A DNA stretch of 64,000 bases from Rhodoferax sp. TH121 (GTDB lineage Bacteria > Pseudomonadota > Gammaproteobacteria > Burkholderiales > Burkholderiaceae_C): assembly GCF_002251855.1 (NCBI RefSeq), contig NZ_NOXW01000018.1:1-64000 (forward strand), given 5' to 3'. Shown here one piece after another: positions 1-64,000 of this stretch. The translations under genes were made by a program, and so were the position numbers. Position 1 is the stretch's first letter, and each line of letters opens with the position of its first letter. The notes under the pieces were generated by a model. That model ran no database searches and was not told where the DNA came from. It saw only the letters and a list, made by a program, of their open reading frames with translations.

Positions 1-48
1 CTGGTGGCGGAAGACTTGAATCCTATCAATGGGCAGTTGGCACCCTGA
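1..48 (+). CDS. C-terminal tail of a gene entering from the left edge
   Basis: The first frame is open from the window edge and ends at the TGA at 46-48, giving 15 residues. That stop overlaps the ATG of the next gene in a TGATG arrangement, which is the usual sign of translational coupling. The fragment is too short to identify. Confidence 0.35.
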   Translation: MVAEDLNPINGQLAP

Positions 49-278
49 TGCTGCGCTGGCTGGACAAACTGCCGCTCACCTGGCTCGCCCTGTTGGCCGG
101 CTGGCTGGCGGTAGCACCACTGGTTCCCGAGCCGCACTTGGTCGAGAAGCTGCGCATGCTCGGCCACGGCACCTTGGTGCGCCCGCTGGACGTGTTTGAC
201 CTGCTCATGCACGCCGTGCCGTTGCTGGTGTTGGTGGCCAAGCTGTGGCGTATGGTGCACTTGCGCAAGAAGCCTTGA
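48..278 (+). CDS. Small two-helix membrane protein, unknown function
   Basis: This 76-residue protein has a hydrophobic segment at about residues 9-27 (LTWLALLAGWLAVAPLV) and a second at about 52-67 (LLMHAVPLLVLVAKLW), joined by a polar loop and followed by a basic tail (LRKKP). It is probably an inner-membrane protein with two helices. Similar short proteins in Comamonadaceae are sometimes labelled 'RND transporter', but nothing here resembles a pump. The start overlaps the preceding stop, so it is probably the last gene of an operon that lies mostly outside the window. Confidence 0.6.
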   Translation: MLRWLDKLPLTWLALLAGWLAVAPLVPEPHLVEKLRMLGHGTLVRPLDVFDLLMHAVPLLVLVAKLWRMVHLRKKP

Positions 279-290
279 TTTAATAGTGAA

Positions 291-341
291 AACGGCCTTG
301 CAGTCCGTGGATATTGCGCGAACAGCTCCTAAATTCATAGT
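291..341 (-). repeat. Interspersed repeat, copy 1 (minus orientation)
   Basis: Read on the minus strand, this block has the family layout CTATGAATTTAGGAGCTG, then TTCGCGCAATATCCACGG, then an AAGGCCGTTTT end. It is one of about eight copies in the window and sits between a small membrane protein gene and a transporter gene. Confidence 0.75.
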
Positions 342-402
342 GAATGTGACAACTGTAGGGTGCCAAAGCTAGCCGCCCAAGCGCCCCGCTACCATCAGGC
401 GC

Positions 403-1299
403 ATGCCGCATTTTTTCTCCCGCCTGCAAGAGGGCAACCCGCGCAGCATCACCGCCATGCTGCTGGCCGTGGCGTTCTTCTCGGCCATGGATACGCTCAT
501 CAAAGCCCTGTCTGCCCACTACCCGCCGCTGCAGATTGCTGCGATGCGCGGTGCCCTCACGCTGCCACTCATTGCGCTGTGGATTCAGTGGCGCGGTGCC
601 TGGGTCGAGGTCTGGCGCGCGCGCTGGCCGCTGCACCTGCTGCGCGGCGCGCTGGTCATTGCCATGCTGGTGCTGTTTACCGTGGGTGTGCGCGGCCTGC
701 CGCTTACCAATGCCTACACCCTGATGTTCTTCGCGCCACTGCTTATCACCGTGCTGGCCTGGCCGGTGTTGGGCGAGCGCGTGCCGCGCGCGCACTGGTG
801 GGCCGTGGGCGGCGGCCTGCTGGGCGTTCTGGTAGCGCTGCGCCCCAGTGCCGAGGGCTTTGCCAGCTGGGCCGGCCTGGCCGTGCTGGGTGCGGCGGTG
901 TGTTACGCCGTGTCGGCCGTGGTTACGCGGCTGGCCAGCCGCACCGATTCGAAAGACAGCCTGGTGCTGTGGGTCATGGTGATATTGACGGTGGTGGCTG
1001 GTGCGCTGGCCGCGCCGCAGTGGCTGCCACTGCGTGCCCAAGACCTGGGCCTGTGGGCCGGGCTGGCGGCGTCGGGCTTCCTGGGCCAGCTGGCCATTAC
1101 CGAGGCCTTCCGCCATGGGCAAGCCAGCGCCGTGGCCCCGTTTGAATACACCGCTTTGGCCTGGAGCCTGGGCATCGATTGGGCGCTATGGCAGCTGCTG
1201 CCCGACGGCTTCACGCTGCTGGGTGCCGCCATCATCGTGGGCAGTGGCCTGTATGTGCTGCGGCATGAACAGGTGCACGCCACGGCAGAGCACCCCTAG
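403..1299 (+). CDS. EamA/DMT-family transporter
   Basis: This 298-residue protein has about ten hydrophobic segments arranged as two EamA repeats, the size and topology of the drug/metabolite transporter superfamily. The first half carries the characteristic stretch around NAYTLMFFAPLLITVLAWPVLGE (about residues 102-124), with the conserved Glu after the helix; the second half ends with a Gly-rich helix near residue 280. It is expected in the inner membrane as an exporter of small metabolites. The substrate cannot be told from sequence. No strong Shine-Dalgarno sequence precedes the ATG, but the start gives the normal family length. Confidence 0.88.
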   Translation: MPHFFSRLQEGNPRSITAMLLAVAFFSAMDTLIKALSAHYPPLQIAAMRGALTLPLIALWIQWRGAWVEVWRARWPLHLLRGALVIAMLVLFTVGVRGLPLTNAYTLMFFAPLLITVLAWPVLGERVPRAHWWAVGGGLLGVLVALRPSAEGFASWAGLAVLGAAVCYAVSAVVTRLASRTDSKDSLVLWVMVILTVVAGALAAPQWLPLRAQDLGLWAGLAASGFLGQLAITEAFRHGQASAVAPFEYTALAWSLGIDWALWQLLPDGFTLLGAAIIVGSGLYVLRHEQVHATAEHP

Positions 1300-1348
1300 G
1301 TACTAGCCCCTGTCGTGGAACACTGGCGGCAACACTTGCGCAAAGGTT

Positions 1349-1777
1349 TCATGTAAGTGGCGCCACAGCATGGGCCGTGAACCAGCGGTCATTCTCCGAG
1401 TAGGCACTGCCGCACACACCGTTGTAGTTGATGGTTAGTTCCTCGCCAGTCAGGATGGCACACTCTGCCACAAACAGGATGCATTGGTTATCGGCATCCG
1501 CCTGATAGCGCAGGTTGGCCGGACTGGCGTGGTTGTAGAGTCCGCCATAGCCCAGCGCAATGGCCTGTCCCTCGTGCACCCCTGTGAGGCCTTTCCAGCT
1601 GAATGTGTATTTCTGCAGCAGGGGAGGCAGGTCATAGTGCGAGCAATCAAGCACCAGCACCGGCGCGCGCTCAACCACCTCGCCAACGGCAAAGTCACGG
1701 GCAGCAAACACGCCTCGCCCGCGCGGGGTGCCGGTGTCCTGCACCCATACCGGGGCGGCCCCAATCTTCAAGTGCAT
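1349..1777 (-). CDS. SET-domain protein (lysine methyltransferase-like)
   Basis: This compact 142-residue protein is essentially a bare SET domain. It shows the N-terminal RGRGVFA motif (residues 19-25), the YNHASPAN motif (81-88) whose Asn-His contacts the cofactor in SET enzymes, and GEELTINY (111-118), which holds the catalytic-region Tyr. SET enzymes transfer methyl groups from S-adenosylmethionine to lysine side chains. Bacterial single-domain members are known, but their targets mostly are not. An excellent AGGAGG ribosome site lies upstream of the ATG, supporting the start. No post-SET zinc cysteines are seen. It lies just downstream of, and in the same direction as, the adhesin gene, 34 bp after its stop. 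Confidence 0.82.
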   Translation of the reverse strand: MHLKIGAAPVWVQDTGTPRGRGVFAARDFAVGEVVERAPVLVLDCSHYDLPPLLQKYTFSWKGLTGVHEGQAIALGYGGLYNHASPANLRYQADADNQCILFVAECAILTGEELTINYNGVCGSAYSENDRWFTAHAVAPLT

Positions 1778-1811
1778 GCGGGTCCTCCTAAATTCTTATG
1801 CCGTGCGTTTC

Positions 1812-4800
1812 TCACATGGCGCTCTCAGGCAAAGAGGGCGGCAGGGGAATCGGTAAAGGCAGGACAAACTCGGGCCCAGCCTTGGCCGTATCGGCTCCGG
1901 CCGTGCTGCGATTCAAAGTGCCTGCCGGTGCCGCCTTGCCGTCGTCGCTAGGTGGTGCTGGATTGGCCCCCTTGGCTTGGTCGCTGCCCTTAGCTTCGTC
2001 GTCACCGCGAGGTGCCGCGCCAGAACCTTTGGCCATGTCAGCGCCCTTGGCATCATCACGTGGTGCTGGATTGGCTCCCTTGGCTTGGTCACTGCCCTTG
2101 GCGTCGTCGTCACCGCGTGGTGCCGTACCAGAACCTTTAGCTAGATCGGCGCCCTTCGCATCGTCACGTGGCGCGGGAGTGGAGCCCTTGGCTAGGTCAG
2201 CACCCTTTGCGTCATCCTCGCCGCGAGGTGCCGTACCAGAACCTTTAGCTAGATCGGCGCCCTTGGCGTCATCTCGTGGCGCGGGAGTGGAGCCCTTGGC
2301 TAGGTCAGCACCCTTTGCGCCATCCTCGCCGCGAGGTGCCGCATTGGAGCCTTTTGCCATATCGGCGCCCTTGGCATCGTCGCGCGGCGCGGGAGTGGCA
2401 CCCTTGGCTTGGTCGCTGCCTTTCGCATCGTCGTCACCACGCGGTGCCGCATTGGAGCCTTTGGCCATGTCAGCGCCCTTGGCATCATCTCGTGGTGCTG
2501 GACTGGAGCCTTTGGCTTGGTCACTGCCCTTCGCGTCGTCGTCACCACGCGGTGCCGTACCAGAACCTTTAGCTAGATCGGCGCCCTTCGCATCGTCGTC
2601 ACCACGCGGTGCCGCATTGGAGCCTTTGGCCATGTCAGCGCCCTTGGCATCATCACGTGGCGCTGGACTGGACCCCTTGGCTTGGTCACTGCCCTTCGCG
2701 TCGTCGTCACCACGCGGTGCCGCATTGGAGCCTTTGGCCATGTCAGCGCCCTTGGCATCATCACGTGGTGCTGGACTGGAGCCTTTGGCTTGGTCACTGC
2801 CCTTTGCGTCGTCGTCACCACGCGGTGCCGCATTGGAGCCTTTGGCCATGTCAGCGCCCTTGGCATCATCACGTGGTGCTGGACTGGAGCCTTTGGCTTG
2901 GTCACTGCCCTTTGCGTCGTCGTCACTCCGAGGCGCCGCGCCAGAACCTTTGGCCATATCGGCGCCCTTGGCATCGTCACGTGGCGCGGGAGTGGCGCCC
3001 TTGGCTAGATCAGCACCTTTCGCGTCGTCGTCACCGCGTGGTGCCGCGCCAGAACCTTTGGCCATATCGGCACCCTTAGCATCGTCATCGCCACGCGGTG
3101 CCGGATTAGAGCCTTTGGCTTGGTCACTGCCCTTGGCGTCGTCGTCGCGTGGTGCGGGATTGGCACCCTTGGCTAGGTCAGCACCCTTTGCGTCATCCTC
3201 GCCGCGAGGTGCCGCGCCAGAACCTTTGGCTTGATCGCTGCCTTTGGCATCATCGTCGCGTGGTGCTGGACTGGAGCCCTTGGCTTGGTCACTGCCCTTC
3301 GCGTCATCGTTGTCGCCTGGTGCGGGGGCACCTTTCGCGTCGTCACTACCCTTCGCCGGGTCATTGCCCTTGGCGGAATCGGAGGCGCCCTTGGCCGGGT
3401 CGGCGGGTTGCGGCTTCTCGGTGGTCGTGGTCTTGCTGAGGGTCACGTCGGCCTTGATGCCCAGGGCCACATTGGTGTTGCTGTCCTTGACGGCCTTGTT
3501 GGTGGTCTGCCCTCCCACCTGTAGCTGGCTACCACCGGCACCCGCGATGCTGGCACTCTCGTTGAGCAGGTTACCACCGGTACGCAGCGTGCTGCTGCCA
3601 CCGCTGCTGATCGAGACCTTTTCGTTGGTGCTGCTTTCGTTGAGTGCGAAGTCCACGGCACCGCTGAGGTTGGCCTTGGTCGTGGTTTTGGTCTGGGTGG
3701 CCGAGTCTTCTTTCTTGCGGTCAAGGCCTACGCCCAGCTGCACGCCGGCCGACACGTTGCTGGCGGTGCTGGTGGCAGCGCGCAGGTTGGTGTTGCCCTT
3801 GGCATCGAGTACGGTATTCCCGCCGCTCTGGATGCGCGTGCCTTCCAGGTCGATGTCCGCGCCACTGCGCAGTTGCGTGCCCTGGCCGCTGCGGATGCTG
3901 CCGGCGGTCTTGGTATTGCTCTGTGCGGTACTCTGGCTGTAGCCACCCGCAACCTCGAACATGCCACCGGTTTCCTTGCTGCCGTCGGCGCCGGCTTTGC
4001 CGCCCGTGCTCATGCCCAGCGTGACGGAGGCGTTGGCGTTGTGCGTGGTCGAACTGCTCTTGTCTTCCGCCGCGAGGATAGAGAGCTTGCCGCCGGCATC
4101 GATGCTGGTGCTGCCCGCGGAGTCGATGCTGGTGCCCTTGAGTGTCATGTCCCCGCTGCTCTTGAGGCGGGTGTTGCCGCCGGCTACGATGGCACCGGCC
4201 ACATCGGTACTGCGGCTGGCTTGGCCCACCGTGGTGTCTGCCGCCACGCTGACACTGCCGCCGACCACGCTTTGTGCATTGACGTTGACGCTGACAACGG
4301 CACCCACATTCACGTTGAGCGCGCTGCTGCTCTGCGTGTTTTGGGCAGCCTTGTAGTCCAGGGTCTTGGCGCCAATGTCGACGTCGCCGCCGGCTTGGAT
4401 GCGCGTGCCCTCCAGCGTGGTGCTGCCGCTGGATTGGCTGCTGAAGTTCTTGCCCACAGTGATGTTGGAGGTGACGGCCTTGCTGGCGTTCTCGCTGGCC
4501 ATGCTAGTCTGCGAGCTAACGCTGACACGCCCACCGACCGAGGCGTCGTAGCCAGCGCCGGTGCTCACACCCGCATTGGCAGACGCGCCCGCATACATGC
4601 CGACCTTGGCCGAGTTGTCCAGCGTGCGGCTGCTGCTGTAGCTGGTATCGCGCGCTGCCAGGGACTCGATCTCGCTAGCCGACTGGGTCATGGAGCCGCC
4701 CACCGCGATCTGTGTGCCCACATCGCTGATCTTGCCGGTGGCGGTGCGGTTGAGATCGCCGCCCGCACGGATGCTGGAAGTGACCGCCGTGCTGCTGCCC

Positions 4801-7800
4801 GAGACGGTGGACTGGTCCACATTGCGCGCCTGGTAGCCCATGCCAATCTCGGCGGAGGCGCCCGCCTTGGCATTGGCCTGTGCTTCGGCGTTGGCACCGC
4901 TGCTAGCTTCCAGGTACAGGCCGGCCGAGGTGGTGTTGCGCGTGGAGCTGGTTTCCTTGCGGTCCGCCGCTGCGCTGAAGCGCATGTTCACCGCCTTGAG
5001 GTCGACATTGCCGCCGGCTGCAATGTCCGAGCCCTGGACACTGATGTCGGTGGCCGTGATGGCCATGTTGCCACCTGCGCTGATCTGCGACTTGTTGTTG
5101 GTCGTGCTCAGGCTGCTGTCGGTGCCAGTCTGCACGCGCAGCAGGTCCAGCGTGTTGCTGGAGCCGGCCGAAGCCGAGGCGCTGGCGGAGGGCAGCAGTG
5201 CGCCGGCACCGGCCTGCGCCGCGGCGCCGGCTTCGGCCTTGTTGGTGCTGTTGGCCATGAGGCCGACCTTGGTGTTGGTCGTCGTCGTAGTGCTGGTGGA
5301 AATGTTCTCCGAGGTCCGTACGTCCAGCGTCTTGGTCTGCAGGGCTAGGTTGCCACCGGCCGCCAGTGTGCTGCCTTCGAGGGTGACCTTGTCGCTGGCC
5401 TGCACGCTGAGATTGCCCCCGCTCTTGAGGCTGGAAGCGCTGTTGCGGATGTTGAGCGAATCGGTGCGCGACTGCGTGCTGTCCACAAAGGCGATGCCGG
5501 TCTCGCTATTGGCCGAGGCTGATGCATTGGCACTGCCGTTGACTCCGGCGGCGCCCGTACTGCCGCTGGCGCCCGCGCCCGCGGCCACGCTGTTGTTCGA
5601 GCTGGCCATGAGGCCGACGTTGGTCTGCTCGCTGCGGACCGTGCGCGTCTCGATGTCTTTGCCGGCCAGCAGTTCGAGCTGCTTGGCCGCCACAGCCATA
5701 CTGCCTTTGGCGTCGACGCTGGAGCCCTGGATGGTGATCTTGTCGGTCGCCACCATCTGGGCGTTGCCGCCGATGTTGAGCGCCGAGGCCACGTTCTTCT
5801 GCGACAGCGCGTCGGTGCTGGTCTTCTCGGTGGACAGGAAGGCCAGGCCGCCAGCGCCCTGCGCGCCAGCCTGTGCACTGCCGCCGACATCGCCAGACGC
5901 GCCGTTGCGTGCGGCCACGCCGGTTGCGCTGCCGCTGGCACTGCTGTTGCTGCTGCCGCTGCCGCCGACAATCTTGAGGATGCTGGTGGTCTCAGTTTCG
6001 GTGTGCGTTTCCACGCCCTCCTTGCCGGCCAGGATCTTGATGTTCTGGGCTTTGAGTGCGGCGTCCTTGGCTACGTCGAGCTTGGAGCCCTGCAACGTGA
6101 TGTCCTTGCCGGCCTGCGCCACCAGGCTGCCGCCTACATTCATGTTGCTGGCAACGTTCTGGCTGACGGTCTCGGTGCTCTTGGTGGTCGAGGTGCCCCA
6201 CAGGCCGCCGCCAACGAACAGACCTTCTTCCTTGGTCTGCGTTTTGGTTTCGGTGCTGTTGGTGCGGTTGATGATCTGCACATCCTCCTTGGCCAGCAGC
6301 ACCGCGTCCTTGCCGACTTGGATGTTGGTGCCGGCCAAAGTGATGCTCTTGTCGGACACGATAGCCAGGTTGCCGCCTACGTTGAGGCCGGACTGCACCT
6401 GCTCCACCGTGGTGGTTTGGGTGCTGCTCTCCTTGGACCGCAAAAAGCCCTTTTCGGACGACTGGCTGGAACTGGTGGAACGCTTCTCGATGGTGTCAAA
6501 CACCACGCCGTTGCCCGCTTTGAGCAGTGCGTCGCCGCCGGCATTGACCTGGGCACCGATCACGCTGATCTTGTCGCTGGCGACCAGGGCCAGATCTTTG
6601 GTGGCGCTGATGCTAGCCACCGGACCGATGGTGGTTCCATTGCCATTGCGGCTGGACAGGGTCTTGTTGACGATGCTGCCACTCTCCGAAACCAGTGTGA
6701 CATCGCCGCCCTGGATAGTGCCCGAGAGGTTGACGATGTCCCCCTTGCTGACGATCACCGCCGTCTGGTTACCGCTGATGGTGCCGCCCTTATTGGTCAG
6801 GCTGTCAACCTTCATGGCTAGATTGTCGGCTTCAATGACGACACCACGCGCCACGCTGTCGCGCGTCTTGGCCGAAAGGTAGACCACCGGAACCAGCACG
6901 CGCTGGCCCTGCACAGTGCTTTCCACCATCCATAGCATGTCGCTCTGCAGTTGGTTGAGCTGGGCCTCGGTCGGCGCCATGCCCAGCACCAGGCCAAGCG
7001 ACCCGCGCTGTGCGGCCGCGTTGTCCATCAGCTTTTTCATCTGCTCGCTGGTCGAGCTGTTGCCGCGCAACAGCTCCTTGCCGGTCTGCGCCACCAGCTG
7101 CTGCTGCACCAGATAGGCCTCGTAGCCAGCGTCGCCCAGGCGCTTGAGGATGGTGTCGGGGCTGTAGCCCAGCTGCTGGGCCAAGTAGTCCGAGCTGACC
7201 GAGTTGACCGGGGCGTTGAGGTACCTCGGGTTGGTCTCGATCAGGTAGTTCGCGTTAGGCGTGGGCGAGACGACGAAGCGGCCGTTCGGATTGCTCGGCA
7301 GCGTGAAGTTGATGCCACCAAAACTGATGGCGCTGGCCGCGCCGACACTGCCGCCGGACGCATTGCTGCTGCCGCCGACCACACCGTTGACTTGGCTGGT
7401 GTTGTCGGTCGGTGCCTGTGAACTGATGGTGCCGTCGCGGCCGGCGTTGACGGTAAAGGCTTGCTTGCTGCCCACCGAGTTCAGCGTGACGGCGACATTG
7501 GAAATAATGACCGAGGAATTGCCGTTGCTGCCAAACACGCCCACGCCCGGGGTGGCCGAGGTGCCGCTATTGCTGCTGAGGTGCACATTGCCCAGATTGG
7601 CGGCCGAATACATTGCAAAATCCGGGCCCGCACCGCCTTGTCCACCGGCGAAGAAGTTCAGCCAGTGATAGTAGTGATTCCAGTCATCGATGTAGGTTTC
7701 GGTAGGTGCAGGAACGTCAGAGTTGACAAAAGTGGCGCCTGCTCCGGCACGGCCTTCGAGTCGCACGGTATTTGCCGAAATGACGGCACGCCGGTTGATT

Positions 7801-10800
7801 GCAGTGACGAAGTCAAACAGGCGCACGGTGCCACCGGCCAGGATCTGGGGTTTGTAAGGTTGCGCACCGTTGTAGGCCTTGGTGCGCGACCACTGCGCGT
7901 TGTTGTCCGCGAGCAGGGTTGTACTGGAGTAGACCCAATCCCAGCCGGCGTCGTTGAACGTGCTGTCCGCCGTGGCGTTGGAGATGTCTTCGGCCTTGAC
8001 ACTAACGTCGCCCAGCGCGCGGATACTGCCGTTGTTGATGAGGCGCTGCGCCTCGATGGCGATGCTGCCGTCGGCATCGATGGTGCCGGTCGCACCGGAC
8101 AGGGTGCCGAAGTTCTTGACCATGCCCTCCGCATTCAGGAGCAGATTGTGGCCGCTCCAGATGGCGCCCTTGTTGTTGATGTTGCCGACCACGGAGATCT
8201 GTGCATCATTGCGTGCCGAAAAGCCGCCTGTAATTTCGTTGGTCACACTGGTGGCCACAAAGTTCAGGTCATTCCCGGAGAAGACCAAGCCTTTGTTGGT
8301 CACTGAGTTGTTGATTTGGATATCGGCCAGACCGCTGCCACCTGTGGCGCCCAGTACGCTCGAGCGACTGCCCTTTATGAGCAAGTTGGCGGAGCGTACC
8401 GTCAGGTTGCGCTTCGCAGCTAGGCTACCGCCATCTTCGATGCCAAAGCCATTACTGCGGATTGTGACGTCCTGACCCACATTCATGGCGCCATCGCCAA
8501 TATTCAGGGTGATGTTGTCGCTATCGCTGTAGCCGGCCACGTCCAGCGTGCCCTGGCTCTCGACGCGACTTTTGTTGTAGAACATGGCCAGCGTGTTGGC
8601 GCTGCCGCCACGCACCCGGATGTCGCCATTGGCCAGAATGTTGGCATTGGCGTTGTTGTCAATGCGGGTAGTGGCGGTGAGGTCCATGGCGCCGAGCGAC
8701 TGAATGGTGCCATCGTTGGTGATGGTGTCAGCGACCAGGCCACCGCGGCCGGATGAAGCGGTGGCCAGCGTGATGAAGCCGCCTACATCGTTGTGCAACG
8801 TACCGCTGGCGCTAATGACGGAGTTGGCCGAGCCTCCACCCTGGATGTTTCCGGCGTTCTCCACATTTCCAAGGTTCTCCAGCTGCAGGCGATCCGCAGC
8901 CACCAGACTACCGGCTTGGTTGCGCATGTGGATTCCCGCACTGTTGAGGCTCAGCGTGGCCTTGCTGTAGACCTTGCCGCTATTGTCAAAGCCATAGCCC
9001 GAGGCCGGGTTGCTGCTCAGGGCCAGGCTCAGGTTGCCAGCCGCCCATACCAGTTTTTTGTTCTCCAGGCTGGCAGCCTGCACTGTCGCGTTGCTGGCCG
9101 ACTGCAGGGTGCCGCTGTTGGTCAATGCGCCACTGAGTGTGAGTGTGTCGCCGCTGCCGGCGCTGTTCGAAAGAATCCAGGTTCCGCTGTTGTCCAAGCT
9201 GGCCAGTTGCACATCGCTGGCGCTGTTGGCCTGTATCCAGCCCTTGCTGGGGTCGTTGGCGTTGGCGATATTGCTGGCGCTCGCGGCCCGCAGCCGCAGG
9301 TCCCCGTCGGTGTAGAGCGTACCGCTGTTGCTGAAGCTGCCGCTGGCGGCGCCATTGGCATCGGCGATGTCGAGCTGGCTGGCGCCATAGATGTTGCCGC
9401 TGTTGGTAAGTCCGTTGCTGCGCAGCGTGGCCGCACCACTGCTGGCCACCAGCGTGCCTTTGTTGTCCAGCGTACCGTTGCTGTTGGCCCGCAGACTGGC
9501 GCCCTTGAGGACGGCACCGCTCTCATTGCTCAGGGTGCCACTGCCGGCGTCCAGGCTCAGCGCGGCCGCGCTCTGGATGCGCGCATTGCTGCGGTTGACC
9601 AGACCTTGGTCGGTCTGTAGCGTCAGCGCGGCTGCGCCCAGCACCGCACCGCGGTTGTCCACGCTGTTGGCCTGCACTGTGGCAGCGTTGGCCGACTGCA
9701 GGGTGCCGCTGTTGGTCAGTGCGCCACTGAGCGTGAGCGTGTCGCCGCTGCCAGCGCTGCTCGAAAGAATCCAGGTGCCGCTGTTGTCCAGGCTGGCCAG
9801 TTGCACATCACTGGCGCTGTTGGCCTGTACCCAGCCCTTGCTGGGGTCGTTGGCGTTGGCGATATTGCTGGCGCTCGCGGCCCGCAGCCGCAGGTCTCCG
9901 CCGGTGTAAAGCGTACCGCTGTTGCTGAAGCTGCCGCTGGCGGCGCCATTCGCATCGGCGATGTCGAGCTGGCTGGCACCATACATGGTGCCGCTGTTGA
10001 CCAGGCCATTGCTGCGCACGCGAGTGCGGCCGGCTGCGGCCGTGACCGAGCCCGCGTTATCCACGGCCTGGGCGGCGCGCAGGTCGATATTGCCATTTCG
10101 CGAGATCAGCCCTTGGGCGGCATCGGCCTCAGTGCGCAGAGTGCCGGCCGACTCGAGCGTCAGGTCCCCATTGGCGCCGACCTTGGCTTTGCCCAGTTGC
10201 ATGTTGCCGCTTTGCGTGCGCAGCGTGAGGTTGCCATCCGACAGCAGCTCAGCGCCATTGTTGCCAATGGCCAGCGCGCCCAGGTTTGCAGTGACGCTGC
10301 TGACGCCGCGCCACTGCGTGCCGTCGATGCTGCTGTTGCCGCTGGTGTTCAGGTTCAGCGCGCCGCCGGCAAAGCGCAGGTTGTTGTTGCTCTGTGCGGA
10401 GTTGCTGGCGTTGTCGCTCAGCATTTGACCGGTCAGCGCCAGTGCGCCACTGGCTACCAGCGCGCCGCCGCTCAAGGCCACGCCGCCTTGGCTGGCTTCC
10501 AGCGCAATATCGCGCCCGGCAGTGAGCGCGCTGTCGCTGGCGCTCAGCGCGGTGCTTGCATTGCTGCTGGTGCGTACGTTGAGGTCGCGCTGGGCCGACA
10601 CGCTGTTGCGCAGCTCGATCGTGCCCGCGGCTGTGAGCGTGAAATCGCCGCTGCTGGCTGCGGCGTCGCCCCGCATGCGCACGCCCACCCCGCTTTCATT
10701 GGCGATGAGCTGGATACTGTTGGCATACATGCCGCCCAGGGCGGCCGTGTCGATGGCGTAGCTGGGAGCTGCACCGCTGGGCGTGGTGTTGCCAGTGACC

Positions 10801-11570
10801 TGGCGCGTGCCGTAGTCCCAGCGCACGGCACCGGTGGCCACCAGCAGGTCTTTGGCATTGACGCTGCTATCCAGCTTGAGATTGCGCGTGACCATGTCCA
10901 GCAGAAGCTGGTTGCTGGCATTGAGGCCGGTGCCGTTGACCAGAATGTCGCCCTGGCGTACGTCAAATCCCGCCAGCGATCCGTCCGATCCGAAATTGGG
11001 GGTGCCGGTGGTCAGCGTGATGCGGTCGGTGTTGATGAAACCGCAGCCGGTGCAGGTGATGCCGTACGGGTTGGCAACCACCACGTTGGCGCGGCCGCCC
11101 AGCACCTCGGTAAACCCGGCCAGCACACTGCGGTTATTGCTGACCACTTCGTTGAGGATGACGCTGGCCTCGCTGCCCAGGTTTTTGTTGGCTGCCACCC
11201 AGCCAGCCAGCTGGGACTGGCGCCCGGCCTGGCTGCTGTTGCCGTTGTTGAGCACCAGGCCCTTGGCGTCGACGTTGTACTGCAGGAACTGGTTGTGCGA
11301 GAGCCCGGCCGAATTGGCGCGCGCAATGTCCACCACGGTGACGCCGTTGGGTGCAATGTAGCTGCCGGTGGCACTGTTGGCCGTGACCACCGAGCCATCG
11401 GCCCAAGTCTGGCCTGGGCCGAAGAAGCCCAAGCTGCCCACCAGTGCGGTGGCGGCAAAGCGGGCGCGGCGTGTGTTGCTGGTGCTGCGGGCATGGCCGC
11501 TGCCGTGTTCCGACACGGCAACCCAAGCGTTGCGGCAGCTGTTCCAGACGATGCGGTAGATGTGGTTCAT
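1812..11570 (-). CDS. TpsA: filamentous-haemagglutinin-type adhesin with C-terminal repeat domain
   Basis: This 3252-residue exoprotein is the secreted partner of a two-partner secretion system. The start at 11570 is chosen because the next residues (MNHIYRIVWNSCRNAWVAVS) form an extended signal peptide region as in FHA-type proteins; a hydrophobic core and a cleavage site near residue 57 (QTWA/DG) follow. The TPS domain spans about residues 58-300 and includes NPYGITCTGCGFINT near 166-180. The central 2000 residues are Gly/Ala/Ser/Asn-rich haemagglutinin repeats predicted to form a beta-helix. From about residue 2735, roughly 25 repeats of 17-19 residues (DDAKGSDQAKG plus a Pro/Ala-Arg segment) lead to a Pro-rich tail ending ESAM. 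There is no VENN motif and no recognisable CdiA-type toxin domain, so an adhesin or biofilm role is more likely than contact inhibition. The gene begins 10 bp after tpsB. Confidence 0.92.
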   Translation of the reverse strand: MNHIYRIVWNSCRNAWVAVSEHGSGHARSTSNTRRARFAATALVGSLGFFGPGQTWADGSVVTANSATGSYIAPNGVTVVDIARANSAGLSHNQFLQYNVDAKGLVLNNGNSSQAGRQSQLAGWVAANKNLGSEASVILNEVVSNNRSVLAGFTEVLGGRANVVVANPYGITCTGCGFINTDRITLTTGTPNFGSDGSLAGFDVRQGDILVNGTGLNASNQLLLDMVTRNLKLDSSVNAKDLLVATGAVRWDYGTRQVTGNTTPSGAAPSYAIDTAALGGMYANSIQLIANESGVGVRMRGDAAASSGDFTLTAAGTIELRNSVSAQRDLNVRTSSNASTALSASDSALTAGRDIALEASQGGVALSGGALVASGALALTGQMLSDNASNSAQSNNNLRFAGGALNLNTSGNSSIDGTQWRGVSSVTANLGALAIGNNGAELLSDGNLTLRTQSGNMQLGKAKVGANGDLTLESAGTLRTEADAAQGLISRNGNIDLRAAQAVDNAGSVTAAAGRTRVRSNGLVNSGTMYGASQLDIADANGAASGSFSNSGTLYTGGDLRLRAASASNIANANDPSKGWVQANSASDVQLASLDNSGTWILSSSAGSGDTLTLSGALTNSGTLQSANAATVQANSVDNRGAVLGAAALTLQTDQGLVNRSNARIQSAAALSLDAGSGTLSNESGAVLKGASLRANSNGTLDNKGTLVASSGAATLRSNGLTNSGNIYGASQLDIADANGAASGSFSNSGTLYTDGDLRLRAASASNIANANDPSKGWIQANSASDVQLASLDNSGTWILSNSAGSGDTLTLSGALTNSGTLQSASNATVQAASLENKKLVWAAGNLSLALSSNPASGYGFDNSGKVYSKATLSLNSAGIHMRNQAGSLVAADRLQLENLGNVENAGNIQGGGSANSVISASGTLHNDVGGFITLATASSGRGGLVADTITNDGTIQSLGAMDLTATTRIDNNANANILANGDIRVRGGSANTLAMFYNKSRVESQGTLDVAGYSDSDNITLNIGDGAMNVGQDVTIRSNGFGIEDGGSLAAKRNLTVRSANLLIKGSRSSVLGATGGSGLADIQINNSVTNKGLVFSGNDLNFVATSVTNEITGGFSARNDAQISVVGNINNKGAIWSGHNLLLNAEGMVKNFGTLSGATGTIDADGSIAIEAQRLINNGSIRALGDVSVKAEDISNATADSTFNDAGWDWVYSSTTLLADNNAQWSRTKAYNGAQPYKPQILAGGTVRLFDFVTAINRRAVISANTVRLEGRAGAGATFVNSDVPAPTETYIDDWNHYYHWLNFFAGGQGGAGPDFAMYSAANLGNVHLSSNSGTSATPGVGVFGSNGNSSVIISNVAVTLNSVGSKQAFTVNAGRDGTISSQAPTDNTSQVNGVVGGSSNASGGSVGAASAISFGGINFTLPSNPNGRFVVSPTPNANYLIETNPRYLNAPVNSVSSDYLAQQLGYSPDTILKRLGDAGYEAYLVQQQLVAQTGKELLRGNSSTSEQMKKLMDNAAAQRGSLGLVLGMAPTEAQLNQLQSDMLWMVESTVQGQRVLVPVVYLSAKTRDSVARGVVIEADNLAMKVDSLTNKGGTISGNQTAVIVSKGDIVNLSGTIQGGDVTLVSESGSIVNKTLSSRNGNGTTIGPVASISATKDLALVASDKISVIGAQVNAGGDALLKAGNGVVFDTIEKRSTSSSQSSEKGFLRSKESSTQTTTVEQVQSGLNVGGNLAIVSDKSITLAGTNIQVGKDAVLLAKEDVQIINRTNSTETKTQTKEEGLFVGGGLWGTSTTKSTETVSQNVASNMNVGGSLVAQAGKDITLQGSKLDVAKDAALKAQNIKILAGKEGVETHTETETTSILKIVGGSGSSNSSASGSATGVAARNGASGDVGGSAQAGAQGAGGLAFLSTEKTSTDALSQKNVASALNIGGNAQMVATDKITIQGSSVDAKGSMAVAAKQLELLAGKDIETRTVRSEQTNVGLMASSNNSVAAGAGASGSTGAAGVNGSANASASANSETGIAFVDSTQSRTDSLNIRNSASSLKSGGNLSVQASDKVTLEGSTLAAGGNLALQTKTLDVRTSENISTSTTTTTNTKVGLMANSTNKAEAGAAAQAGAGALLPSASASASAGSSNTLDLLRVQTGTDSSLSTTNNKSQISAGGNMAITATDISVQGSDIAAGGNVDLKAVNMRFSAAADRKETSSTRNTTSAGLYLEASSGANAEAQANAKAGASAEIGMGYQARNVDQSTVSGSSTAVTSSIRAGGDLNRTATGKISDVGTQIAVGGSMTQSASEIESLAARDTSYSSSRTLDNSAKVGMYAGASANAGVSTGAGYDASVGGRVSVSSQTSMASENASKAVTSNITVGKNFSSQSSGSTTLEGTRIQAGGDVDIGAKTLDYKAAQNTQSSSALNVNVGAVVSVNVNAQSVVGGSVSVAADTTVGQASRSTDVAGAIVAGGNTRLKSSGDMTLKGTSIDSAGSTSIDAGGKLSILAAEDKSSSTTHNANASVTLGMSTGGKAGADGSKETGGMFEVAGGYSQSTAQSNTKTAGSIRSGQGTQLRSGADIDLEGTRIQSGGNTVLDAKGNTNLRAATSTASNVSAGVQLGVGLDRKKEDSATQTKTTTKANLSGAVDFALNESSTNEKVSISSGGSSTLRTGGNLLNESASIAGAGGSQLQVGGQTTNKAVKDSNTNVALGIKADVTLSKTTTTEKPQPADPAKGASDSAKGNDPAKGSDDAKGAPAPGDNDDAKGSDQAKGSSPAPRDDDAKGSDQAKGSGAAPRGEDDAKGADLAKGANPAPRDDDAKGSDQAKGSNPAPRGDDDAKGADMAKGSGAAPRGDDDAKGADLAKGATPAPRDDAKGADMAKGSGAAPRSDDDAKGSDQAKGSSPAPRDDAKGADMAKGSNAAPRGDDDAKGSDQAKGSSPAPRDDAKGADMAKGSNAAPRGDDDAKGSDQAKGSSPAPRDDAKGADMAKGSNAAPRGDDDAKGADLAKGSGTAPRGDDDAKGSDQAKGSSPAPRDDAKGADMAKGSNAAPRGDDDAKGSDQAKGATPAPRDDAKGADMAKGSNAAPRGEDGAKGADLAKGSTPAPRDDAKGADLAKGSGTAPRGEDDAKGADLAKGSTPAPRDDAKGADLAKGSGTAPRGDDDAKGSDQAKGANPAPRDDAKGADMAKGSGAAPRGDDEAKGSDQAKGANPAPPSDDGKAAPAGTLNRSTAGADTAKAGPEFVLPLPIPLPPSLPESAM
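1930..3340 (-). repeat. In-frame tandem repeat encoding the TpsA C-terminal domain
   Basis: About 25 units of 51-57 bp encode variants of DDAKG(S/A)D(Q/L/M)AKG followed by (S/A)xxAPR(GD). Two unit types mostly alternate, 'SDQ...PAPR' and 'ADM/ADL...AAPRGD', which suggests a higher-order dimer of about 108 bp. Neighbouring units are nearly identical at DNA level, a sign of recent expansion by slippage or unequal recombination. Several other frames stay open through the block only because the period is a multiple of three. Confidence 0.9.
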
Positions 11571-11580
11571 GGTGCGGTCC

Positions 11581-13302
11581 CTAGATCGAATAGGCAAGGC
11601 GCAGCCAGACACTGGCTGGCTCGCGGGTCATGGTGGAGGGCTGGGCCAGGGCCTGGGTGGCCGAGAGGTCGGCTGAAAGGCCGCGCCAGCGCAGCGAGAC
11701 GCCCAGCGCCATGCCGCTCAGAAAACCGTCGGTGGCGCCGGGTGCGCGGTTGCGCACGGCGCCAAAGTCGTAGCCGACGTACAGACGAGCGGCCAGCGCG
11801 GTGCTGCCGCTTCCCAGGCGCACCGGCGTGGCCAGTTCATTGCGCACGTAGTAGCCGTGGTCGCCGCTGAGCGACTGGGTGGTGAAGCCGCGCACCGAGC
11901 CCAAGCTGCCAATCAACATTTGCTGCGCGCCGTACAGCGTGGTCAGCCCGTACTGGCCATTGAACTGGCTGCTCCAGCTGAAGTCTCGCCCACCCAGGCG
12001 GAAGCTCTGACTGATGGCCAAGTCGGCGCTAAGGCGGCGGAACTGGGCGCGTGGCGCCTCTTCGGCCAAGTCGGCGGCGTCTTTCTGGGCGTCCAGTGCG
12101 TCCAGGCCCTGGGCGTAGGCCAGCTGGCCACTGAGCATGCCGTCGCGCAACACCTGGGAACCGCTGGCGCTGAGGTCCGCATAGGCCAGCGTGCGGCTGC
12201 TGACGGTCAGGCGCTGGCGTTCCAGGAAGTTGTCTGTGGCAGTGCGGGTGAGCCGCGCCGCGGTGCTGGCGCGGCGGGTCTGGTCGCGGTAGACCACGCG
12301 GTCCAGCCCTAGGCTGGTGGTTTCGGTTTCGCCCTCACTGCGCAGGCGGCTGCCGCTGGCGGTGGCGAAGATGTTGAGGTAGCTGGACTTGCTGTAGCTG
12401 GCGGTGACCGCCGCATAGCCCAGCGGCAGCCAGAGTTCGAGCGCATCGTTCTCCGAACGGTGGCCGCTGCGCTCGGGCGTGAAGCTTTCGCGGCGGCTGG
12501 CCACCAGGCGTTCGTTCCAGCCCAGCGGGCTGTCCAGCGTCAGCGAGAGCAGGGCATTGTGGGTGCCAGTGGATTCGCTGCCCTGGTTGTCGGCCGAGAC
12601 CAGCAGGTGGGCCGGGCGTTGTGCCTGGTTGCGCACCACCACCACGCTGGCGCCGGGCTCGCTGCCGGGCTCGATGTCCATGCGGGCATTGTTGGAACCC
12701 AGCCGGTTGATCTGCTCAATGCCCTGCTCGAGGTCGCGCAGGTTCAGCAGCTCACCGGGCGCGCGCGGGAAGGCGTTGGGCAGGCGGATGCCGGCTTCGT
12801 CGCCCTCAATGCGATAGCGCTCGATGCTGCCCTCCAGCACCTGCAGCAACAGGGTGCCGGTCTTGAGATTCTGCGCAGGCAGGTAAACGCGTGTGGTGAC
12901 GTAGCCGCGCTCCAGGTACTGGCGCGTCAGCGCGCCCAGCAGCGCCTCGATGCCAGCCACGCCTAGGCATTGGCCGACAAACGGCGCGGTGACGGCGCGC
13001 ACCTGTTCGGCATCCAGTCGATCGGCACCGATCACCCTGACTTCAGCCACCGGGTGGCAGGTTGCGTCTGTCGCGTTCCCGCTGGCCGGGGGCAGGTAGC
13101 GCTCCAGATTGGCGCCTTCTTGCGGAGGTAGTTCGCGGCGCGCATCGCGCAAGTCCTGCTGCAAGCGTTCCTGCTGCTGGCGCAGGATCGTTTCACTCTG
13201 GCGTGTGCTGGTATCAATGTCGGCGGAGGTCTGCGCCAGCGCGCTCGCTGCCAGGCAGGTGCCGATTAGAAAAATGCCGGATTTCAAAGCCCCGTATCCC
13301 AT
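11581..13302 (-). CDS. TpsB: FhaC/ShlB-type outer-membrane transporter
   Basis: This 573-residue protein exports the adjacent TpsA across the outer membrane. The ATG at 13302 is chosen because it gives a clean signal peptide (GIFLIGTCLAASALAQ, cleavage near residue 24); the frame is open further upstream but encodes nothing plausible. After the signal comes a charged helix (about residues 33-55), two POTRA-like domains (about 70-220), and a 16-strand-type barrel. The conserved VRGF motif, the Omp85-superfamily loop 6 signature, is at about residue 470, and the protein ends in Ile preceded by alternating hydrophobics typical of a last beta strand (VWLRLAYSI). It precedes tpsA by 10 bp in the same operon and is divergent from the large regulator gene. 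Confidence 0.92.
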   Translation of the reverse strand: MGYGALKSGIFLIGTCLAASALAQTSADIDTSTRQSETILRQQQERLQQDLRDARRELPPQEGANLERYLPPASGNATDATCHPVAEVRVIGADRLDAEQVRAVTAPFVGQCLGVAGIEALLGALTRQYLERGYVTTRVYLPAQNLKTGTLLLQVLEGSIERYRIEGDEAGIRLPNAFPRAPGELLNLRDLEQGIEQINRLGSNNARMDIEPGSEPGASVVVVRNQAQRPAHLLVSADNQGSESTGTHNALLSLTLDSPLGWNERLVASRRESFTPERSGHRSENDALELWLPLGYAAVTASYSKSSYLNIFATASGSRLRSEGETETTSLGLDRVVYRDQTRRASTAARLTRTATDNFLERQRLTVSSRTLAYADLSASGSQVLRDGMLSGQLAYAQGLDALDAQKDAADLAEEAPRAQFRRLSADLAISQSFRLGGRDFSWSSQFNGQYGLTTLYGAQQMLIGSLGSVRGFTTQSLSGDHGYYVRNELATPVRLGSGSTALAARLYVGYDFGAVRNRAPGATDGFLSGMALGVSLRWRGLSADLSATQALAQPSTMTREPASVWLRLAYSI

Positions 13303-13392
13303 GGTGTGTGTGTTGGCTGGTCCGCGTATGCGGGGCCGGCCGTCAAGAGGTGGCAACCCGTTTCGGGTAGATTCGGGCATCCTAGGTTGGGG

Positions 13393-13425
13393 GCGTAAGA
13401 GCCGCGTAAGAGCGGCCTCTAACGC
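13393..13425. promoter_or_regulatory. Candidate operator: 11-bp-spaced direct repeat plus inverted copy
   Basis: Between the divergent tpsB and regulator genes, GCGTAAGAGC occurs at 13393-13402 and again at 13404-13413, a spacing of 11 bp. A third, inverted copy with one mismatch (CTCTAACGC, 13417-13425) makes a near-palindrome with the second. Direct repeats spaced one helical turn apart are the known target format of SARP-family regulators, and the adjacent gene encodes a SARP/BTAD protein. A second pair, TTCGGG at 13362 and 13372, lies just beside it. Binding is inferred. Confidence 0.5.
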
Positions 13426-13465
13426 CAACACCTGCGTGATTGACCTCAAGGAATCGCTTTTCCCT

Positions 13466-16400
13466 ATGCCCGCCCGACAAAATGCAAGCCGCCCCGCTGC
13501 TGTGGTGCTGTGCCTGCTCGGATACCCGCGCCTGCTACGTGATGGCGTGGAACTCACCTCCCGCATCAAGTACCGCAAGGGCCTGGCCCTGCTGGCCTAC
13601 CTGGGGGCGCAACCCGGCGTTTGGTGCACACGCGAGGCACTGGCCGAGCTGCTGTGGCCCGGCCTGGCGCCTGCGGCGGCGCGCACCAACTTGCGCCAGG
13701 TGCTCAACAATCTGGCGCAGACGCTGGATGATGGCGGCCAATTCCTGCAAAAGCGTGACGCAGCTGTGCGCCTGGAACCTGGCGCCGCGGCCGACTTGCC
13801 CCTGGATATGGCACTGCTGTCGGACGAGGCGCTCAACCGCGTGAAAGAAGAAACTCCGGCCGCGCGCCGCTGGCGCACGCGCATACTGGAGCCCCGTTTG
13901 GCGCAGCTGACAGGGCCGTTCTGCGAAGGCTTCGAACTTCCCGACACACCCGATTTTTCCACCTGGTTGCAGGCACGGCGCGGCTACGTACACAGCCGCG
14001 TAGAGCTACTGCTGGAGGCCTTGTGCAGCATGCAGCAGCTCGAAGGGCGACTGTCCCAAGCCATTGAGACGGCGCGCCATTTGCTTGGCGTGGCGCCGCA
14101 CAAGGAGGCGCACCAACACCTGCTGATGACGCTGTTGGCCGCGTCGGGCGAGGCACGCGCGGCGCTCGCGGTGTTCGACACCTACGCGCTGGCGCTGCGG
14201 CGCGATTTGGGCGTGGCGCCGAGCGAGCGCCTGCAGGCGCTGCGCGAGGAGATTGGGTGCAAGCTCAAGGACACTGAAACGCTGGCAATAGGCGCCAGCA
14301 CCCACAGTGCGGAGCTGCGCCAACTCGTGGGCGTGTACTGCCACCCGGCGACCACGGCCAGCGACAGCCTGCGCGCGGGCTTTGTCGCACAAGTCAAGAC
14401 TGTGGTTGAGCCCTGGGGCGGGCGCGTGGTGTCCACGCTGGGGCGTGGCGTGCTGGCCGTGTTTGGCCTGGAGCGCCAAGCCGAACGTGCCGGGCAGCGC
14501 GCATTTCTCGCAGCGCAGGCCTTGCTCGCGCTACCAGCGGAGGGCGGCGTGGCCGTGGGCGTGAGCGCAGGGCAGGTGCTGCTTTATCCGTCCAGCGACC
14601 TGCCGCACTGGGGCGGCGACATGCTGGATCTGGCGCGCCTGGTCGGCTGGAGCGCCCAGCCCGGCGAGGTGCTGGCTGATGCGAATGCGGCCCTGCTGGG
14701 CGGTGAATGGTTTGACTTCAGCGATGCCGGCCCACGCCTGTTCCCGGGCGCGCAGACGGCCACACCGCTGCTGCGCCTGTGCGGGGCTGCGGCCCTGCCT
14801 GGTGGCCACACCACCAGCCCGCTGGTGGGACGTGCGAGTGAGCTTGCGCAGCTGAACCAGGCATGGCACGCGGTGGGGGCCGGCCAGGCACGCATCGTGG
14901 TGCTGCGGGCCCCGCCGGGCCTGGGCAAGACCTCGCTGGCCGATGCGTTTGCCACCCAGGTGGAGGCCGGCCAGGGTAGGGTGCGGCGTATCCAGTGTCG
15001 GCTGGAGCACCAGCACGAAGCCCTGTTTCCGGTGCTGGTCGAAGCCGGCATTCGCGCCGAGTCAACGCGTTTCGAAGCCTTGTCGAAAAACGATGTGTTT
15101 GACGCGCTGATCGCCGACTTCTGTGCGCAGGCCGCCACGCAGCCTACGCTGCTGCTGGTCGATGATCTGCACTGGTCCGACCTGGCCACGCGCGAACTGC
15201 TGGGCCAGCTGGTGCATGGCCTGGGTGCACAGCCGCTGCTGCTGCTGGCCACCACCCGACCCGAGATCGAATTGGATTTTCCGGCCGAACGCTGCACCCT
15301 GATTGACCTGGCGCCGCTAGACCATGCGGGCTCGCTATCCATGATTGGTGCGCACGACCCGCAGGGCACCATTGCTGCGGCCGAGCGCGAGGGTATTGCC
15401 AAGGTCTGCGGCGGCATTCCGCTGTTTGTGGAGCGCCAGGTGAAGGCGCGGTTGCAGGGCGGGCACCACTGGCTGTCGATCAGCACGCTGCTACAGGGTG
15501 AGCTCGACAAGCTGGGTCCGTACAAGCCCGTGCTCAATGCGGCGGCCGTGTTGGGCAACCAGTTTGAACGCAGCCACCTGGCCCAGCTGCTGCCCGAGGC
15601 GGACATTGCAGCGGCGCTGGCACGCGCCACCCAGCTGCAGCTGATAGAGACCCCCTGGGCCGGCAGCTGCCGCTTCCGTCACGCGCTGATCCGCGACGCG
15701 GCCTACGAAAGTCTGCCCGCGCCGCGCCGCCGCGCGTTGCATGAGGCAGCGGCCCGCCTGCTGATGCGGCAGGCCGACAGCCCGGCGGCCGAGCTGGCCG
15801 GCCACTTGGAGCGCGCCGACTGTGCGCACGAGGCGGCAGCCTGGTGGACCAAGGCAGGTGAGCAGGACATGCAGAAAGAGTTTGCTGGGGACGCCATGGT
15901 GAGTTTTGGCAAGGCCATCGCGTTGCTGGAGGCGCAGAACCGAGAGACCGACCGTTTCTGGCGCAATGCCATCCGCATTCGCCTGGGCTACGCCAGCCAG
16001 ATGGCGCACGGGCTGGGCGCCACTTCGACCTACGAGCTGTTCTCGGCCATCGTGGCCGAGATACAGGCGCGCCCCGACGAGTGCGAACCCGGCCAGCTGT
16101 TTGCAGCACTGAGCGGCTGTTACATGGGCGCGAGCTCACTGACCAAGGAGGAGGGGCTGGCACTGGCGCACCGACTGGAGTCGTTGGCGCGCACCGAGGC
16201 CGAGTTGCTGATGGCCAGCTTTGCGCTGGGCAATACGCTGTTCTGGCTGGGCCGGTTTGCCGAGGCGGCGCAGTGGCAGCAGAAGTGCATGGCACTGGCC
16301 GAGACGGTGGCCTTCTCCGAGCGCATCCGTTACACCGTGGATGACCCGGCCGTAACCAGCCGCGCGTTGCACGCCTGGACGCTGTGCTACTTGGGCCAAG

Positions 16401-16969
16401 AAGCGCAGGCCCTGGCCATGGCCGAGGAGGCCGTTGCCCGCGGCCGCCGCGGCCGGCGCGCGCATGCGCTGTGCTTTGCCATGATGTTGGCCACCTGCAT
16501 GCACTTCAGTCGCAGCGACACGGCGCGCGCGGGCCGGCTGGCCACCGACACCCTGGCGCTGGCGCGCCAGTACCGCTTTCCTTTGTGGGAGGCCGGTGCT
16601 GGTCTCCTGCACCTTTGGGCACTGGCCGAGTCCGGTCATCTGACCACGGCCGAAGATCTTCTAAACGCAGCCACTATGTTGCGTCAGGCCATCCCGAGCC
16701 GCGCCAACACCTCGCGCTGGTTTGTCATTCGTGCGCTGATGGCACAGGGCGAGCCCATGCCTGCCGAAGAACTGCTGGATGTTGCGCTTCGGGAGGTGGA
16801 GACCATGGAGGAGCAGTACTGCTGGGCAGACCTGCTGTGGCTCAAGAGCAGTTGCCTGCGCTTGCGTGGCCAGAACGTCGAAGCCGAGGCCTGCGCCCAG
16901 GCAGCACGTTCACTTGCGCATCAGCAGAAGCGCGTAGAACCAGCAGCGTTACAAACTTGTGCTGCCTAG
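13466..16969 (+). CDS. SARP/BTAD transcriptional regulator with cyclase-like, AAA ATPase and helical-repeat domains
   Basis: This 1167-residue protein begins with a winged-helix DNA-binding domain (about residues 10-100), followed by a bacterial transcriptional activation domain (about 105-260, including a helical stretch ending SERLQALREE). Residues about 280-440 resemble a class III adenylate/guanylate cyclase fold (GGRVVSTLGRGVLAVF, then GVSAGQVLL) but without an obvious full catalytic set, so it may be a sensor. A STAND/AAA-16 ATPase follows, with Walker A APPGLGKTS near 481-489 and Walker B LLLVDDLHW near 560-568. The last 500 residues are TPR-like helices. The ATG at 13466 is preceded by AAGGA, although the spacing is long. 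Its divergence from tpsB suggests control of the secretion locus, which is inference. Confidence 0.85.
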   Translation: MPARQNASRPAAVVLCLLGYPRLLRDGVELTSRIKYRKGLALLAYLGAQPGVWCTREALAELLWPGLAPAAARTNLRQVLNNLAQTLDDGGQFLQKRDAAVRLEPGAAADLPLDMALLSDEALNRVKEETPAARRWRTRILEPRLAQLTGPFCEGFELPDTPDFSTWLQARRGYVHSRVELLLEALCSMQQLEGRLSQAIETARHLLGVAPHKEAHQHLLMTLLAASGEARAALAVFDTYALALRRDLGVAPSERLQALREEIGCKLKDTETLAIGASTHSAELRQLVGVYCHPATTASDSLRAGFVAQVKTVVEPWGGRVVSTLGRGVLAVFGLERQAERAGQRAFLAAQALLALPAEGGVAVGVSAGQVLLYPSSDLPHWGGDMLDLARLVGWSAQPGEVLADANAALLGGEWFDFSDAGPRLFPGAQTATPLLRLCGAAALPGGHTTSPLVGRASELAQLNQAWHAVGAGQARIVVLRAPPGLGKTSLADAFATQVEAGQGRVRRIQCRLEHQHEALFPVLVEAGIRAESTRFEALSKNDVFDALIADFCAQAATQPTLLLVDDLHWSDLATRELLGQLVHGLGAQPLLLLATTRPEIELDFPAERCTLIDLAPLDHAGSLSMIGAHDPQGTIAAAEREGIAKVCGGIPLFVERQVKARLQGGHHWLSISTLLQGELDKLGPYKPVLNAAAVLGNQFERSHLAQLLPEADIAAALARATQLQLIETPWAGSCRFRHALIRDAAYESLPAPRRRALHEAAARLLMRQADSPAAELAGHLERADCAHEAAAWWTKAGEQDMQKEFAGDAMVSFGKAIALLEAQNRETDRFWRNAIRIRLGYASQMAHGLGATSTYELFSAIVAEIQARPDECEPGQLFAALSGCYMGASSLTKEEGLALAHRLESLARTEAELLMASFALGNTLFWLGRFAEAAQWQQKCMALAETVAFSERIRYTVDDPAVTSRALHAWTLCYLGQEAQALAMAEEAVARGRRGRRAHALCFAMMLATCMHFSRSDTARAGRLATDTLALARQYRFPLWEAGAGLLHLWALAESGHLTTAEDLLNAATMLRQAIPSRANTSRWFVIRALMAQGEPMPAEELLDVALREVETMEEQYCWADLLWLKSSCLRLRGQNVEAEACAQAARSLAHQQKRVEPAALQTCAA

Positions 16970-16983
16970 GCAAGCCCACTCCT

Positions 16984-17009
16984 GAATTGATAGCTGTTTG
17001 CGCAGTACC
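16984..17009 (+). repeat. Interspersed repeat, partial copy 2
   Basis: The core TAGCTGTTTGCGCAGTA matches the repeat family, but the GGAG segment and the right-hand half are degraded. It lies just after the regulator gene. The rest of the 271-bp gap up to 17240 shows no convincing gene. Confidence 0.5.
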
Positions 17010-17240
17010 GATCGCATCAAACAGTACTTTTGAATGTCAATCTAGCCCTCTAAGGGTTGACTCTGAGGGCGGGGATTTGTCGCCGTTCTAGGCGCGGTGT
17101 GACAAGGTCGTGAGATTTACGCCGCAACTGGTGTTGGCCTCGGCCTCCAGCACCGCAGAACTGTGGAGAGTATTGGCCACTTCACGTCAAGGCAAATCTG
17201 CCAGTGTTGATTGCCAGGTCAAATTGATGTGAGTGAACGG

Positions 17241-17546
17241 CTAGGTAGTGTTCCGGGCCTGAATGTCCAATGGGCGAACCTTTGAATACACCCACAGGCC
17301 AATTGCAGAGGCAGAGCCTAAGAATGCAGTGAAAAGCACTGCGAGAAGGACACCCAAAAGTGGGCCCGCAATAAGGCCTGCAACTCCGTACAAGGGTTGC
17401 CCATTCCATGTGACTGTTTTGAATCCCAGCATTGCAAAAATGCCGAGCAAGAGTCCAAGGGGAGTCATTGAAACGGTTAACCCGATCAACCAAAGCTTGT
17501 AAATGGTCCCGGTGCTAAGCCTCTGGATGGAAATGGTTGTAAACAC
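17241..17546 (-). CDS. Small membrane protein, unknown function
   Basis: This 101-residue protein has two clear hydrophobic segments at about residues 18-40 (LWLIGLTVSMTPLGLLLGIF) and 53-85 (YGVAGLIAGPLLGVLLAVLFTAFLGSASAIGLWVY); the second is long enough for two helices. The sequence between them (KTVTWNGQPLYG) and the C-terminal KVRPLDI look like a conserved family pattern. I recognise no function. It stands alone, with GC lower than its neighbours and about 200 bp of non-coding sequence on both sides. Confidence 0.6.
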   Translation of the reverse strand: MFTTISIQRLSTGTIYKLWLIGLTVSMTPLGLLLGIFAMLGFKTVTWNGQPLYGVAGLIAGPLLGVLLAVLFTAFLGSASAIGLWVYSKVRPLDIQARNTT

Positions 17547-17774
17547 TGATTGCTGTCCTTGTTTGACTAAAACACCACAGTATTGTGAAGATCACTTCCC
17601 GACGTGAACATCCCCCAATCGGGTGAATATTGACAGAAGCCGAACTGCATTTCTGATGCCTTTGCCTATCGTCAATGAGTGGATCTACATATCACGCGGG
17701 AGTCCAAGCGTTAAGACGTTTAAAGTTCAACGCGACCAGTCTTTGTGAAAGTTTTGCTGTCGAGGGTTCTTGCA

Positions 17775-18134
17775 ATGCCTACGTCTCCCTTAGAAGTTAT
17801 TCAACATCAACTGAGCGCCTACAACGCGAAGGACATAGAAGGTCTTTTGGCTACCTATGCGCCCGATGCAGAGCAATACACCTTGCACGGTGAGCGATTG
17901 GCCAAAGGGCGGGAGGAAATGCGTACCCGGTTTCTTGCAAGGTTCGCAGAGCCAGACTTGCACGCGCGCCTGCTGTCCCGGACTGTCATGGGCAACGTGG
18001 TCGTAGACCTCGAATTGATTACCCGGAATTTCCCTGAAGGTATTGGGACCCTGGAAATGCTTTGCATCTATGAGGTTGCAAATGGCCATATCCAAAAGGT
18101 GTCATTCGCGTCGGGTGAGAAGCGGCTGAACTGA
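17775..18134 (+). CDS. NTF2-like / SnoaL-fold protein
   Basis: This 119-residue protein has the pattern of the SnoaL/NTF2 fold: an N-terminal helix followed by the YNAKDIEGLLATYAPDAEQY segment (about residues 15-34), then alternating beta strands. Members are often isomerases or small-ligand binding proteins, but no catalytic residues can be assigned here. The ATG at 17775 is preferred to the upstream start because GAGGG lies 8 bp before it. It converges with the sulfhydrylase gene across a strong stem-loop. Confidence 0.72.
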   Translation: MPTSPLEVIQHQLSAYNAKDIEGLLATYAPDAEQYTLHGERLAKGREEMRTRFLARFAEPDLHARLLSRTVMGNVVVDLELITRNFPEGIGTLEMLCIYEVANGHIQKVSFASGEKRLN

Positions 18135-18147
18135 GGGCCTGTCGCCA

Positions 18148-18180
18148 GCACCCGACAGCGGGGTGGCCGCCATCGGGTGC
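18148..18180. terminator. Bidirectional terminator-like stem-loop
   Basis: GCACCCGA (18148-18155) pairs perfectly with TCGGGTGC (18173-18180). Inside, GCGG pairs with CCGC around a five-base loop, the two stems being separated by symmetric CA/CA mismatches. It sits exactly between two convergent genes. Neither side has a clear T tract, so rho-independent action is uncertain. Confidence 0.5.
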
Positions 18181-18194
18181 GAGCGGATGTCGCC

Positions 18195-19490
18195 TTACAC
18201 CGCCGCCAGCGCTTGGTCCAGGTCGGCCAGCAGGTCGTCAATGTGTTCAATGCCGACCGACAGGCGCACGGCGTCGACCGGCACGCCGGCCTTGGCCAGT
18301 TCTTCGGGTGACAGCTGGCGGTGCGTGGTGGACGCGGGGTGCGTGGCTAGCGATTTGGCATCGCCAATGTTCACCAGGCGGGTGAAGAGCTGCAGTGCGT
18401 CTAGAAAACGCGCGCCGGCTTCGCGGCCCCGGCCTTCAGGCGCTTTCACGCCAAACGTCAACAGGCCTGAGGCCTTGCCGCCCAGGTACTTTTGCGCCAG
18501 CGCATGATCGGGGTGGCCGGGCAGGGCGGCAAAGTTCACCCACGCCACCTTGGCGTGTTTCTGCAGGTGCTGCGCCACCTTGAGCGCGTTGTCGGTGATG
18601 CGCTCCATGCGCAGCGCCAGCGTTTCAATGCCTTGCAAAATCAGGAAGGCATTGAACGGCGAGATGGCGGCACCCGTGTTACGCAGTGGCACCACGCGTG
18701 CACGGCCAATGTAGGCGGCTGCGCCCAGGGCCTCGGTGTAGACCACGCCGTGGTAGCTGGGGTCGGGCTCGTTCAGGCGTTTGAACTTGGCCTTGTGCTC
18801 GGCCCAGGGGAACTTGCCGCTGTCCACAATGGCGCCGCCAATGGTGGTGCCGTGGCCCCCCAAATATTTGGTGAGCGAGTGCACCACGATGTCTGCACCG
18901 TGTTCGATGGGGCGCAGCAGGTAAGGGCTGGCCACGGTGTTGTCCACGATGAGCGGAACACCGTGCGCATGTGCAATGTCAGCAATGCGGCGGATGTCCG
19001 TCACATTGCCCTGCGGGTTGCCCAATGATTCGACAAAGATCGCCTTGGTCCGCTCGTCAATCAGCGGGGCAAAGCTGTCGGGGTTTTTGTGGTCGGCAAA
19101 GCGGGTGGTGATACCGAACTGCGGCAGCGTGTGGGCCAACAGGTTGTAGGTGCCGCCATACAGCGCGGTGCTGCTGATAATGTTGTCGCCCGCTTCGGCA
19201 ATGGTTTGGATGGCATACGTCACCGCCGCCTGGCCAGACGCCAGGGCCAGCGCCGCAATGCCGCCTTCCAGCGCCGCCACGCGTTTTTCCAGCACGTCTT
19301 GCGTGGGGTTCATGATGCGTGTGTAGATGTTGCCCGGCACCTTCAGGTCAAACAAATCAGCGCCATGCTGGGCGCTGTCAAATGCGTAGGCCGCCGTTTG
19401 GTAGATGGGCACGGCCACCGCTTTGGTGGTGGGGTCGGGGCTGTAGCCAGCGTGGACGGATTGGGTTTCGAATTTCCAGTTCTCGGACAT
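18195..19490 (-). CDS. metY: O-acetylhomoserine sulfhydrylase (aminocarboxypropyltransferase)
   Basis: This 431-residue protein is a PLP enzyme of the Cys/Met metabolism family. It makes homocysteine from O-acetylhomoserine and sulfide in methionine synthesis. The N-terminal [18 protein letters not shown] and YQTAAYAF segments are diagnostic of the MetY subgroup. The cofactor lysine lies in [12 protein letters not shown] at about residue 208, and the [17 protein letters not shown] block near 60-77 binds the phosphate region. A good AGGAG site precedes the ATG. The length is normal for MetY and longer than typical cystathionine gamma-synthases. A structured, repeat-containing leader lies upstream. 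Confidence 0.93.
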
Positions 19491-19517
19491 GGGGCCTCTC
19501 CTAGGGTGTTGGCTTTT

Positions 19518-19566
19518 GCTATAAAAACAGAAGCTGCTCGCGCAGCATCTACGGGCTCTAGGGCCT
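19518..19566 (+). repeat. Interspersed repeat, copy 3
   Basis: GCTATAAAAACAGAAGCTGC, TCGCGCAGCATCTACGGG and a CTAGGGCCTA end match the family layout. The copy lies within 30 bp of the sulfhydrylase start, so it is probably part of that gene's 5' leader in antisense orientation. Confidence 0.7.
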
Positions 19567-19579
19567 ATTCTTATGCAAA

Positions 19580-19656
19580 TTGGCCGCTAGCCCCAGCGGG
19601 GGAACCACGACTCTAAGGTGATGTGACCCAAATTCCAAAGAATTAAAAGTTGGGTC
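19580..19656 (-). other. Structured stretch upstream of metY
   Basis: Two potential hairpins are visible. CCGCT-GGGGCT-AGCGG on the minus strand is flanked by TGG and CCA, and GACCCAA (19625-19631) pairs with TTGGGTC (19650-19656). The stretch lies about 90-170 bp upstream of the metY start in the transcribed direction. The layout is compatible with a leader element, but it does not match a riboswitch consensus I can confirm. Confidence 0.3.
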
Positions 19657-19701
19657 CTTAAGCGGATTTCATCTGATGCCGCGCCGCTGTCGTGTTTGCG
19701 T

Positions 19702-19959
19702 TCAGGCTGGCCAGTACACCCAGGTCGCCACACCGGCCGCCACCACGGCCATGAAGCCAGCCAGCCAGTACCGAATCACCCGGGTCTGCACACAGTCTGT
19801 GCAGATGCGGCCATGTTTGTCGGTGCTGCTGGGGGTTGCGCCGCAGGCGTAGCAGCGCCCCGCCCGTATCCATGCGCTGCGCTGTTTGTTGCGCCAGGCA
19901 AATACCAACACCAGAACCAGCGCTACCAGCGCCACAAAGTTAAGCCCGAGCTTGCCCAT
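19702..19959 (-). CDS. Small membrane protein with a CxxC...CxxC zinc ribbon between two helices
   Basis: This 85-residue protein starts with a transmembrane helix (about residues 7-22), then a short zinc-ribbon-like module with two Cys pairs (CYAC near 36-39 and CTDC near 53-56), and ends with a second helix (about 64-82). Four cysteines in this spacing suggest one bound zinc on the same side of the membrane as the loop. I recognise no named family. The gene is isolated between metY and the PilZ gene. Confidence 0.6.
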   Translation of the reverse strand: MGKLGLNFVALVALVLVLVFAWRNKQRSAWIRAGRCYACGATPSSTDKHGRICTDCVQTRVIRYWLAGFMAVVAAGVATWVYWPA

Positions 19960-20126
19960 GCCTCAGCGCTCCGCCGCAGCGATAGGGGCGCAGGGCATGG
20001 CGAATGGTGTTTGGCGATAAGGGTCTTGGTTCATGGGGGTTCCTGCGGATCGTGGGACTGTAGCGCCTCTGGCACGCGCAGTTCCTGGCTTACAGTGCAA
20101 GGGTAGTGCCACTTTCACCCCACACC

Positions 20127-20912
20127 ATGAATAGCTTGTTAGCAGAGCAGCGCGATTTGGAGGCAGACGCACCGTCTGACAATCGCGACGAGGGCCAGGC
20201 TGCGGCGGAATCCGCAGGCGGCGGCGCCCAGGAAACGTTTGCGTTTGAGGCCATGAACCTGAAGGTTGGTGACCGCCTGCAAGTGCAGCCGCCGGTGGCG
20301 GTGTCTACCGAGCGCAGCCCGGTCAAACTGATTGGGTACTTGCAAGACCACAGCATGTTGATCACCGCGCCCACCACCGGTGGCAGTGTGCCCATGCAAG
20401 TGATGCCTGGCGACCAGCTCATCATGCGGGTCTTCTCGGGGCAAAACGCGTTTGGTTTTGCCTGTGATGTACAGCGGGTGTGCAAGGTGCCCTACAGCTA
20501 CCTGCACATCTCTTTCCCCAAAAAAATCCAGGGAACCTTGATCCGCAAGGCTGCACGTGTCAGAACCAAAATCATTGTGAAGGTGCGTGCCGAAGAGGGC
20601 GACACGACCGAACATACCGCCGTCATTTCCAACCTGAGTGCCAACGGTGCCTTGCTGGACGGGCGGCGCACCATGGCCAACATGGGCGACACCTTGCGCC
20701 TCAGCTTCAAGCTCAAGCTGCACAACATCGAGGCCGAACTCTCAGTGGCTGCATTGGTGCGCACGGTGTTTGACGATGAAACGCTCAAGCAAAGTGGCAC
20801 CTCGTTGGCGCACTTTGGCCTGCAATTCGTCGCACTGGACCCCAACGACCAGATGCTGCTGCAGAGCATGGTGTACCAACACATGATCGAGCGCCCCCAG
20901 TCGGTGGTGTAG
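20127..20912 (+). CDS. YcgR-like PilZ-domain c-di-GMP receptor
   Basis: This 261-residue protein has the two-domain YcgR layout: an N-terminal beta-barrel (about residues 30-125) followed by a PilZ domain. The c-di-GMP signature is complete, with RKAAR (RxxxR, about 140-144) and NLSANG (D/NxSxxG, about 167-172). Such proteins slow the flagellar motor when c-di-GMP is high. No flagellar genes are in the window, but a chemoreceptor at 51.1-52.6 kb fits a motile organism. A GTG 21 bp upstream in frame is an alternative start; neither has an ideal ribosome site. Confidence 0.85.
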   Translation: MNSLLAEQRDLEADAPSDNRDEGQAAAESAGGGAQETFAFEAMNLKVGDRLQVQPPVAVSTERSPVKLIGYLQDHSMLITAPTTGGSVPMQVMPGDQLIMRVFSGQNAFGFACDVQRVCKVPYSYLHISFPKKIQGTLIRKAARVRTKIIVKVRAEEGDTTEHTAVISNLSANGALLDGRRTMANMGDTLRLSFKLKLHNIEAELSVAALVRTVFDDETLKQSGTSLAHFGLQFVALDPNDQMLLQSMVYQHMIERPQSVV

Positions 20913-20986
20913 GCGCCAGCCTATCCGGTGGGCTGTGCCTGCCCGTGTCCAAGGAGCCGACATATAAAACTCCTTGCAGCCTCTGC

Positions 20987-21040
20987 GCTATGAAAATAGG
21001 AGCTGTTTGCGCATATTCCACGGGCGACAGAGGCCAATTT
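20987..21040 (+). repeat. Interspersed repeat, copy 4
   Basis: GCTATGAAAATAGGAGCTG, TTTGCGCATATTCCACGGG and AGAGGCCAATTTG follow the family layout closely. The copy ends 2 bp before the stop codon of the minus-strand sulfate-binding protein, so it forms the 3' end of that transcript. Confidence 0.8.
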
Positions 21041-21042
21041 GA

Positions 21043-22053
21043 TTACTTTTTGGTGTAGATCTGGTCAAAGCTGGCGCCGTCGGCAAAGTGGTCTTTGTCG
21101 GCTTTGTCCCAGCCGCCAAAGGCTTGGTCGATGGTGAACAGGTTCACTTTGGGCAGCTGCTTGGCGTACTTGGCCTGGGCCTTGGCGCTGGTCGGGCGGT
21201 AGAAGTTTTTGCCGATGATGTCTTGGGCTTCCTCGGTGTACAGGAACTTCAAGTACTCCTCGGCCACGGCGCGGGTGCCTTTGCGGTCCACGTTTTTGTC
21301 CACCACGGTCACCGGGGGCTGGGCCAGGATGCTCAGTGAGGGGTACACAAAGTCCACCTTGTTGCCAAACTCTTTCTCCAGCAGGTAGGCCTCGTTTTCC
21401 CACGACAGGAACACGTCACCCTGGTTGCGTTGGGCAAAGGTGATGGCGGAGCCGCGGGCACCGGTGTCCAGCACGGGCACGTTGGCGTAGAGCTTGGCAA
21501 TGAAGTCTTTGGCCTGTGCGTCGCCACCGTACTTGCGTTTGGCAAATTCCCAAGCGGCCAGATAGTTCCAACGGGCGCCGCCGGAGGTCTTGGGGTTGGG
21601 GGTGATCACGCTGATGCCGGGTTTGATCAGGTCGTCCCAGTCTTTGATGCCCTTGGGGTTGCCTGCGCGCACCACCAACACGATGGTGGAGGTGTAAGGG
21701 CTGGAGGCCAGGGGCAGGCGTTTTTGCCAATCCTTGGGAATCCAGCCGCCGTTTTTGTGCAGGGCGTCGATGTCACCGGCCAGCGCCAGGGTGGCCACAT
21801 CCGCTTCCAACCCGTCAATGATGCCGCGGGCTTGTTTGCCCGAACCGCCATGGCTTTGTTTGATGGTCACATCCTGGCCGGTTTTGGCCTTCCAATGTTT
21901 CGCAAACGCGGCGTTGAACTCCACGTACAGCTCGCGGGTCGGGTCGTAGGACACATTAAGCAGTTCCACAGGCTTTTGGGCAAAGCTGCTGGCGGCGGTC
22001 GCCAGCAGGCCGGTAGCAAGGGCGAAGTTCAAAACAAGACGGCGGTGGACCAT
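21043..22053 (-). CDS. sbp: Periplasmic sulfate/thiosulfate-binding protein
   Basis: This 336-residue protein is a substrate-binding component for sulfate uptake. A signal peptide ([20 protein letters not shown]) ends near residue 26. The mature start with [13 protein letters not shown] is the hallmark of the Sbp/CysP family, followed by QSHGGSGKQ and [11 protein letters not shown], both of which line the sulfate pocket. The ATG at 22053 is preferred over the longer start because GGAG lies at the right distance. No CysT, CysW or CysA gene is in the window, so it must work with a transporter encoded elsewhere. Confidence 0.93.
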
Positions 22054-22114
22054 GACAACACTCCATAAAAGCAACGCAACAGTGCGATGGGGTGGATACT
22101 GGAAGTGGGTCGTT

Positions 22115-22134
22115 AAAACAGGAAATACTGTTTT
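22115..22134. promoter_or_regulatory. Palindrome upstream of the sulfate-binding gene
   Basis: AAAACAG-GAAATA-CTGTTTT is a perfect 7-bp inverted repeat with a 6-bp spacer, centred about 70 bp upstream of the sbp start in an AT-richer stretch. It could be an operator, for example of a CysB-type regulator, but no factor can be named from sequence. It lies in the 353-bp divergent gap (22054-22406), which holds no gene. Confidence 0.4.
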
Positions 22135-22275
22135 TTCAGTTCTTAATTACCCAAACATCTGTAGATCGCCTGCACAGGGCTCGCTAGCAGGCTAAAACCC
22201 TCAGGCCAAAGTTCACCAAAATTTCCCAAAACCAATACGTTCTGGCGTGTGTATGGGAAAACCCTAGTGAGTTTG

Positions 22276-22293
22276 TGCATGGAAATACATGCA
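22276..22293. promoter_or_regulatory. Palindrome upstream of the polyol operon
   Basis: TGCATG-GAAATA-CATGCA is a perfect 6-bp inverted repeat 113 bp before the start of the polyol binding-protein gene. Its position suits an activator or repressor site, and the operon carries its own AraC regulator at the far end. The spacer is identical to that of the palindrome at 22115, which may be coincidence. Confidence 0.4.
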
Positions 22294-22406
22294 TTCGTGC
22301 CAAAAGTATCAACCCCACAAGGGGGGGGCTCCTACGATTCAGCCCTGTCGATGCATCGCTGGCATTGGCTGACGACCCCGGAATTTCAACAACAGGAGAC
22401 AGATTC

Positions 22407-23711
22407 ATGAAACTCAAAGCATCTCTCGCTTTGGCCTTTGGTTTGGCGGCTAGCGCTGCCTTTGCGCAGACAGAGCTCGTCGTGGCCACCGTGAACAACG
22501 GCCACATGGTCGAAATGCAGAAGCTCAGCAAGAACTTCGAGCAGGCCAACCCCGATATCAAGCTGAAATGGGTGACCCTGGAAGAAGGCGTGCTGCGCCA
22601 GCGCGTGACCACCGACATCGCCACCAAGGGTGGCCAGTTCGACGTGATGACCATCGGCATGTACGAAACCCCCATCTGGGGCAAAAAAGGCTGGCTGCAG
22701 GAACTGAAGACCGACGCCAAATACGATGCCGACGACATCCTGCCCGCCATGCGCAACGGCCTGTCGGTAGACGGCAAGATGTTTGCTGCGCCTTTCTACG
22801 GCGAGTCTTCCATGCTGATGTACCGCAAGGATCTGGCCGACAAGGCCGGCATCAAGGTCGCAGACAAGCCCACCTGGACGGACATCAAGGCCCTGGCCGC
22901 CAAGATCCACGACCCCAAGAACGGTGTGTACGGCATCTGCCTGCGTGGCAAACCAGGCTGGGGTGACAACATGGCATTCCTGACCACCCTGGTCAACACC
23001 AACGGCGGCCAGTGGTTCGACATGCAGTGGAAGCCCCAGCTGGAAAGCAAGCCCTGGAAGGATTCCATCAACTTCTACGTGGACCTGCTGAAGAACTACG
23101 GCCCTCCCGGTTCCGCAGCCAACAGCTTCAACGAAATTCTGGCGCTGTACAACGAAGGCAAGTGCGGCATGTGGATCGATGCGACCATCGCAGCGTCGTT
23201 CATCACCGACCCCAAGCAGTCCAAAGTGGCGGACAAGGTGGCTTTTGCACAAGCACCTACCGCTGTGACACCCAAGGGTGCCAACTGGCTGTGGGCATGG
23301 GCTTTGGCCATTCCATCGGGCTCCAAGAAAGTGGAAGCTGCCAGCAAGTTCGTGACTTGGGCAACGTCCAAGGAGTACATCGAGCTGGTGGCCAAGACCA
23401 ACGGCTGGGCCCACGTGCCCACCGGTACCCGCAAGAGTACCTACGCCAACGCCGAATTCCAGAAGGCAGCCAAGTTCGCTGCGGCTGAGAAGGCTGCCAT
23501 CGACTCTGCCAATCCCAACGACAGCACCTTGCCCAAGAGCCCGTATGTGGGTGTGCAGTTCGCTGCCATCCCCGAGTTCCAAGCGATTGGTGCCACCGTG
23601 GGGCAGCAAATGAGCGCAGCCCTGGCTGGCAAGACCACCGTGGATGCAGCCTTGAAGGCTTCTCAAGTCGCGGCTGACCGCGAAATGAAGAAGGCTGGCT
23701 ACTACAAGTAA
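22407..23711 (+). CDS. Polyol ABC transporter, periplasmic binding protein
   Basis: This 434-residue protein is the solute-binding component of a carbohydrate ABC importer of the sorbitol/mannitol (SmoE) type. It has a signal peptide of 20 residues (ASLALAFGLAASAAFA/Q), and the mature region opens with TELVVATVNNGHMVEMQKLS, typical of extracellular solute-binding family 1. The ATG at 22407 has AGGAGA 7 bp upstream. It is the first gene of a six-gene operon with permeases, ATPase and two polyol dehydrogenases, which points to sugar alcohols such as arabinitol, mannitol or sorbitol as ligand. Confidence 0.9.
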   Translation: MKLKASLALAFGLAASAAFAQTELVVATVNNGHMVEMQKLSKNFEQANPDIKLKWVTLEEGVLRQRVTTDIATKGGQFDVMTIGMYETPIWGKKGWLQELKTDAKYDADDILPAMRNGLSVDGKMFAAPFYGESSMLMYRKDLADKAGIKVADKPTWTDIKALAAKIHDPKNGVYGICLRGKPGWGDNMAFLTTLVNTNGGQWFDMQWKPQLESKPWKDSINFYVDLLKNYGPPGSAANSFNEILALYNEGKCGMWIDATIAASFITDPKQSKVADKVAFAQAPTAVTPKGANWLWAWALAIPSGSKKVEAASKFVTWATSKEYIELVAKTNGWAHVPTGTRKSTYANAEFQKAAKFAAAEKAAIDSANPNDSTLPKSPYVGVQFAAIPEFQAIGATVGQQMSAALAGKTTVDAALKASQVAADREMKKAGYYK

Positions 23712-23738
23712 GCAACTCTCTCCGGTAGCTTGACTTTA

Positions 23739-23767
23739 GGCGCGCGGGGCAACCCGCGCGCCCTTTT
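23739..23767 (+). terminator. Strong stem-loop between binding-protein and permease genes
   Basis: A perfect 10-bp stem, GGCGCGCGGG (23739-23748) with CCCGCGCGCC (23753-23762), is capped by a GCAA tetraloop and followed by CTTTTCC. It lies 27 bp after the binding-protein stop and 27 bp before the first permease. It could act as a partial terminator or protect the upstream message from 3' decay, giving more binding protein than permease, as in other sugar operons. Confidence 0.65.
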
Positions 23768-23793
23768 CCGCACATTTGCCCGCGAGGCTCTCC

Positions 23794-24654
23794 ATGAACC
23801 GCTTCATACCCCGTGCCCTCATGGCACCGGCCGTCGTCTCACTCTTTCTGTGGATGATCGTGCCCCTGGTGATGACCATCTATTTCTCGGTCATCCGCTA
23901 CAACCTGATGCAGCCAGACCAGACGGGCTTTATCGGTCTGGAGAACTTCGAATACTTTGTGACCGACCCGTCCTTTGGCACGGCTGTCATGAACACTCTC
24001 TTGCTGCTGGGCAGCGTGATCCTCATTACCGTGGTGTTGGGCACCCTGATTGCGCTGCTGATTGATGAGCCCTTTCCGGGTCGTGGTCTGGTGCGCATCC
24101 TGCTCATCTCGCCCTTCTTTGTCATGCCCACGGTGAACGCGCTGCTGTGGAAGCACATGATGATGAACCCCATCTATGGCGTGCTGGCCCAGGTGTGGAT
24201 GTTCTTTGGCGGCACGCCGGTGGACTGGCTCACCGACTTCCCGCTGTTCAGCGTCATTGTCATCGTGTCCTGGCAATGGCTGCCCTTTGCCACGCTGATC
24301 TTCATCACCTCGCTGCAAAGTATGAACCGCGAGCAGCTCGAGGCCTCGCGCATGGACGGCGCCAACTACCTGCAGCAGCTGCGCTACCTCTACCTGCCAC
24401 ACCTGGCCCGCTCGGTGGCCATCGTCGTGATGATTGAAATGATCTTCCTGCTCAGCGTATTTGCCGAGATTTACACCACCACCGGTGGCGGACCCGGCGA
24501 CGCAAGCACCAACGTGGCCTTCCTGATCTTCAAGCAGGCGCTGCTGAACTTCGACGCTGGTGTGGCTTCTGCAGGCGCCCTGTTCGCCGTCGTGCTGGCC
24601 AATATCGCCGCGGTCTTTCTGATCCGCATGGTCGGTAAGAACCTGGACAAGTGA
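23794..24654 (+). CDS. Polyol ABC transporter, permease 1
   Basis: This 286-residue inner-membrane protein has six predicted helices and belongs to the MalF/UgpA-type binding-protein-dependent permeases. The EAA loop that contacts the ATPase is at about residues 181-200 (REQLEASRMDGANYLQQLRY). The ATG at 23794 follows GAGG, and it is preferred over the in-frame TTG at 23776. It is followed by the second permease after 10 bp, and the operon context assigns it to polyol uptake. Confidence 0.9.
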   Translation: MNRFIPRALMAPAVVSLFLWMIVPLVMTIYFSVIRYNLMQPDQTGFIGLENFEYFVTDPSFGTAVMNTLLLLGSVILITVVLGTLIALLIDEPFPGRGLVRILLISPFFVMPTVNALLWKHMMMNPIYGVLAQVWMFFGGTPVDWLTDFPLFSVIVIVSWQWLPFATLIFITSLQSMNREQLEASRMDGANYLQQLRYLYLPHLARSVAIVVMIEMIFLLSVFAEIYTTTGGGPGDASTNVAFLIFKQALLNFDAGVASAGALFAVVLANIAAVFLIRMVGKNLDK

Positions 24655-24664
24655 GTACCTCCCC

Positions 24665-25495
24665 ATGACACCCCACAAAACCTTCCCCTGGCTGCTCTGG
24701 CTGCGCACGCTCACCGCGTGGGTAGTCACATTCCTGCTGTTCTTCCCGCTGGGTTGGCTGGTGCTCACCGCCTTCAAGACCGAGTTGCAGGCCATCTCCG
24801 TGCCACCCCTCGTCCTCTTCACGCCCACGCTGGAGAACTTCGAGATCGTGCAGGAGCGCAGCGACTACATGCTCTATGCCACCAACTCGCTCATCACCAG
24901 CGTGGCCTCCACCATACTGGGGCTGGCACTGGCCTTTCCTGCGGCCTACGCCATGGCCTTCTTCAAGGGCAAGTACACCAAGGACATCCTGATGTGGATG
25001 CTCTCCACCAAGATGATGCCCGCCGTGGGAGCCCTAGTGCCGGTGTATGTGATGGCACAAACCAGTGGCCTGCTGGACACCCGCACCGGACTGGTGATTG
25101 TGTTCACCCTGTCCAACCTGCCCATCATGGTGTGGATGCTGTACTCCTACCTCAAGGAGATTCCGGCTGAAATTCTGGAAGCCTCGCGCATGGACGGTGC
25201 TGGCCTGTGGCAAGAGTTCCGCTACGTGTTGTTGCCACTCACCATGGGTGGCTTGGCCTCCACCGGCCTGCTGACTCTGGTGCTGAGTTGGAACGAGGCC
25301 TTCTGGTCGCTCAACCTGAGCGCTGCCAAGGCCGGCACCCTGGCCACGCTGATCGCCAGCTACTCCAGCCCCGAGGGCTTGTTCTGGGCCAAGCTGTCCG
25401 CCGCCTCGTTCATGGCTATTGCCCCCATTGTGGTGTTTGGCTGGTTCAGCCAAAAGCAACTCGTCCAAGGCCTCACCTTCGGTGCCGTCAAGTAA
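24665..25495 (+). CDS. Polyol ABC transporter, permease 2
   Basis: This 276-residue MalG/UgpE-type permease has six helices and the EAA motif EILEASRMDGAGLWQEFRY at about residues 168-186. It forms a heterodimer with the preceding permease. It closely follows the SmoG/MtlG pattern, including STKMMPAVGALVPVYV near 118-133. It is followed after 26 bp by the ATPase gene. Confidence 0.9.
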   Translation: MTPHKTFPWLLWLRTLTAWVVTFLLFFPLGWLVLTAFKTELQAISVPPLVLFTPTLENFEIVQERSDYMLYATNSLITSVASTILGLALAFPAAYAMAFFKGKYTKDILMWMLSTKMMPAVGALVPVYVMAQTSGLLDTRTGLVIVFTLSNLPIMVWMLYSYLKEIPAEILEASRMDGAGLWQEFRYVLLPLTMGGLASTGLLTLVLSWNEAFWSLNLSAAKAGTLATLIASYSSPEGLFWAKLSAASFMAIAPIVVFGWFSQKQLVQGLTFGAVK

Positions 25496-25521
25496 CAAAT
25501 AAAGATCAGGAGACCTCTTTC

Positions 25522-26555
<1,034 letters not shown>

Positions 26556-26559
<4 letters not shown>

Positions 26560-27296
26560 GCCTCGCATCGACGCTTCCCCTGCAAGGCCAGGTGGCCGCC
26601 GTTACCGGGGCCGCATCGGGTATTGGTCTGGCCAGCGCTCGCGCCATGGTGCAAGCCGGTGCCCGCGTGGTGCTGGTGGACCGCGACCAGGCCGCCTTGG
26701 ACAAAGCCTGCGCCGCACTGGGCCCCAACGCCTTGCCCCTGGTGCTGGACCTGCTGGACGCTAAGCAATGCGCCACGCTGCTGCAGCGGGTGGTCGAGTT
26801 GGCGGGGCGGCTCGATGTGTTCCATGCCAACGCTGGCCTTTATGTGGGTGGCGACTTGGTGGAAGCCGACCCCGACGCCATCGACCGCATGCTCAACCTC
26901 AACGTCAATGTGGTGATGAAGAACGTGCACAACGTACTGCCCCACATGATCGAACGCGGCACGGGCGACATCATCGTCACCAGCTCACTGGCTGCGCACT
27001 TTCCCACGCCTTGGGAGCCGGTCTATGCCTCCTCCAAATGGGCGATCAACTGCTTTGTGCAGACCGTGCGCCGCCAGGTCTTCAAGCACGGCATCCGCGT
27101 CGGCTCCATTTCGCCCGGCCCCGTGATTACCTCGTTGCTGGCCGACTGGCCGGCAGACAAGCTCGCAGAAGCCAAGGCCAAAGGCAGCTTGCTGGAGGCC
27201 TCGGAAGTGGCCGACGTGGTGCTCTTCATGCTGACCCGCCCGCGTGGCATGACCATCCGCGACGTCGTGATGATGCCCACGCAGTTTGACCTTTGA
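26556..27296 (+). CDS. SDR-family polyol dehydrogenase (ribitol/sorbitol-dehydrogenase-like)
   Basis: This 246-residue short-chain dehydrogenase has the NAD-binding TGAASGIG motif (about residues 18-25), Asp after the second strand (VLVDRDQ), the NAG motif HANAG (about 90-94), and the catalytic Ser and YxxxK (YASSKWAI, about 154-161). An acidic residue after beta-2 favours NAD over NADP. The C-terminal MTIRDVVMMPTQFDL resembles ribitol 2-dehydrogenases. It probably oxidises an imported polyol to a ketose. The start overlaps the ATPase stop. Confidence 0.85.
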
Positions 27297-27339
27297 GCGA
27301 CAGCCGTCCCCTCCCAGATCCATTCTTTTTACTACGACC

Positions 27340-28740
27340 ATGACCACGATTCTTCACCTCGGACTGGGCTCCTTCCACCGCGCGCACCAGGCGCTCTACA
27401 TCCACCAGCTGCGCCAGCAGGGCGACATGCGCTGGTCTATCGCCGGTGGCAACCTGCGCCCCGATATGCTGGACACCATGGCCGCGCTGCAGGCCCAGGG
27501 CGGCGCCTACACGCTGGAGACCGTCACCCCCCAGGGCGAGCGTAGTTACACGCGTATCGAATCCATCCAGAAAGTCATTCCTTACCAGCCCGATCTGAAG
27601 CCCCTGATCACCGTCGGTGCCGAGGCCGACACACGCATCATCTCTTTCACGGTGACCGAAGCCGGCTACTACCTCGACGCCAAAAACCAGCTCGACTGGA
27701 CCACCTTTGCCGATCTGCGGGCGGACCTGGAGGCTGTCAAGGCCGGCCAGGCCGGGCACACCATCTACGGCGGGCTGGTCAGCATCCTGCGTGCCCGGAT
27801 GCAAGCGGGTGCAGGCCCGGTCACCTTGATGAACTGCGACAACCTGCGCCATAACGGCGAACGTTCGCGCAGCGGCCTGCTGCAGTTCATCGACGCCTTG
27901 GGCGATGCGGAACTCAAAACCTGGGTGGAAGCCAACACCTGCAGTCCCAACGCCATGGTGGACCGCATCACCCCGCGCCCCACGCCCGACGTGGCTGAGC
28001 GTGTCAGGGCGGCCACCGGCTGGGACGATCGTGCCGCGCTGATGGGCGAAAGTTTCATCCAGTGGGTGATCGAAGACAACTTCATTGCTGGCCGCCCCGA
28101 ATGGGAGCGGGTGGGCGTGGAGATGGTGGTCTCGGTGGACGCCTACGAGGAGGCCAAGATTCGCCTGCTCAACGCCACCCACAGCTGCATTGCCTGGGCC
28201 GGCACCTTGGTGGGTTACCAGTACATCCACGAAGGCACCCACGACACGGCCATCCGCCGCATGGCCTATGACTACGTGACGGACGACACCATCCCCGTGC
28301 TGGACACGCCTGAAAAGCCCAGCCCGCTGGACCTGCGCAAGTACCGCGATGTGGTGCTGGACCGCTTTGGCAACCCCGCCATCCAGGACACCAACCAGCG
28401 CGTGGCTATGGACGGCTACTCCAAGATCCCGGGCTTCATTGCCCCCACCATCCGCGAACGCCTGGCGCGCGGTGAGTCCATTGCCAGCGTGGCCATGCTG
28501 CCCGCGCTGTTTTTGGCCTACCTGCAGCGCTGGCACAAGGGTGAGATTGCTTACACCTACCAGGACCAGGCCATGGACCCTGCGGCCGCCCACGCCATCT
28601 GCGAATCTGCCGACCCGGTGGCTGCGTTTGGGGCCGACCCGGTGCTGTGGGGCCCGCTGGCGTCACGCCCGCAGTTGGTGGACGCCTTGCGTGTGGCCCA
28701 TGCTCGGGTGCAGCACTTTGTGGAAAACCACCTGGGCTGA
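27340..28740 (+). CDS. dalD: D-arabinitol 4-dehydrogenase (mannitol dehydrogenase family)
   Basis: This 466-residue enzyme belongs to the long-chain polyol-specific mannitol dehydrogenase family. Its N-terminus (LHLGLGSFHRAHQALYIHQL) and the GGAYTLETVTPQGERSY and TEAGYYLD segments closely resemble Klebsiella DalD, which oxidises D-arabinitol to D-xylulose. The domain order is an N-terminal Rossmann domain, then a helical C-terminal domain with the conserved catalytic Lys in the YSKIPGFIAPT segment. The ATG at 27340 is preferred over an in-frame TTG at 27286 that overlaps the previous gene. No clear ribosome site is visible. It suggests that arabinitol is a main substrate of the operon. Confidence 0.88.
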   Translation: MTTILHLGLGSFHRAHQALYIHQLRQQGDMRWSIAGGNLRPDMLDTMAALQAQGGAYTLETVTPQGERSYTRIESIQKVIPYQPDLKPLITVGAEADTRIISFTVTEAGYYLDAKNQLDWTTFADLRADLEAVKAGQAGHTIYGGLVSILRARMQAGAGPVTLMNCDNLRHNGERSRSGLLQFIDALGDAELKTWVEANTCSPNAMVDRITPRPTPDVAERVRAATGWDDRAALMGESFIQWVIEDNFIAGRPEWERVGVEMVVSVDAYEEAKIRLLNATHSCIAWAGTLVGYQYIHEGTHDTAIRRMAYDYVTDDTIPVLDTPEKPSPLDLRKYRDVVLDRFGNPAIQDTNQRVAMDGYSKIPGFIAPTIRERLARGESIASVAMLPALFLAYLQRWHKGEIAYTYQDQAMDPAAAHAICESADPVAAFGADPVLWGPLASRPQLVDALRVAHARVQHFVENHLG

Positions 28741-28792
28741 AATCACAGGCCAATGCTGGTAATGTCATGACGTCGTTCTGAGGAAATTCGCC

Positions 28793-29761
28793 ATGGTTGC
28801 ACCCCATTCACCGATCGCACAGCTGGGCAGCCCGGTCAGTCGCCGCCGCGCGCCCGAGCTGGAGGCGGATTACAACCGCAATCCGTCCTTGGGCTACGAG
28901 CCGACCGACGAGGTGGGCTTCATCCGCTGCCTGGGGCACGGGTACCCCACGCCGCTGGCACGCTGGCATTGCCATGACGAGTACGAGTTGCACCTCATCA
29001 CCGCCACCTCTGGCAAGGTATTTGTGGGCGACTGGATTGGCCCCTTTGAGCCCGGCCAGCTGATCTTGTGTGGCCCGCGCTTGCCACACAATTGGATCTC
29101 GCTCGACGTGCCCGAAGAAGGTGTGGAAAAACGTGACCTGGTGATTCAGTTCCGCCACGAACCACTGGAGCAGGCTTGCCAGAGCATTCCCGAATTTACG
29201 GAGGTGCTGCCGCTGCTGGAGCGGGCGCGCCACGGCATCGAGTTTTTTGGCCTGTCAAGCCAGGCCGAGGCGCACTGGCACGCGGTCAAGGCGTCGCGCG
29301 GTCTCAAGCGTTTGGCGGCGTTTTGCGAATTCATGACGGACCTGGCCCGCTGTACCGACTATCGCCTGCTTTCCAATGTGCAGATGCGCGGTGTGGAAAA
29401 CGATGCCGAGCTGGACCAGATCAACACTATCGTCAACCGCATCACCGAGAACCCCTCGCACTCGCAGACGGCGGCCGAGGTGGCGGCAGAGTTGGCCATG
29501 AGCGAGAGCCGCTTCTCGCGCTTTTTCCGCCGCGCTACCGGCAACACCTACACCGACTTTGTGAACCGCGTGCGCATCAACCGCGCCTGCCAACTGCTCA
29601 TGAGTTCGGACCGGTATGTGACCAACATCTGCTACGACGTGGGCTTTAACAACGTGGCCAACTTCAACCGCCGCTTTCTGGAGCTCAAGGGCATGACGCC
29701 GTCGGAGTTCCGCAAGCAGGCTGAGAGCCGCTTTGGTGGTGCGCCGGCTCAGGCGGCCTGA
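28793..29761 (+). CDS. AraC-family regulator of the polyol operon
   Basis: This 322-residue protein has an N-terminal cupin-like sensing domain (about residues 45-130, including WHCHDEYELHLI) and a C-terminal pair of helix-turn-helix motifs (about 215-310, with AELAMSESRFSRFFRRATG and the family signature VGFNNVANFNRRF). GAGG lies before the ATG. It follows the arabinitol dehydrogenase by 52 bp in the same direction and probably activates the upstream operon when polyol is present (inference). Its last 13 bases overlap the end of the convergent gene. Confidence 0.87.
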   Translation: MVAPHSPIAQLGSPVSRRRAPELEADYNRNPSLGYEPTDEVGFIRCLGHGYPTPLARWHCHDEYELHLITATSGKVFVGDWIGPFEPGQLILCGPRLPHNWISLDVPEEGVEKRDLVIQFRHEPLEQACQSIPEFTEVLPLLERARHGIEFFGLSSQAEAHWHAVKASRGLKRLAAFCEFMTDLARCTDYRLLSNVQMRGVENDAELDQINTIVNRITENPSHSQTAAEVAAELAMSESRFSRFFRRATGNTYTDFVNRVRINRACQLLMSSDRYVTNICYDVGFNNVANFNRRFLELKGMTPSEFRKQAESRFGGAPAQAA

Positions 29762-30549
29762 GCACGCGCGCCTTTGCGGTACTCGTCGGGCGTGCTGCCC
29801 ACCAGCCGCTTGAACATACTGATAAACGCCGAGGCGCTGCCGTAACCCTGGTCCAGCGCAATCGTCTCCACCGTTTGCCCCGCCTCCAGGAGCGGCATGG
29901 CGCGCACCACGCGCAAGCGCTGGCGCCATTCCGCCAGGGACATGCCCAGGTCGCGCTGGCAGCGGCGCGTGAGGGTGCGCTCGGTGGTGTGGGCAGCGTG
30001 GGCCAGTTCGGGTAGCGAGCGGTTGTCACCCGGGTTGGCCTCCAGCGCCCGCAATACGGAACCCAGCAGCGGGTCCTCTGAGGTGGGCAGGTAGCTGCCC
30101 GCGCGGGGCGCGGTCGCCAGTTGGTCCAGCAGCACTTGCAGCAAACGCGTGTGCTGCGGCGTGGCGTCTTGGCCGGGGGGCTGTTGCCGCAGGTGCTCTA
30201 GCAGCGCACGCACCAGCGGGCTCACGGTCACCGCGCAAGGTGTGGCGGGCAGGGCGCTGCACAGCTGCGGGCCCACATACAGCGAGCAATGGTGCGCTTC
30301 GTAGCGGTTCAACCCGACGTGCTGGAGCTTGGGCGGCAGCCACACGCCGTACTGCGGTGGCGCCAAATAGTGGTGGTCCGCCACCTTCACCTCCATCACC
30401 CCACTAAACGAATACACGAACTCCCCCCAGGCGTGCTGGTGCAGCGGGTAGATGCCTTCGGCCGGCGCCACTGCGCTGCGGAACATGATGGGCGCGGGCA
30501 GGTTGGGGCTGGAGAGCGGAACCTCCAGCTTGGGTTTGAGGATGGGCAT
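29749..30549 (-). CDS. AraC-family regulator with N-terminal cupin
   Basis: This 266-residue protein carries a cupin (about residues 35-90, HQHAWGEFVYSFSG) and a C-terminal AraC DNA-binding region (about 165-262, with CQRDLGMSLAEWRQR and YGSASAFISMFKRLVG). The layout matches the NimR/YidZ-type regulators that sit beside exporter genes. It is divergent from a DMT-family exporter across a 90-bp gap, so it probably controls that gene and itself. The ATG at 30549 is chosen because the cupin begins at its normal distance; the longer open frame upstream runs into the exporter promoter. Confidence 0.85.
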   Translation of the reverse strand: MPILKPKLEVPLSSPNLPAPIMFRSAVAPAEGIYPLHQHAWGEFVYSFSGVMEVKVADHHYLAPPQYGVWLPPKLQHVGLNRYEAHHCSLYVGPQLCSALPATPCAVTVSPLVRALLEHLRQQPPGQDATPQHTRLLQVLLDQLATAPRAGSYLPTSEDPLLGSVLRALEANPGDNRSLPELAHAAHTTERTLTRRCQRDLGMSLAEWRQRLRVVRAMPLLEAGQTVETIALDQGYGSASAFISMFKRLVGSTPDEYRKGARAQAA

Positions 30550-30597
30550 GGCGGTGGCGCGTGACGGTTGGCAGCTTCGCTGGATGGCTTGTCTGGT

Positions 30598-30616
30598 TTT
30601 CACTATATCAATGAAA
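30598..30616. promoter_or_regulatory. Inverted repeat between divergent regulator and exporter genes
   Basis: TTTCA-N9-TGAAA (30598-30616) lies 24 bp upstream of the exporter start and overlaps an AT-rich CACTATATCA stretch that may hold a -10 element. It is a plausible site for the adjacent cupin-AraC regulator. Confidence 0.35.
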
Positions 30617-30639
30617 GACGTCACTTCAATAATCCGCCC

Positions 30640-31587
30640 ATGAACAGCCGAAAACCTCTTGATTCCCCTGCCGTCGCTTGCATGCTGGTGCTGTGCGTGC
30701 TGTGGGCCTTGCAGCAAGTCGCTCTCAAGGCCACGGCCGACGACATTGCCCCCATCTTCCTGATTGCACTGCGCTCCGGCGCGGCTGCGGTGCTGGTCGC
30801 CCTGTTGATGGTGGTACGCGGCGAGAGTTGGGGCCTGCGTGATGGCAACTGGCGCCCGGGCTTGGTGGTGGGGGGGCTGTTCGGGTTGGAGTTTTTGCTG
30901 GTGGGGGAGGGGCTGCGCCACACCAGTGCCTCGCACATGGTGGTGTTTTTGTACACCGCGCCCATCTTCGCGGCGCTGGGCTTGCACTGGCGCCTGCCGT
31001 CCGAACGTTTGGGGGCAGTGCAGTGGCTGGGTATTGCGCTGGCGTTTGGTGGCATTGCCATCGCCTTCTTTGGCCGCAGCCAGCCGTCTGCGGCTGTGCC
31101 TGGCAATATGCTGTGGGGCGACTTTCTGGGCCTGTTGGCGGGCATGGCCTGGGGCGCCACCACCATGGTGGTGCGTTGCTCACGCCTGTCCAGCGCGCCG
31201 GCCACGCAAACGCTGTTGTACCAACTGGTGTGCGCGTTTGTCTTGCTGTTGGCGGCTTCGTTGGCCACGGGCCAGGCCCATTTTGTGCCGGGGCCACGGG
31301 TATGGAGCGCCTTGGCGTTTCACACGCTGGTGGTGTCGTTTGCCAGTTTCCTGGTCTGGTTCTGGCTGCTGCGCCACTACCTGGCGTCGCGCCTGGGCGT
31401 GTTCTCGTTCATGACGCCGCTGTTTGGCATCGTGCTGGGCGCCTGGCTGTTGGACGAGCCGATTGAACTGAGTTTTGTGCTGGGGGCGGTACCCGTGCTG
31501 CTGGGCATTGTGCTGGTCAGTGGGGGCGGCTGGTTGGGCCCGCTGCTGGCACCATGGCGCAAAAAAACAGCCCCTGACTTGCTATGA
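30640..31587 (+). CDS. EamA/DMT-family exporter
   Basis: This 315-residue protein has ten predicted helices in two EamA repeats. The conserved segment TSASHMVVFLYTAPIFAALGLHW is near residues 90-112, and the second-repeat counterpart VFSFMTPLFGIVLGAWLLDEP is near 255-275. The ATG at 30640 gives the normal family length. It is divergent from a cupin-AraC regulator, the usual setting for a regulated efflux gene. The stop codon TGA is contributed by an interspersed repeat that begins 6 bp before the gene ends. The substrate is unknown. Confidence 0.87.
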   Translation: MNSRKPLDSPAVACMLVLCVLWALQQVALKATADDIAPIFLIALRSGAAAVLVALLMVVRGESWGLRDGNWRPGLVVGGLFGLEFLLVGEGLRHTSASHMVVFLYTAPIFAALGLHWRLPSERLGAVQWLGIALAFGGIAIAFFGRSQPSAAVPGNMLWGDFLGLLAGMAWGATTMVVRCSRLSSAPATQTLLYQLVCAFVLLLAASLATGQAHFVPGPRVWSALAFHTLVVSFASFLVWFWLLRHYLASRLGVFSFMTPLFGIVLGAWLLDEPIELSFVLGAVPVLLGIVLVSGGGWLGPLLAPWRKKTAPDLL

Positions 31588-31634
31588 AATTAGGAGCTGT
31601 TTGCGCAGTATCCACGGCCTGGAAGGCCGATTGG
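31581..31634 (+). repeat. Interspersed repeat, copy 5 (best match to consensus)
   Basis: GCTATGAAATTAGGAGCTG, TTTGCGCAGTATCCACGG, CCTGGAAGGCCGATTGGG. It fills the gap between convergent exporter and terC genes and supplies the exporter's stop codon (the TGA of CTATGAAA). The right-hand part CGGCCTGGAAGGCCG can fold into a small hairpin. Confidence 0.85.
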
Positions 31635-31638
31635 GTGC

Positions 31639-32385
31639 TTAATCCTTGGCGGCCTGGCGTTTGCCGCGGGCGCGGATGTTGAGCGCCTCCACGGCCAAGG
31701 AGAAGGCCATGGCAGCGTAGATGTAGCCCTTGGGGATTTCTTGGTCAAACGCTTCGGCGGTCAGCGCCATGCCGACCATCACCAGGAAAGCCAGCGCCAG
31801 CACCTTGACGGATGGGTGTTTGTCCACAAACTCGCCAATTGGCTTGGCCGCCACCAGCATCACACCGACCGAAGTCACCACGGCCGCCACCATCACGCTG
31901 ATCTGGTCCACCATGCCCACGGCGGTGATGACCGAGTCCAGCGAGAACACGATGTCGATGATGGCGATCTGGCCGATGATGGCCCAGAACAGCTTGGCAC
32001 CTGCGGCCTTGACGGCTGCGTTATCGGTCGCTGCGGGTGCGTGTTGCTCACGCGCTTCCACTTCCACAAAAATCTCGTGCGAGGCCTTGTAGAGCAGGAA
32101 AATGCCGCCCAACAGCAGCACCAAATCGCGACCGCTGAAGCCGTGGCCGGCGATGGTGAAGAGGTCGGCCGTCAGGCCCATCACCCAGCTCAGCGAGAAC
32201 AGCAGCAAGAGCCGTGAAACCATGGCAAAACCCAGGCCCAAGCGGCGCGCCTTGTCGCGCAGCTCGGGGGGGAGCCGACCCACCAGGATGGAGATGAAGA
32301 TGATGTTGTCGATGCCCAGCACAATCTCCAGGGCTGTCAACATCCCAAAAGCGATCCACACATTGGGGTCAAGCAAAAAATCCAT
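31639..32385 (-). CDS. TerC-family membrane protein
   Basis: This 248-residue protein has about seven helices with the two characteristic acidic motifs of the TerC family, EIVLGIDN (about residues 20-27) and DIVFSLDS (about 144-151), whose Asp residues are thought to take part in metal transport. Members export manganese or contribute to tellurite resistance. The protein lacks the C-terminal CBS and CorC domains found in longer relatives. It is 22 bp downstream of a zinc-ribbon gene, so the two are probably one transcript. No yybP-ykoY type leader fits in the short gap. Confidence 0.9.
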   Translation of the reverse strand: MDFLLDPNVWIAFGMLTALEIVLGIDNIIFISILVGRLPPELRDKARRLGLGFAMVSRLLLLFSLSWVMGLTADLFTIAGHGFSGRDLVLLLGGIFLLYKASHEIFVEVEAREQHAPAATDNAAVKAAGAKLFWAIIGQIAIIDIVFSLDSVITAVGMVDQISVMVAAVVTSVGVMLVAAKPIGEFVDKHPSVKVLALAFLVMVGMALTAEAFDQEIPKGYIYAAMAFSLAVEALNIRARGKRQAAKD

Positions 32386-32407
32386 GGTCAGGTTCTCGGT
32401 TCAAAGG

Positions 32408-32674
32408 TCAGTCAAAAATCTCGCTGAGCCATGACTTGTGCTTGCGCTTACCGTAACCACCGTGGTGGTAGTCAGAGTCGGCAAAGTCGGGGCGGCGCGG
32501 GGGCGGCTGGTAAGCGGGTTGTACCACCGCTGGCGCGCTCGCGCTACGTTCAATCAGCTTGTCGAGCTCTCCGCGGTCCAGCCAGACGCCTCGGCAGCTG
32601 GGGCAGTAGTCAATTTCCACGCCCTGGCGTTCGGTCATGACCAGGGTGACATCGGTGCATTGGGGGCATTTCAT
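32408..32674 (-). CDS. TFIIB-type zinc-ribbon protein
   Basis: This 88-residue protein starts with MKCPQC and contains CPSCRGVWLDRGELDKLIE (about residues 24-42), the two Cys pairs and the WLDRGEL signature of the zf-TFIIB family. The C-terminal half is Pro-, His- and Lys-rich (HHGGYGKRKHK) and probably disordered. These small cytoplasmic proteins are widespread in proteobacteria and have no assigned role. It lies upstream of terC in the same direction. Confidence 0.85.
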   Translation of the reverse strand: MKCPQCTDVTLVMTERQGVEIDYCPSCRGVWLDRGELDKLIERSASAPAVVQPAYQPPPRRPDFADSDYHHGGYGKRKHKSWLSEIFD

Positions 32675-32751
32675 GGCGCGGTCCTTTTCATCCGTAGGGC
32701 GGCGGATGGTAGGGCCGCAGGCCGCTTTCGGCGAATACTCTGCACGTTCAA

Positions 32752-32771
32752 CCCCGCAAAAAGCGGGGGTT
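32752..32771 (+). terminator. Stem-loop with short T run
   Basis: CCCCGC-AAAAA-GCGGGG followed by GTTTG is a compact GC hairpin with an A-rich loop. It lies between the divergent zinc-ribbon and amidohydrolase genes, so it does not end any visible gene. It may be a leader attenuator for the amidohydrolase or stray. Confidence 0.3.
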
Positions 32772-32846
32772 TGTGCCCTGCCCGTGCAGGCGGAACGTGC
32801 AGGCCCATGCTCGCTATCATGGCCACAGCAACAGGAGGTTCACGCG

Positions 32847-33890
32847 ATGAAACGCAGGCAATGCCTGGCCGCAGCGGGTTGTGCGGCACTCTGGATCGGT
32901 GGCGCACGAGCGCAAGAGGGTCCCGCCAGCCTGGCCACTCTCAAAGCGGGCTACGCACGTCGCATCAAGCGCCTGCTGGCGCAGGGGCATCTGCCCTACA
33001 TGGATGTCGAGAGCTCATGCAACCCGTCCAAGGTGGACATCGCAGCACTGGCCGCCGAGCTGGACCGCTTGCATATCGGCGCCATGGCCCTGTCCTCCGA
33101 CATGGGCAGCAACCAGTTCGAGCGCGGCGTGCGCCGCGACCACTTTTCCCGCCAGACTACGGCGCTGTTTCCCGAGCACTTCATCCCAGTGGGCAACGGC
33201 GGCCAGCCGCCCTTCACCACCGAAGTCGCCGACGCCTTTTTGCAAGCCCAGGAGGCCGCAGCCCGCGGGGGCGAATGGGCCATGCTGGGTGAGTACGAAT
33301 TTCGTCATTACCCGTCGCCGCGCCAGGTCAAACGCGGCGCCGATGACCGCGATGTGACTATCCCCCTGGATGGCCCGGTCGGTCACCGCCTGTTTGCCAT
33401 CAGCGAGAGCACTGGGCTGGCCTTCCAGCTCCATTACGAAATTGAAGACGCCTTGCTACCGGCACTGGAGCAGATGCTGTTGCAGTACCCCATGGCCCGT
33501 GTGGTCTGGTGCCATGTGGGGCAAATCCGTTACCAGGAACGCTCCACACGCTACGGCCCTGCGTACCTCGACGGCCTGCTCAGCCGCTGTCCCAATCTGT
33601 ATCTGGACACCGCCTTTGGCGATGCGCGCTCCATCTACCCCCTGAGCCGCCAGCGCCACTCCCGCGTGTGGGCCGACGATGGCACGCTGCAGCCTGCGTG
33701 GCGCGATCTCATGGCCGCACGTGCCAACCGTTTTTTGTCAGCCCTGGATTTGGGCAGTGACCGCCTGGACCGCATTCAGGAGTACGACCAGAAACACCGC
33801 TACTTCTTGAGCTGCCTGCCTGCCGAGGTGCGCCAGCAAGTGGCCTTTGGCACCGCGTGGCGGCTGATGTTTGGCGAAGACTTCGCCTAG
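32847..33890 (+). CDS. Exported amidohydrolase-like protein
   Basis: This 347-residue protein has a signal sequence with an Arg pair (MKRRQCLAAAGCAALWIGGARAQ written 1-23), giving export near residue 22. The rest resembles the amidohydrolase-related TIM barrel: DVESSCNP near residue 52, LHYEIED near 199, VVWCHVG near 222 and LYLDTAFGD near 251. The first metal-binding HxH motif is not obvious (DVESS stands in its place), so activity is uncertain. AGGAGG lies 8 bp before the ATG. It converges with the nucleoside permease gene, whose stop is 2 bp away. Confidence 0.72.
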   Translation: MKRRQCLAAAGCAALWIGGARAQEGPASLATLKAGYARRIKRLLAQGHLPYMDVESSCNPSKVDIAALAAELDRLHIGAMALSSDMGSNQFERGVRRDHFSRQTTALFPEHFIPVGNGGQPPFTTEVADAFLQAQEAAARGGEWAMLGEYEFRHYPSPRQVKRGADDRDVTIPLDGPVGHRLFAISESTGLAFQLHYEIEDALLPALEQMLLQYPMARVVWCHVGQIRYQERSTRYGPAYLDGLLSRCPNLYLDTAFGDARSIYPLSRQRHSRVWADDGTLQPAWRDLMAARANRFLSALDLGSDRLDRIQEYDQKHRYFLSCLPAEVRQQVAFGTAWRLMFGEDFA

Positions 33891-33892
33891 GG

Positions 33893-34816
33893 TCAGCGTT
33901 CGCCCTTGCGGTAGGGCTTCATCAGCGCCTGCGGGTAGCTTGCCTTGCGCGCCACCAGCACCAGCGCGAGGATGGACAACACATAGGGCAGCATCAGGTA
34001 CAGCTGGTAGGGCAGCACAGCGCTGCCGCTTTGCTGCAGGCGCAGCTGGATGGCGTCAAAAAAGGCAAACAGCAGCGCGCCCAGCAGCGCCTTGCCGGGC
34101 CGCCACGAGGCAAACACCACCAGCGCCACACAAATCCAGCCACGGCCGTTGACCATGTTGAAGAAAAAAGCGTTAAACGCCGACAGCGTGAGAAAGGAGC
34201 CCGCCATGGCCATGAGCGCCGAGCCGGCCACGATGGCACCCGTGCGCACTTTGGCCACCGACACACCCTGTCCCTCCGCCGCCTGCGGGTTCTCTCCCAC
34301 CATGCGCACCGACAGGCCCAGCGGCGTGCGGTACAACACGTAGCCCAGCAGCGGCACCAGCAGCAGGGCCAGCAACGTAAGTGGTGTTTGCTGCGCCAGC
34401 ACAGGCAGGCCCAGCCAGCCCATCTCGGCAAACGGGGTGATGGTGGGCGGCGTGCTCACCTTGGGGAAACTCACACGGTAGCCGTAATAGCTGAGCGAGG
34501 TGGCCAGTAGTGTGATGCCCAGGCCCGACACATGCTGTGACAGCGCCAAGCCCACGGTGAGGAAGGCATGCAGCGAACCCAACACGGCACCGGTACCCGC
34601 CGCCACTGCAACCCCGGTCCATAGCGAGGCCCCCGCATACACCGTGAGCCAGCCCGTAAAGGCGCCCGCCACCATGATGCCCTCGATGCCCAGGTTCAAG
34701 ACCCCGGCCCGCTCGCACAACAGCACCCCCAGCGTGCCCAGGATCAGCGGCGTGGCAATGCGAAACACGGCCACCCAGAACGAGAGGTTGGACAAAATAT
34801 CCAGCAGCTCCGTCAT
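33893..34816 (-). CDS. Nucleoside-type ABC transporter, permease 2
   Basis: This 307-residue inner-membrane protein is a BMP/NupQ/YufQ-type permease of the branched-chain permease fold (BPD_transp_2), with about eight to ten helices. The conserved NLGIEGIMVAGAF segment is near residues 41-53 and GENPQAAEGQGVSVAKVR near 190-207. It overlaps the preceding permease gene by 4 bp. With the ATPase and lipobinding protein of the same operon it imports nucleosides or related bases. Confidence 0.9.
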   Translation of the reverse strand: MTELLDILSNLSFWVAVFRIATPLILGTLGVLLCERAGVLNLGIEGIMVAGAFTGWLTVYAGASLWTGVAVAAGTGAVLGSLHAFLTVGLALSQHVSGLGITLLATSLSYYGYRVSFPKVSTPPTITPFAEMGWLGLPVLAQQTPLTLLALLLVPLLGYVLYRTPLGLSVRMVGENPQAAEGQGVSVAKVRTGAIVAGSALMAMAGSFLTLSAFNAFFFNMVNGRGWICVALVVFASWRPGKALLGALLFAFFDAIQLRLQQSGSAVLPYQLYLMLPYVLSILALVLVARKASYPQALMKPYRKGER

Positions 34817-35874
34817 TTGAACTTCACCTTGAACTGCGTCAGCAGCGTAGCCACCAGCACCGAGATCAGCGAGGTTGCCACGATCACATCGGCAATGTAG
34901 GTGGGCACGCCCACGGCGCGGCTCATGCTGTCGGCGCCCACCAGCACCCCCGCTACAAACACACTGGCCACCACCACCCCCAGCGGGTGCAGGCCCGCCA
35001 GCATGGCAATCACGATGCCGCTGTAGCCGTAGCCGGGCGACATGTCCAGCGTCAGATAACTGGTGCGTCCTGCGACCTCAATGGCACCTGATAGCCCAGC
35101 CAGCGCGCCCGATAGCATGGCAACCAGCACCACCGTGCGTGTGACCGGCACGCCGGCAAATGCCGCGGCGCGCGGGTTGGCGCCCACCGCGCGAATATCA
35201 AAGCCCAGCACCGTGTACTTGAGGAGAACCCACACCAGCACCGCCAGTGCGCAGGCGCCCAGCAGGCCGTTGTGCAGCCGGGTCTGAGCAATCAGCTTGC
35301 CCAGCTCCAGATCGGCAATAAGCGCCACACTCTGTGGCCAGCCCATGGCGGCAGGGTCCTTCATGGGTCCGTCCAGCATCAGCGACACCAGCAACAGCAC
35401 AATGAAATTCAGCAGCAGCGTGGTCACCACCTCGTCCACCCCCAGCCGCGCTTTCATGAGTGCCGGGCCCAGCAAGAGCAGCGCGCCTGCCAGCGCCGCG
35501 GCCAGCAGCATCAGCACAAACAGCAGCGCGGGCGGTAGGTCGAACCCCGTGCCGCCGTGCATGCCCCCCACGGCCACGGCCGCCAGCGCGCCCACATACA
35601 ACTGCCCCTCGGCCCCGATATTGAACAGACGCGCCCTGAAGGCCACCGCGGCAGCCAGGCCGGTCAGCATCAGTGGCACGGCGCGCGTCAGCGTCTCGCT
35701 GAGCGCAAATACCGAGCCAAAACCGCCCTGCAACAGCAGACCATAGGTCTGCCCTACGGGTGCCCCAGCCCACAGCACCAGCAGTGCACTGATGAGCAAG
35801 GTGAAAAGTATGGCGCCAACCGGAGCGAGCACCAGAGCGGCGGGTGAGGACGTATTGCGTTTGACGAGTTGCAT
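34813..35874 (-). CDS. Nucleoside-type ABC transporter, permease 1
   Basis: This 353-residue permease is the YufP/NupP-type partner of the next gene. The hallmark FNIGAEGQLYVGALAAV lies near residues 86-102, and VGANPRAAAFAGV near 227-239. The ATG at 35874 is chosen over a longer frame that runs into the ATPase gene; it lies 7 bp after the ATPase stop. The three genes are clearly one operon. Confidence 0.9.
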   Translation of the reverse strand: MQLVKRNTSSPAALVLAPVGAILFTLLISALLVLWAGAPVGQTYGLLLQGGFGSVFALSETLTRAVPLMLTGLAAAVAFRARLFNIGAEGQLYVGALAAVAVGGMHGGTGFDLPPALLFVLMLLAAALAGALLLLGPALMKARLGVDEVVTTLLLNFIVLLLVSLMLDGPMKDPAAMGWPQSVALIADLELGKLIAQTRLHNGLLGACALAVLVWVLLKYTVLGFDIRAVGANPRAAAFAGVPVTRTVVLVAMLSGALAGLSGAIEVAGRTSYLTLDMSPGYGYSGIVIAMLAGLHPLGVVVASVFVAGVLVGADSMSRAVGVPTYIADVIVATSLISVLVATLLTQFKVKFK

Positions 35875-35881
35875 GGCCACT

Positions 35882-37429
35882 TCAATGTTCTGCACCAGCC
35901 ATGGCCAGGCCAATGGCCTCGCGCGTCCAGTCATCGGTGGGGCGTGCCGCGCTGAGCTGGCCCGCATGCATTACGGCCACACGATCACCCAGCGTCAGGA
36001 CCTCGTCCAAGTCGTCAGAGATCAGCAGTACGGCCGCGCCTGCATCACGTGCGGCCAGCAACTGGCTTTGCACGTAGCGCACCGCACCAATGTCCAGGCC
36101 CCAGGTCGGCTGGTGCGCCACGATAAGGATGGGTGTGTGGCTTTGCGCCTGGCTGTCCGCAGCGTCGGGGTGCAGCAGGGCGCGGCCCAGAATCAACTTT
36201 TGCATATTGCCGCCCGACAGCGCCCGCGCCGCGCTGCTGGCGCCACCACCCCGCACGTCAAACGCAGCGATCACGCGTTGGGCGTAGGCTTTGGCCGCTG
36301 CGCGGCGTACCCAACCCCAGGTAGAGAAGGCCGCTGTGCGCAGGCGTTCGGACATGGTGTTTTCCCACAGCGGCAAATCGCCCACCACGCCCACACCGTG
36401 CCGATCTTCGGGGATGCGGGCGACGCCGCGCCTCACCAAGTCTGCGCAGCTGTGGGGAAGGGGCTGGCCCTGCAGCAAGACTTGGCCCGCCGTGGCCTGT
36501 CGTGTGCCGCACAGCAATTCGGCCAGCGCCACCTGGCCGTTGCCCGAGACGCCAGCAATCGCCAGCAGCTCGCCGCTGCGCAGGTCCAGGCTCACGGCCT
36601 GCAGGCGCTCGCGCCCGGTGCCGGTGCTCACCTTGGTCAGCTGGCACACCACCATGCTGTCGCCCTCGTCCGAATGGGGGCTGGGGCGGCGTACCGCAGC
36701 ATCAATGGCGTGTCCCACCATCCACTGCGCCAGCTGGCCTTGGGTGGTGCCTTGGGCAGGAGCCTCAGCCACCAACTTGCCGCCGCGCAGCACAGCCACG
36801 CGGTGCGACACCCGCAGCACCTCGCCCAGTTTGTGGCTGATGAAAATGATGGACAAACCCTGTGCCACCATCTGCGCGAGCACGTCAAACAGGGCTTCGC
36901 TCTCCTGTGGCGTCAGCACGGCGGTGGGTTCGTCCAGAATCAAAATGCGCGCGCCGCGGTAGAGCGCCTTCAGGATTTCCACCCGCTGGCGCTCGCCGAC
37001 GGAGAGGCTGCCCACCTGGGCATCTGCATCCACCGCCAGGCCAAAACGTTGTGCCACCTCGGCCAGACGCTGACGCGCCGCGCTGCGGCGGGTGAAGGGC
37101 TGCCACCAGGGCTCGGAGCCCATCATCACGTTGTCCAGCACGCTCAGGTTGTCGGCCAGCGTGAAGTGCTGGTGCACCATGCCAATGCCGGCCGCCAGCG
37201 CGGCCTTGGGGTCGCCCGCAGGCAGAGGCTGGCCAAAGGCGGTGATGTGGCCGCCGTCTGCCACATAGTGCCCAAACAAAATCGACACCAGCGTGGACTT
37301 GCCCGCACCGTTCTCACCCAGCAGTGCCAGCACCTCGCCCGCACCCAGCTGCAGCGAGATGGCATCGTTGGCCACCAAAGTGCCGAAGCGCTTGGTGATG
37401 CCAGAGAGAACGAGAACGGGGTCGCTCAC
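35882..37429 (-). CDS. Nucleoside-type ABC transporter, duplicated ATP-binding protein
   Basis: This 515-residue protein contains two ABC domains, as in the sugar/nucleoside (RbsA/YufO) class. The N-terminal domain has Walker A GENGAGKST (about residues 38-46), signature LSVGERQRVE and Walker B ILILDEPTAVLTP. The C-terminal domain has the degenerate GVSGNGQVAL in place of Walker A, signature LSGGNMQK and ILIVAHQPTWGLD in place of the DEP motif. One degenerate site is normal for the family. It is separated from the binding-protein gene by a 124-bp gap with a GC hairpin. Confidence 0.92.
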   Translation of the reverse strand: MSDPVLVLSGITKRFGTLVANDAISLQLGAGEVLALLGENGAGKSTLVSILFGHYVADGGHITAFGQPLPAGDPKAALAAGIGMVHQHFTLADNLSVLDNVMMGSEPWWQPFTRRSAARQRLAEVAQRFGLAVDADAQVGSLSVGERQRVEILKALYRGARILILDEPTAVLTPQESEALFDVLAQMVAQGLSIIFISHKLGEVLRVSHRVAVLRGGKLVAEAPAQGTTQGQLAQWMVGHAIDAAVRRPSPHSDEGDSMVVCQLTKVSTGTGRERLQAVSLDLRSGELLAIAGVSGNGQVALAELLCGTRQATAGQVLLQGQPLPHSCADLVRRGVARIPEDRHGVGVVGDLPLWENTMSERLRTAAFSTWGWVRRAAAKAYAQRVIAAFDVRGGGASSAARALSGGNMQKLILGRALLHPDAADSQAQSHTPILIVAHQPTWGLDIGAVRYVQSQLLAARDAGAAVLLISDDLDEVLTLGDRVAVMHAGQLSAARPTDDWTREAIGLAMAGAEH

Positions 37430-37497
37430 GCAGAATTAACCGAGATGGTGTTCCGCCGGCCCGCCCCAAGGTTCACGAAGTGCGGCGAAGCCAGAAT

Positions 37498-37552
37498 CGC
37501 GCCCCCTCGGGGGGGCAGCGCAGTACATGCAGTGACAAGCGTGGGGGCTCAC
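37498..37552. repeat. GC-hairpin intergenic element
   Basis: GCCCCC-TCGG-GGGGGC (37501-37516) forms a strong short hairpin, followed by AGCGCAGTACATGCAGTGA and AAGCGTGGGGGC. Similar blocks occur between genes in other Comamonadaceae (recalled, not searched). It lies right after the binding-protein gene and before the ATPase gene of one operon, where it may limit or stabilise the transcript. Confidence 0.5.
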
Positions 37553-37553
37553 G

Positions 37554-38552
37554 TTATTTAGAGGACTTGGGCTGGTTGTCATCCACTTTGACGGTGAAGC
37601 TGCCATCCAGAATGGCTTTTTCTTTCGCCTTCATCTTGGCCACTACCTCCGCAGGCACTTTTTTCTCAAACGTGCCCAGCGGCGCCAGCGACGAACCCTT
37701 GTACTTCATCATCGAGTACGGGCCGTAGTCTTCGGCGGTGAACTTGCCTTCTTTCACCATCTTGATGGCGCGGTCGGCCGATGGCTCAAAGTGCCAGAGT
37801 GCGGAGGCCACTACGGTGTCGGGGTACTGGGCCTGGGTGTTGATCACGTTGCCAATGGCCAATTTGCCCTTTTCTTTGGCTGCATCACTCACGCCAAAAC
37901 GCTCGGCGTACATCACGTCGGCGCCCTTGTCGATCATGGCAAAGGCGGCCTCCTTGGCCTTGGGGGGGTCAAACCAGCTGTTGATGAAACTGACACTGAA
38001 TTCCACCTTGGGGTTCACTTCCTTCGCGCCCGCCATGAAGGCGTTCATCAGGCGGTTGACTTCGGGGATGGGGAAGCCGCCGACCATGCCAATCTTGTTG
38101 CTCTTGGTCATGCCACCGGCCACCATGCCCGACAGGTAGGCCGGCTCCTGGATGTAGTTGTCAAACACGCTGAAGTTGGGCGCAGCGGGCTTGCCGCTAG
38201 AGCCCATGAGAAAGGCGGTCTTGGGGAAGTCCTTGGCCACCTTGCGCGCAGCGGCTTCCACCGCAAAGGCCTCGCCCACGATGAGCTGGCTGCCGCCGGT
38301 CGCGTATTCGCGCATCACGCGCTCGTAGTCGGCATTGCTCACGTTCTCGCTGGCCTTGTATTCGATCTCGCCACGCGCCTCCGCGGCCTTGAGCGCTTGG
38401 TGCAGGCGGCCGGCCCATTGCTGCTCGAAGGGCACGGTGTAAATGCCGGCCACTTTGAGTTTGGCCTGGGCCAATGCCAGGCCGGGAGTCAGCGTGGCAA
38501 GTGCGGCGGCAAGGGCCAGTGCGCGGCGGCGGGAGGTGAGGTGCATCGACAT
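37554..38552 (-). CDS. BMP-family nucleoside-binding protein
   Basis: This 332-residue periplasmic protein belongs to the basic membrane protein (PnrA/BmpA) family that feeds nucleoside ABC importers. It has a signal peptide with Arg residues (RRRALALAAALATLTPGLALA, cleavage near residue 28). The family's KVAGIYTVPFEQQWAGRLHQ start and the VGGFPIPEVNRLMNAF segment (about 157-172) are present. There is no lipobox cysteine, so it is soluble. It is the first gene of the four-gene import operon. A deaminase and the pyrimidine-degradation operon in the same window support nucleoside use. Confidence 0.92.
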   Translation of the reverse strand: MSMHLTSRRRALALAAALATLTPGLALAQAKLKVAGIYTVPFEQQWAGRLHQALKAAEARGEIEYKASENVSNADYERVMREYATGGSQLIVGEAFAVEAAARKVAKDFPKTAFLMGSSGKPAAPNFSVFDNYIQEPAYLSGMVAGGMTKSNKIGMVGGFPIPEVNRLMNAFMAGAKEVNPKVEFSVSFINSWFDPPKAKEAAFAMIDKGADVMYAERFGVSDAAKEKGKLAIGNVINTQAQYPDTVVASALWHFEPSADRAIKMVKEGKFTAEDYGPYSMMKYKGSSLAPLGTFEKKVPAEVVAKMKAKEKAILDGSFTVKVDDNQPKSSK

Positions 38553-38572
38553 AATTTCTCCAGGTTAAGAAC

Positions 38573-38626
38573 GCTATGAAATTAGGAGCTGCTCGCGCAA
38601 ATTCTGCGGAGCTTGGAGGTCTATTT
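38573..38626 (+). repeat. Interspersed repeat, copy 6
   Basis: GCTATGAAATTAGGAGCTG, CTCGCGCAAATTCTGCGG and AGCTTGGAGGTCTATTTG match the family. It lies 20 bp upstream of the nucleoside-binding-protein start, inside that operon's promoter or leader. The rest of the 252-bp gap to 38804 shows nothing recognisable. Confidence 0.8.
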
Positions 38627-38804
38627 GACCCAAAAACACCAAGCATTTTGTGTGCCAGGCTTCGGCGCTTGTGGCGGCCAGACAGGCAACAGGTGCAGAG
38701 GCACGACGCCAGATAAACCCACCCATGCCAGCGATGTACTCCACGATGGCTTGGGTTTAGCGAGCATAGCCGCGGCTGGGGGCACAAGTCCATAAAATCC
38801 CGCC

Positions 38805-39791
38805 ATGACCCAAACCCCCACCATCGCCACGCACAGTGGCACCTTCCATGCTGACGACGTGTTTGGCGTGGGCATCCTGATGGGCGTGTTCCCATCGCAC
38901 ACCCTGATCCGTACCCGCAAGCAAGAACTCATTGACGCTGCCGACTTCGCTGTTGACGTGGGCGGTAGCTGGGATGCCGCACGCGGCCGCTTTGACCACC
39001 ACCAGCGCGGCTTTGACGGCGCACGCCCCGCGCAAGAGCTGGACGGCGCCACCAAGCCCGGCGTGGGCTACGCCAGCGCGGGCCTGGTCTGGTCCGCCTT
39101 TGGCACGTCCTATGTGAAAGCCTGGGCCGCCAATGCCGGCCACACGCTGGACGACGCGGCCGTGGCCGAAATCGTGCGCTCCATCGACCACTCGCTGGTG
39201 CAATACCTCGACATCGTGGACACCGGCCAGGGCGACGTGTCGCCCGGCATCTTTGGTCTCTCCAGCCTCATCGCTCAGCTCAACACCCACTGGCTCGAAG
39301 AGCAGGGGCTGGACCTGGCCGCCAAAGCCGCGCTGCTGGAGACGCGTTTCCGCGAAGCCATCGCCATCACCCGCAAGTTTCTGGACCACGCCATCAGCAA
39401 GAAGGTGGCCCAGCTGCGCGCCATGGACACCGTGCGCAACGCGCCGCGCCTGCTGGGCGGCCGCGTGCTGCACCTGCAAGAGGGCGGCATGCCCTGGACG
39501 CACGTGGTGGTGCACGAGATGCCCGAGGTGATGTTCGTCATCTACCCCGACTCCGACGGCAACCAGTACCAGATCAAGACCGTGCCGGTGGAAGCCGGGT
39601 CGTTTACCGCGCGCATGGATCTGCCCGACGCCTGGGCCGGCCTGCGCGATGCCGAGCTGGCCGCCGTCTCCGGCGTGGCGGACAGCGTGTTTTGCCACCT
39701 CAACCTCTTCATCGGCGGCGCCCGCAGCTTTGAGGGCGCCGTGAAGCTCGCCGAACTCGCCCTGGCCGCACGGACTGCGAGCGCGGCCTGA
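38805..39791 (+). CDS. MYG1-family protein (DHH-like phosphoesterase fold)
   Basis: This 328-residue protein matches the MYG1/UPF0160 family. It has the N-terminal THSGTFHADDVFG (residues 9-21), DVGG (about 51-54) and FDHHQ (about 63-67), which together form a metal site like that of DHH phosphoesterases. Mammalian MYG1 is a 3'-5' RNA exonuclease of nucleus and mitochondria; the bacterial proteins are unstudied. The gene is full length. Its stop overlaps the start of the next gene (TGATG), so the two are translationally coupled, and a GH3 glycosidase follows. Confidence 0.88.
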   Translation: MTQTPTIATHSGTFHADDVFGVGILMGVFPSHTLIRTRKQELIDAADFAVDVGGSWDAARGRFDHHQRGFDGARPAQELDGATKPGVGYASAGLVWSAFGTSYVKAWAANAGHTLDDAAVAEIVRSIDHSLVQYLDIVDTGQGDVSPGIFGLSSLIAQLNTHWLEEQGLDLAAKAALLETRFREAIAITRKFLDHAISKKVAQLRAMDTVRNAPRLLGGRVLHLQEGGMPWTHVVVHEMPEVMFVIYPDSDGNQYQIKTVPVEAGSFTARMDLPDAWAGLRDAELAAVSGVADSVFCHLNLFIGGARSFEGAVKLAELALAARTASAA

Positions 39792-40465
39792 TGCGGGCCG
39801 ACCAGAAACCCACGGCCCTGCAGCAGGTCCGCACGGCGGTGCTGGCCAACATGAAACCGGGGCTGGTGCTCTGGTGCGGGCTGGTGCTGCTTCTGCTGGC
39901 TTACCTGTTCAGCCCTGCCGTCGAAAGCGGGCTGCGCCAGTGGGGCGAACTCAAGCAAGCCTGGGGCTACACCGGCTCCTTCGTCACTTACGCCGCCTTT
40001 GCAGTGCTGGTGCCCGAATTGCTGGCCTGGGCTGTGCTGCGCCAGCCGGTGCCACGCACCATCGTCAAGGACATGGCCTTTGCCATCGTGGTGTTCGGCC
40101 TCATCGGGATGTCGGTGCAAACGCTGTACGACGTGCAGGTCAGCCTGTTTGGCAGCGGCAACGATGCGGCCACCATCATCAAGAAGATGCTGTTCGACCA
40201 GTTTGTGTACTCGCCGGTGTCCAACTTCATCATGGTGGGTGTCTTCCTCTGGAAAGACGAGGGCTTTCGCACCAGCACGCTGCGTTACTTCGGCACGCTG
40301 GACTTCTGGACCCAGCGCTACCTGCCCGTCATCATCGCGGTGTGGTGCGTGTGGGGCCCGGGCGTGCTGGTCATCTATTTCATGCCCACTGCGCTGCAGT
40401 TCCCCGTGGCCTCGCTGATTCTGAGTTTCTGGATCTTGATTTTCAAGTTCATGCGCAAACACTAA
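39791..40465 (+). CDS. Mpv17/PMP22-like membrane protein
   Basis: This 224-residue protein has about five hydrophobic segments. The C-terminal half follows the Mpv17/PMP22 pattern: KKMLFDQFVYSPVSNFIMVG (about residues 129-148), then after a charged stretch a helix with YLPVIIAVWCVWGPGVLVIY, then FMPTALQFPVASLILSFWI. The DQ...P and W..WxP..........P blocks fall at the family spacing, although the usual NF is replaced. Eukaryotic members are mitochondrial or peroxisomal channels. The assignment is from pattern memory and should be tested by profile search. It is coupled to the MYG1 gene. Confidence 0.6.
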   Translation: MRADQKPTALQQVRTAVLANMKPGLVLWCGLVLLLLAYLFSPAVESGLRQWGELKQAWGYTGSFVTYAAFAVLVPELLAWAVLRQPVPRTIVKDMAFAIVVFGLIGMSVQTLYDVQVSLFGSGNDAATIIKKMLFDQFVYSPVSNFIMVGVFLWKDEGFRTSTLRYFGTLDFWTQRYLPVIIAVWCVWGPGVLVIYFMPTALQFPVASLILSFWILIFKFMRKH

Positions 40466-40478
40466 AAGGAGACATCCC

Positions 40479-42932
40479 ATGACCGCCCACGCACTCGACG
40501 CCTTGCTGGACTCCATGACCCTGGAAGAGCAGGTCGCACTGCTTACCGGAGCTGATTTCTGGTCCACCGTGCCCATTCCCCGCTTGGGCGTACCTGCGGT
40601 CAAGGTGAGCGACGGCCCCAACGGCGCGCGTGGCGGCATCTTCAAGGACGGTCCCAGCACCGCCTGCTTTCCCGCCGGCATTGCCCTCGCCGCCACCTGG
40701 AACCCTGCGCTGATCCAGCAAACTGGCGCTGCTTTGGGTGAAGAAACCAAGATCAAGGGCGCCCGCGTGCTGCTGGCCCCCACGGTCAACCTGCAGCGCA
40801 CCACGCTGAACGGCCGCAACTTCGAATGCCATTCCGAAGACCCCTGGTTGTCCTCCGAGATGGCCGTGGCCTATGTGCGCGGTGTGCAGGGCACGGGCGT
40901 GGCCGCCACCATCAAGCACTTTGTGGGCAACGAGAGCGAATACCAGCGCATGTCCATGAGCTCGGACATTCCAGAACGCGCACTGCGCGAGCTGTACCTG
41001 CTGCCCTTTGAGCGCGCCGTGAAGGAAGCCGGCGTGTGGGCTGTCATGACTGCCTACAACCGCATTGACGGCACCTTTGCTGCTGACCACCGACGCCTGG
41101 TCAACGACGTGCTGCGTGAGGAATGGGGTTTTGACGGTTTGGTGATGACCGACTGGTTTGCCAGCCATGACACCGTCCAGGGCGTATTGGCCGGCACCGA
41201 TCTTGAAATGCCAGGTACCACCCGAGAGCGTGGCCAAAAGCTCGTAGATGCCGTGAACGACGGCCGCCTGCCCGCCCAGGCTGTGCGCGATTGTGCGCGT
41301 CGCGTGCTGCTGCTCATGCAACGCGTGGGCAGCTTTGCCGACCCTGTGATCCCCGCTGAGCGCGCCGACGATGTGCCCGCCCACCGACAGCTCATCCGCA
41401 CCCTGGGTGCCGAGGGCGCTGTGCTGTTGAAGAACAACCAGAACACATTGCCGCTGGCGGCCGACACGTCCCGTCGCGTAGCGGTGATTGGCCTGCCCGC
41501 CGTGGTGCCGCAAATCATGGGCGGCGGCAGCGCCACCGTGAACGCGCACTACCGTGTCGCCCCGCTGGATGCGTTGCGCTCACAGTGGCCCAACGCCACG
41601 TTCACCCACCACGCGGGGGCCAGCATCCACCGCTGGGTGCCCGTGCTGCGCACGCCCATGCAGTTGGAGTTTTTCAACAGCGCCGACCTCAGCGGCCCCG
41701 TGGTCTGCACCCAGACGGTGGACAACACCGAGCAAATCTGGGCCGGCCACGTGCCTGAAGGCGTGCAGCCTGGCACCTTCTCGGTCCGTGCCACGCTGCG
41801 CTTTGTGGCCACGCAGGCGGGGGCGCACCAGTTCTCCCTTATCAGCGCGGGCCTGAGCCGCGCCAGCATCAACGGGACGCCCGTCATCGACGCCTGGAGC
41901 ACCTGGAGCCGCGGTGAGACCTACTTCACCTTTGGCTGCGAAGAAGTGATCCACACCCGCCAGCTGCAGGCCGGCGAGGTGTGCAATATCACCCTGGAAT
42001 ACAGCTCGGCCGCGTTTGAGGAAGTGAACTTCCGCGCACTGCGCTTTGGCGCCGGTCGCGTGCTGGACGCCAGCGACATCGCTGCCGCCGTGGAGGCCGC
42101 GCGCACGGCCGATGTGGCCGTGGTGTTTGCCGGCCTGAATGCCGAGTGGGACAACGAGGGCTTGGACCGCGTCAGCATGACCCTGCCGCACCATCAGAAT
42201 ACCCTGATCGCCCAGGTGGCCGCGGCCAACCCGCGCACTGTGGTGGTGTTGCAAACCGGCTCGCCGGTCACCACGCCTTGGCTGGACAACGTGCCCGCCG
42301 TGCTGCAGGCCTGGTACCCCGGTCAGGAGTGTGGCAACGCCATTGCCGACGTGCTGCTGGGCGCGGCCGAACCCGGCGGCCGTTTGCCACAAACCTGGCC
42401 CTTGCGCCTGGAAGACACCGTCGCCTTTGGCGACCCCGCGCAGTACCCCGGCGTGGACGGCCATGTGCGCTACGGCGAAGACGTGTTCATCGGCTACCGC
42501 CACTACCAGCAGAAGCAGCTGGCTGTGCAGTTTCCGTTTGGCCACGGCCTGTCGTACACGTCCTTTGACTACGGCCCCGTGCGTGGCGTGCCAGCCAGCT
42601 TTGGTCCGGGCGACACCATCACGCTGGAAGTGGACGTGCGCAACACCGGCAAGCGCGCCGGCCAGACCGTGGTGCAGCTGTATGTGAGTGACGCAGAGGC
42701 CAGCGTGGCCCGCCCCGCACGCGAGCTGAAAGCCTTTGCCAAGCTGCACCTGGAGGCAGGCGCCAGCGGCACCGCCAAGCTCACGCTGCCCATGCGCGCC
42801 TTTGCCTTCTACGACGTGGAGAAGAAACGCTGGACCGCCGAGGCCGGCAGTTTCGGCCTGCACCTGGGCACCACGGCCGACGACGCCTTTGCCAACCACA
42901 GTGTGGTGCTAACGGGCGATTGGCATGGCTGA
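40479..42932 (+). CDS. GH3 beta-glucosidase with inserted PA14 domain
   Basis: This 817-residue glycoside hydrolase has the GH3 N-terminal barrel (residues 1-300), with KHFVGNESEYQR near 149-160 and the nucleophile Asp225 in LVMTDWFASHD. The alpha/beta sandwich follows and contains an inserted PA14-like domain (about 380-530). Glu560 in WDNEGLDR is the likely acid/base. A fibronectin-III-like domain ends the protein (about 700-800). This domain order is that of PA14-bearing beta-glucosidases such as yeast BglI. No signal peptide is present, so it acts on imported oligosaccharides or glycosides. AAAGGAG lies before the ATG, 13 bp after the Mpv17-like gene. Confidence 0.92.
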   Translation: MTAHALDALLDSMTLEEQVALLTGADFWSTVPIPRLGVPAVKVSDGPNGARGGIFKDGPSTACFPAGIALAATWNPALIQQTGAALGEETKIKGARVLLAPTVNLQRTTLNGRNFECHSEDPWLSSEMAVAYVRGVQGTGVAATIKHFVGNESEYQRMSMSSDIPERALRELYLLPFERAVKEAGVWAVMTAYNRIDGTFAADHRRLVNDVLREEWGFDGLVMTDWFASHDTVQGVLAGTDLEMPGTTRERGQKLVDAVNDGRLPAQAVRDCARRVLLLMQRVGSFADPVIPAERADDVPAHRQLIRTLGAEGAVLLKNNQNTLPLAADTSRRVAVIGLPAVVPQIMGGGSATVNAHYRVAPLDALRSQWPNATFTHHAGASIHRWVPVLRTPMQLEFFNSADLSGPVVCTQTVDNTEQIWAGHVPEGVQPGTFSVRATLRFVATQAGAHQFSLISAGLSRASINGTPVIDAWSTWSRGETYFTFGCEEVIHTRQLQAGEVCNITLEYSSAAFEEVNFRALRFGAGRVLDASDIAAAVEAARTADVAVVFAGLNAEWDNEGLDRVSMTLPHHQNTLIAQVAAANPRTVVVLQTGSPVTTPWLDNVPAVLQAWYPGQECGNAIADVLLGAAEPGGRLPQTWPLRLEDTVAFGDPAQYPGVDGHVRYGEDVFIGYRHYQQKQLAVQFPFGHGLSYTSFDYGPVRGVPASFGPGDTITLEVDVRNTGKRAGQTVVQLYVSDAEASVARPARELKAFAKLHLEAGASGTAKLTLPMRAFAFYDVEKKRWTAEAGSFGLHLGTTADDAFANHSVVLTGDWHG

Positions 42933-42936
42933 TGTT

Positions 42937-42990
42937 GCTATCTAATTAGGAGCTGTCTGCGCAGTATCCATAAGGGCCATAGGCTCATTT
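42937..42990 (+). repeat. Interspersed repeat, copy 7 (overlaps a coding 3' end)
   Basis: GCTATCTAATTAGGAGCTG, TCTGCGCAGTATCCATAAGG and GCCATAGGCTCATTTTG follow the family layout. On the minus strand it encodes the last ~15 codons and stop of the DTW-domain gene (MDTAQTAPN), so a repeat insertion has rewritten that protein's tail. Confidence 0.8.
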
Positions 42991-43577
42991 TGCACATATG
43001 CCTGCTGCTGCGCCACAAAGCCGTCAAACGCGGCCAGCAGCGGCTGCCAGCGGGCTGCGTTGCCCTCCAGCTGCGCCAGCGCAGCGCAGGTGGCCTCCAG
43101 GGTAGACAGCTGCCCCGGCGCGTGCGCCTTGCGGATGGCGTAGCGGCTCTCGGGCACTGCATCCAGTGCCAGCCGCGGCAGGCGTTGTAGTGCGGGGCTC
43201 AGGTGCAGCATCTTGCGGCTCTTGCGCCAGGTGGCGTCCAGCACCACCAAGCGCAGTGCGTGCAGATCGCGCAGATGTGTCGGATCCAGTGCGGCAGGTG
43301 CAGCGTGGCCCTCGTAGTCCGTGGGCGGGTACAGCAGCACCGTGGTTTTGTCATCGGGCATCAGCGCCTGCAGCGCTGCGTCGTCCCACGCTTCGCCCAC
43401 CACCAACCGGCTGCCCGGCAGGCTCAGGTGCAGCAGGCGCGCGCTGTTCTTGGCATGGTGCTCTTCCAGCGGGTGTTGCAGCACCAGCACCTCGCAGGTG
43501 GTGGCTGTGGGTGTGGCAAAGCGGCAGATACAGGCCGCCAGCGGGCGCTGGCAGCGCGGGCAGGTGGGGCGGCCCAT
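42942..43577 (-). CDS. DTW-domain tRNA-uridine aminocarboxypropyltransferase
   Basis: This 211-residue protein matches the TapT/YfiP family, which puts the acp group on uridine 47 of tRNA. It begins with a four-cysteine module (CPRCQRPLAACICRF, residues 5-19), then LQHPLEEHHAKNSARLL (about 34-50) and the signature LDATWRKSRKM (about 113-123), where DATW is the DxTW motif. The last residues derive from an interspersed repeat. Its start overlaps the stop of the LysR gene (TGATG), so it is the second gene of that transcript. Confidence 0.87.
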   Translation of the reverse strand: MGRPTCPRCQRPLAACICRFATPTATTCEVLVLQHPLEEHHAKNSARLLHLSLPGSRLVVGEAWDDAALQALMPDDKTTVLLYPPTDYEGHAAPAALDPTHLRDLHALRLVVLDATWRKSRKMLHLSPALQRLPRLALDAVPESRYAIRKAHAPGQLSTLEATCAALAQLEGNAARWQPLLAAFDGFVAQQQAYVQNEPMALMDTAQTAPN

Positions 43578-44479
43578 CAGGCTTCCATGTACGCCTGCAA
43601 GCCTTTCAGCAGCGCATCAAAGGTCACCTTGCAGCGCGGTGTGTTGCGCAGGTCTTCGTGCATGGTGAGCCAGGTTTCCAGCGTGAGGCTGAAGTGCTCC
43701 GGCAACAAGCGCACCAGCCGTGGCTCGCGCTGCGCCAGCAGGTTCTGGCACACCCCAATGCCGCAGCCCGCACGAATCAGCGCCAGCTGGGCCATGTCGT
43801 TGTCAGTGCGCAGCGCAAAGGCCTCGCGTTGCCACAGCGGAAAGTCCTTGCGCGCTGCGCGTATGAAGGCGTTCTCCTCGTCAAAGCCAATCAGCGCGTG
43901 CTGGGCCAAATCGTCCAGCGTCTGCGGCGTGCCGCGCCGCTCCAGGTAGCGCGGGTGCGCATGAAAGCCCAGGTGCACCTCGCCCACGCGGCGGGCAATC
44001 AGCTGCTCCTGCTTGGGCGGCGTCATGCGCACGGCAATGTCGGCCTCGCGCTGCAGCAGGTCTTGCACGCGGTTGCTCACCACCAGCTCCACTTTCAGGT
44101 CAGGGTAGGTTTCTTGCAGCTGCGCCACGATGGGCGGCAGCACTTCCACACCCATCACCTCGCTGGCGGTGATGCGCACCGCCCCGCGTATGCCGCTGCC
44201 CTGGCTCTCGGCAGCCCGCCGCAGTGCAGCTGCCGAGCTGTTCATGCTTTGCGCAAAGGGCTGCAGCGCGCGTGCCGCGTCGGTGGGCAGCAGCCCGGTT
44301 TGGGAGCGGGTGAACAGCGCCAGGCCCAGCGCCTTCTCCAGCGTGTCAATGTGGCGCCCCACGGTGGGCTGGGCAATGCCCAGTGCGCGAGCCGCGCCCG
44401 AGAGCGAACCCTCTTCCAGCACGCCCAAATACGAGCGGTACAGCTCCCACCCAATCTCGGTGTGGTTCTCGGTAGTCAT
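43577..44479 (-). CDS. LysR-family regulator (divergent from epimerase-like gene)
   Basis: This 300-residue regulator has an N-terminal helix-turn-helix (about residues 12-70, SLSGAARALGIAQPTVGRHIDTLE) and a substrate-binding effector domain (about 95-295). It is divergent from an NAD(P)-dependent epimerase-like gene with a 102-bp gap, the classical LysR arrangement, so it probably regulates that gene. The effector is unknown. Confidence 0.88.
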   Translation of the reverse strand: MTTENHTEIGWELYRSYLGVLEEGSLSGAARALGIAQPTVGRHIDTLEKALGLALFTRSQTGLLPTDAARALQPFAQSMNSSAAALRRAAESQGSGIRGAVRITASEVMGVEVLPPIVAQLQETYPDLKVELVVSNRVQDLLQREADIAVRMTPPKQEQLIARRVGEVHLGFHAHPRYLERRGTPQTLDDLAQHALIGFDEENAFIRAARKDFPLWQREAFALRTDNDMAQLALIRAGCGIGVCQNLLAQREPRLVRLLPEHFSLTLETWLTMHEDLRNTPRCKVTFDALLKGLQAYMEA

Positions 44480-44581
44480 ACAGAAATGTATGGCCGCTGG
44501 CTCATGTTGGTCAATTGCTTATTAACAGCTGCCCTTGGAGACTTCATCCATCGCAACACGTTGTCTTCAAGGAGTTTTGAG

Positions 44582-45604
44582 ATGAGCAACAACACGGCAC
44601 TGGGAAACACGGCTTTGGTTCTGGGCGCCACCGGTGGCATTGGTGGCGAGGTCGCACGGCAGTTGGTCAACGCGGGCTGGAAGGTGCGCGCCCTGCGCCG
44701 CGGCGGCACGCAATCCGGCGAACAGAAAGGCGGCATCGCCTGGATCACCGGCGACGCCATGCATCGCGCCGACGTGTTGGCCGCTGCGCAGGGCTGCAGC
44801 GTCATCGTCCATGCTGTCAACCCACCCGGCTACCGCAACTGGGGCAGCCTGGTGCTGCCCATGGTGGACAACACCATCGCCGCTGCTCAGGCCCAGGGCG
44901 CCACCATCGTGCTGCCCGGCACGGTCTACAACTATGGCCCCAGCGCCTTTCCCACGCTGCGTGAAGATTCGCCACAAGAGCCCGTCACCCGCAAAGGCGC
45001 CATCCGCGTGCAGATGGAGCAGCGCCTGCAAGCGGCCAGCCGCCAGGGCTGCAAGGTCATCGTGGTGCGCGCGGGCGATTTCTTTGGCCCCAAGCCCGGT
45101 AACAGCTGGTTCTCGCAAGGGCTCATCAAGCCTGGTCAGCCGGTGAAGACCATCACACTGCCCGGCGCCCCCGGCGTGGGCCACCAGTGGTCCTACCTGC
45201 CTGACGTGGCCCGCACCATGGTGGAGCTGCTGCAGCGCCGCGACGCGCTGGAGCCATTCGCCGCTTTTCACATGCAGGGCCATTGGGACGCCGACGGCAC
45301 CCAGATGGCGGAGGCCATCCGCCGCGTGGTGAGCAACCGTGGCGGCGCCCACCCCACGTTGACGCCCTTGCCCTGGTGGCTGTTTACCTTGGCTGCCCCG
45401 TTTGTGGTCACCCTGCGCGAGCTGCGTGAGATGCGCTACCTGTGGCAACAGCCCGTGCGCATGGACAACGCCAAGCTGCTGGCCACCCTGGGCCATGAGC
45501 CGCACACCCCGCTGGACGCGGCGGTAGAAGCGGCGCTGGTGGGCATGGGCTGCCTGCCGGAGCAGACGGCTGCGGCATCGCGGCTCGTGCATTCGGCACA
45601 GTGA
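44582..45604 (+). CDS. NAD(P)-dependent epimerase/dehydratase-like protein
   Basis: This 340-residue protein has an extended SDR Rossmann fold, with the nucleotide-binding GATGGIGGEVARQL (about residues 15-28) and a GTVYNYGP segment (about 115-122) where the catalytic Tyr sits. An RAGDFFGP segment near 162-169 is the substrate-side signature of the NmrA/epimerase group. The C-terminal 100 residues end with REMRYLWQQPVRMDNAKL, seen in related oxidoreductases. AAGGAG lies 7 bp before the ATG; the much longer open frame upstream is only an antisense artefact of the LysR gene. Substrate unknown. Confidence 0.85.
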   Translation: MSNNTALGNTALVLGATGGIGGEVARQLVNAGWKVRALRRGGTQSGEQKGGIAWITGDAMHRADVLAAAQGCSVIVHAVNPPGYRNWGSLVLPMVDNTIAAAQAQGATIVLPGTVYNYGPSAFPTLREDSPQEPVTRKGAIRVQMEQRLQAASRQGCKVIVVRAGDFFGPKPGNSWFSQGLIKPGQPVKTITLPGAPGVGHQWSYLPDVARTMVELLQRRDALEPFAAFHMQGHWDADGTQMAEAIRRVVSNRGGAHPTLTPLPWWLFTLAAPFVVTLRELREMRYLWQQPVRMDNAKLLATLGHEPHTPLDAAVEAALVGMGCLPEQTAAASRLVHSAQ

Positions 45605-45664
45605 GCGATAACAATAGGGGCCGCACGCGCAGCCCCGGTTCTGTGCTGCGACCAGGAGACCCCC

Positions 45665-45874
45665 ATGGCAGCACCCGAAAAAGTCAAAGGCCCCGCGTCC
45701 TACTTCCCGTCAATTGAGAAGACCTACGGCCACCCCATGGCCCACTGGTTTGCGCTGGTGAAACAGCAGCAGGGCAAGAAGCACATGGAGATCGTGGCCT
45801 GGCTCAAGACCGAACACGGCCTTGGGCACGGCCACGCCAATGCCATCGTGGCGCACTGCCTGGCGGCGAAATAA
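45665..45874 (+). CDS. DUF4287-domain protein
   Basis: This 69-residue protein has the DUF4287 pattern: YFPSIEKTYGHPMAHW (about residues 13-28), then KKHMEIVAWLKTEHGLGHGHANAIVAH (about 38-64). It is probably a small helical cytoplasmic protein of unknown role. AGGAG lies before the ATG. Confidence 0.85.
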   Translation: MAAPEKVKGPASYFPSIEKTYGHPMAHWFALVKQQQGKKHMEIVAWLKTEHGLGHGHANAIVAHCLAAK

Positions 45875-45883
45875 GCAACGGCG

Positions 45884-45911
45884 ATGGGGCCACATCCGTG
45901 CCCCATTCTTC
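45884..45911. terminator. Bidirectional stem-loop terminator
   Basis: ATGGGGC (45884-45890) pairs perfectly with GCCCCAT (45900-45906) around nine bases and is followed by TCTTCACTT. It lies between the convergent DUF4287 and amidohydrolase genes. Confidence 0.55.
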
Positions 45912-45913
45912 AC

Positions 45914-47629
45914 TTATTCCCAGCCCGGCGCTGAGAATTGGCGTTTACCATTGACGTAAGTGGCCAGCGTCTTGAGGGCATCGAGTTGTTGCACCGGTGT
46001 GGTGTACGGGTTCCCGTTCACGATTTGCAGATCCGCCCACTTGCCAACTTCCAGCGAGCCCGTTTGATCCTGCAAACGCAGCTGGTAGGCGCCGTTGACC
46101 GTCATGGCGCGCAGGGCTTGCTGGGCAGTGATCCCTTGGTCAGCATTCAACAGCAATCCGAGCCCGGACTGGCGAGTTATGGCGGTTTGCATCAACGCGA
46201 AACCGTGGGCTGGAAACATGGGGCTGTCGGCGTGAAGGGTGGGGCGCATAGACAAGGCAAATGCACTGCGAATGGGTAGCGTTTGTTGCGCGGCCAGCAG
46301 GCCCACCACGGAGTGTGCGAGCGCGTCGCCGTAATACTTGATGTGGTGAATGTGGAAGGACGCGGTGGCGCCCAAGCGTGCCAGAGACTCCACGCTGTCC
46401 TGGGGCATGAACACGCCATGCTCCAGTCGCACCACCGGCATAGGCCCTGCCAGAGGCCCCGCATTGTTGATGGCTTGCAGTACTGCACGGTTGGAGGCGT
46501 CGCCTTGGCTGTGTATCGCCACTTGCCAACCACCGACCGTGTACTTTTGCAACTTCTCCACAAGCGCAGCTTCCGGGATCATCGCCGCGCCTACCGAGCC
46601 CGGCTTGATGCCCAAGGTATGGGCCAGCGGGCTGTCTAGGTATGGCGTGCTGGTGTACATGCTGCCGGTGTAGGGTGAGCCGTCGTGCCACAGTTTGACG
46701 CCCATGACCCGGAAGAAACAGTTGCTGGTGTCTGGTGTGTCGGGCAGGTAGTTCAGCTCCTCTTCCACCAGATAGAAATACTGCCGAATGCGCGGGCTGA
46801 ATTGGCGCGACGCAGCAACACGGGCCATGAGCGGCGGCACGTTGTAGCCCAGCGATGCGACCGAAGTGAAACCGTTGGACAGAAAGTTGTCCAACACATC
46901 CACATAGCGGTTGTAGATTTTCCAGGGCGACTTCAAGGCCTTGATCAAGGGCGCCGCAGCCCGGGTTTCGGCCACAAAACCTGTCAACTCACCGTGGGCA
47001 TCGCGCTGGTAGTACGAGCCCGCCCCAGGGTCTGGGGTGTCTCGATCAATGCCTGCTTCTGCAAACGCACTTGAGTTGGCCCAGAAAGAGTGCAGTGTTT
47101 GCGACACCAGCACGAGTGGATTGTCCGGCGCAATGGCGTCCAGTTCTTTGCGGGTGGGAACCTTCAAGTCAGGCGTGAGGATGGCGTCCAACCCCCCGGC
47201 GTAAATCCACTGCCCCTTGGGTGCCTGGGCCACTGCGTCGCGCAGCGCCTGCCACACCTCGGCGTTGGTCTTGTACTTGAACCCTGAGAGATTGATAGCG
47301 CCGTTGAATACAGCGCTGATGGCCGGGTGTTCGTGGGCGGCGATGAAGCCGGGCATCAAGGTGTTGCCCTGCAGATCGATGACGCGGGTATTGGCGCCTT
47401 TGGTGGCGAGAACGCTGTCCGCACTGCCCGCTGCAGTGATGATTCCGTCGCGCACCGCCAATGCCTGCGCAACGTCGTTGTTGGCATTGACGGTCAGCAC
47501 CGGTCCACCCACAAAGATGGTGTCGGGTGCTGTGGACCAGTTGCAGCCACCCAGAGCCGCGCCAAGGGCCACTGCCAGCAGCAGGCGAAGAAATGCGGGT
47601 TTGCGCCCACGCGGTGATGTCAATGTCAT
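45914..47629 (-). CDS. Lipoprotein amidohydrolase (YtcJ-like)
   Basis: This 571-residue protein begins with a lipoprotein signal (LLLAVALGAALGGC, lipobox Cys near residue 28), so it is anchored in the envelope. The rest follows amidohydrolase family 3: metal-site HEH in GFIAAHEHPAIS (about residues 92-103), HSQGDASNRAVL (near 370) and RLEHGVFM (near 396), plus the C-terminal composite domain (GKWADLQIVNGNPYTTP). Substrates of YtcJ proteins are mostly unknown N-acyl or imide compounds. The ATG at 47629 is preferred; an in-frame TTG at 47653 overlaps the stop of the upstream gene (TTGA), so coupled initiation there is possible. Confidence 0.88.
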   Translation of the reverse strand: MTLTSPRGRKPAFLRLLLAVALGAALGGCNWSTAPDTIFVGGPVLTVNANNDVAQALAVRDGIITAAGSADSVLATKGANTRVIDLQGNTLMPGFIAAHEHPAISAVFNGAINLSGFKYKTNAEVWQALRDAVAQAPKGQWIYAGGLDAILTPDLKVPTRKELDAIAPDNPLVLVSQTLHSFWANSSAFAEAGIDRDTPDPGAGSYYQRDAHGELTGFVAETRAAAPLIKALKSPWKIYNRYVDVLDNFLSNGFTSVASLGYNVPPLMARVAASRQFSPRIRQYFYLVEEELNYLPDTPDTSNCFFRVMGVKLWHDGSPYTGSMYTSTPYLDSPLAHTLGIKPGSVGAAMIPEAALVEKLQKYTVGGWQVAIHSQGDASNRAVLQAINNAGPLAGPMPVVRLEHGVFMPQDSVESLARLGATASFHIHHIKYYGDALAHSVVGLLAAQQTLPIRSAFALSMRPTLHADSPMFPAHGFALMQTAITRQSGLGLLLNADQGITAQQALRAMTVNGAYQLRLQDQTGSLEVGKWADLQIVNGNPYTTPVQQLDALKTLATYVNGKRQFSAPGWE

Positions 47630-47649
47630 GGAAATGTCTGGGTCGAGGT

Positions 47650-48072
47650 TCAAGTGCTACGCAAGCGGCGCAGGCGCAGACAGCCCCACACGGCGGATGC
47701 AACGCCGAATGTATTGAGCAAGGCGCCGCCCCAACGCCAGCGTGGCGTAGACCAGTCCGCAGCGTCCCGCACGAACGCGCCCCAAATCGCAGGCGCAACA
47801 GCGATCACGATCACGGCACTGGCGACCCAATACAGGATGGGCCAGCGCATAACGCCCAGCACCAGGGCGATCGACAGGCACACCAAGGCACCCACAGCGA
47901 GCCACGAGGCACTAGGCCCGGGCGCAGGCTCACCTTGTGCAAGGCGCCACAGTCCCAACACATTCCAGGCGCACGCCAATAACAAATGCAGCAATTGCAG
48001 CGCCAGCGGGGGCGCCATCGTCCGGAGATTGATTTGCAAAGGTGTCTCCCCTTGGGGCTTGCGGTCCGACAT
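47650..48072 (-). CDS. Membrane protein of unknown function
   Basis: This 140-residue protein has about four hydrophobic segments (near residues 22-45, 58-75, 79-98 and 115-132) and an Arg-rich C-terminus (GCLRLRRLR). I recognise no family. It is just upstream of, and nearly overlaps, the lipoprotein amidohydrolase gene, and it is divergent from a LysR regulator that may control both. Confidence 0.6.
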   Translation of the reverse strand: MSDRKPQGETPLQINLRTMAPPLALQLLHLLLACAWNVLGLWRLAQGEPAPGPSASWLAVGALVCLSIALVLGVMRWPILYWVASAVIVIAVAPAIWGAFVRDAADWSTPRWRWGGALLNTFGVASAVWGCLRLRRLRST

Positions 48073-48135
48073 CGGACCTTTTTTGTGCTTTGCGGTGCAT
48101 TGTCAAAGCATTCATTCATGAGAACAATCGCAAAA

Positions 48136-48154
48136 TATGCAAAGATTTATGCAA
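48136..48154. promoter_or_regulatory. Direct repeat in the divergent LysR promoter
   Basis: TATGCAA occurs at 48136-48142 and 48148-48154, 12 bp apart, in an AT-rich gap between the membrane-protein gene and the LysR gene; the second copy runs into the LysR start. It may be a binding site for that regulator. Confidence 0.3.
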
Positions 48155-49086
48155 TGCCTGCACCAATAGACCTCCGAAAAGTACAACACGCGCAGTGGCT
48201 GGCCCAAGAGCTAAGCTTTTCCAAGGCGGCCGCGCTTGCCAACCTGTCGCAAACCGCATTCAGCCGAAGCATCCAGGTGCTGGAGAGTGAGTTGGGCCTA
48301 CGCCTGTTTGACCGCGGCACACGCTTCGTCCAAGTGACGAGTGCCGGGGCCAAATGGCTGGAACACGCGGCCGACGTTCTGGCCAAATCCAACACCATGC
48401 GCGCCTTGGCCCAGGACTTGGCCGATGGGGACGGTGGTGAGTTGGCCATGGGTGCCAGCCTGTTGGCTGTCAGTGGTGTGCTATCGGGTGTTCTCAATAC
48501 GTTGCGCCAACAGCGACCCAAACTTCGCCTGCGGGTGGAATGCAGCCAATGGGAGGTCTTGCTGGAGCACCTTCTGGCAGACCGCATCGAGCTTTTTATT
48601 GGCTACCCCGCCATGTTGGCGGCAGACCCGCGCTACCGTGTCACGCCACTGGCACCCCAGCCCGTCTCGCTGTACGCGCGCAATGGTCATCCGCTGGCCG
48701 CTTGCAGCCAGCTCAGCCCACAACATCTGGTTGCCTACCCTTGGGCTTGTATCCAAATGCCGCCCGAGATTGCCGGCTCACTGCGTCACCTTCTCAGACA
48801 GGTGGGCATCTCCGAATTCCCAATTCAGATGGAGTGCGACAACCAAACCCTGCTGCGTGAAGCCCTGCTGTGCAGCGACACCTTGGTCTTGACGTGGGAA
48901 AGCTGGCTAGCCGAAGACATCGCACAGGGGCGCGTTGTGGAGTTGGCATCACGTATCCAACCGGCGTTGCCCGCGCACCTGCTGCAACTGCAGTGCGCCA
49001 TCGTTCAGCACTCGCACCGCACACTGTCTCCCGCAGCGCACCAGCTCATCAACCTGATTGCACCCCAATCCCAGCCAATGCCATGA
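48154..49086 (+). CDS. LysR-family regulator (upstream of deaminase)
   Basis: This 310-residue regulator has the helix-turn-helix at about residues 10-65 (LSFSKAAALANLSQTAFSRS) and an effector domain after residue 90. The ATG at 48154 places the HTH at its normal distance; an ATG 36 bp upstream is possible. It is divergent from the membrane-protein/amidohydrolase pair and overlaps the deaminase start by 4 bp (ATGA). That suggests joint control of the amidohydrolase pair and the deaminase. Confidence 0.86.
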   Translation: MPAPIDLRKVQHAQWLAQELSFSKAAALANLSQTAFSRSIQVLESELGLRLFDRGTRFVQVTSAGAKWLEHAADVLAKSNTMRALAQDLADGDGGELAMGASLLAVSGVLSGVLNTLRQQRPKLRLRVECSQWEVLLEHLLADRIELFIGYPAMLAADPRYRVTPLAPQPVSLYARNGHPLAACSQLSPQHLVAYPWACIQMPPEIAGSLRHLLRQVGISEFPIQMECDNQTLLREALLCSDTLVLTWESWLAEDIAQGRVVELASRIQPALPAHLLQLQCAIVQHSHRTLSPAAHQLINLIAPQSQPMP

Positions 49087-50117
49087 AATCACCCTTGCCA
49101 CCCTCTGAAGAATCGCGCCTCAAAGCGTTACCCAAGGCCGAGGTGCACCTGCACCTGGAAGGCTGCTTTGAAGCCGCGCTGATTGCGCAATGGGCCAAGG
49201 CGGAGGGCGTGGCCTTGCCGCGTCCGCAGGAAGACCTGTTCAAGTTCTCCGGCCTGGCGGACTTTCTGGGTTTTCTTGATCTGGCCTGCGGCCTGGCCCG
49301 CACGCAAGACCGCTTGGTGGAGCTGAGCTACGGCCTGAGCCAGCGCCTAGCGGCCAACGGCACCGGCTATGCCGACGTCATCTTCAACCCGACGCACTGG
49401 CACGCATGGCATGGCCGCCTGGGCGCCATGCTCGATGCGATGGAAGCCGGGTTTAGCGCTGCCGAGCAAGACGGCCTGCCTGGCGTGGGCCTGTGCGTCA
49501 GCCTGCTGCGCACGCAGTCCGCCATTGAGGCCATCGAGCTGGTGAACACGTTGACGACGCTGCGCCACCCGCGCGTGGTGGCCCTGTCGGTAGACGGCAA
49601 CGAAGCCACCACCGGCCGCACCGGCCCCCGCTTTGCCGAGGCCTTCCGCCAGGCCGCCACCGCCGGCCTGCGCCGCACTGTGCACGCGGGTGAATCCAGC
49701 GGCCCCGAAGGCGTGTGGGACGCCGTGGAACTGCTGGGCGCTGACCGCATCGACCACGGCGTGCGCGCCATCGACGACCCGGCGTTGGTGCAGATGCTGG
49801 CGGACCGACAGATCCCGCTGGGCGTGTGCCCTACGTCGAATCTGGTGCTGGGTGTCTATCCGTCCATCGAGGCGCACCCCATCGAACGATTGCGGCAGGC
49901 CGGTGTGCGCGTGTCCGTCAATACCGATGACCCGGCGCTGCTGGGTGCGAGTTTGGTGGGAGAGTACGCGTTGTGCCGGCAGGCGTTTGGGTGGACGGAC
50001 GCGGCGACCGCCGCCGTAGCCCGCACCTCCATCGAGGCCAGCTTTGCCAATGCTGATGTGAAAGCCGGCTTGCTGCGCCAGCTGGACCACTGGCAAGCCG
50101 GCGGTAGCCTTCGTTAG
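49083..50117 (+). CDS. Adenine/adenosine deaminase family protein
   Basis: This 344-residue enzyme is a zinc-dependent deaminase of the Add family. The first metal motif is HLHLEG (residues 22-27); the Glu version is typical of adenine-type enzymes, whereas classic adenosine deaminases have an Asp there. The catalytic HAGE (about 200-203), the DHG segment (about 223-225) and the NTDDP metal-binding Asp motif (about 281-285) are intact. It converts adenine or adenosine to hypoxanthine or inosine plus ammonia, consistent with the nucleoside importer at 34-38 kb. Its start overlaps the LysR stop. Confidence 0.88.
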   Translation: MKSPLPPSEESRLKALPKAEVHLHLEGCFEAALIAQWAKAEGVALPRPQEDLFKFSGLADFLGFLDLACGLARTQDRLVELSYGLSQRLAANGTGYADVIFNPTHWHAWHGRLGAMLDAMEAGFSAAEQDGLPGVGLCVSLLRTQSAIEAIELVNTLTTLRHPRVVALSVDGNEATTGRTGPRFAEAFRQAATAGLRRTVHAGESSGPEGVWDAVELLGADRIDHGVRAIDDPALVQMLADRQIPLGVCPTSNLVLGVYPSIEAHPIERLRQAGVRVSVNTDDPALLGASLVGEYALCRQAFGWTDAATAAVARTSIEASFANADVKAGLLRQLDHWQAGGSLR

Positions 50118-50971
50118 CTTGGGAGCTTGCCGTCGAAGTCGCTGGCGTTGTGTCGCTCGCGCAGTTGCTCGGCAGGGTCGCCGGTCATTCGGTTCACCAT
50201 GCGGCCGCGTTTGACGGCTGGGCGGCTGTAGAGCTGGTCTGCCCAGCGTTGCACGTGCTTGTATTCGTGCACGCTCAAGAACTCGGCAGCGTCGTACGCC
50301 CAGCCTTTGACCAGGCCGCCGTACCACGGGAACACCGCCATGTCGGCAATGGTGTACTCACTGCCTGCTAGGTATTCGTGTTCGGCCAGACGGCGGTCCA
50401 GCACGTCCAGCTCGCGCTTCACTTCCATGGCAAAGCGGTCAATGGCGTATTCGATTTTGGTGGGCGCATAGGCATAGAAGTGCCCGAAGCCACCACCCAG
50501 ATAGGGCGCGCTGCCCATTTGCCAGAACAACCAGTTCAGCGTCTCGGTGCGGCCCCCAATGTCTTTGGGCAGAAAGGCGCCGAACTTTTCAGCCAGGTAC
50601 AGCAGGATGGAGCCCGACTCAAACACGCGCAGGGGGTCCGGCCCGCTGCGGTCCAACAATGCCGGGATTTTGGAGTTGGGGTTCACGTCCACAAAGCCGG
50701 AGCTGAACTGGTCGCCGTCCCGGATGTTGATCAGCCAGGCGTCGTACTCGGCTCCTGCGTGCCCCAGTGCCAGCAGTTCTTCGAGCAGGATGGTCACTTT
50801 CACGCCATTGGGAGTGCCCAGCGAATACAGCTGCAGCGGGTGCTTGCCCACCGGCAACACCTTGTCGTGCGTAGGGCCGGCAATGGGCCGGTTGATGCTG
50901 GCGAACGTGCCGCCATTCTTTTTGTCCCAGGTCCAAACTTTGGGGGGAACGTAGGCGGAGGATTCGATCAT
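50114..50971 (-). CDS. yghU: YghU-type glutathione transferase-like disulfide reductase
   Basis: This 285-residue protein has the Nu-class GST layout of E. coli YghU: the N-terminal extension YVPPKVWTWDKKNGGTFASI (residues 5-24), INRPIAGPTHDK, then a thioredoxin-like domain with VNPNSKIPALLD (about 117-128) and ESGSILLYLAEKFG (about 139-152), then a helical domain. The catalytic Ser/Thr near the N-terminus replaces the usual Tyr. It binds glutathione and reduces disulfides. The ATG at 50971 removes a spurious upstream extension. Its last 4 bp overlap the end of the deaminase gene. Confidence 0.92.
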   Translation of the reverse strand: MIESSAYVPPKVWTWDKKNGGTFASINRPIAGPTHDKVLPVGKHPLQLYSLGTPNGVKVTILLEELLALGHAGAEYDAWLINIRDGDQFSSGFVDVNPNSKIPALLDRSGPDPLRVFESGSILLYLAEKFGAFLPKDIGGRTETLNWLFWQMGSAPYLGGGFGHFYAYAPTKIEYAIDRFAMEVKRELDVLDRRLAEHEYLAGSEYTIADMAVFPWYGGLVKGWAYDAAEFLSVHEYKHVQRWADQLYSRPAVKRGRMVNRMTGDPAEQLRERHNASDFDGKLPS

Positions 50972-51108
50972 GTGGGTTCCAAACGAGGGGTGGATTTTGG
51001 AACCCATGATAGAAGTGAAAGTGAATAAATGCTCGCCTCGGCTTCGCATCCTCAATCTCTGTGTGGCGAATGCCCCATGGCTGGAGATGAAACTGGTCCC
51101 CCAGCCAA

Positions 51109-52632
51109 TCAAGCCACCCGGAACTGCCCCACGGTTTGTGACAGCGCCACGGCCTGATGGCTCAGTGACTGGGCGGCCGCAAATGCTTCTTCCACCAGTG
51201 CGGCGTTCTGCTGCGTGCCTTGGTCCATCTGCGAAATGGCTTGGTTCACTTGGGCGATGCCTGCGCTCTGTTCATTGCTGGCGGCACTGATTTCGGCCAC
51301 CATGGTGGTGACGCTCTGCACGCCCTGAACCACCTCACGCATGGTGGAGCCCGCTTGTTCCACCAGTTGGGTGCCCACGCCAACCTTGGAGACGGAGTCG
51401 TCGATCAGACCCTTGATCTCTTTGGCTGCTGCCGCGCTGCGCCCGGCCAAGGACCGCACTTCGCTGGCCACTACGGCAAAGCCACGGCCCTGTTCGCCTG
51501 CGCGAGCGGCTTCAACGGCGGCGTTTAGGGCCAGGATGTTGGTCTGGAAAGCAATGCCGTCGATGACGCTGATGATGTCCACAATCTTGCGCGAAGACTC
51601 TTCGATGGAACTCATGGTGCCCACCACCTGCTGCACCACATCACCGCCGCGCACGGCCATCTCCGATGCTGTCCGTGCCAATTCATCGGCCTGCCGTGCA
51701 TTGGCCGCGTTCTGCTGAACCGTGGAGGTGAGCTCCTCCATGGAGGCGGCAGTTTCTTCCAGTGCGCTGGCTTGCGATTCGGTGCGCGATGAGAGGTCGC
51801 TATTGCCTGCAGCGATTTCGGCGGAGGCGGTGTTGATGGAGTCGGTGCTTTCACGCACTTGTTTCACCAGATGCGCCAGGTTGTCGCGCATGGCACGAAT
51901 GGCGTGCAGGATGCTGGAGGTGTCGCCCGGTAGCGTGTTCACCTCCACTGCCAGGTTGCCTTCGGCGATCTGGGTCACCACTTGGGCCGCATATTGGGGT
52001 TCGCCACCCAGTTGCTTCACCAGGGTGCGCAGCATTTGCCAGGCCATTACCACCAGCACCGCCATCAGCGCAGCACTGATGGACAACAAGATGGCCGTGT
52101 TGCGCCAGAAGGCGGTTTGGATGTCGTCCACGTAGTCGCCAAAGCCGATGATCCAGTCCCAGGGCTCGAACTTGATGACGGCGTAGAGCTTGTCCACTGG
52201 CTCTTTGGCACCGGGACGGGTGCCTGGTGCTGTCACCGTGCCGATGGTCTTGCCCTGCAGCGCATCGCGGTAGCGCACGCCCGCTTCCTTGCCGCCCTTT
52301 TCATCGACGATGCCGACCCGCTTGGGGTTGGGGTGCACGTAGTTCACATCATCGGTAAAACCGCGCACGAAGAAGTATTTGTCTTTGTCGACAAAGCTGC
52401 CGATGTTGCGCTTGGCTTCTTTTTGCGCGTCTTCGCGCGAGAGGGCGCCGCTCTTTTCCTGCTCATGGGCCTTTTGCGCCGCCGCATGGGCCAGCAGGAC
52501 CAAGTTGGACAGCTGCGCGGTCCGCTCGTTCATCATCGAGCGGTACAGCGTGGTCAGCGCGACTGCGGAGAGGATGACCAGTCCCAACAGCGTGGCGGCA
52601 CACAGCCAGAGGATGCGGGTCTTGAGTTTCAT
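51109..52632 (-). CDS. Methyl-accepting chemotaxis protein with periplasmic Cache domain
   Basis: This 507-residue chemoreceptor has a transmembrane helix (about residues 8-30), a single-Cache periplasmic domain (about 35-180, with [20 protein letters not shown] near 83-102), a second helix (about 183-205), a HAMP region and a cytoplasmic signalling domain. The hairpin tip sequence [20 protein letters not shown] is intact (about 355-374). The C-terminus ends FRVA with no CheR-tethering pentapeptide. It probably senses small organic acids or similar ligands, but the ligand cannot be named. Confidence 0.92.
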
Positions 52633-52725
52633 GGTGCGGGGCTTTCTCAGAATTCGATGGGGGAAACGGTGTCTAAACCATACACCGGCTTTCCCCGCTC
52701 CATCTCGCTCCGTCGGATATTTATG

Positions 52726-52746
52726 ACATATTTATTACAAATATGT
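52726..52746. promoter_or_regulatory. AT-rich perfect palindrome upstream of chemoreceptor gene
   Basis: ACATATTT-ATTAC-AAATATGT is an 8-bp perfect inverted repeat in an otherwise GC-rich gap. It lies 94 bp upstream of the chemoreceptor start and just downstream of the pseudogene remnant. It may be an operator for the chemoreceptor or a junction scar. Confidence 0.35.
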
Positions 52747-52757
52747 GGCGGTCTGTC

Positions 52758-52872
52758 TCAAGTACCTGCGCGCTCCAACATCGCGTGCAACAACACATTG
52801 CATCCCGCGGTAATGTGCTCCGGCTTGGCGTCCTCAATCTCGTTGTGGCTGATGCCGTCTTTGCAGGCGATG
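52758..52872 (-). pseudogene. 3'-terminal remnant of a ureidopropionase-type hydrolase gene
   Basis: On the minus strand this stretch encodes ACKDGISHNEIEDAKPEH and then ITAGCNVLLHAMLERAGT followed by a stop. It reproduces the last ~36 residues of the complete hydrolase at 59554-60813, except the final residues (AGT versus AKVV). Over the ~102 bp that align (52771-52872 against 59570-59671), about ten bases differ, and within the shared 33 codons every difference is synonymous. The rest of the gene is missing, and the homology stops at the LysR stop codon. The fragment is therefore a relic of a formerly functional, diverged copy rather than a recent duplication. Confidence 0.82.
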
Positions 52873-52876
52873 GAAA

Positions 52877-53785
52877 CTAAGCCATTGCCACCGGCCATGC
52901 CTGCTGCTGCAGGTCCCCCAATAGCCAGCGCGCTCCCAAGCCCAGTGGGCGGAGTCGGTCGTGAATGGCAAAAAGATCAATGGCACGGGGGAGTAAGCCG
53001 GGGTCATTGATGTCCAGTCGTATCAGGCGCCCCGCCTCTAGATGCGGCTCCACCAGGTGCAGCGGCATGGTGCACCAGCCAAAGCCCGCCAACAAAAATT
53101 CCAGGCGTCGTGCAATGTCCACAAAGCGCCAGACGCGCGGGCTGACCACGCTGAAGCTGGGGCCGGGCATCTGAAGTGGATCGGTCAGGATCAGTTGCAC
53201 ATGTTCGGCCAGGATGTCTCGGGTGATGGGACGGGTTTCGGTGGCGAGAGGGTGGTCGGGGGCCACCACGGGTGCAAGGGTGACTTGGGTGAGTGTCGCT
53301 GCCTGCAACTCCTGGATGGTAGATGGCAGCAGGGCGCACAGTCCCAGAATGGCCGAGCCATCGCGCACCCGGCGCTGCGCGGCGCCCATACCTTCCGTGA
53401 AGAGCGTGACGGTCAGGTCCGGGTGCTGCGCCTGTAAACCTGCGAGGCTGCGAATCAGGGGCTGGGTGGGTACAAAGCTGTCCACCGCAATCGATAGCTC
53501 TGGCTCCAGTCCTGCGCTGATGGACTGGGCAGTTCGCTCAAACATGTCCGCTTGGCGCAAGACCTGCCGCGCCTGGGTGACCAACGCCCGTCCGGCCTCG
53601 GTGAACTGTGGTGTGCGCGAGCCACGATCAAACAGTTGCACACCCTGCGTCTCTTCCAGGTTCTGGATGCTGTGGCTGATGGCGGACTGTACCCGCCGTA
53701 GCTTGCGCCCCGCAGCAGAAAAACTGCCTGCTTCGGCAATGGCCACTAGCACGCGAAGTTGGTCCAGAGTCAAGTTGCCAATCAT
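52877..53785 (-). CDS. LysR-family regulator of the DoxX cassette
   Basis: This 302-residue regulator has its helix-turn-helix at about residues 5-62 (AGSFSAAGRKLRRVQSAISHS) and an effector-binding domain after residue 88. It is divergent from the first DoxX gene across a 122-bp gap that contains a 30-bp element also found upstream of the second DoxX gene, which suggests it controls both ends of the cassette. Its stop is directly joined to the hydrolase-gene remnant. Confidence 0.87.
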   Translation of the reverse strand: MIGNLTLDQLRVLVAIAEAGSFSAAGRKLRRVQSAISHSIQNLEETQGVQLFDRGSRTPQFTEAGRALVTQARQVLRQADMFERTAQSISAGLEPELSIAVDSFVPTQPLIRSLAGLQAQHPDLTVTLFTEGMGAAQRRVRDGSAILGLCALLPSTIQELQAATLTQVTLAPVVAPDHPLATETRPITRDILAEHVQLILTDPLQMPGPSFSVVSPRVWRFVDIARRLEFLLAGFGWCTMPLHLVEPHLEAGRLIRLDINDPGLLPRAIDLFAIHDRLRPLGLGARWLLGDLQQQAWPVAMA

Positions 53786-53800
53786 GATGTATCTGTCCGA

Positions 53801-53830
53801 AAGATGGTATTCATCAAAATTTTATCGCTT
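53801..53830. promoter_or_regulatory. Shared DoxX upstream element, copy 1
   Basis: This 30-bp stretch matches the reverse complement of 59477-59506 at 27 of 30 positions, so both copies have the same orientation and nearly the same distance (77 and 83 bp) from their DoxX start codons. It contains GATG-N5-CATC (53803-53815), an inverted repeat suited to a LysR dimer. It starts 15 bp upstream of the LysR gene, which allows autoregulation. Confidence 0.65.
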
Positions 53831-53907
53831 CCGTGAATATGTGCGTGTCTCTACAGTTCCAACTAGGCGTCTATTCATCAGATGCCGCATCTGAAAAGGA
53901 CATGACC

Positions 53908-54327
53908 ATGACAACTTCGACTCACACCTCCTCCCGCCCCGGCAAGATTCTTGGCCCTGCGCTCTGGCTTGTCCAAGCATTGCTGGCCCTCTTCTACATT
54001 TACGCCGGCATCACCAAGCTGAGCACGCCGCCCGCCGAGTTGGCCAAGATGATGCCTTGGACTGCGGCCCTGCCGCAGTTGGTGACCCTTACGGGCATGG
54101 TGGATCTGCTGGGGGGCCTGGGCGTTTTGCTGCCTTCCCTCACCCGCATTCAACCTCGCCTGACCGCGATGGCTGCCTTGGGCACCATCGTCTTGCAGAC
54201 ACTGGCGATGACCTTGCACCTGTCCCGCGGTGAAACCATGGTTGTACCCATGAATTTGGTACTGATCGCCCTGGCCGCCTTTGTGTTTTGGGGTCGTGGC
54301 CGCGCGCTGCCGATTGCCAGCCGCTAA
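53908..54327 (+). CDS. DoxX-family membrane protein 1
   Basis: This 139-residue protein has four predicted helices in the DoxX pattern, with ALFYIYAGITKL (about residues 26-37), MVDLLGGLGVLLP (about 64-76) and TRIQPRLTAMAALG (about 79-92). It aligns without gaps to the second DoxX protein at the other end of the cassette. DoxX-type proteins accompany thiol or quinone stress systems in several bacteria. Of two adjacent ATG codons the second (53908) is chosen because AAAGGA is 7 bp upstream. Confidence 0.85.
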   Translation: MTTSTHTSSRPGKILGPALWLVQALLALFYIYAGITKLSTPPAELAKMMPWTAALPQLVTLTGMVDLLGGLGVLLPSLTRIQPRLTAMAALGTIVLQTLAMTLHLSRGETMVVPMNLVLIALAAFVFWGRGRALPIASR

Positions 54328-54353
54328 GCCCCTTTCTATTTCATTTCAGGATC

Positions 54354-55256
54354 ATGAACATGACCACTTTGCTTGTGACCGGAGCTTCCGGGAAATTCGG
54401 CCTCCGTGTATTGCACCATCTGCTGGAAACCCTGCAAATTGCACCCGAGCGCATCATCGCCACTACTCGCAAGCCTGCGACGCTTAGTGCTTTCGCCCAG
54501 CGGGGTGTGCGTGTGCGGGCTGCAGACTTTGACGAGCCCGCAAGCCTTCCACTTGCGTTTGCGGGTGCGGACCGATTGTTGATCATCAGTACAGACGCCA
54601 TCGGCCAGCCAGGACGCAGACTAGAACAGCATGAGCGCGCAATTGCGGCTGCCGAGCAAGCAGGGGTGCAGCACCTGCTCTATACCTCTTGTCCAGAGCC
54701 AGAGGGTTCGCCCCTGCATATCGCGCCTGACCACGAGGGCACCGAGCAGGCCATACGCGGCAGCAAATTTACCGGCTGGACGCTTCTTCGCAACCATTGG
54801 TACTTTGACAACTTGATGTTCAGTTTGCCTGGGATTGCCGCCCAAGGCGGCAAATGGTTTACCGCTGCGGGCGAGGGCAGGGTGGCAAGCCTGTCGCGCG
54901 ATGACCTGGCGTACGCGGCTGCAGTGGCCTTGGCGTCCCCAGGCGAAACCGGCAAGACCACCTACACCTTGAGTGGCGACGAAGCCCTGAGCACGGCAGA
55001 GCAAGCGGCCATCCTGGCGCGCGAGCTGGGCAAGGCTATCGAAGTGGTGCAGGTGCCGGTGGAAGCCATTGTGCAGGGCATGGTGGGTGCCGGCTTTCCG
55101 GAGCCTGTGGCAACAGCGCTGGCATCGTTCGACACCAACACCGCAGCGGGCCGTGTGGCCACCGTGACCGCGGACTTCCGCCGCCTGACGAATCGCCCTC
55201 CCCGGCGACTGGCGGACTGGGTGAAAACCAACCGCAGCATGCTGCTTGGGAATTGA
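54354..55256 (+). CDS. QorB/NmrA-like NAD(P)-binding reductase
   Basis: This 300-residue protein has the NmrA/QorB fold with the NADP-binding TGASGKFG (about residues 9-16). The LYTSCPEPEGSPLHIAPDH segment (about 111-129) and the WTLLRNHWYFDN segment (about 147-158) are typical of QorB-type quinone reductases. It is likely to reduce quinones with NADPH. CAGGA precedes the ATG, and the gene follows doxX by 26 bp and precedes the dioxygenase by 9 bp. Confidence 0.82.
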   Translation: MNMTTLLVTGASGKFGLRVLHHLLETLQIAPERIIATTRKPATLSAFAQRGVRVRAADFDEPASLPLAFAGADRLLIISTDAIGQPGRRLEQHERAIAAAEQAGVQHLLYTSCPEPEGSPLHIAPDHEGTEQAIRGSKFTGWTLLRNHWYFDNLMFSLPGIAAQGGKWFTAAGEGRVASLSRDDLAYAAAVALASPGETGKTTYTLSGDEALSTAEQAAILARELGKAIEVVQVPVEAIVQGMVGAGFPEPVATALASFDTNTAAGRVATVTADFRRLTNRPPRRLADWVKTNRSMLLGN

Positions 55257-55265
55257 GGAAAGCCC

Positions 55266-56084
55266 ATGACTGAAACACGAATGCCTGCCTTTTTCTTGTG
55301 CCACGGTGGTGGCCCCTGGCCCTGGATGCAAGGTCCTTTGCGCGAGGGTTTGCGCGGGCTTGAGCGAGGCTTACTGGCTGTGCCCGGTCAATTGCCACAG
55401 CGCCCTGACGCGATCGTGGTGGTGTCAGCGCATTGGGAGGCGCGTGCTTTCATGGTCACTTCTGCAGCGGCACCTGGGATGGTGTATGACTATTCGGGCT
55501 TCCCCGCCGAGACGTACAGCATCCGCTATCCGAGTCCCGGGCAGCCCGCGCTCGCGGCGCGGATCGTGGATCTGCTCACTGCAGCCGGCTGCCCAGCCGC
55601 CGCAGACGCCCAACGCGGTTACGACCACAGTACCTACAGCTTGCTCCAAACCATGTATCCGCAAGCCGATATTCCTGTGGTGCAACTTTCTTTGCACGCA
55701 GGGCTGGACCCCGCCCTGCACATCCGGGCCGGGGCAGCATTGGCGCCCCTGCGGGAAGAAAACATCCTCATCATTGGCAGCGGCATGACCTGTCACGAGC
55801 GGGGTCCCGAGATGGCGGCATATTCCGGGCCCTTTGATGATTGGGTACACCGGGTGCTGCAAGACAGCGATCAGCAACGCCGGAAGGATGCCCTCACCCA
55901 CTGGGAGCAAGCGCCATATGCCCGGGCGGTTCACCCCCATGAAGATCATTTCTTGCCCCTGCTGGTGGCGGTAGGCGCAGCCCGTGGAGATACCGCCACC
56001 GCCATCTACCGGGAGCGACTAATGGGCTTTATTGCTTCGTCCAGTTACCGCTTTGGCGAGGCTACCCGGGAGCTGGCGGCATGA
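55266..56084 (+). CDS. DODA-type extradiol ring-opening dioxygenase
   Basis: This 272-residue protein matches the LigB-superfamily DODA/YgiD group. His13 in FFLCHGGGPW, the His of VVSAHWEAR (about 56) and the YDHSTYSLLQTMYP segment (about 119-132) are the expected metal and active-site elements, and the C-terminal half has GSGMTCHERG (about 173-182). Family members cleave catechol rings such as 4,5-DOPA using iron or zinc. Here the substrate is unknown, but the neighbouring quinone-type reductase suggests catechols. The stop overlaps the next start (ATGA). Confidence 0.85.
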   Translation: MTETRMPAFFLCHGGGPWPWMQGPLREGLRGLERGLLAVPGQLPQRPDAIVVVSAHWEARAFMVTSAAAPGMVYDYSGFPAETYSIRYPSPGQPALAARIVDLLTAAGCPAAADAQRGYDHSTYSLLQTMYPQADIPVVQLSLHAGLDPALHIRAGAALAPLREENILIIGSGMTCHERGPEMAAYSGPFDDWVHRVLQDSDQQRRKDALTHWEQAPYARAVHPHEDHFLPLLVAVGAARGDTATAIYRERLMGFIASSSYRFGEATRELAA

Positions 56085-56800
56085 GCGAGCTCACCACCAC
56101 GGAAATGAACGCCAAAGGACCGTTTACGCGTCTGATCACCCGGGTCTTTTTCCGGACCGCACAGGTTTCCGATCACGTGCTGTTGGCCCCCTCGCTGCAC
56201 TACATCACGCTGCAGGGCGAGGCGTTGAAAGGCGTCGCATGGACGGCCGGCGACAAAATCCAGATACGCTTGGGCTCGGGTTTGCAAACCCGCACGTACA
56301 CCCCCATCCAATGGGACCCATTGCAAGGTAGCACCAGCTTTGTGGCGCAGACCTTGTCACCTGGCCCAGGGAGCGACTGGGTCACCGATGCAAAAAACGG
56401 GGCCGTCGTTGAGTTGATGGGCCCTCGCAGCTCACTGGCGCTGGGCGATACTGCAGCCAAGGACGTGATGGTGCTCGGTGATGAGACAGCGTTCGGTTTG
56501 ACCCTTGCTTGGGGTGCGGGTCGCGCGGTGCTTGAGGTGGCCGCCCCTGAGGTTTGGGGACCCCTGTGTCATGCATGGGGCCAGTCTGCTGCGCTGATTG
56601 CCAAACAGGCCGATGACGCTCACTGGTCAAGGATGGAGCAATCGGTGTGGGAGCGCTTTTCGCCGCAGACCCACTTTGTCTTAGCGGGGCGTGCTCGCAC
56701 GATCCAGCATTTTCTAAAGGCGCTCCGTGCCAAGGGGATCAGCGGGGATCGTATTCGAACCAAGGCCTATTGGGCTGATGGCAAAACCGGACTGGATTGA
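56081..56800 (+). CDS. Siderophore-interacting (ViuB-type) flavoprotein
   Basis: This 239-residue protein is a siderophore-interacting FAD-binding protein. The FAD motif RTYTPIQWD (about residues 71-79) is the RxYTxR-like element, followed by the NAD-binding half with DVMVLGDETAFGLTL (about 127-141). Typical members reduce ferric siderophores. Next to a dioxygenase and a quinone reductase it may instead act on catechol-iron complexes (inference). It is coupled to the dioxygenase gene. Confidence 0.82.
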   Translation: MSELTTTEMNAKGPFTRLITRVFFRTAQVSDHVLLAPSLHYITLQGEALKGVAWTAGDKIQIRLGSGLQTRTYTPIQWDPLQGSTSFVAQTLSPGPGSDWVTDAKNGAVVELMGPRSSLALGDTAAKDVMVLGDETAFGLTLAWGAGRAVLEVAAPEVWGPLCHAWGQSAALIAKQADDAHWSRMEQSVWERFSPQTHFVLAGRARTIQHFLKALRAKGISGDRIRTKAYWADGKTGLD

Positions 56801-56808
56801 GCCCGCTC

Positions 56809-57456
56809 TCAGCCCGACACGAGGTAGTTGCGCGCCCGGTCCAGCAACTGCATGTTGATGCTGTGGCCAAGGTTTTCGGCCACGTCGAGTGTTACGCGGC
56901 TCCCTACGGTGTGGAGATTCTGTACGGAGGCGCGAAGCTCTTCCAGCGGAAGCAAGGCATCTTGCGCCCCTGTGAAGAAGTGCAGCGAAGTGCCTGGCAC
57001 CGGTTTGGCAGCTTCGGGCAGCCTGCCTGAAAAGGCCAATACTTTGGCGGCTAAGCGCTCGTGCACACATGCCAGTGCAAGCGCCACACTTGCGCCTTGC
57101 GAGAAGCCGGCCAGCACCGTGTTATGCCACGGCACGCCGGTTTGCATCTGCACTGTGCTGATCCAGGCTGCCATGCGGGGCAATACCGCAGCGATCCGTA
57201 GTTGGCGGTTGTGGGGCGTCATGCCTTGCACGTCAAACCATTGCCTTGCGCCTGTGCTGATACCCGCGGACTCAAAGCCCTGAGGGGCTAAGGTCAGAGT
57301 ACGTGGCTGACAGCCGCCCAACGTGTGCGCGAGCACTTCCATGTCCTCGGCGCGTGCGCCCCAGCCATGCAAAAGTACCAAAAGCATGTCGGGCTTCGGT
57401 TGCGTGTGGCCGCACTGCAAGGTGTGCGGCATCCAGGAGCAAGGTTTCAACATCAT
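56809..57456 (-). CDS. Carboxylesterase/phospholipase-type alpha/beta hydrolase
   Basis: This 215-residue hydrolase has LHGWGARAEDM (about residues 29-39), the nucleophile in GFSQGASVAL (Ser near 117), GAQDALLPL (Asp near 170) and LGHS (His near 201), the full catalytic triad of the acyl-protein-thioesterase/carboxylesterase group. The ATG at 57456 overlaps the stop of the DUF4405-like gene, so the two are coupled. It converges on the siderophore-interacting gene. Confidence 0.83.
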   Translation of the reverse strand: MMLKPCSWMPHTLQCGHTQPKPDMLLVLLHGWGARAEDMEVLAHTLGGCQPRTLTLAPQGFESAGISTGARQWFDVQGMTPHNRQLRIAAVLPRMAAWISTVQMQTGVPWHNTVLAGFSQGASVALALACVHERLAAKVLAFSGRLPEAAKPVPGTSLHFFTGAQDALLPLEELRASVQNLHTVGSRVTLDVAENLGHSINMQLLDRARNYLVSG

Positions 57457-57812
57457 GGCTTGGCTGGGGCACTGCTTTGCTCGAGTTGTTGTGCCGCTTG
57501 GTCTACAGCAGCCGCCTTTGCGGGGTCTTGGGTGTTCAGTATTGCCACTGCGTACACCAGTACCAGAATCACACTCAGCACCGAGCCCGCCCACACTGCC
57601 GAACGATGGCGCGCGTGCGCAATCAGGCCGCGGTAGTTCAGCCTGAGGTGGCTGAGGATGGCCACGATCATCAGCACACCGAACAGCTTGTGCACCGGGT
57701 GCATACGAATAGTGAAAGAAGGCTGGTCAATGATCAACATCAGCACACCCGAGGTGGACATGGCGATGAATGACACCAGCAAGGTGATGGCTGTGAGGGC
57801 TCTGAGATTCAT
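57453..57812 (-). CDS. DUF4405-like small membrane protein
   Basis: This 119-residue protein has three hydrophobic segments and conserved His residues near helix ends (MHPVHKLFGVLMIVAILSHL, about residues 37-56), a pattern like the haem-b four-helix proteins of the DUF4405 group. It may take part in electron transfer at the membrane, which is inference. It lies 45 bp after the Tat-exported hydrolase gene in the same direction. Confidence 0.65.
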   Translation of the reverse strand: MNLRALTAITLLVSFIAMSTSGVLMLIIDQPSFTIRMHPVHKLFGVLMIVAILSHLRLNYRGLIAHARHRSAVWAGSVLSVILVLVYAVAILNTQDPAKAAAVDQAAQQLEQSSAPAKP

Positions 57813-57857
57813 AAGTGGTTCTACAGGGAGTGGACAAAAATGCAGACAGCGGTAACG

Positions 57858-58898
57858 TTAGCCACGAGGTGCAGAATGTGCAGTGGGCGCGCTGTAGTGG
57901 GACAACAAAGTGGTGTGCTGAAGCGGCCAACTCTCCAAGGCTTTATGGTCGGCATCCCACACCGCGCGTAAAAACGCAAGTATCAGGGCCTGGCTGGCTT
58001 GTTTGACCAGAGGGTTGAGCTCAGCGCCACCGCTTCGGTTGCGGTCGGTGAACATGCTGTGGGAACCACCCTCATACACGGCGAGCCACTTCTGGTCGCC
58101 TCCGGTTGCGTGAAAAATCTTCAGTCGGTCTTCGGATCCGCTGAAGTAGCCGGGGATGCGTATGACGTCATCTGTTGCCGTGATGTGCAGGCTAGGAATC
58201 GTTATATGACCCAGAATGGGCTTCAGATCACCTTCGCCATAAAACGGTGGTGCAGAAATCACGATGGCGCCGCAGATACGTTCGTCTGCGAAATCCAAAA
58301 CACCCCCAGCGCGTTGTACTCGGGCACCCGCTGCCAACAGTGTGGTGTTGGCGCCGTAACTGTGCCCTGCGGCGACGATACGCCGGGCGTCGAGTTTCTG
58401 GCCGAGGTCGCTGGCGATCAATGTGTCCAGCGCAAACCGGAGATCGTTCACTCGCTCCAGCGCTTCGCGTTCTTGCGCAGCCTTTTGGAGTCGACCAATC
58501 AAGCCAAGGACGTTACCCTTCCACAAGGTCAGGTCGCTGCCCACATGCTGCAGATGCAGGCTGGCGATACCGTGTCGAGCTAAATGCTGGCCAAACCAAG
58601 AGTAACCCTGGCGTGAGCCCCCAATCCCGTGTGAGAAGACAACCGTTGGCCATGGGTTTCTGGCCTGCTCCCCAGTGTCCGCGTCATAGGTCTTTGGCAG
58701 ATAGAGGCGCACGGGAACCGCGCGTTGGCGTTGTGTATCGAACCAGTCCAGATCGCGTATTTCTACGCCTTGTTCGCTGCTAAACCGCGCAGGCCGAGAG
58801 GCGTCCGCGAAGGCAGCACCCCCCCAGGTGACCAGTGCGAGGGAGGCGCCTTTCTTCAAGAAGTCGCGGCGAACATTTCGTATGGGGTGCCGACTCAT
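57858..58898 (-). CDS. Tat-exported alpha/beta hydrolase
   Basis: This 346-residue protein opens with a twin-arginine signal (VRRDFLKKGASLALVTWGGA, about residues 9-28), so it is exported folded. The catalytic core shows FSHGIGGSRQGYSWFGQHLA (about 88-107) and the nucleophile elbow GHSYGA (about 178-183), with TATDDVIRIP later for the acid and EGGSHSMF for the His. It resembles dienelactone-hydrolase- or lipase-like enzymes. In this cassette it may hydrolyse lactones or esters arising from ring cleavage (inference). Confidence 0.83.
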   Translation of the reverse strand: MSRHPIRNVRRDFLKKGASLALVTWGGAAFADASRPARFSSEQGVEIRDLDWFDTQRQRAVPVRLYLPKTYDADTGEQARNPWPTVVFSHGIGGSRQGYSWFGQHLARHGIASLHLQHVGSDLTLWKGNVLGLIGRLQKAAQEREALERVNDLRFALDTLIASDLGQKLDARRIVAAGHSYGANTTLLAAGARVQRAGGVLDFADERICGAIVISAPPFYGEGDLKPILGHITIPSLHITATDDVIRIPGYFSGSEDRLKIFHATGGDQKWLAVYEGGSHSMFTDRNRSGGAELNPLVKQASQALILAFLRAVWDADHKALESWPLQHTTLLSHYSAPTAHSAPRG

Positions 58899-58973
58899 GG
58901 CGGGAGGTTTGTGGGTTGGATAGACACCGGCGTGGCCGGTGTCGCGTGTTGCTTACGCCCAATGCGGCAATGA

Positions 58974-59393
58974 TCAGCGGGCAGTGATGGGGGCAGCTTT
59001 GCTGCGGCCCCAGTACACAAACGCAGCCAATCCCAACAGGATGACGTTAAAAGGGGTAGCGGGCCATTCGCCGCGGGAACCGTGGAAAGCGAAAGCCAGA
59101 ACTTGCAAGACGATGATGCCCAGAGCGGCCAGCACCGTCAAACGAGGCTGAATCCGGGTAAGTGCGGGCAACAGGATGCCCAAGCCACCCAGCAGATCAA
59201 CAATGCCTGTGAATGTTTTTAAAGCGGGGTACTGGGCTGCCCACACCATCATCTTGGCGACTTCGTCCGCCGGCGCCGCGAGTTTCATGTAAGCACCAAA
59301 CAAAAGAAAGAAGGCCAGTACAAGCTGAGCCGCCCACAGCCCGACGCCCAGCAGGCGTCGAGGTGATGCGGTAGGAATAGTGGTGGTGTTCAT
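58974..59393 (-). CDS. DoxX-family membrane protein 2
   Basis: This 139-residue protein aligns without gaps to the DoxX protein at 53908 (same length, IVDLLGGLGILLPALTRIQP shared with one or two changes), so the two are paralogues. Four helices are predicted. GGAGA lies before the ATG at 59393. It faces outward at the right edge of the cassette, and its upstream region carries the same 30-bp element as the first gene. Confidence 0.86.
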   Translation of the reverse strand: MNTTTIPTASPRRLLGVGLWAAQLVLAFFLLFGAYMKLAAPADEVAKMMVWAAQYPALKTFTGIVDLLGGLGILLPALTRIQPRLTVLAALGIIVLQVLAFAFHGSRGEWPATPFNVILLGLAAFVYWGRSKAAPITAR

Positions 59394-59476
59394 AACAATC
59401 TCCAGATCAAAATAAAGGGTGATCTGTCGCAACAACAGACCTACCCTGAACGATAGAGATCGCAATGAATCTTGAG

Positions 59477-59518
59477 AAGCGATTAAATTTTGATGAAAAC
59501 CATCTATATTTAAGATGG
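59477..59518. promoter_or_regulatory. Shared DoxX upstream element, copy 2, with adjoining palindrome
   Basis: Bases 59477-59506 match the element at 53801-53830 (27 of 30, inverted), in the same position relative to the DoxX gene. Directly beside it CCATCT (59500-59505) and AGATGG (59513-59518) form a 6-bp inverted repeat with a 7-bp AT spacer that the first copy lacks. The sequences further downstream towards the two DoxX starts also resemble each other, suggesting duplicated promoters. Confidence 0.65.
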
Positions 59519-59553
59519 CTTGGTGTCAAATGCGTCTCTTCATTGGCCGAAAC

Positions 59554-60813
59554 TCAAACCACTTTCGCCCGCTCCAACATCGCATGCAGCAACACATTGC
59601 ACCCGGCGGTGATGTGCTCGGGCTTGGCGTCTTCAATCTCGTTGTGGCTGATGCCGTCCTTGCAGGGGATGAAGATCATGCCGCTAGGCGCTAGCTTGGC
59701 CATGTAGACCGCGTCGTGGCCGGCGCCTGAGACGGCGGGCATGTGGCTGTAGCCCAGGTTTTTGGCGGCTCGACCCACAGCGTCCACGCAGTCGTCGTGA
59801 AAGGCAATCGCCGAGTAGCTGGACACCATTTCAATCTTCACGTCCACGCCATGCTCTTGCGCTACTTTGGCGGCGAAGGCTTTCACCTCGTCGGCCATCT
59901 GGTCTACCAGCGCGTCGGTGCTGTTGCGCAGGTCGATGCTGAACTTCACGCGGCCCGGAATCACGTTACGGCTGTTGGGGAACACCTGCACCATGCCCAC
60001 GGTGCCGCGGCCATGCGGCGGGTGGCGGTGGGCGGCGGCCACCACGTCTTGCATGATGCGCGTGGCGGCCAGCATGGCGTCCTTGCGCAGGCCCATGGGC
60101 GTGGGGCCGGCGTGGGCTTCCATGCCGGTCACGGTGCAGTCAAACCAGCGAATACCCAGCACGCCGCTGACCACACCGATGGTCACGTCGTTGTCTTCCA
60201 GCACCGGGCCTTGTTCGATGTGCGTTTCAAAATACGCTCCGATGGGGTGGTCGCCAGGTTCCTGGTCGCCGATGTAGCCGATGCGCTCCAGCTCGCCCTT
60301 CACGCTCTTGCCTTCGGTGTCGGTGGCGGCATAGGCATGTTCCAGCGTGAAGGCTTTGGCAAACACGCCCGAGCCCATCATCACGGGCACAAAGCGCGAG
60401 CCCTCTTCGTTGGTCCAGAAGGCCACTTCGATGGGCGCTTCGGTTTCAATGCCCAGGTCGTTCAGCGTGCGCACCACCTCAATGCCCGCCAACACGCCGT
60501 AGTTGCCATCGAATTTGCCGCCAGTGGGCTGGGTGTCGATGTGGCTGCCGGTCATGATGGGGGGCAAGCTGTTGTTGCGGCCCGCGCGGCGCATGAAGCC
60601 GTTGCCGATCTTGTCGATGGTGACGGTCATGCCGGCGTCGCGCGCCCAGCCCAGCACCAGGTCACGGCCCTGCTTGTCCAGGTCGGTTAGCGTCAGGCGG
60701 CAGACGCCGCCCTTGGGTGTGGCGCCAATCTTGGCCAGCTCCATGAGCGAGGCCCAGAGGCGGTCGCCGTTGATGCGGACTTTGGAGATGTCGATATCGG
60801 TTGCGGTGCTCAT
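59554..60813 (-). CDS. N-carbamoyl-beta-alanine/L-amino-acid hydrolase (ureidopropionase type)
   Basis: This 419-residue metalloenzyme belongs to the M20-like amidase group (HyuC/AmaB). Metal and active-site residues appear in TGSHIDTQPTGGKFDG (His91, Asp102), TNEEGSRF (Glu136-137), HIEQGPVLE, and SGAGHDA near the C-terminus. Next to dihydropyrimidinase and the PreTA dehydrogenase, the expected reaction is N-carbamoyl-beta-alanine to beta-alanine, CO2 and ammonia. It is the last gene of the pyrimidine operon. Its 3' end also exists as a remnant at 52758-52872 beyond the DoxX cassette. Confidence 0.9.
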   Translation of the reverse strand: MSTATDIDISKVRINGDRLWASLMELAKIGATPKGGVCRLTLTDLDKQGRDLVLGWARDAGMTVTIDKIGNGFMRRAGRNNSLPPIMTGSHIDTQPTGGKFDGNYGVLAGIEVVRTLNDLGIETEAPIEVAFWTNEEGSRFVPVMMGSGVFAKAFTLEHAYAATDTEGKSVKGELERIGYIGDQEPGDHPIGAYFETHIEQGPVLEDNDVTIGVVSGVLGIRWFDCTVTGMEAHAGPTPMGLRKDAMLAATRIMQDVVAAAHRHPPHGRGTVGMVQVFPNSRNVIPGRVKFSIDLRNSTDALVDQMADEVKAFAAKVAQEHGVDVKIEMVSSYSAIAFHDDCVDAVGRAAKNLGYSHMPAVSGAGHDAVYMAKLAPSGMIFIPCKDGISHNEIEDAKPEHITAGCNVLLHAMLERAKVV

Positions 60814-60841
60814 GGTGGTGTCCTTGGGCTTGGCTATGGGT

Positions 60842-62343
<1,502 letters not shown>

Positions 62344-62373
62344 GATGCCTAAATGCCGCTCTATCAAGTCCGT

Positions 62374-63681
62374 TCAGGCGCTGGCGCGCATCGGGTTGTT
62401 GGGGTGGGTGGTCCAGTCGGCGTGCACCGGGCTCACGGGTTTGCCGGTGCGTTGGTCCACTTGGCCCACCGGCACGTCGCGCATGCTGATGGTGTTGGGC
62501 ACCGGGCACACGGTCACGCACAGGTTGCAGCCCACGCATTCGTCTTCCTTCACCTCAAAGTGGCGTTTGCCGTCTTTCATGAAGGTGATGGCCTGGTGGC
62601 TGGTGTCTTCACAGGCGATGTGGCAGCGGCCGCACTGGATGCAGCTGTCTTGGTTGATGACGGCTTTGCTGATGTGGTTCAGGTTCAGGTAGCGCCAGTC
62701 GCTCACGGTGGGCACGGCCTTGCCCACGATCTGGTCCACGCTGGTGAAACCCATCTCGTCCATGTAGGTGGACAAGCCGCTCTCCATTTCCTGCACGATC
62801 TTGAAGCCATAGACCATGGCGGCGGTGCACACTTGCACCGTGCCGGAGCCCAGGGCGATGAAGTCCAGCGCATCGCGCCAGGTGCCGATGCCGCCGATAC
62901 CGCTGATGGGCAGGCCGGCAGTGGCGGGGTCACGCGCGATCTCGGCCACCATGTTCAGCGCAATGGGTTTGACGGCTGGGCCGCAGTAGCCGCCGTGGCT
63001 GCCCTTGCCGCCGGTGCTGGGCGACATGGTCAGGGTGTAAGGGTCCACGCCCATGATGGAGTTGATGGTGTTGATCAGGCTCACCGCATCGGCCCCACCG
63101 CGCTTGGCGGCTTGGGCGGGCTTGCGGATGTCGGTGATGTTGGGGGTGAGCTTCACGATGACGGGCAGCTTGCTGTATTGCTTGCACCAGGCCGTGACCA
63201 TCTCGATGTATTCAGGCACCTGGCCCACGGCCGCGCCCATGCCGCGCTCGCTCATGCCGTGAGGGCAGCCAAAGTTCAGCTCAATGCCGTCGGCACCCGT
63301 GTCTTCCACGCGAGGCAAGATGGCCTTCCAGCTCTTCTCTTCGCAGGGCACCATCAACGACACCACCATGGCGCGGTCTTGCCAGTTGCGCTTGACCTCG
63401 GTGATCTCTTTCAGGTTGAGTTCGAGGTCGCGGTCAGTGATCAGCTCGATGTTGTTGAAGCCCATGAGGCGGCGGTCGGGCGACAGCAAGGCGCCGTAGC
63501 GCGGGCCGTTCACGTTGACGACGGGGGGGCCGGCTTCGCCCAAGGTCTTCCAGACTACGCCGCCCCAGCCGGCTTCAAACGCGCGGTTGACGTTATAGGC
63601 CTTGTCGGTGGGCGGGGCAGAGGCAAGCCAGAAGGGGTTGGGGCTTTTGATGCCGACGAAATTGGTTGCGAGATTGGCCAT
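62374..63681 (-). CDS. preA: NAD-dependent dihydropyrimidine dehydrogenase, subunit PreA
   Basis: This 435-residue protein is the catalytic subunit that reduces uracil or thymine to the dihydro form. The N-terminal 330 residues form an FMN-binding dihydroorotate-dehydrogenase-like barrel (ASAPPTDK near 20-27, NFGCPHGMSERGMG with the catalytic Cys, GIGGIGTWRDA near 282). The C-terminal ferredoxin part holds two 4Fe-4S motifs, CIQCGRCHIAC and CVGCNLCVTVC. It works with PreT, encoded 60 bp upstream. Confidence 0.95.
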   Translation of the reverse strand: MANLATNFVGIKSPNPFWLASAPPTDKAYNVNRAFEAGWGGVVWKTLGEAGPPVVNVNGPRYGALLSPDRRLMGFNNIELITDRDLELNLKEITEVKRNWQDRAMVVSLMVPCEEKSWKAILPRVEDTGADGIELNFGCPHGMSERGMGAAVGQVPEYIEMVTAWCKQYSKLPVIVKLTPNITDIRKPAQAAKRGGADAVSLINTINSIMGVDPYTLTMSPSTGGKGSHGGYCGPAVKPIALNMVAEIARDPATAGLPISGIGGIGTWRDALDFIALGSGTVQVCTAAMVYGFKIVQEMESGLSTYMDEMGFTSVDQIVGKAVPTVSDWRYLNLNHISKAVINQDSCIQCGRCHIACEDTSHQAITFMKDGKRHFEVKEDECVGCNLCVTVCPVPNTISMRDVPVGQVDQRTGKPVSPVHADWTTHPNNPMRASA

Positions 63682-63741
63682 GGTGTGACTCCGGTGTTCT
63701 TGAGGTTGTGAGGTCGTGATGTCTCGTGACGGAGGGGCCGA

Positions 63742-64000
63742 TCAGGCCTTGAGGTACGCGTGGATGGCTTTGGCAGCCAGCTTGCCGTGTTCCACGGCCT
63801 CCACGGTCAGGTCCAGCCCGCCGGCACGGCAGTCGCCGCCCGCCCACACGCCTTTGAGGTTGGTCGTGCCCTCGGCATCGGTGGCAATTTTTCCGCCCGA
63901 GAGCGTCAGGCCGGCCTCGGCCAACACAGGGTTACCCAGCTTTTGGCCAATCGCCTTGAGCACGGTGTCGGCCGCCAGGGTGGTGGTTTCGCCGGTGGGG
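63742..64000 (-). CDS. preT: PreT, C-terminal part (cut by the window edge)
   Basis: The frame is open from the right edge to a stop at 63742 and gives 85 residues. They contain TTNLKGVWAGGDCRAGGLDLTV (written here as two parts of one FAD-binding motif: GVWAGGDC and DLTVEAVEHGKLAA), typical of the glutamate-synthase-small-subunit-like flavoproteins. Next to preA this is the FAD/NAD(H) subunit of dihydropyrimidine dehydrogenase. The N-terminal part lies outside the window. Confidence 0.88.
   Translation of the reverse strand, partial: PTGETTTLAADTVLKAIGQKLGNPVLAEAGLTLSGGKIATDAEGTTNLKGVWAGGDCRAGGLDLTVEAVEHGKLAAKAIHAYLKA

What the first reader, a model, noticed from the sequence alone, without database searches (positions are those of the whole stretch)
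52758..59671. Accessory cassette flanked by a direct repeat of the hydrolase gene's 3' end
The 3' end of the pyrimidine-pathway hydrolase occurs complete at 59554 and as a 39-codon relic at 52758, in the same orientation. Between them lie nine genes unrelated to pyrimidine breakdown. In the aligned 102 bp about ten bases differ, yet all differences within the shared 33 codons are synonymous. So the relic diverged while under selection; it is not a fresh target duplication. The simplest reading is that the cassette arrived with, or recombined through, a related hydrolase gene from another lineage, leaving only its tail.
Basis: partly seen in the sequence, partly recalled or inferred. Interest (0 to 1): 0.75.

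Follow-up and report, generated by a model that had tools for sequence, protein, structure and literature searches.

The report
Stranded gene tails from serial insertions
Behind one predicted pyrimidine-breakdown gene of a Rhodoferax-like bacterium lie two leftover copies of that gene's own tail, and the same pattern, mostly with other cargo genes, recurs in relatives; each leftover is most likely the gene's former end, pushed aside when new genes arrived, probably by ordinary recombination, so the row of tails would be a readable record of past gene gains.

Summary
The repeat is real. The relic (52758) matches the hydrolase (HYD) 3' end with 10 synonymous and no non-synonymous differences in 33 codons. 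A second, decayed tail at 51029-51097, beyond the chemoreceptor gene, was missed.

Tail-only relics lie behind intact HYD in 6 of 83 distinct loci holding at least 5 kb downstream (not a random sample), in two genera, mostly around different cargo. Profiles of the other HYD segments add no tail-only relic, and the 3' ends of four neighbouring genes are never doubled.

Flanks tell which tail is old. In a genus-mate with a variant of the cassette, relic plus next ~300 bp is 93-95% identical to the intact HYD end of three relatives. In the window the relic sits before the chemoreceptor as intact HYD does in Acidovorax-type loci. The window's HYD is a mosaic (breakpoint near nt 520).

Best reading: rhs-like tail displacement by homologous recombination on a housekeeping gene. 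No tyrosine or serine recombinase lies nearby in seven genomes checked. The joining mechanism is inferred.

The parts
59554..60813 (-). Intact hydrolase HYD (hydantoinase/carbamoylase family amidase, M20 peptidase fold), behind PreA and dihydropyrimidinase-like genes in an apparent operon; ends ERA-KVV-stop; the parts before and after nt ~520 have different relatives
   Evidence: mosaic
52758..52876 (-). Relic 1: tail of HYD, ends ERA-GT-stop; homology begins at the LysR stop codon; lies before the chemoreceptor
51029..51097 (-). Relic 2: decayed HYD tail fragment between chemoreceptor stop and the GST gene
   Evidence: counterpart nearly complete in L144
51109..52632 (-). Methyl-accepting chemotaxis protein (sCache_2, MCPsignal), bounded on both sides by HYD tails here and in L144
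50114..50971 (-). GST-family gene; relatives' start puts it at about 50971 (my reading), the ORF list runs on to 51112; shortly behind HYD in G217 and G399
52877..53785 (-). LysR-family regulator, cassette end next to relic 1
53833..54327 (+). DoxX_2-family membrane protein 1
54354..55256 (+). NmrA-like NAD(P)-binding protein
55266..56084 (+). LigB-type extradiol dioxygenase (4,5-DOPA dioxygenase-like, below the NCBIfam cut-off)
56081..56800 (+). Siderophore-interacting-protein-like FAD-binding protein
56809..57594 (-). Phospholipase/carboxylesterase-family hydrolase (the true start is probably internal)
57453..57812 (-). DUF4405 protein
57858..58898 (-). PAF-acetylhydrolase-like alpha/beta hydrolase
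58974..59465 (-). DoxX_2-family membrane protein 2, cassette end next to HYD

Best explanation
The relic at 52758 is most likely the former 3' end of the hydrolase gene, left standing next to its old neighbour, the chemoreceptor, when a new 3' end and the nine-gene cassette entered from a related strain, probably by homologous recombination inside the gene. Shown: intact gene and relics in one orientation; relics in three other loci carry the downstream sequence that follows intact HYD in other strains; the window's HYD is mosaic; the pattern is specific to the HYD 3' end among the genes tested and recurs with different cargo; no tyrosine or serine recombinase lies near. Inferred: (1) a donor strand pairs with HYD and brings the donor's tail and what follows it; (2) its far end is joined about 100-160 bp before the resident stop codon, at the border where homology ends (homology-facilitated illegitimate recombination), so the resident tail and its neighbours are pushed downstream while HYD stays intact; (3) once cargo is bounded by two tails, plain homologous recombination can carry it into any strain with an intact HYD, linear by two crossovers or as a circle by one; (4) repetition gives strata, newest next to HYD: here cassette, then chemoreceptor, then GST-adenosine deaminase.
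For: Tail-only relics behind intact HYD: window x2, L144 x2, L153, L160, L142, L143. Old flanks: L143 relic + ~300 bp matches intact HYD ends of L009/L146/L148 at 93-95% over 406-415 bp; L144 relic B + following ~130 bp matches intact ends of L146, L165, L009, L151, L145 and others (76-84%); L153 relic + start of the ATPase gene matches L138 (74% over 345 bp), where that gene follows intact HYD. New side: L153 intact HYD + Bmp-type ABC transporter is contiguous in L107, L039, L167, L055, L103, L065 and others. Simple sites HYD-GST-adenosine deaminase: L136 (a 124-aa ORF between), L152. Mosaic: HYD nt 1-510 puts the window with L116/L150/L156/L144 (support 0.949), nt 530-1257 with L146/L009/L145/L137 (0.955); best splits at 518-546 for L150 or L144 against L137, L145 or L146 reach 0 of 2000 permutations, L008 against L137 or L009 0 of 5000. 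Specificity: nine other HYD segments; 0 of 80, 55, 14 and 10 loci with a second 3' end for dihydropyrimidinase, PreA, GST and adenosine deaminase; 8 of 129 for HYD. No tyrosine or serine recombinase near HYD in 7 genomes; G000, G404 and G400 have no serine recombinase match at all. ComEC and DprA domains in 6 of 7 genomes, the seventh being 76% complete.
Against: Window and L143 cassettes differ more (fourfold sites 0.42-0.63) than their HYD 3' parts (0.24; tail 0.14; 5' part 0.36), so cassette and present HYD 3' part did not arrive together from one recent L143-like donor, unless HYD was later homogenised or is slow at silent sites. The mosaic therefore shows recombination in HYD, not that this was the cassette's entry. 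A strict three-against-three site test found only 16 sites, 15 of them of the L009 group, and no split (1289 of 5000); some pairs put the split elsewhere (L066/L136 at 233-251; L116/L137 at 611). L144, L143 and L153 show no significant breakpoint (105, 103 and 175 of 2000, L153 with another reference 772), though the L153 tree position shifts when the tail is added; L010 shifts too. Relic starts are tighter than random illegitimate joints would give. The last codons (KVV/GVV/GT) vary within clades, so they are weak lineage markers.
Confidence: 0.62

Rival explanations
1. Site-specific integration: an unseen recombinase uses a site in the HYD 3' end; each element carries a replacement tail, and the original tail is left at the far side (as recalled for phage 21 in icd and SCC at orfX).
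For: Relic starts cluster 104-163 nt before the end in 7 of 8 tail-only relics, the eighth being eroded; the gene is kept intact each time; different cargo at one site; L153 may change lineage only in its last part (tree; the split test is not significant).
Against: No recombinase domain among the cassette and module proteins scanned (short ORFs not scanned); no tyrosine or serine recombinase near HYD in 7 genomes (the G427 contig holds only 7.7 kb); starts are spread over 59 nt among the uneroded relics; cargo is in part the ordinary neighbour of HYD in other lineages (chemoreceptor, Bmp-type transporter); the window's breakpoint lies near nt 520, far upstream of the tail.
Confidence: 0.15
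2. Tandem duplication of HYD inside one lineage, cargo insertion between the copies, then decay of one copy down to its tail.
For: L017 (Acidovorax facilis) has a second HYD 3' part 93% identical about 10 kb upstream of its intact HYD (the locus begins inside it), L118 has a second copy with an internal deletion, and L126/L041 an internal HYD-like piece 7.5 kb downstream.
Against: Tail-only relics (8 in 6 loci) outnumber long or internal second copies (3 loci); relics in L143, L144 and L153 carry flanks that match intact HYD ends of other strains; relic and intact tails end differently in window, L144 and L153.
Confidence: 0.12
3. The relic is kept for a function of its own, as a small protein or as a transcription or regulatory signal.
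For: 33 codons without amino-acid change.
Against: Relic 2 is decayed, the L142 relic has a one-base deletion and the L160 relic an internal gap; synonymous divergence is explained by selection before the tail was cut off.
Confidence: 0.03

Closest known systems
C-terminal displacement in rhs loci (Jackson et al. 2009, PMC2935791, passages read)
   Same: An intact gene followed in the same direction by dissociated 3' pieces with short upstream homology of varying length; new ends displace old ones, which are shunted downstream; homologous recombination proposed, with a circular intermediate.
   Different: rhs tips differ in sequence from one another and are themselves the payload. Here the tail protein is unchanged over 33 codons, the gene is a catabolic enzyme, and the payload is the unrelated genes behind it.
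Sequential displacement of T6SS effector modules in Vibrio cholerae (Kirchberger et al. 2017, PMC5361080, passages read)
   Same: Serial insertion at one end, older modules left as an array; homology-facilitated illegitimate recombination suggested.
   Different: There the retained parts are immunity genes thought to be useful; here the marker is a dead tail and the cargo is metabolic, sensory or transport genes.
Minimal mobile elements of Neisseria (Saunders and Snyder 2002, recalled; only mentions and the reference in PMC1538595 seen)
   Same: Alternative cargo between conserved genes (recalled definition).
   Different: As recalled, exchange uses two flanking genes; here one gene would give both anchors and leaves a countable tail at each event.
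Homology-facilitated illegitimate recombination (Amarir-Bouhram et al. 2011, PMC3240628, abstract read)
   Same: One homologous and one illegitimate joint would give the first capture.
   Different: The abstract reports it at a very low frequency in E. coli conjugation and names three competent species; here a natural, repeated result at one gene end is proposed.
Integrase-driven islands in gene 3' ends (recalled)
   Same: Gene end restored, old end displaced.
   Different: No tyrosine or serine recombinase found near.

Membership tests
rhs-type C-terminal displacement | Array of dissociated 3' pieces behind an intact gene, same orientation | tested here: met
   8 tail-only relics in 6 loci, all same strand; two relics in a row in window and L144
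rhs-type C-terminal displacement | Displaced pieces keep their former downstream sequence | tested here: met
   (L143, L144, L153); for the window by gene order only
rhs-type C-terminal displacement | Gene is rhs or another polymorphic toxin gene | tested here: not met
   hydantoinase/carbamoylase family amidase
rhs-type C-terminal displacement | Alternative C-terminal domains | tested here: not met
   tail protein identical over 33 codons
rhs-type C-terminal displacement | Circular intermediate | not testable with these tools
   proposed, not shown, in PMC2935791; needs reads or PCR
Integrase-driven island in a gene 3' end | Recombinase encoded in or beside the element | tested here: not met
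   Searches (proteins scanned, short ORFs not; tyrosine type; serine type) in 7 genomes; a lost or distant recombinase is not excluded
Integrase-driven island in a gene 3' end | Direct repeats restoring the gene end | tested here: met
Integrase-driven island in a gene 3' end | One fixed crossover point | tested here: inconclusive
   starts clustered but spread over 59 nt, one eroded
Homology-facilitated illegitimate recombination | Homologous joint on one side | tested here: inconclusive
   the window's HYD is mosaic, but one search does not tie that crossover to the cassette's entry
Homology-facilitated illegitimate recombination | Non-homologous joint on the other side | tested here: inconclusive
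   LysR stop abuts relic 1; the joint could also be tail-to-tail homologous
Minimal mobile element | Different cargo between conserved neighbours | tested here: met
   HYD on one side, GST or adenosine deaminase on the other in several genus-mates
Minimal mobile element | Exchange by crossovers in two flanking genes | not tested
   only HYD-side recombination was examined

The most novel reading that the evidence does not exclude
A housekeeping gene end acts as an integrase-free landing pad: its ~100-160 bp tail repeats let cargo modules enter, stack and leave by RecA alone, and the stranded tails are a stratified record of gene gains that can be read across a whole bacterial family.
Probability: 0.4. 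Interest if true: 0.72.

Novelty: new variant of a known kind. Interest (0 to 1): 0.52.

Why it matters
How new genes enter a hotspot that carries no integrase, without breaking the neighbouring gene, is hard to see after the fact. Here each entry appears to leave a marker, the stranded tail, so the order of entries, the former neighbour and in some loci the donor type can be read from sequence. The same scan (a profile of a gene's last ~126 nt against its own downstream region) could be run on every core gene to find other such sites.

Tried and rejected
Fresh target-site duplication: rejected, about 10% divergence that is wholly synonymous in 33 codons. Chance match for relic 2: score alone is not decisive (a 29-bp C20 piece has equal bits); accepted because of position and the L144 counterpart. 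L126/L041 second HYD piece (7.5 kb downstream): only an internal part, no gene end, not counted as a tail relic. L138 hit of 14.7 bits: taken as chance, it lies inside an unrelated-looking ORF. G194 partial copies end at contig ends; not used. Last-codon type (KVV/GVV/GT) as a lineage marker: given up as sole evidence. Tail-only nearest neighbours (102 nt) were too short to decide polarity (relic: best 93 matches, window tail 91). Strict three-against-three site test: uninformative. Cassette origin: the SIP-like protein occurs in 12 of 399 family genomes, own included; two of six fetched loci pair a LysR of 80-82% identity with DoxX and SIP-like genes elsewhere (L183, L185), and no HYD was seen in those six stretches. 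In 103 genus genomes an NmrA relative at E <= 1e-30 was found in 8, own included, elsewhere than HYD. Paper searches for a print report of this locus or of displaced housekeeping tails gave nothing relevant in that library; a further one did not run.

Mended after re-checking: serine recombinases were searched and further cargo proteins scanned; the first rival's odds went from 0.17 to 0.15 for that reason; the membership row on the homologous joint was changed to inconclusive.

Sampling note: 129 distinct HYD ends come from 166 loci. The named ones are the best 80 kept of a capped scan; some genomes (such as G311, G121, G300, G194) were fetched because their hit tables showed extra or short matches, so 6 of 83 is not an unbiased frequency.
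Full report
WHAT IS THERE. The window lies in a Rhodoferax-like genus of the Comamonadaceae: HYD places in genus-mates coincide in contig coordinates with named loci of Rhodoferax sp. TS-BS-61-7 (L008/G410, L150), R. bucti (L010/G401), Comamonadaceae bacterium OS-4 (L009/G428) and Curvibacter sp. GWA2_63_95 (L066/G406). HYD (59554-60813, minus) follows a dihydropyrimidinase-like gene and PreA-like gene in an apparent operon and is a hydantoinase/carbamoylase family amidase; its role in pyrimidine breakdown is predicted from this. The relic at 52758 is its tail: 33 codons, 10 synonymous differences, none that changes an amino acid. Between the two lie nine genes: LysR, DoxX, NmrA, LigB-type dioxygenase, SIP-like flavoprotein, carboxylesterase, DUF4405, PAF-AH-like hydrolase, DoxX. 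Beyond the relic come the chemoreceptor, a second decayed tail (51029-51097), GST and adenosine deaminase.

THE PATTERN RECURS. I collapsed 166 loci with an intact HYD 3' end to 129 distinct ones, of which 83 hold at least 5 kb downstream. A tail profile finds extra same-strand hits downstream in 8 of the 83; no hit of 20 bits or more lies on the other strand in the 129. Six of the 8 are tail-only: window (2 relics), L144 (2), L153, L160 (the same contig as L012), L142 and L143; five of these genomes are of the window's genus, L142 of another. The other two are L118 (a long second copy with an internal deletion) and L126 (an internal piece). Controls: profiles of the other nine 126-nt HYD segments find only L118, L017, L126 and one edge hit of the L142 relic; 3' ends of dihydropyrimidinase, PreA, GST and adenosine deaminase are never doubled (0 of 80, 55, 14, 10 loci), while HYD's is in 8 of 129 (the six tail-only loci, L118 and L017). 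The chemoreceptor end is multiple only in L144 (1 of 15), which holds other chemoreceptor genes.

WHICH TAIL IS OLD. L143 (G427), with HYD 99% identical over residues 67-419, holds a variant of the cassette: seven of the nine genes at 67-95% protein identity, MipA in place of NmrA and DoxX1. Its relic with the next ~300 bp aligns at 93-95% over 406-415 bp to L009, L146 and L148, where the same stretch is the end of intact HYD; in L009 a gene with a GGDEF domain follows. So there the relic is the resident tail. L144 reads HYD - solute-binding protein and chemoreceptor, both reversed - tail - chemoreceptor (92% to the window's) - nearly full tail - other genes; the last tail with the next ~130 bp matches intact HYD ends of several relatives at 76-84%. 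L153 reads HYD - Bmp-type ABC transporter (binding protein, ATPase, two permeases) - tail - AAA ATPase; HYD-transporter is contiguous in many other loci, and HYD-ATPase in L138. L142 reads HYD - 609-aa protein without a Pfam match - tail - reversed adenosine deaminase. In the window, tail-chemoreceptor has the order of intact HYD-chemoreceptor in L013, L020, L082, L093/L128, with L078 and L079 near-cases, and by eye a decayed chemoreceptor end follows HYD in L066. Simple sites HYD-GST-adenosine deaminase are L136 (with a 124-aa DMT_6 gene between) and L152.

RECOMBINATION IN HYD. In trees from an alignment of 122 HYD genes (those long enough for each part), the window's nt 1-510 group with L116, L150, L156, L144 (0.949) and nt 530-1257 with L146, L009, L145, L137 (0.955); the L137/L009/L145/L146 group stays together in both, while L010 and L153 shift as well, so recombination in HYD is not rare. 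Best split: L150 against L137 at 518-527, 13 of 56 then 57 of 73 sites, z 6.2, 0 of 2000 permutations; L150 against L145 and L146 agree, L144 against L137 gives 518-546, L116 against L137 611. L066 against L136 splits at 233-251. Against: a strict three-against-three test had 16 sites, 15 of them of the L009 group, and no signal, and L143, L144 and L153 show no significant split. The cassettes of window and L143 differ at 0.42-0.63 of fourfold sites, their HYD 3' parts at 0.24, tails at 0.14 and 5' parts at 0.36. So the cassette and the present HYD 3' part need not share one event; HYD may have been overwritten later.

MECHANISM. Relics begin 104-163 nt before the end of the coding part in seven cases (L142, L144 B, L153, both window relics, L144 A, L143) and at 65 nt in L160, whose relic has an internal gap (400-column model). 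In window and L143 the LysR stop lies within a few bases of the tail; behind the chemoreceptor the gap is also short in window and L144, by eye. No recombinase domain was found in the cassette or module proteins scanned (short ORFs were not scanned). Tyrosine recombinases of the seven genomes lie on other contigs or at least ~160 kb from HYD; serine recombinases occur in four of the seven and lie on other contigs or more than 1 Mb away, with none at all in G000, G404 and G400. For fragmented G427 the contig shows only 7.7 kb. Transposases were not searched. ComEC and DprA domains are in six of seven, which permits transformation but proves nothing. I commit to displacement by homologous recombination through HYD, the first joint of each cargo being illegitimate at the border of homology, later moves being tail-to-tail. 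The tight start range is the best argument for the rival, a site-specific recombinase not seen here.

KNOWN KIND. Jackson et al. 2009 (PMC2935791, passages) describe rhs genes whose ends are displaced by incoming ends and kept downstream in arrays, and propose homologous recombination with circles. Kirchberger et al. 2017 (PMC5361080, passages) describe serial displacement of T6SS effectors and name homology-facilitated illegitimate recombination. The architecture is the same; gene class and payload differ. I found no report for this gene in the searches made (listings), which cover open-licence papers only.

VERDICT. Observation confirmed and extended; interpretation half right. A new variant of a known kind, of moderate interest, with a testable general claim.

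Noticed in passing
window 53802-53831 and 59476-59505: 30-nt inverted repeat (93%) in front of the two DoxX genes at both cassette ends, with similar copies in L143: likely a shared LysR operator that would put both ends under one regulator.
   Followed up: partly
window 53833-54327 and 58974-59465: The two DoxX genes share an inverted stretch (74% over 144 nt), one at each end of the cassette.
   Followed up: no
L137:1764-11406: Type I restriction-modification genes (HsdR, HsdM by Pfam) with further genes lie between HYD and GST in genus-mate G349: the HYD end is also a site for defence cargo.
   Followed up: partly
L142:1666-3495, L041:12073-15531, L066:1437-3683 and 3686-4867, L010:11414-12712, L008:11480-12691: Cargo proteins of 609, 1152, 748, 393, 432 and 403 aa behind HYD without any Pfam match at E 0.001.
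   Followed up: no
L017:2-538 and 10001-11248: Acidovorax facilis has a second HYD 3' part (93% identical) about 10 kb upstream of the intact HYD, with a histidine kinase, an M81/MlrC-type gene and, by eye, regulator and transporter ORFs between.
   Followed up: partly
L118:6950-11690: G121 has a second HYD copy with an internal deletion behind a lipase-like gene and a lipase chaperone.
   Followed up: partly
window 50972-51112: The GST open reading frame as listed runs through relic 2; relatives indicate a start near 50971.
   Followed up: partly
window 1812-11612: A 3266-aa open frame on the minus strand opposite many plus-strand frames; not examined.
   Followed up: no
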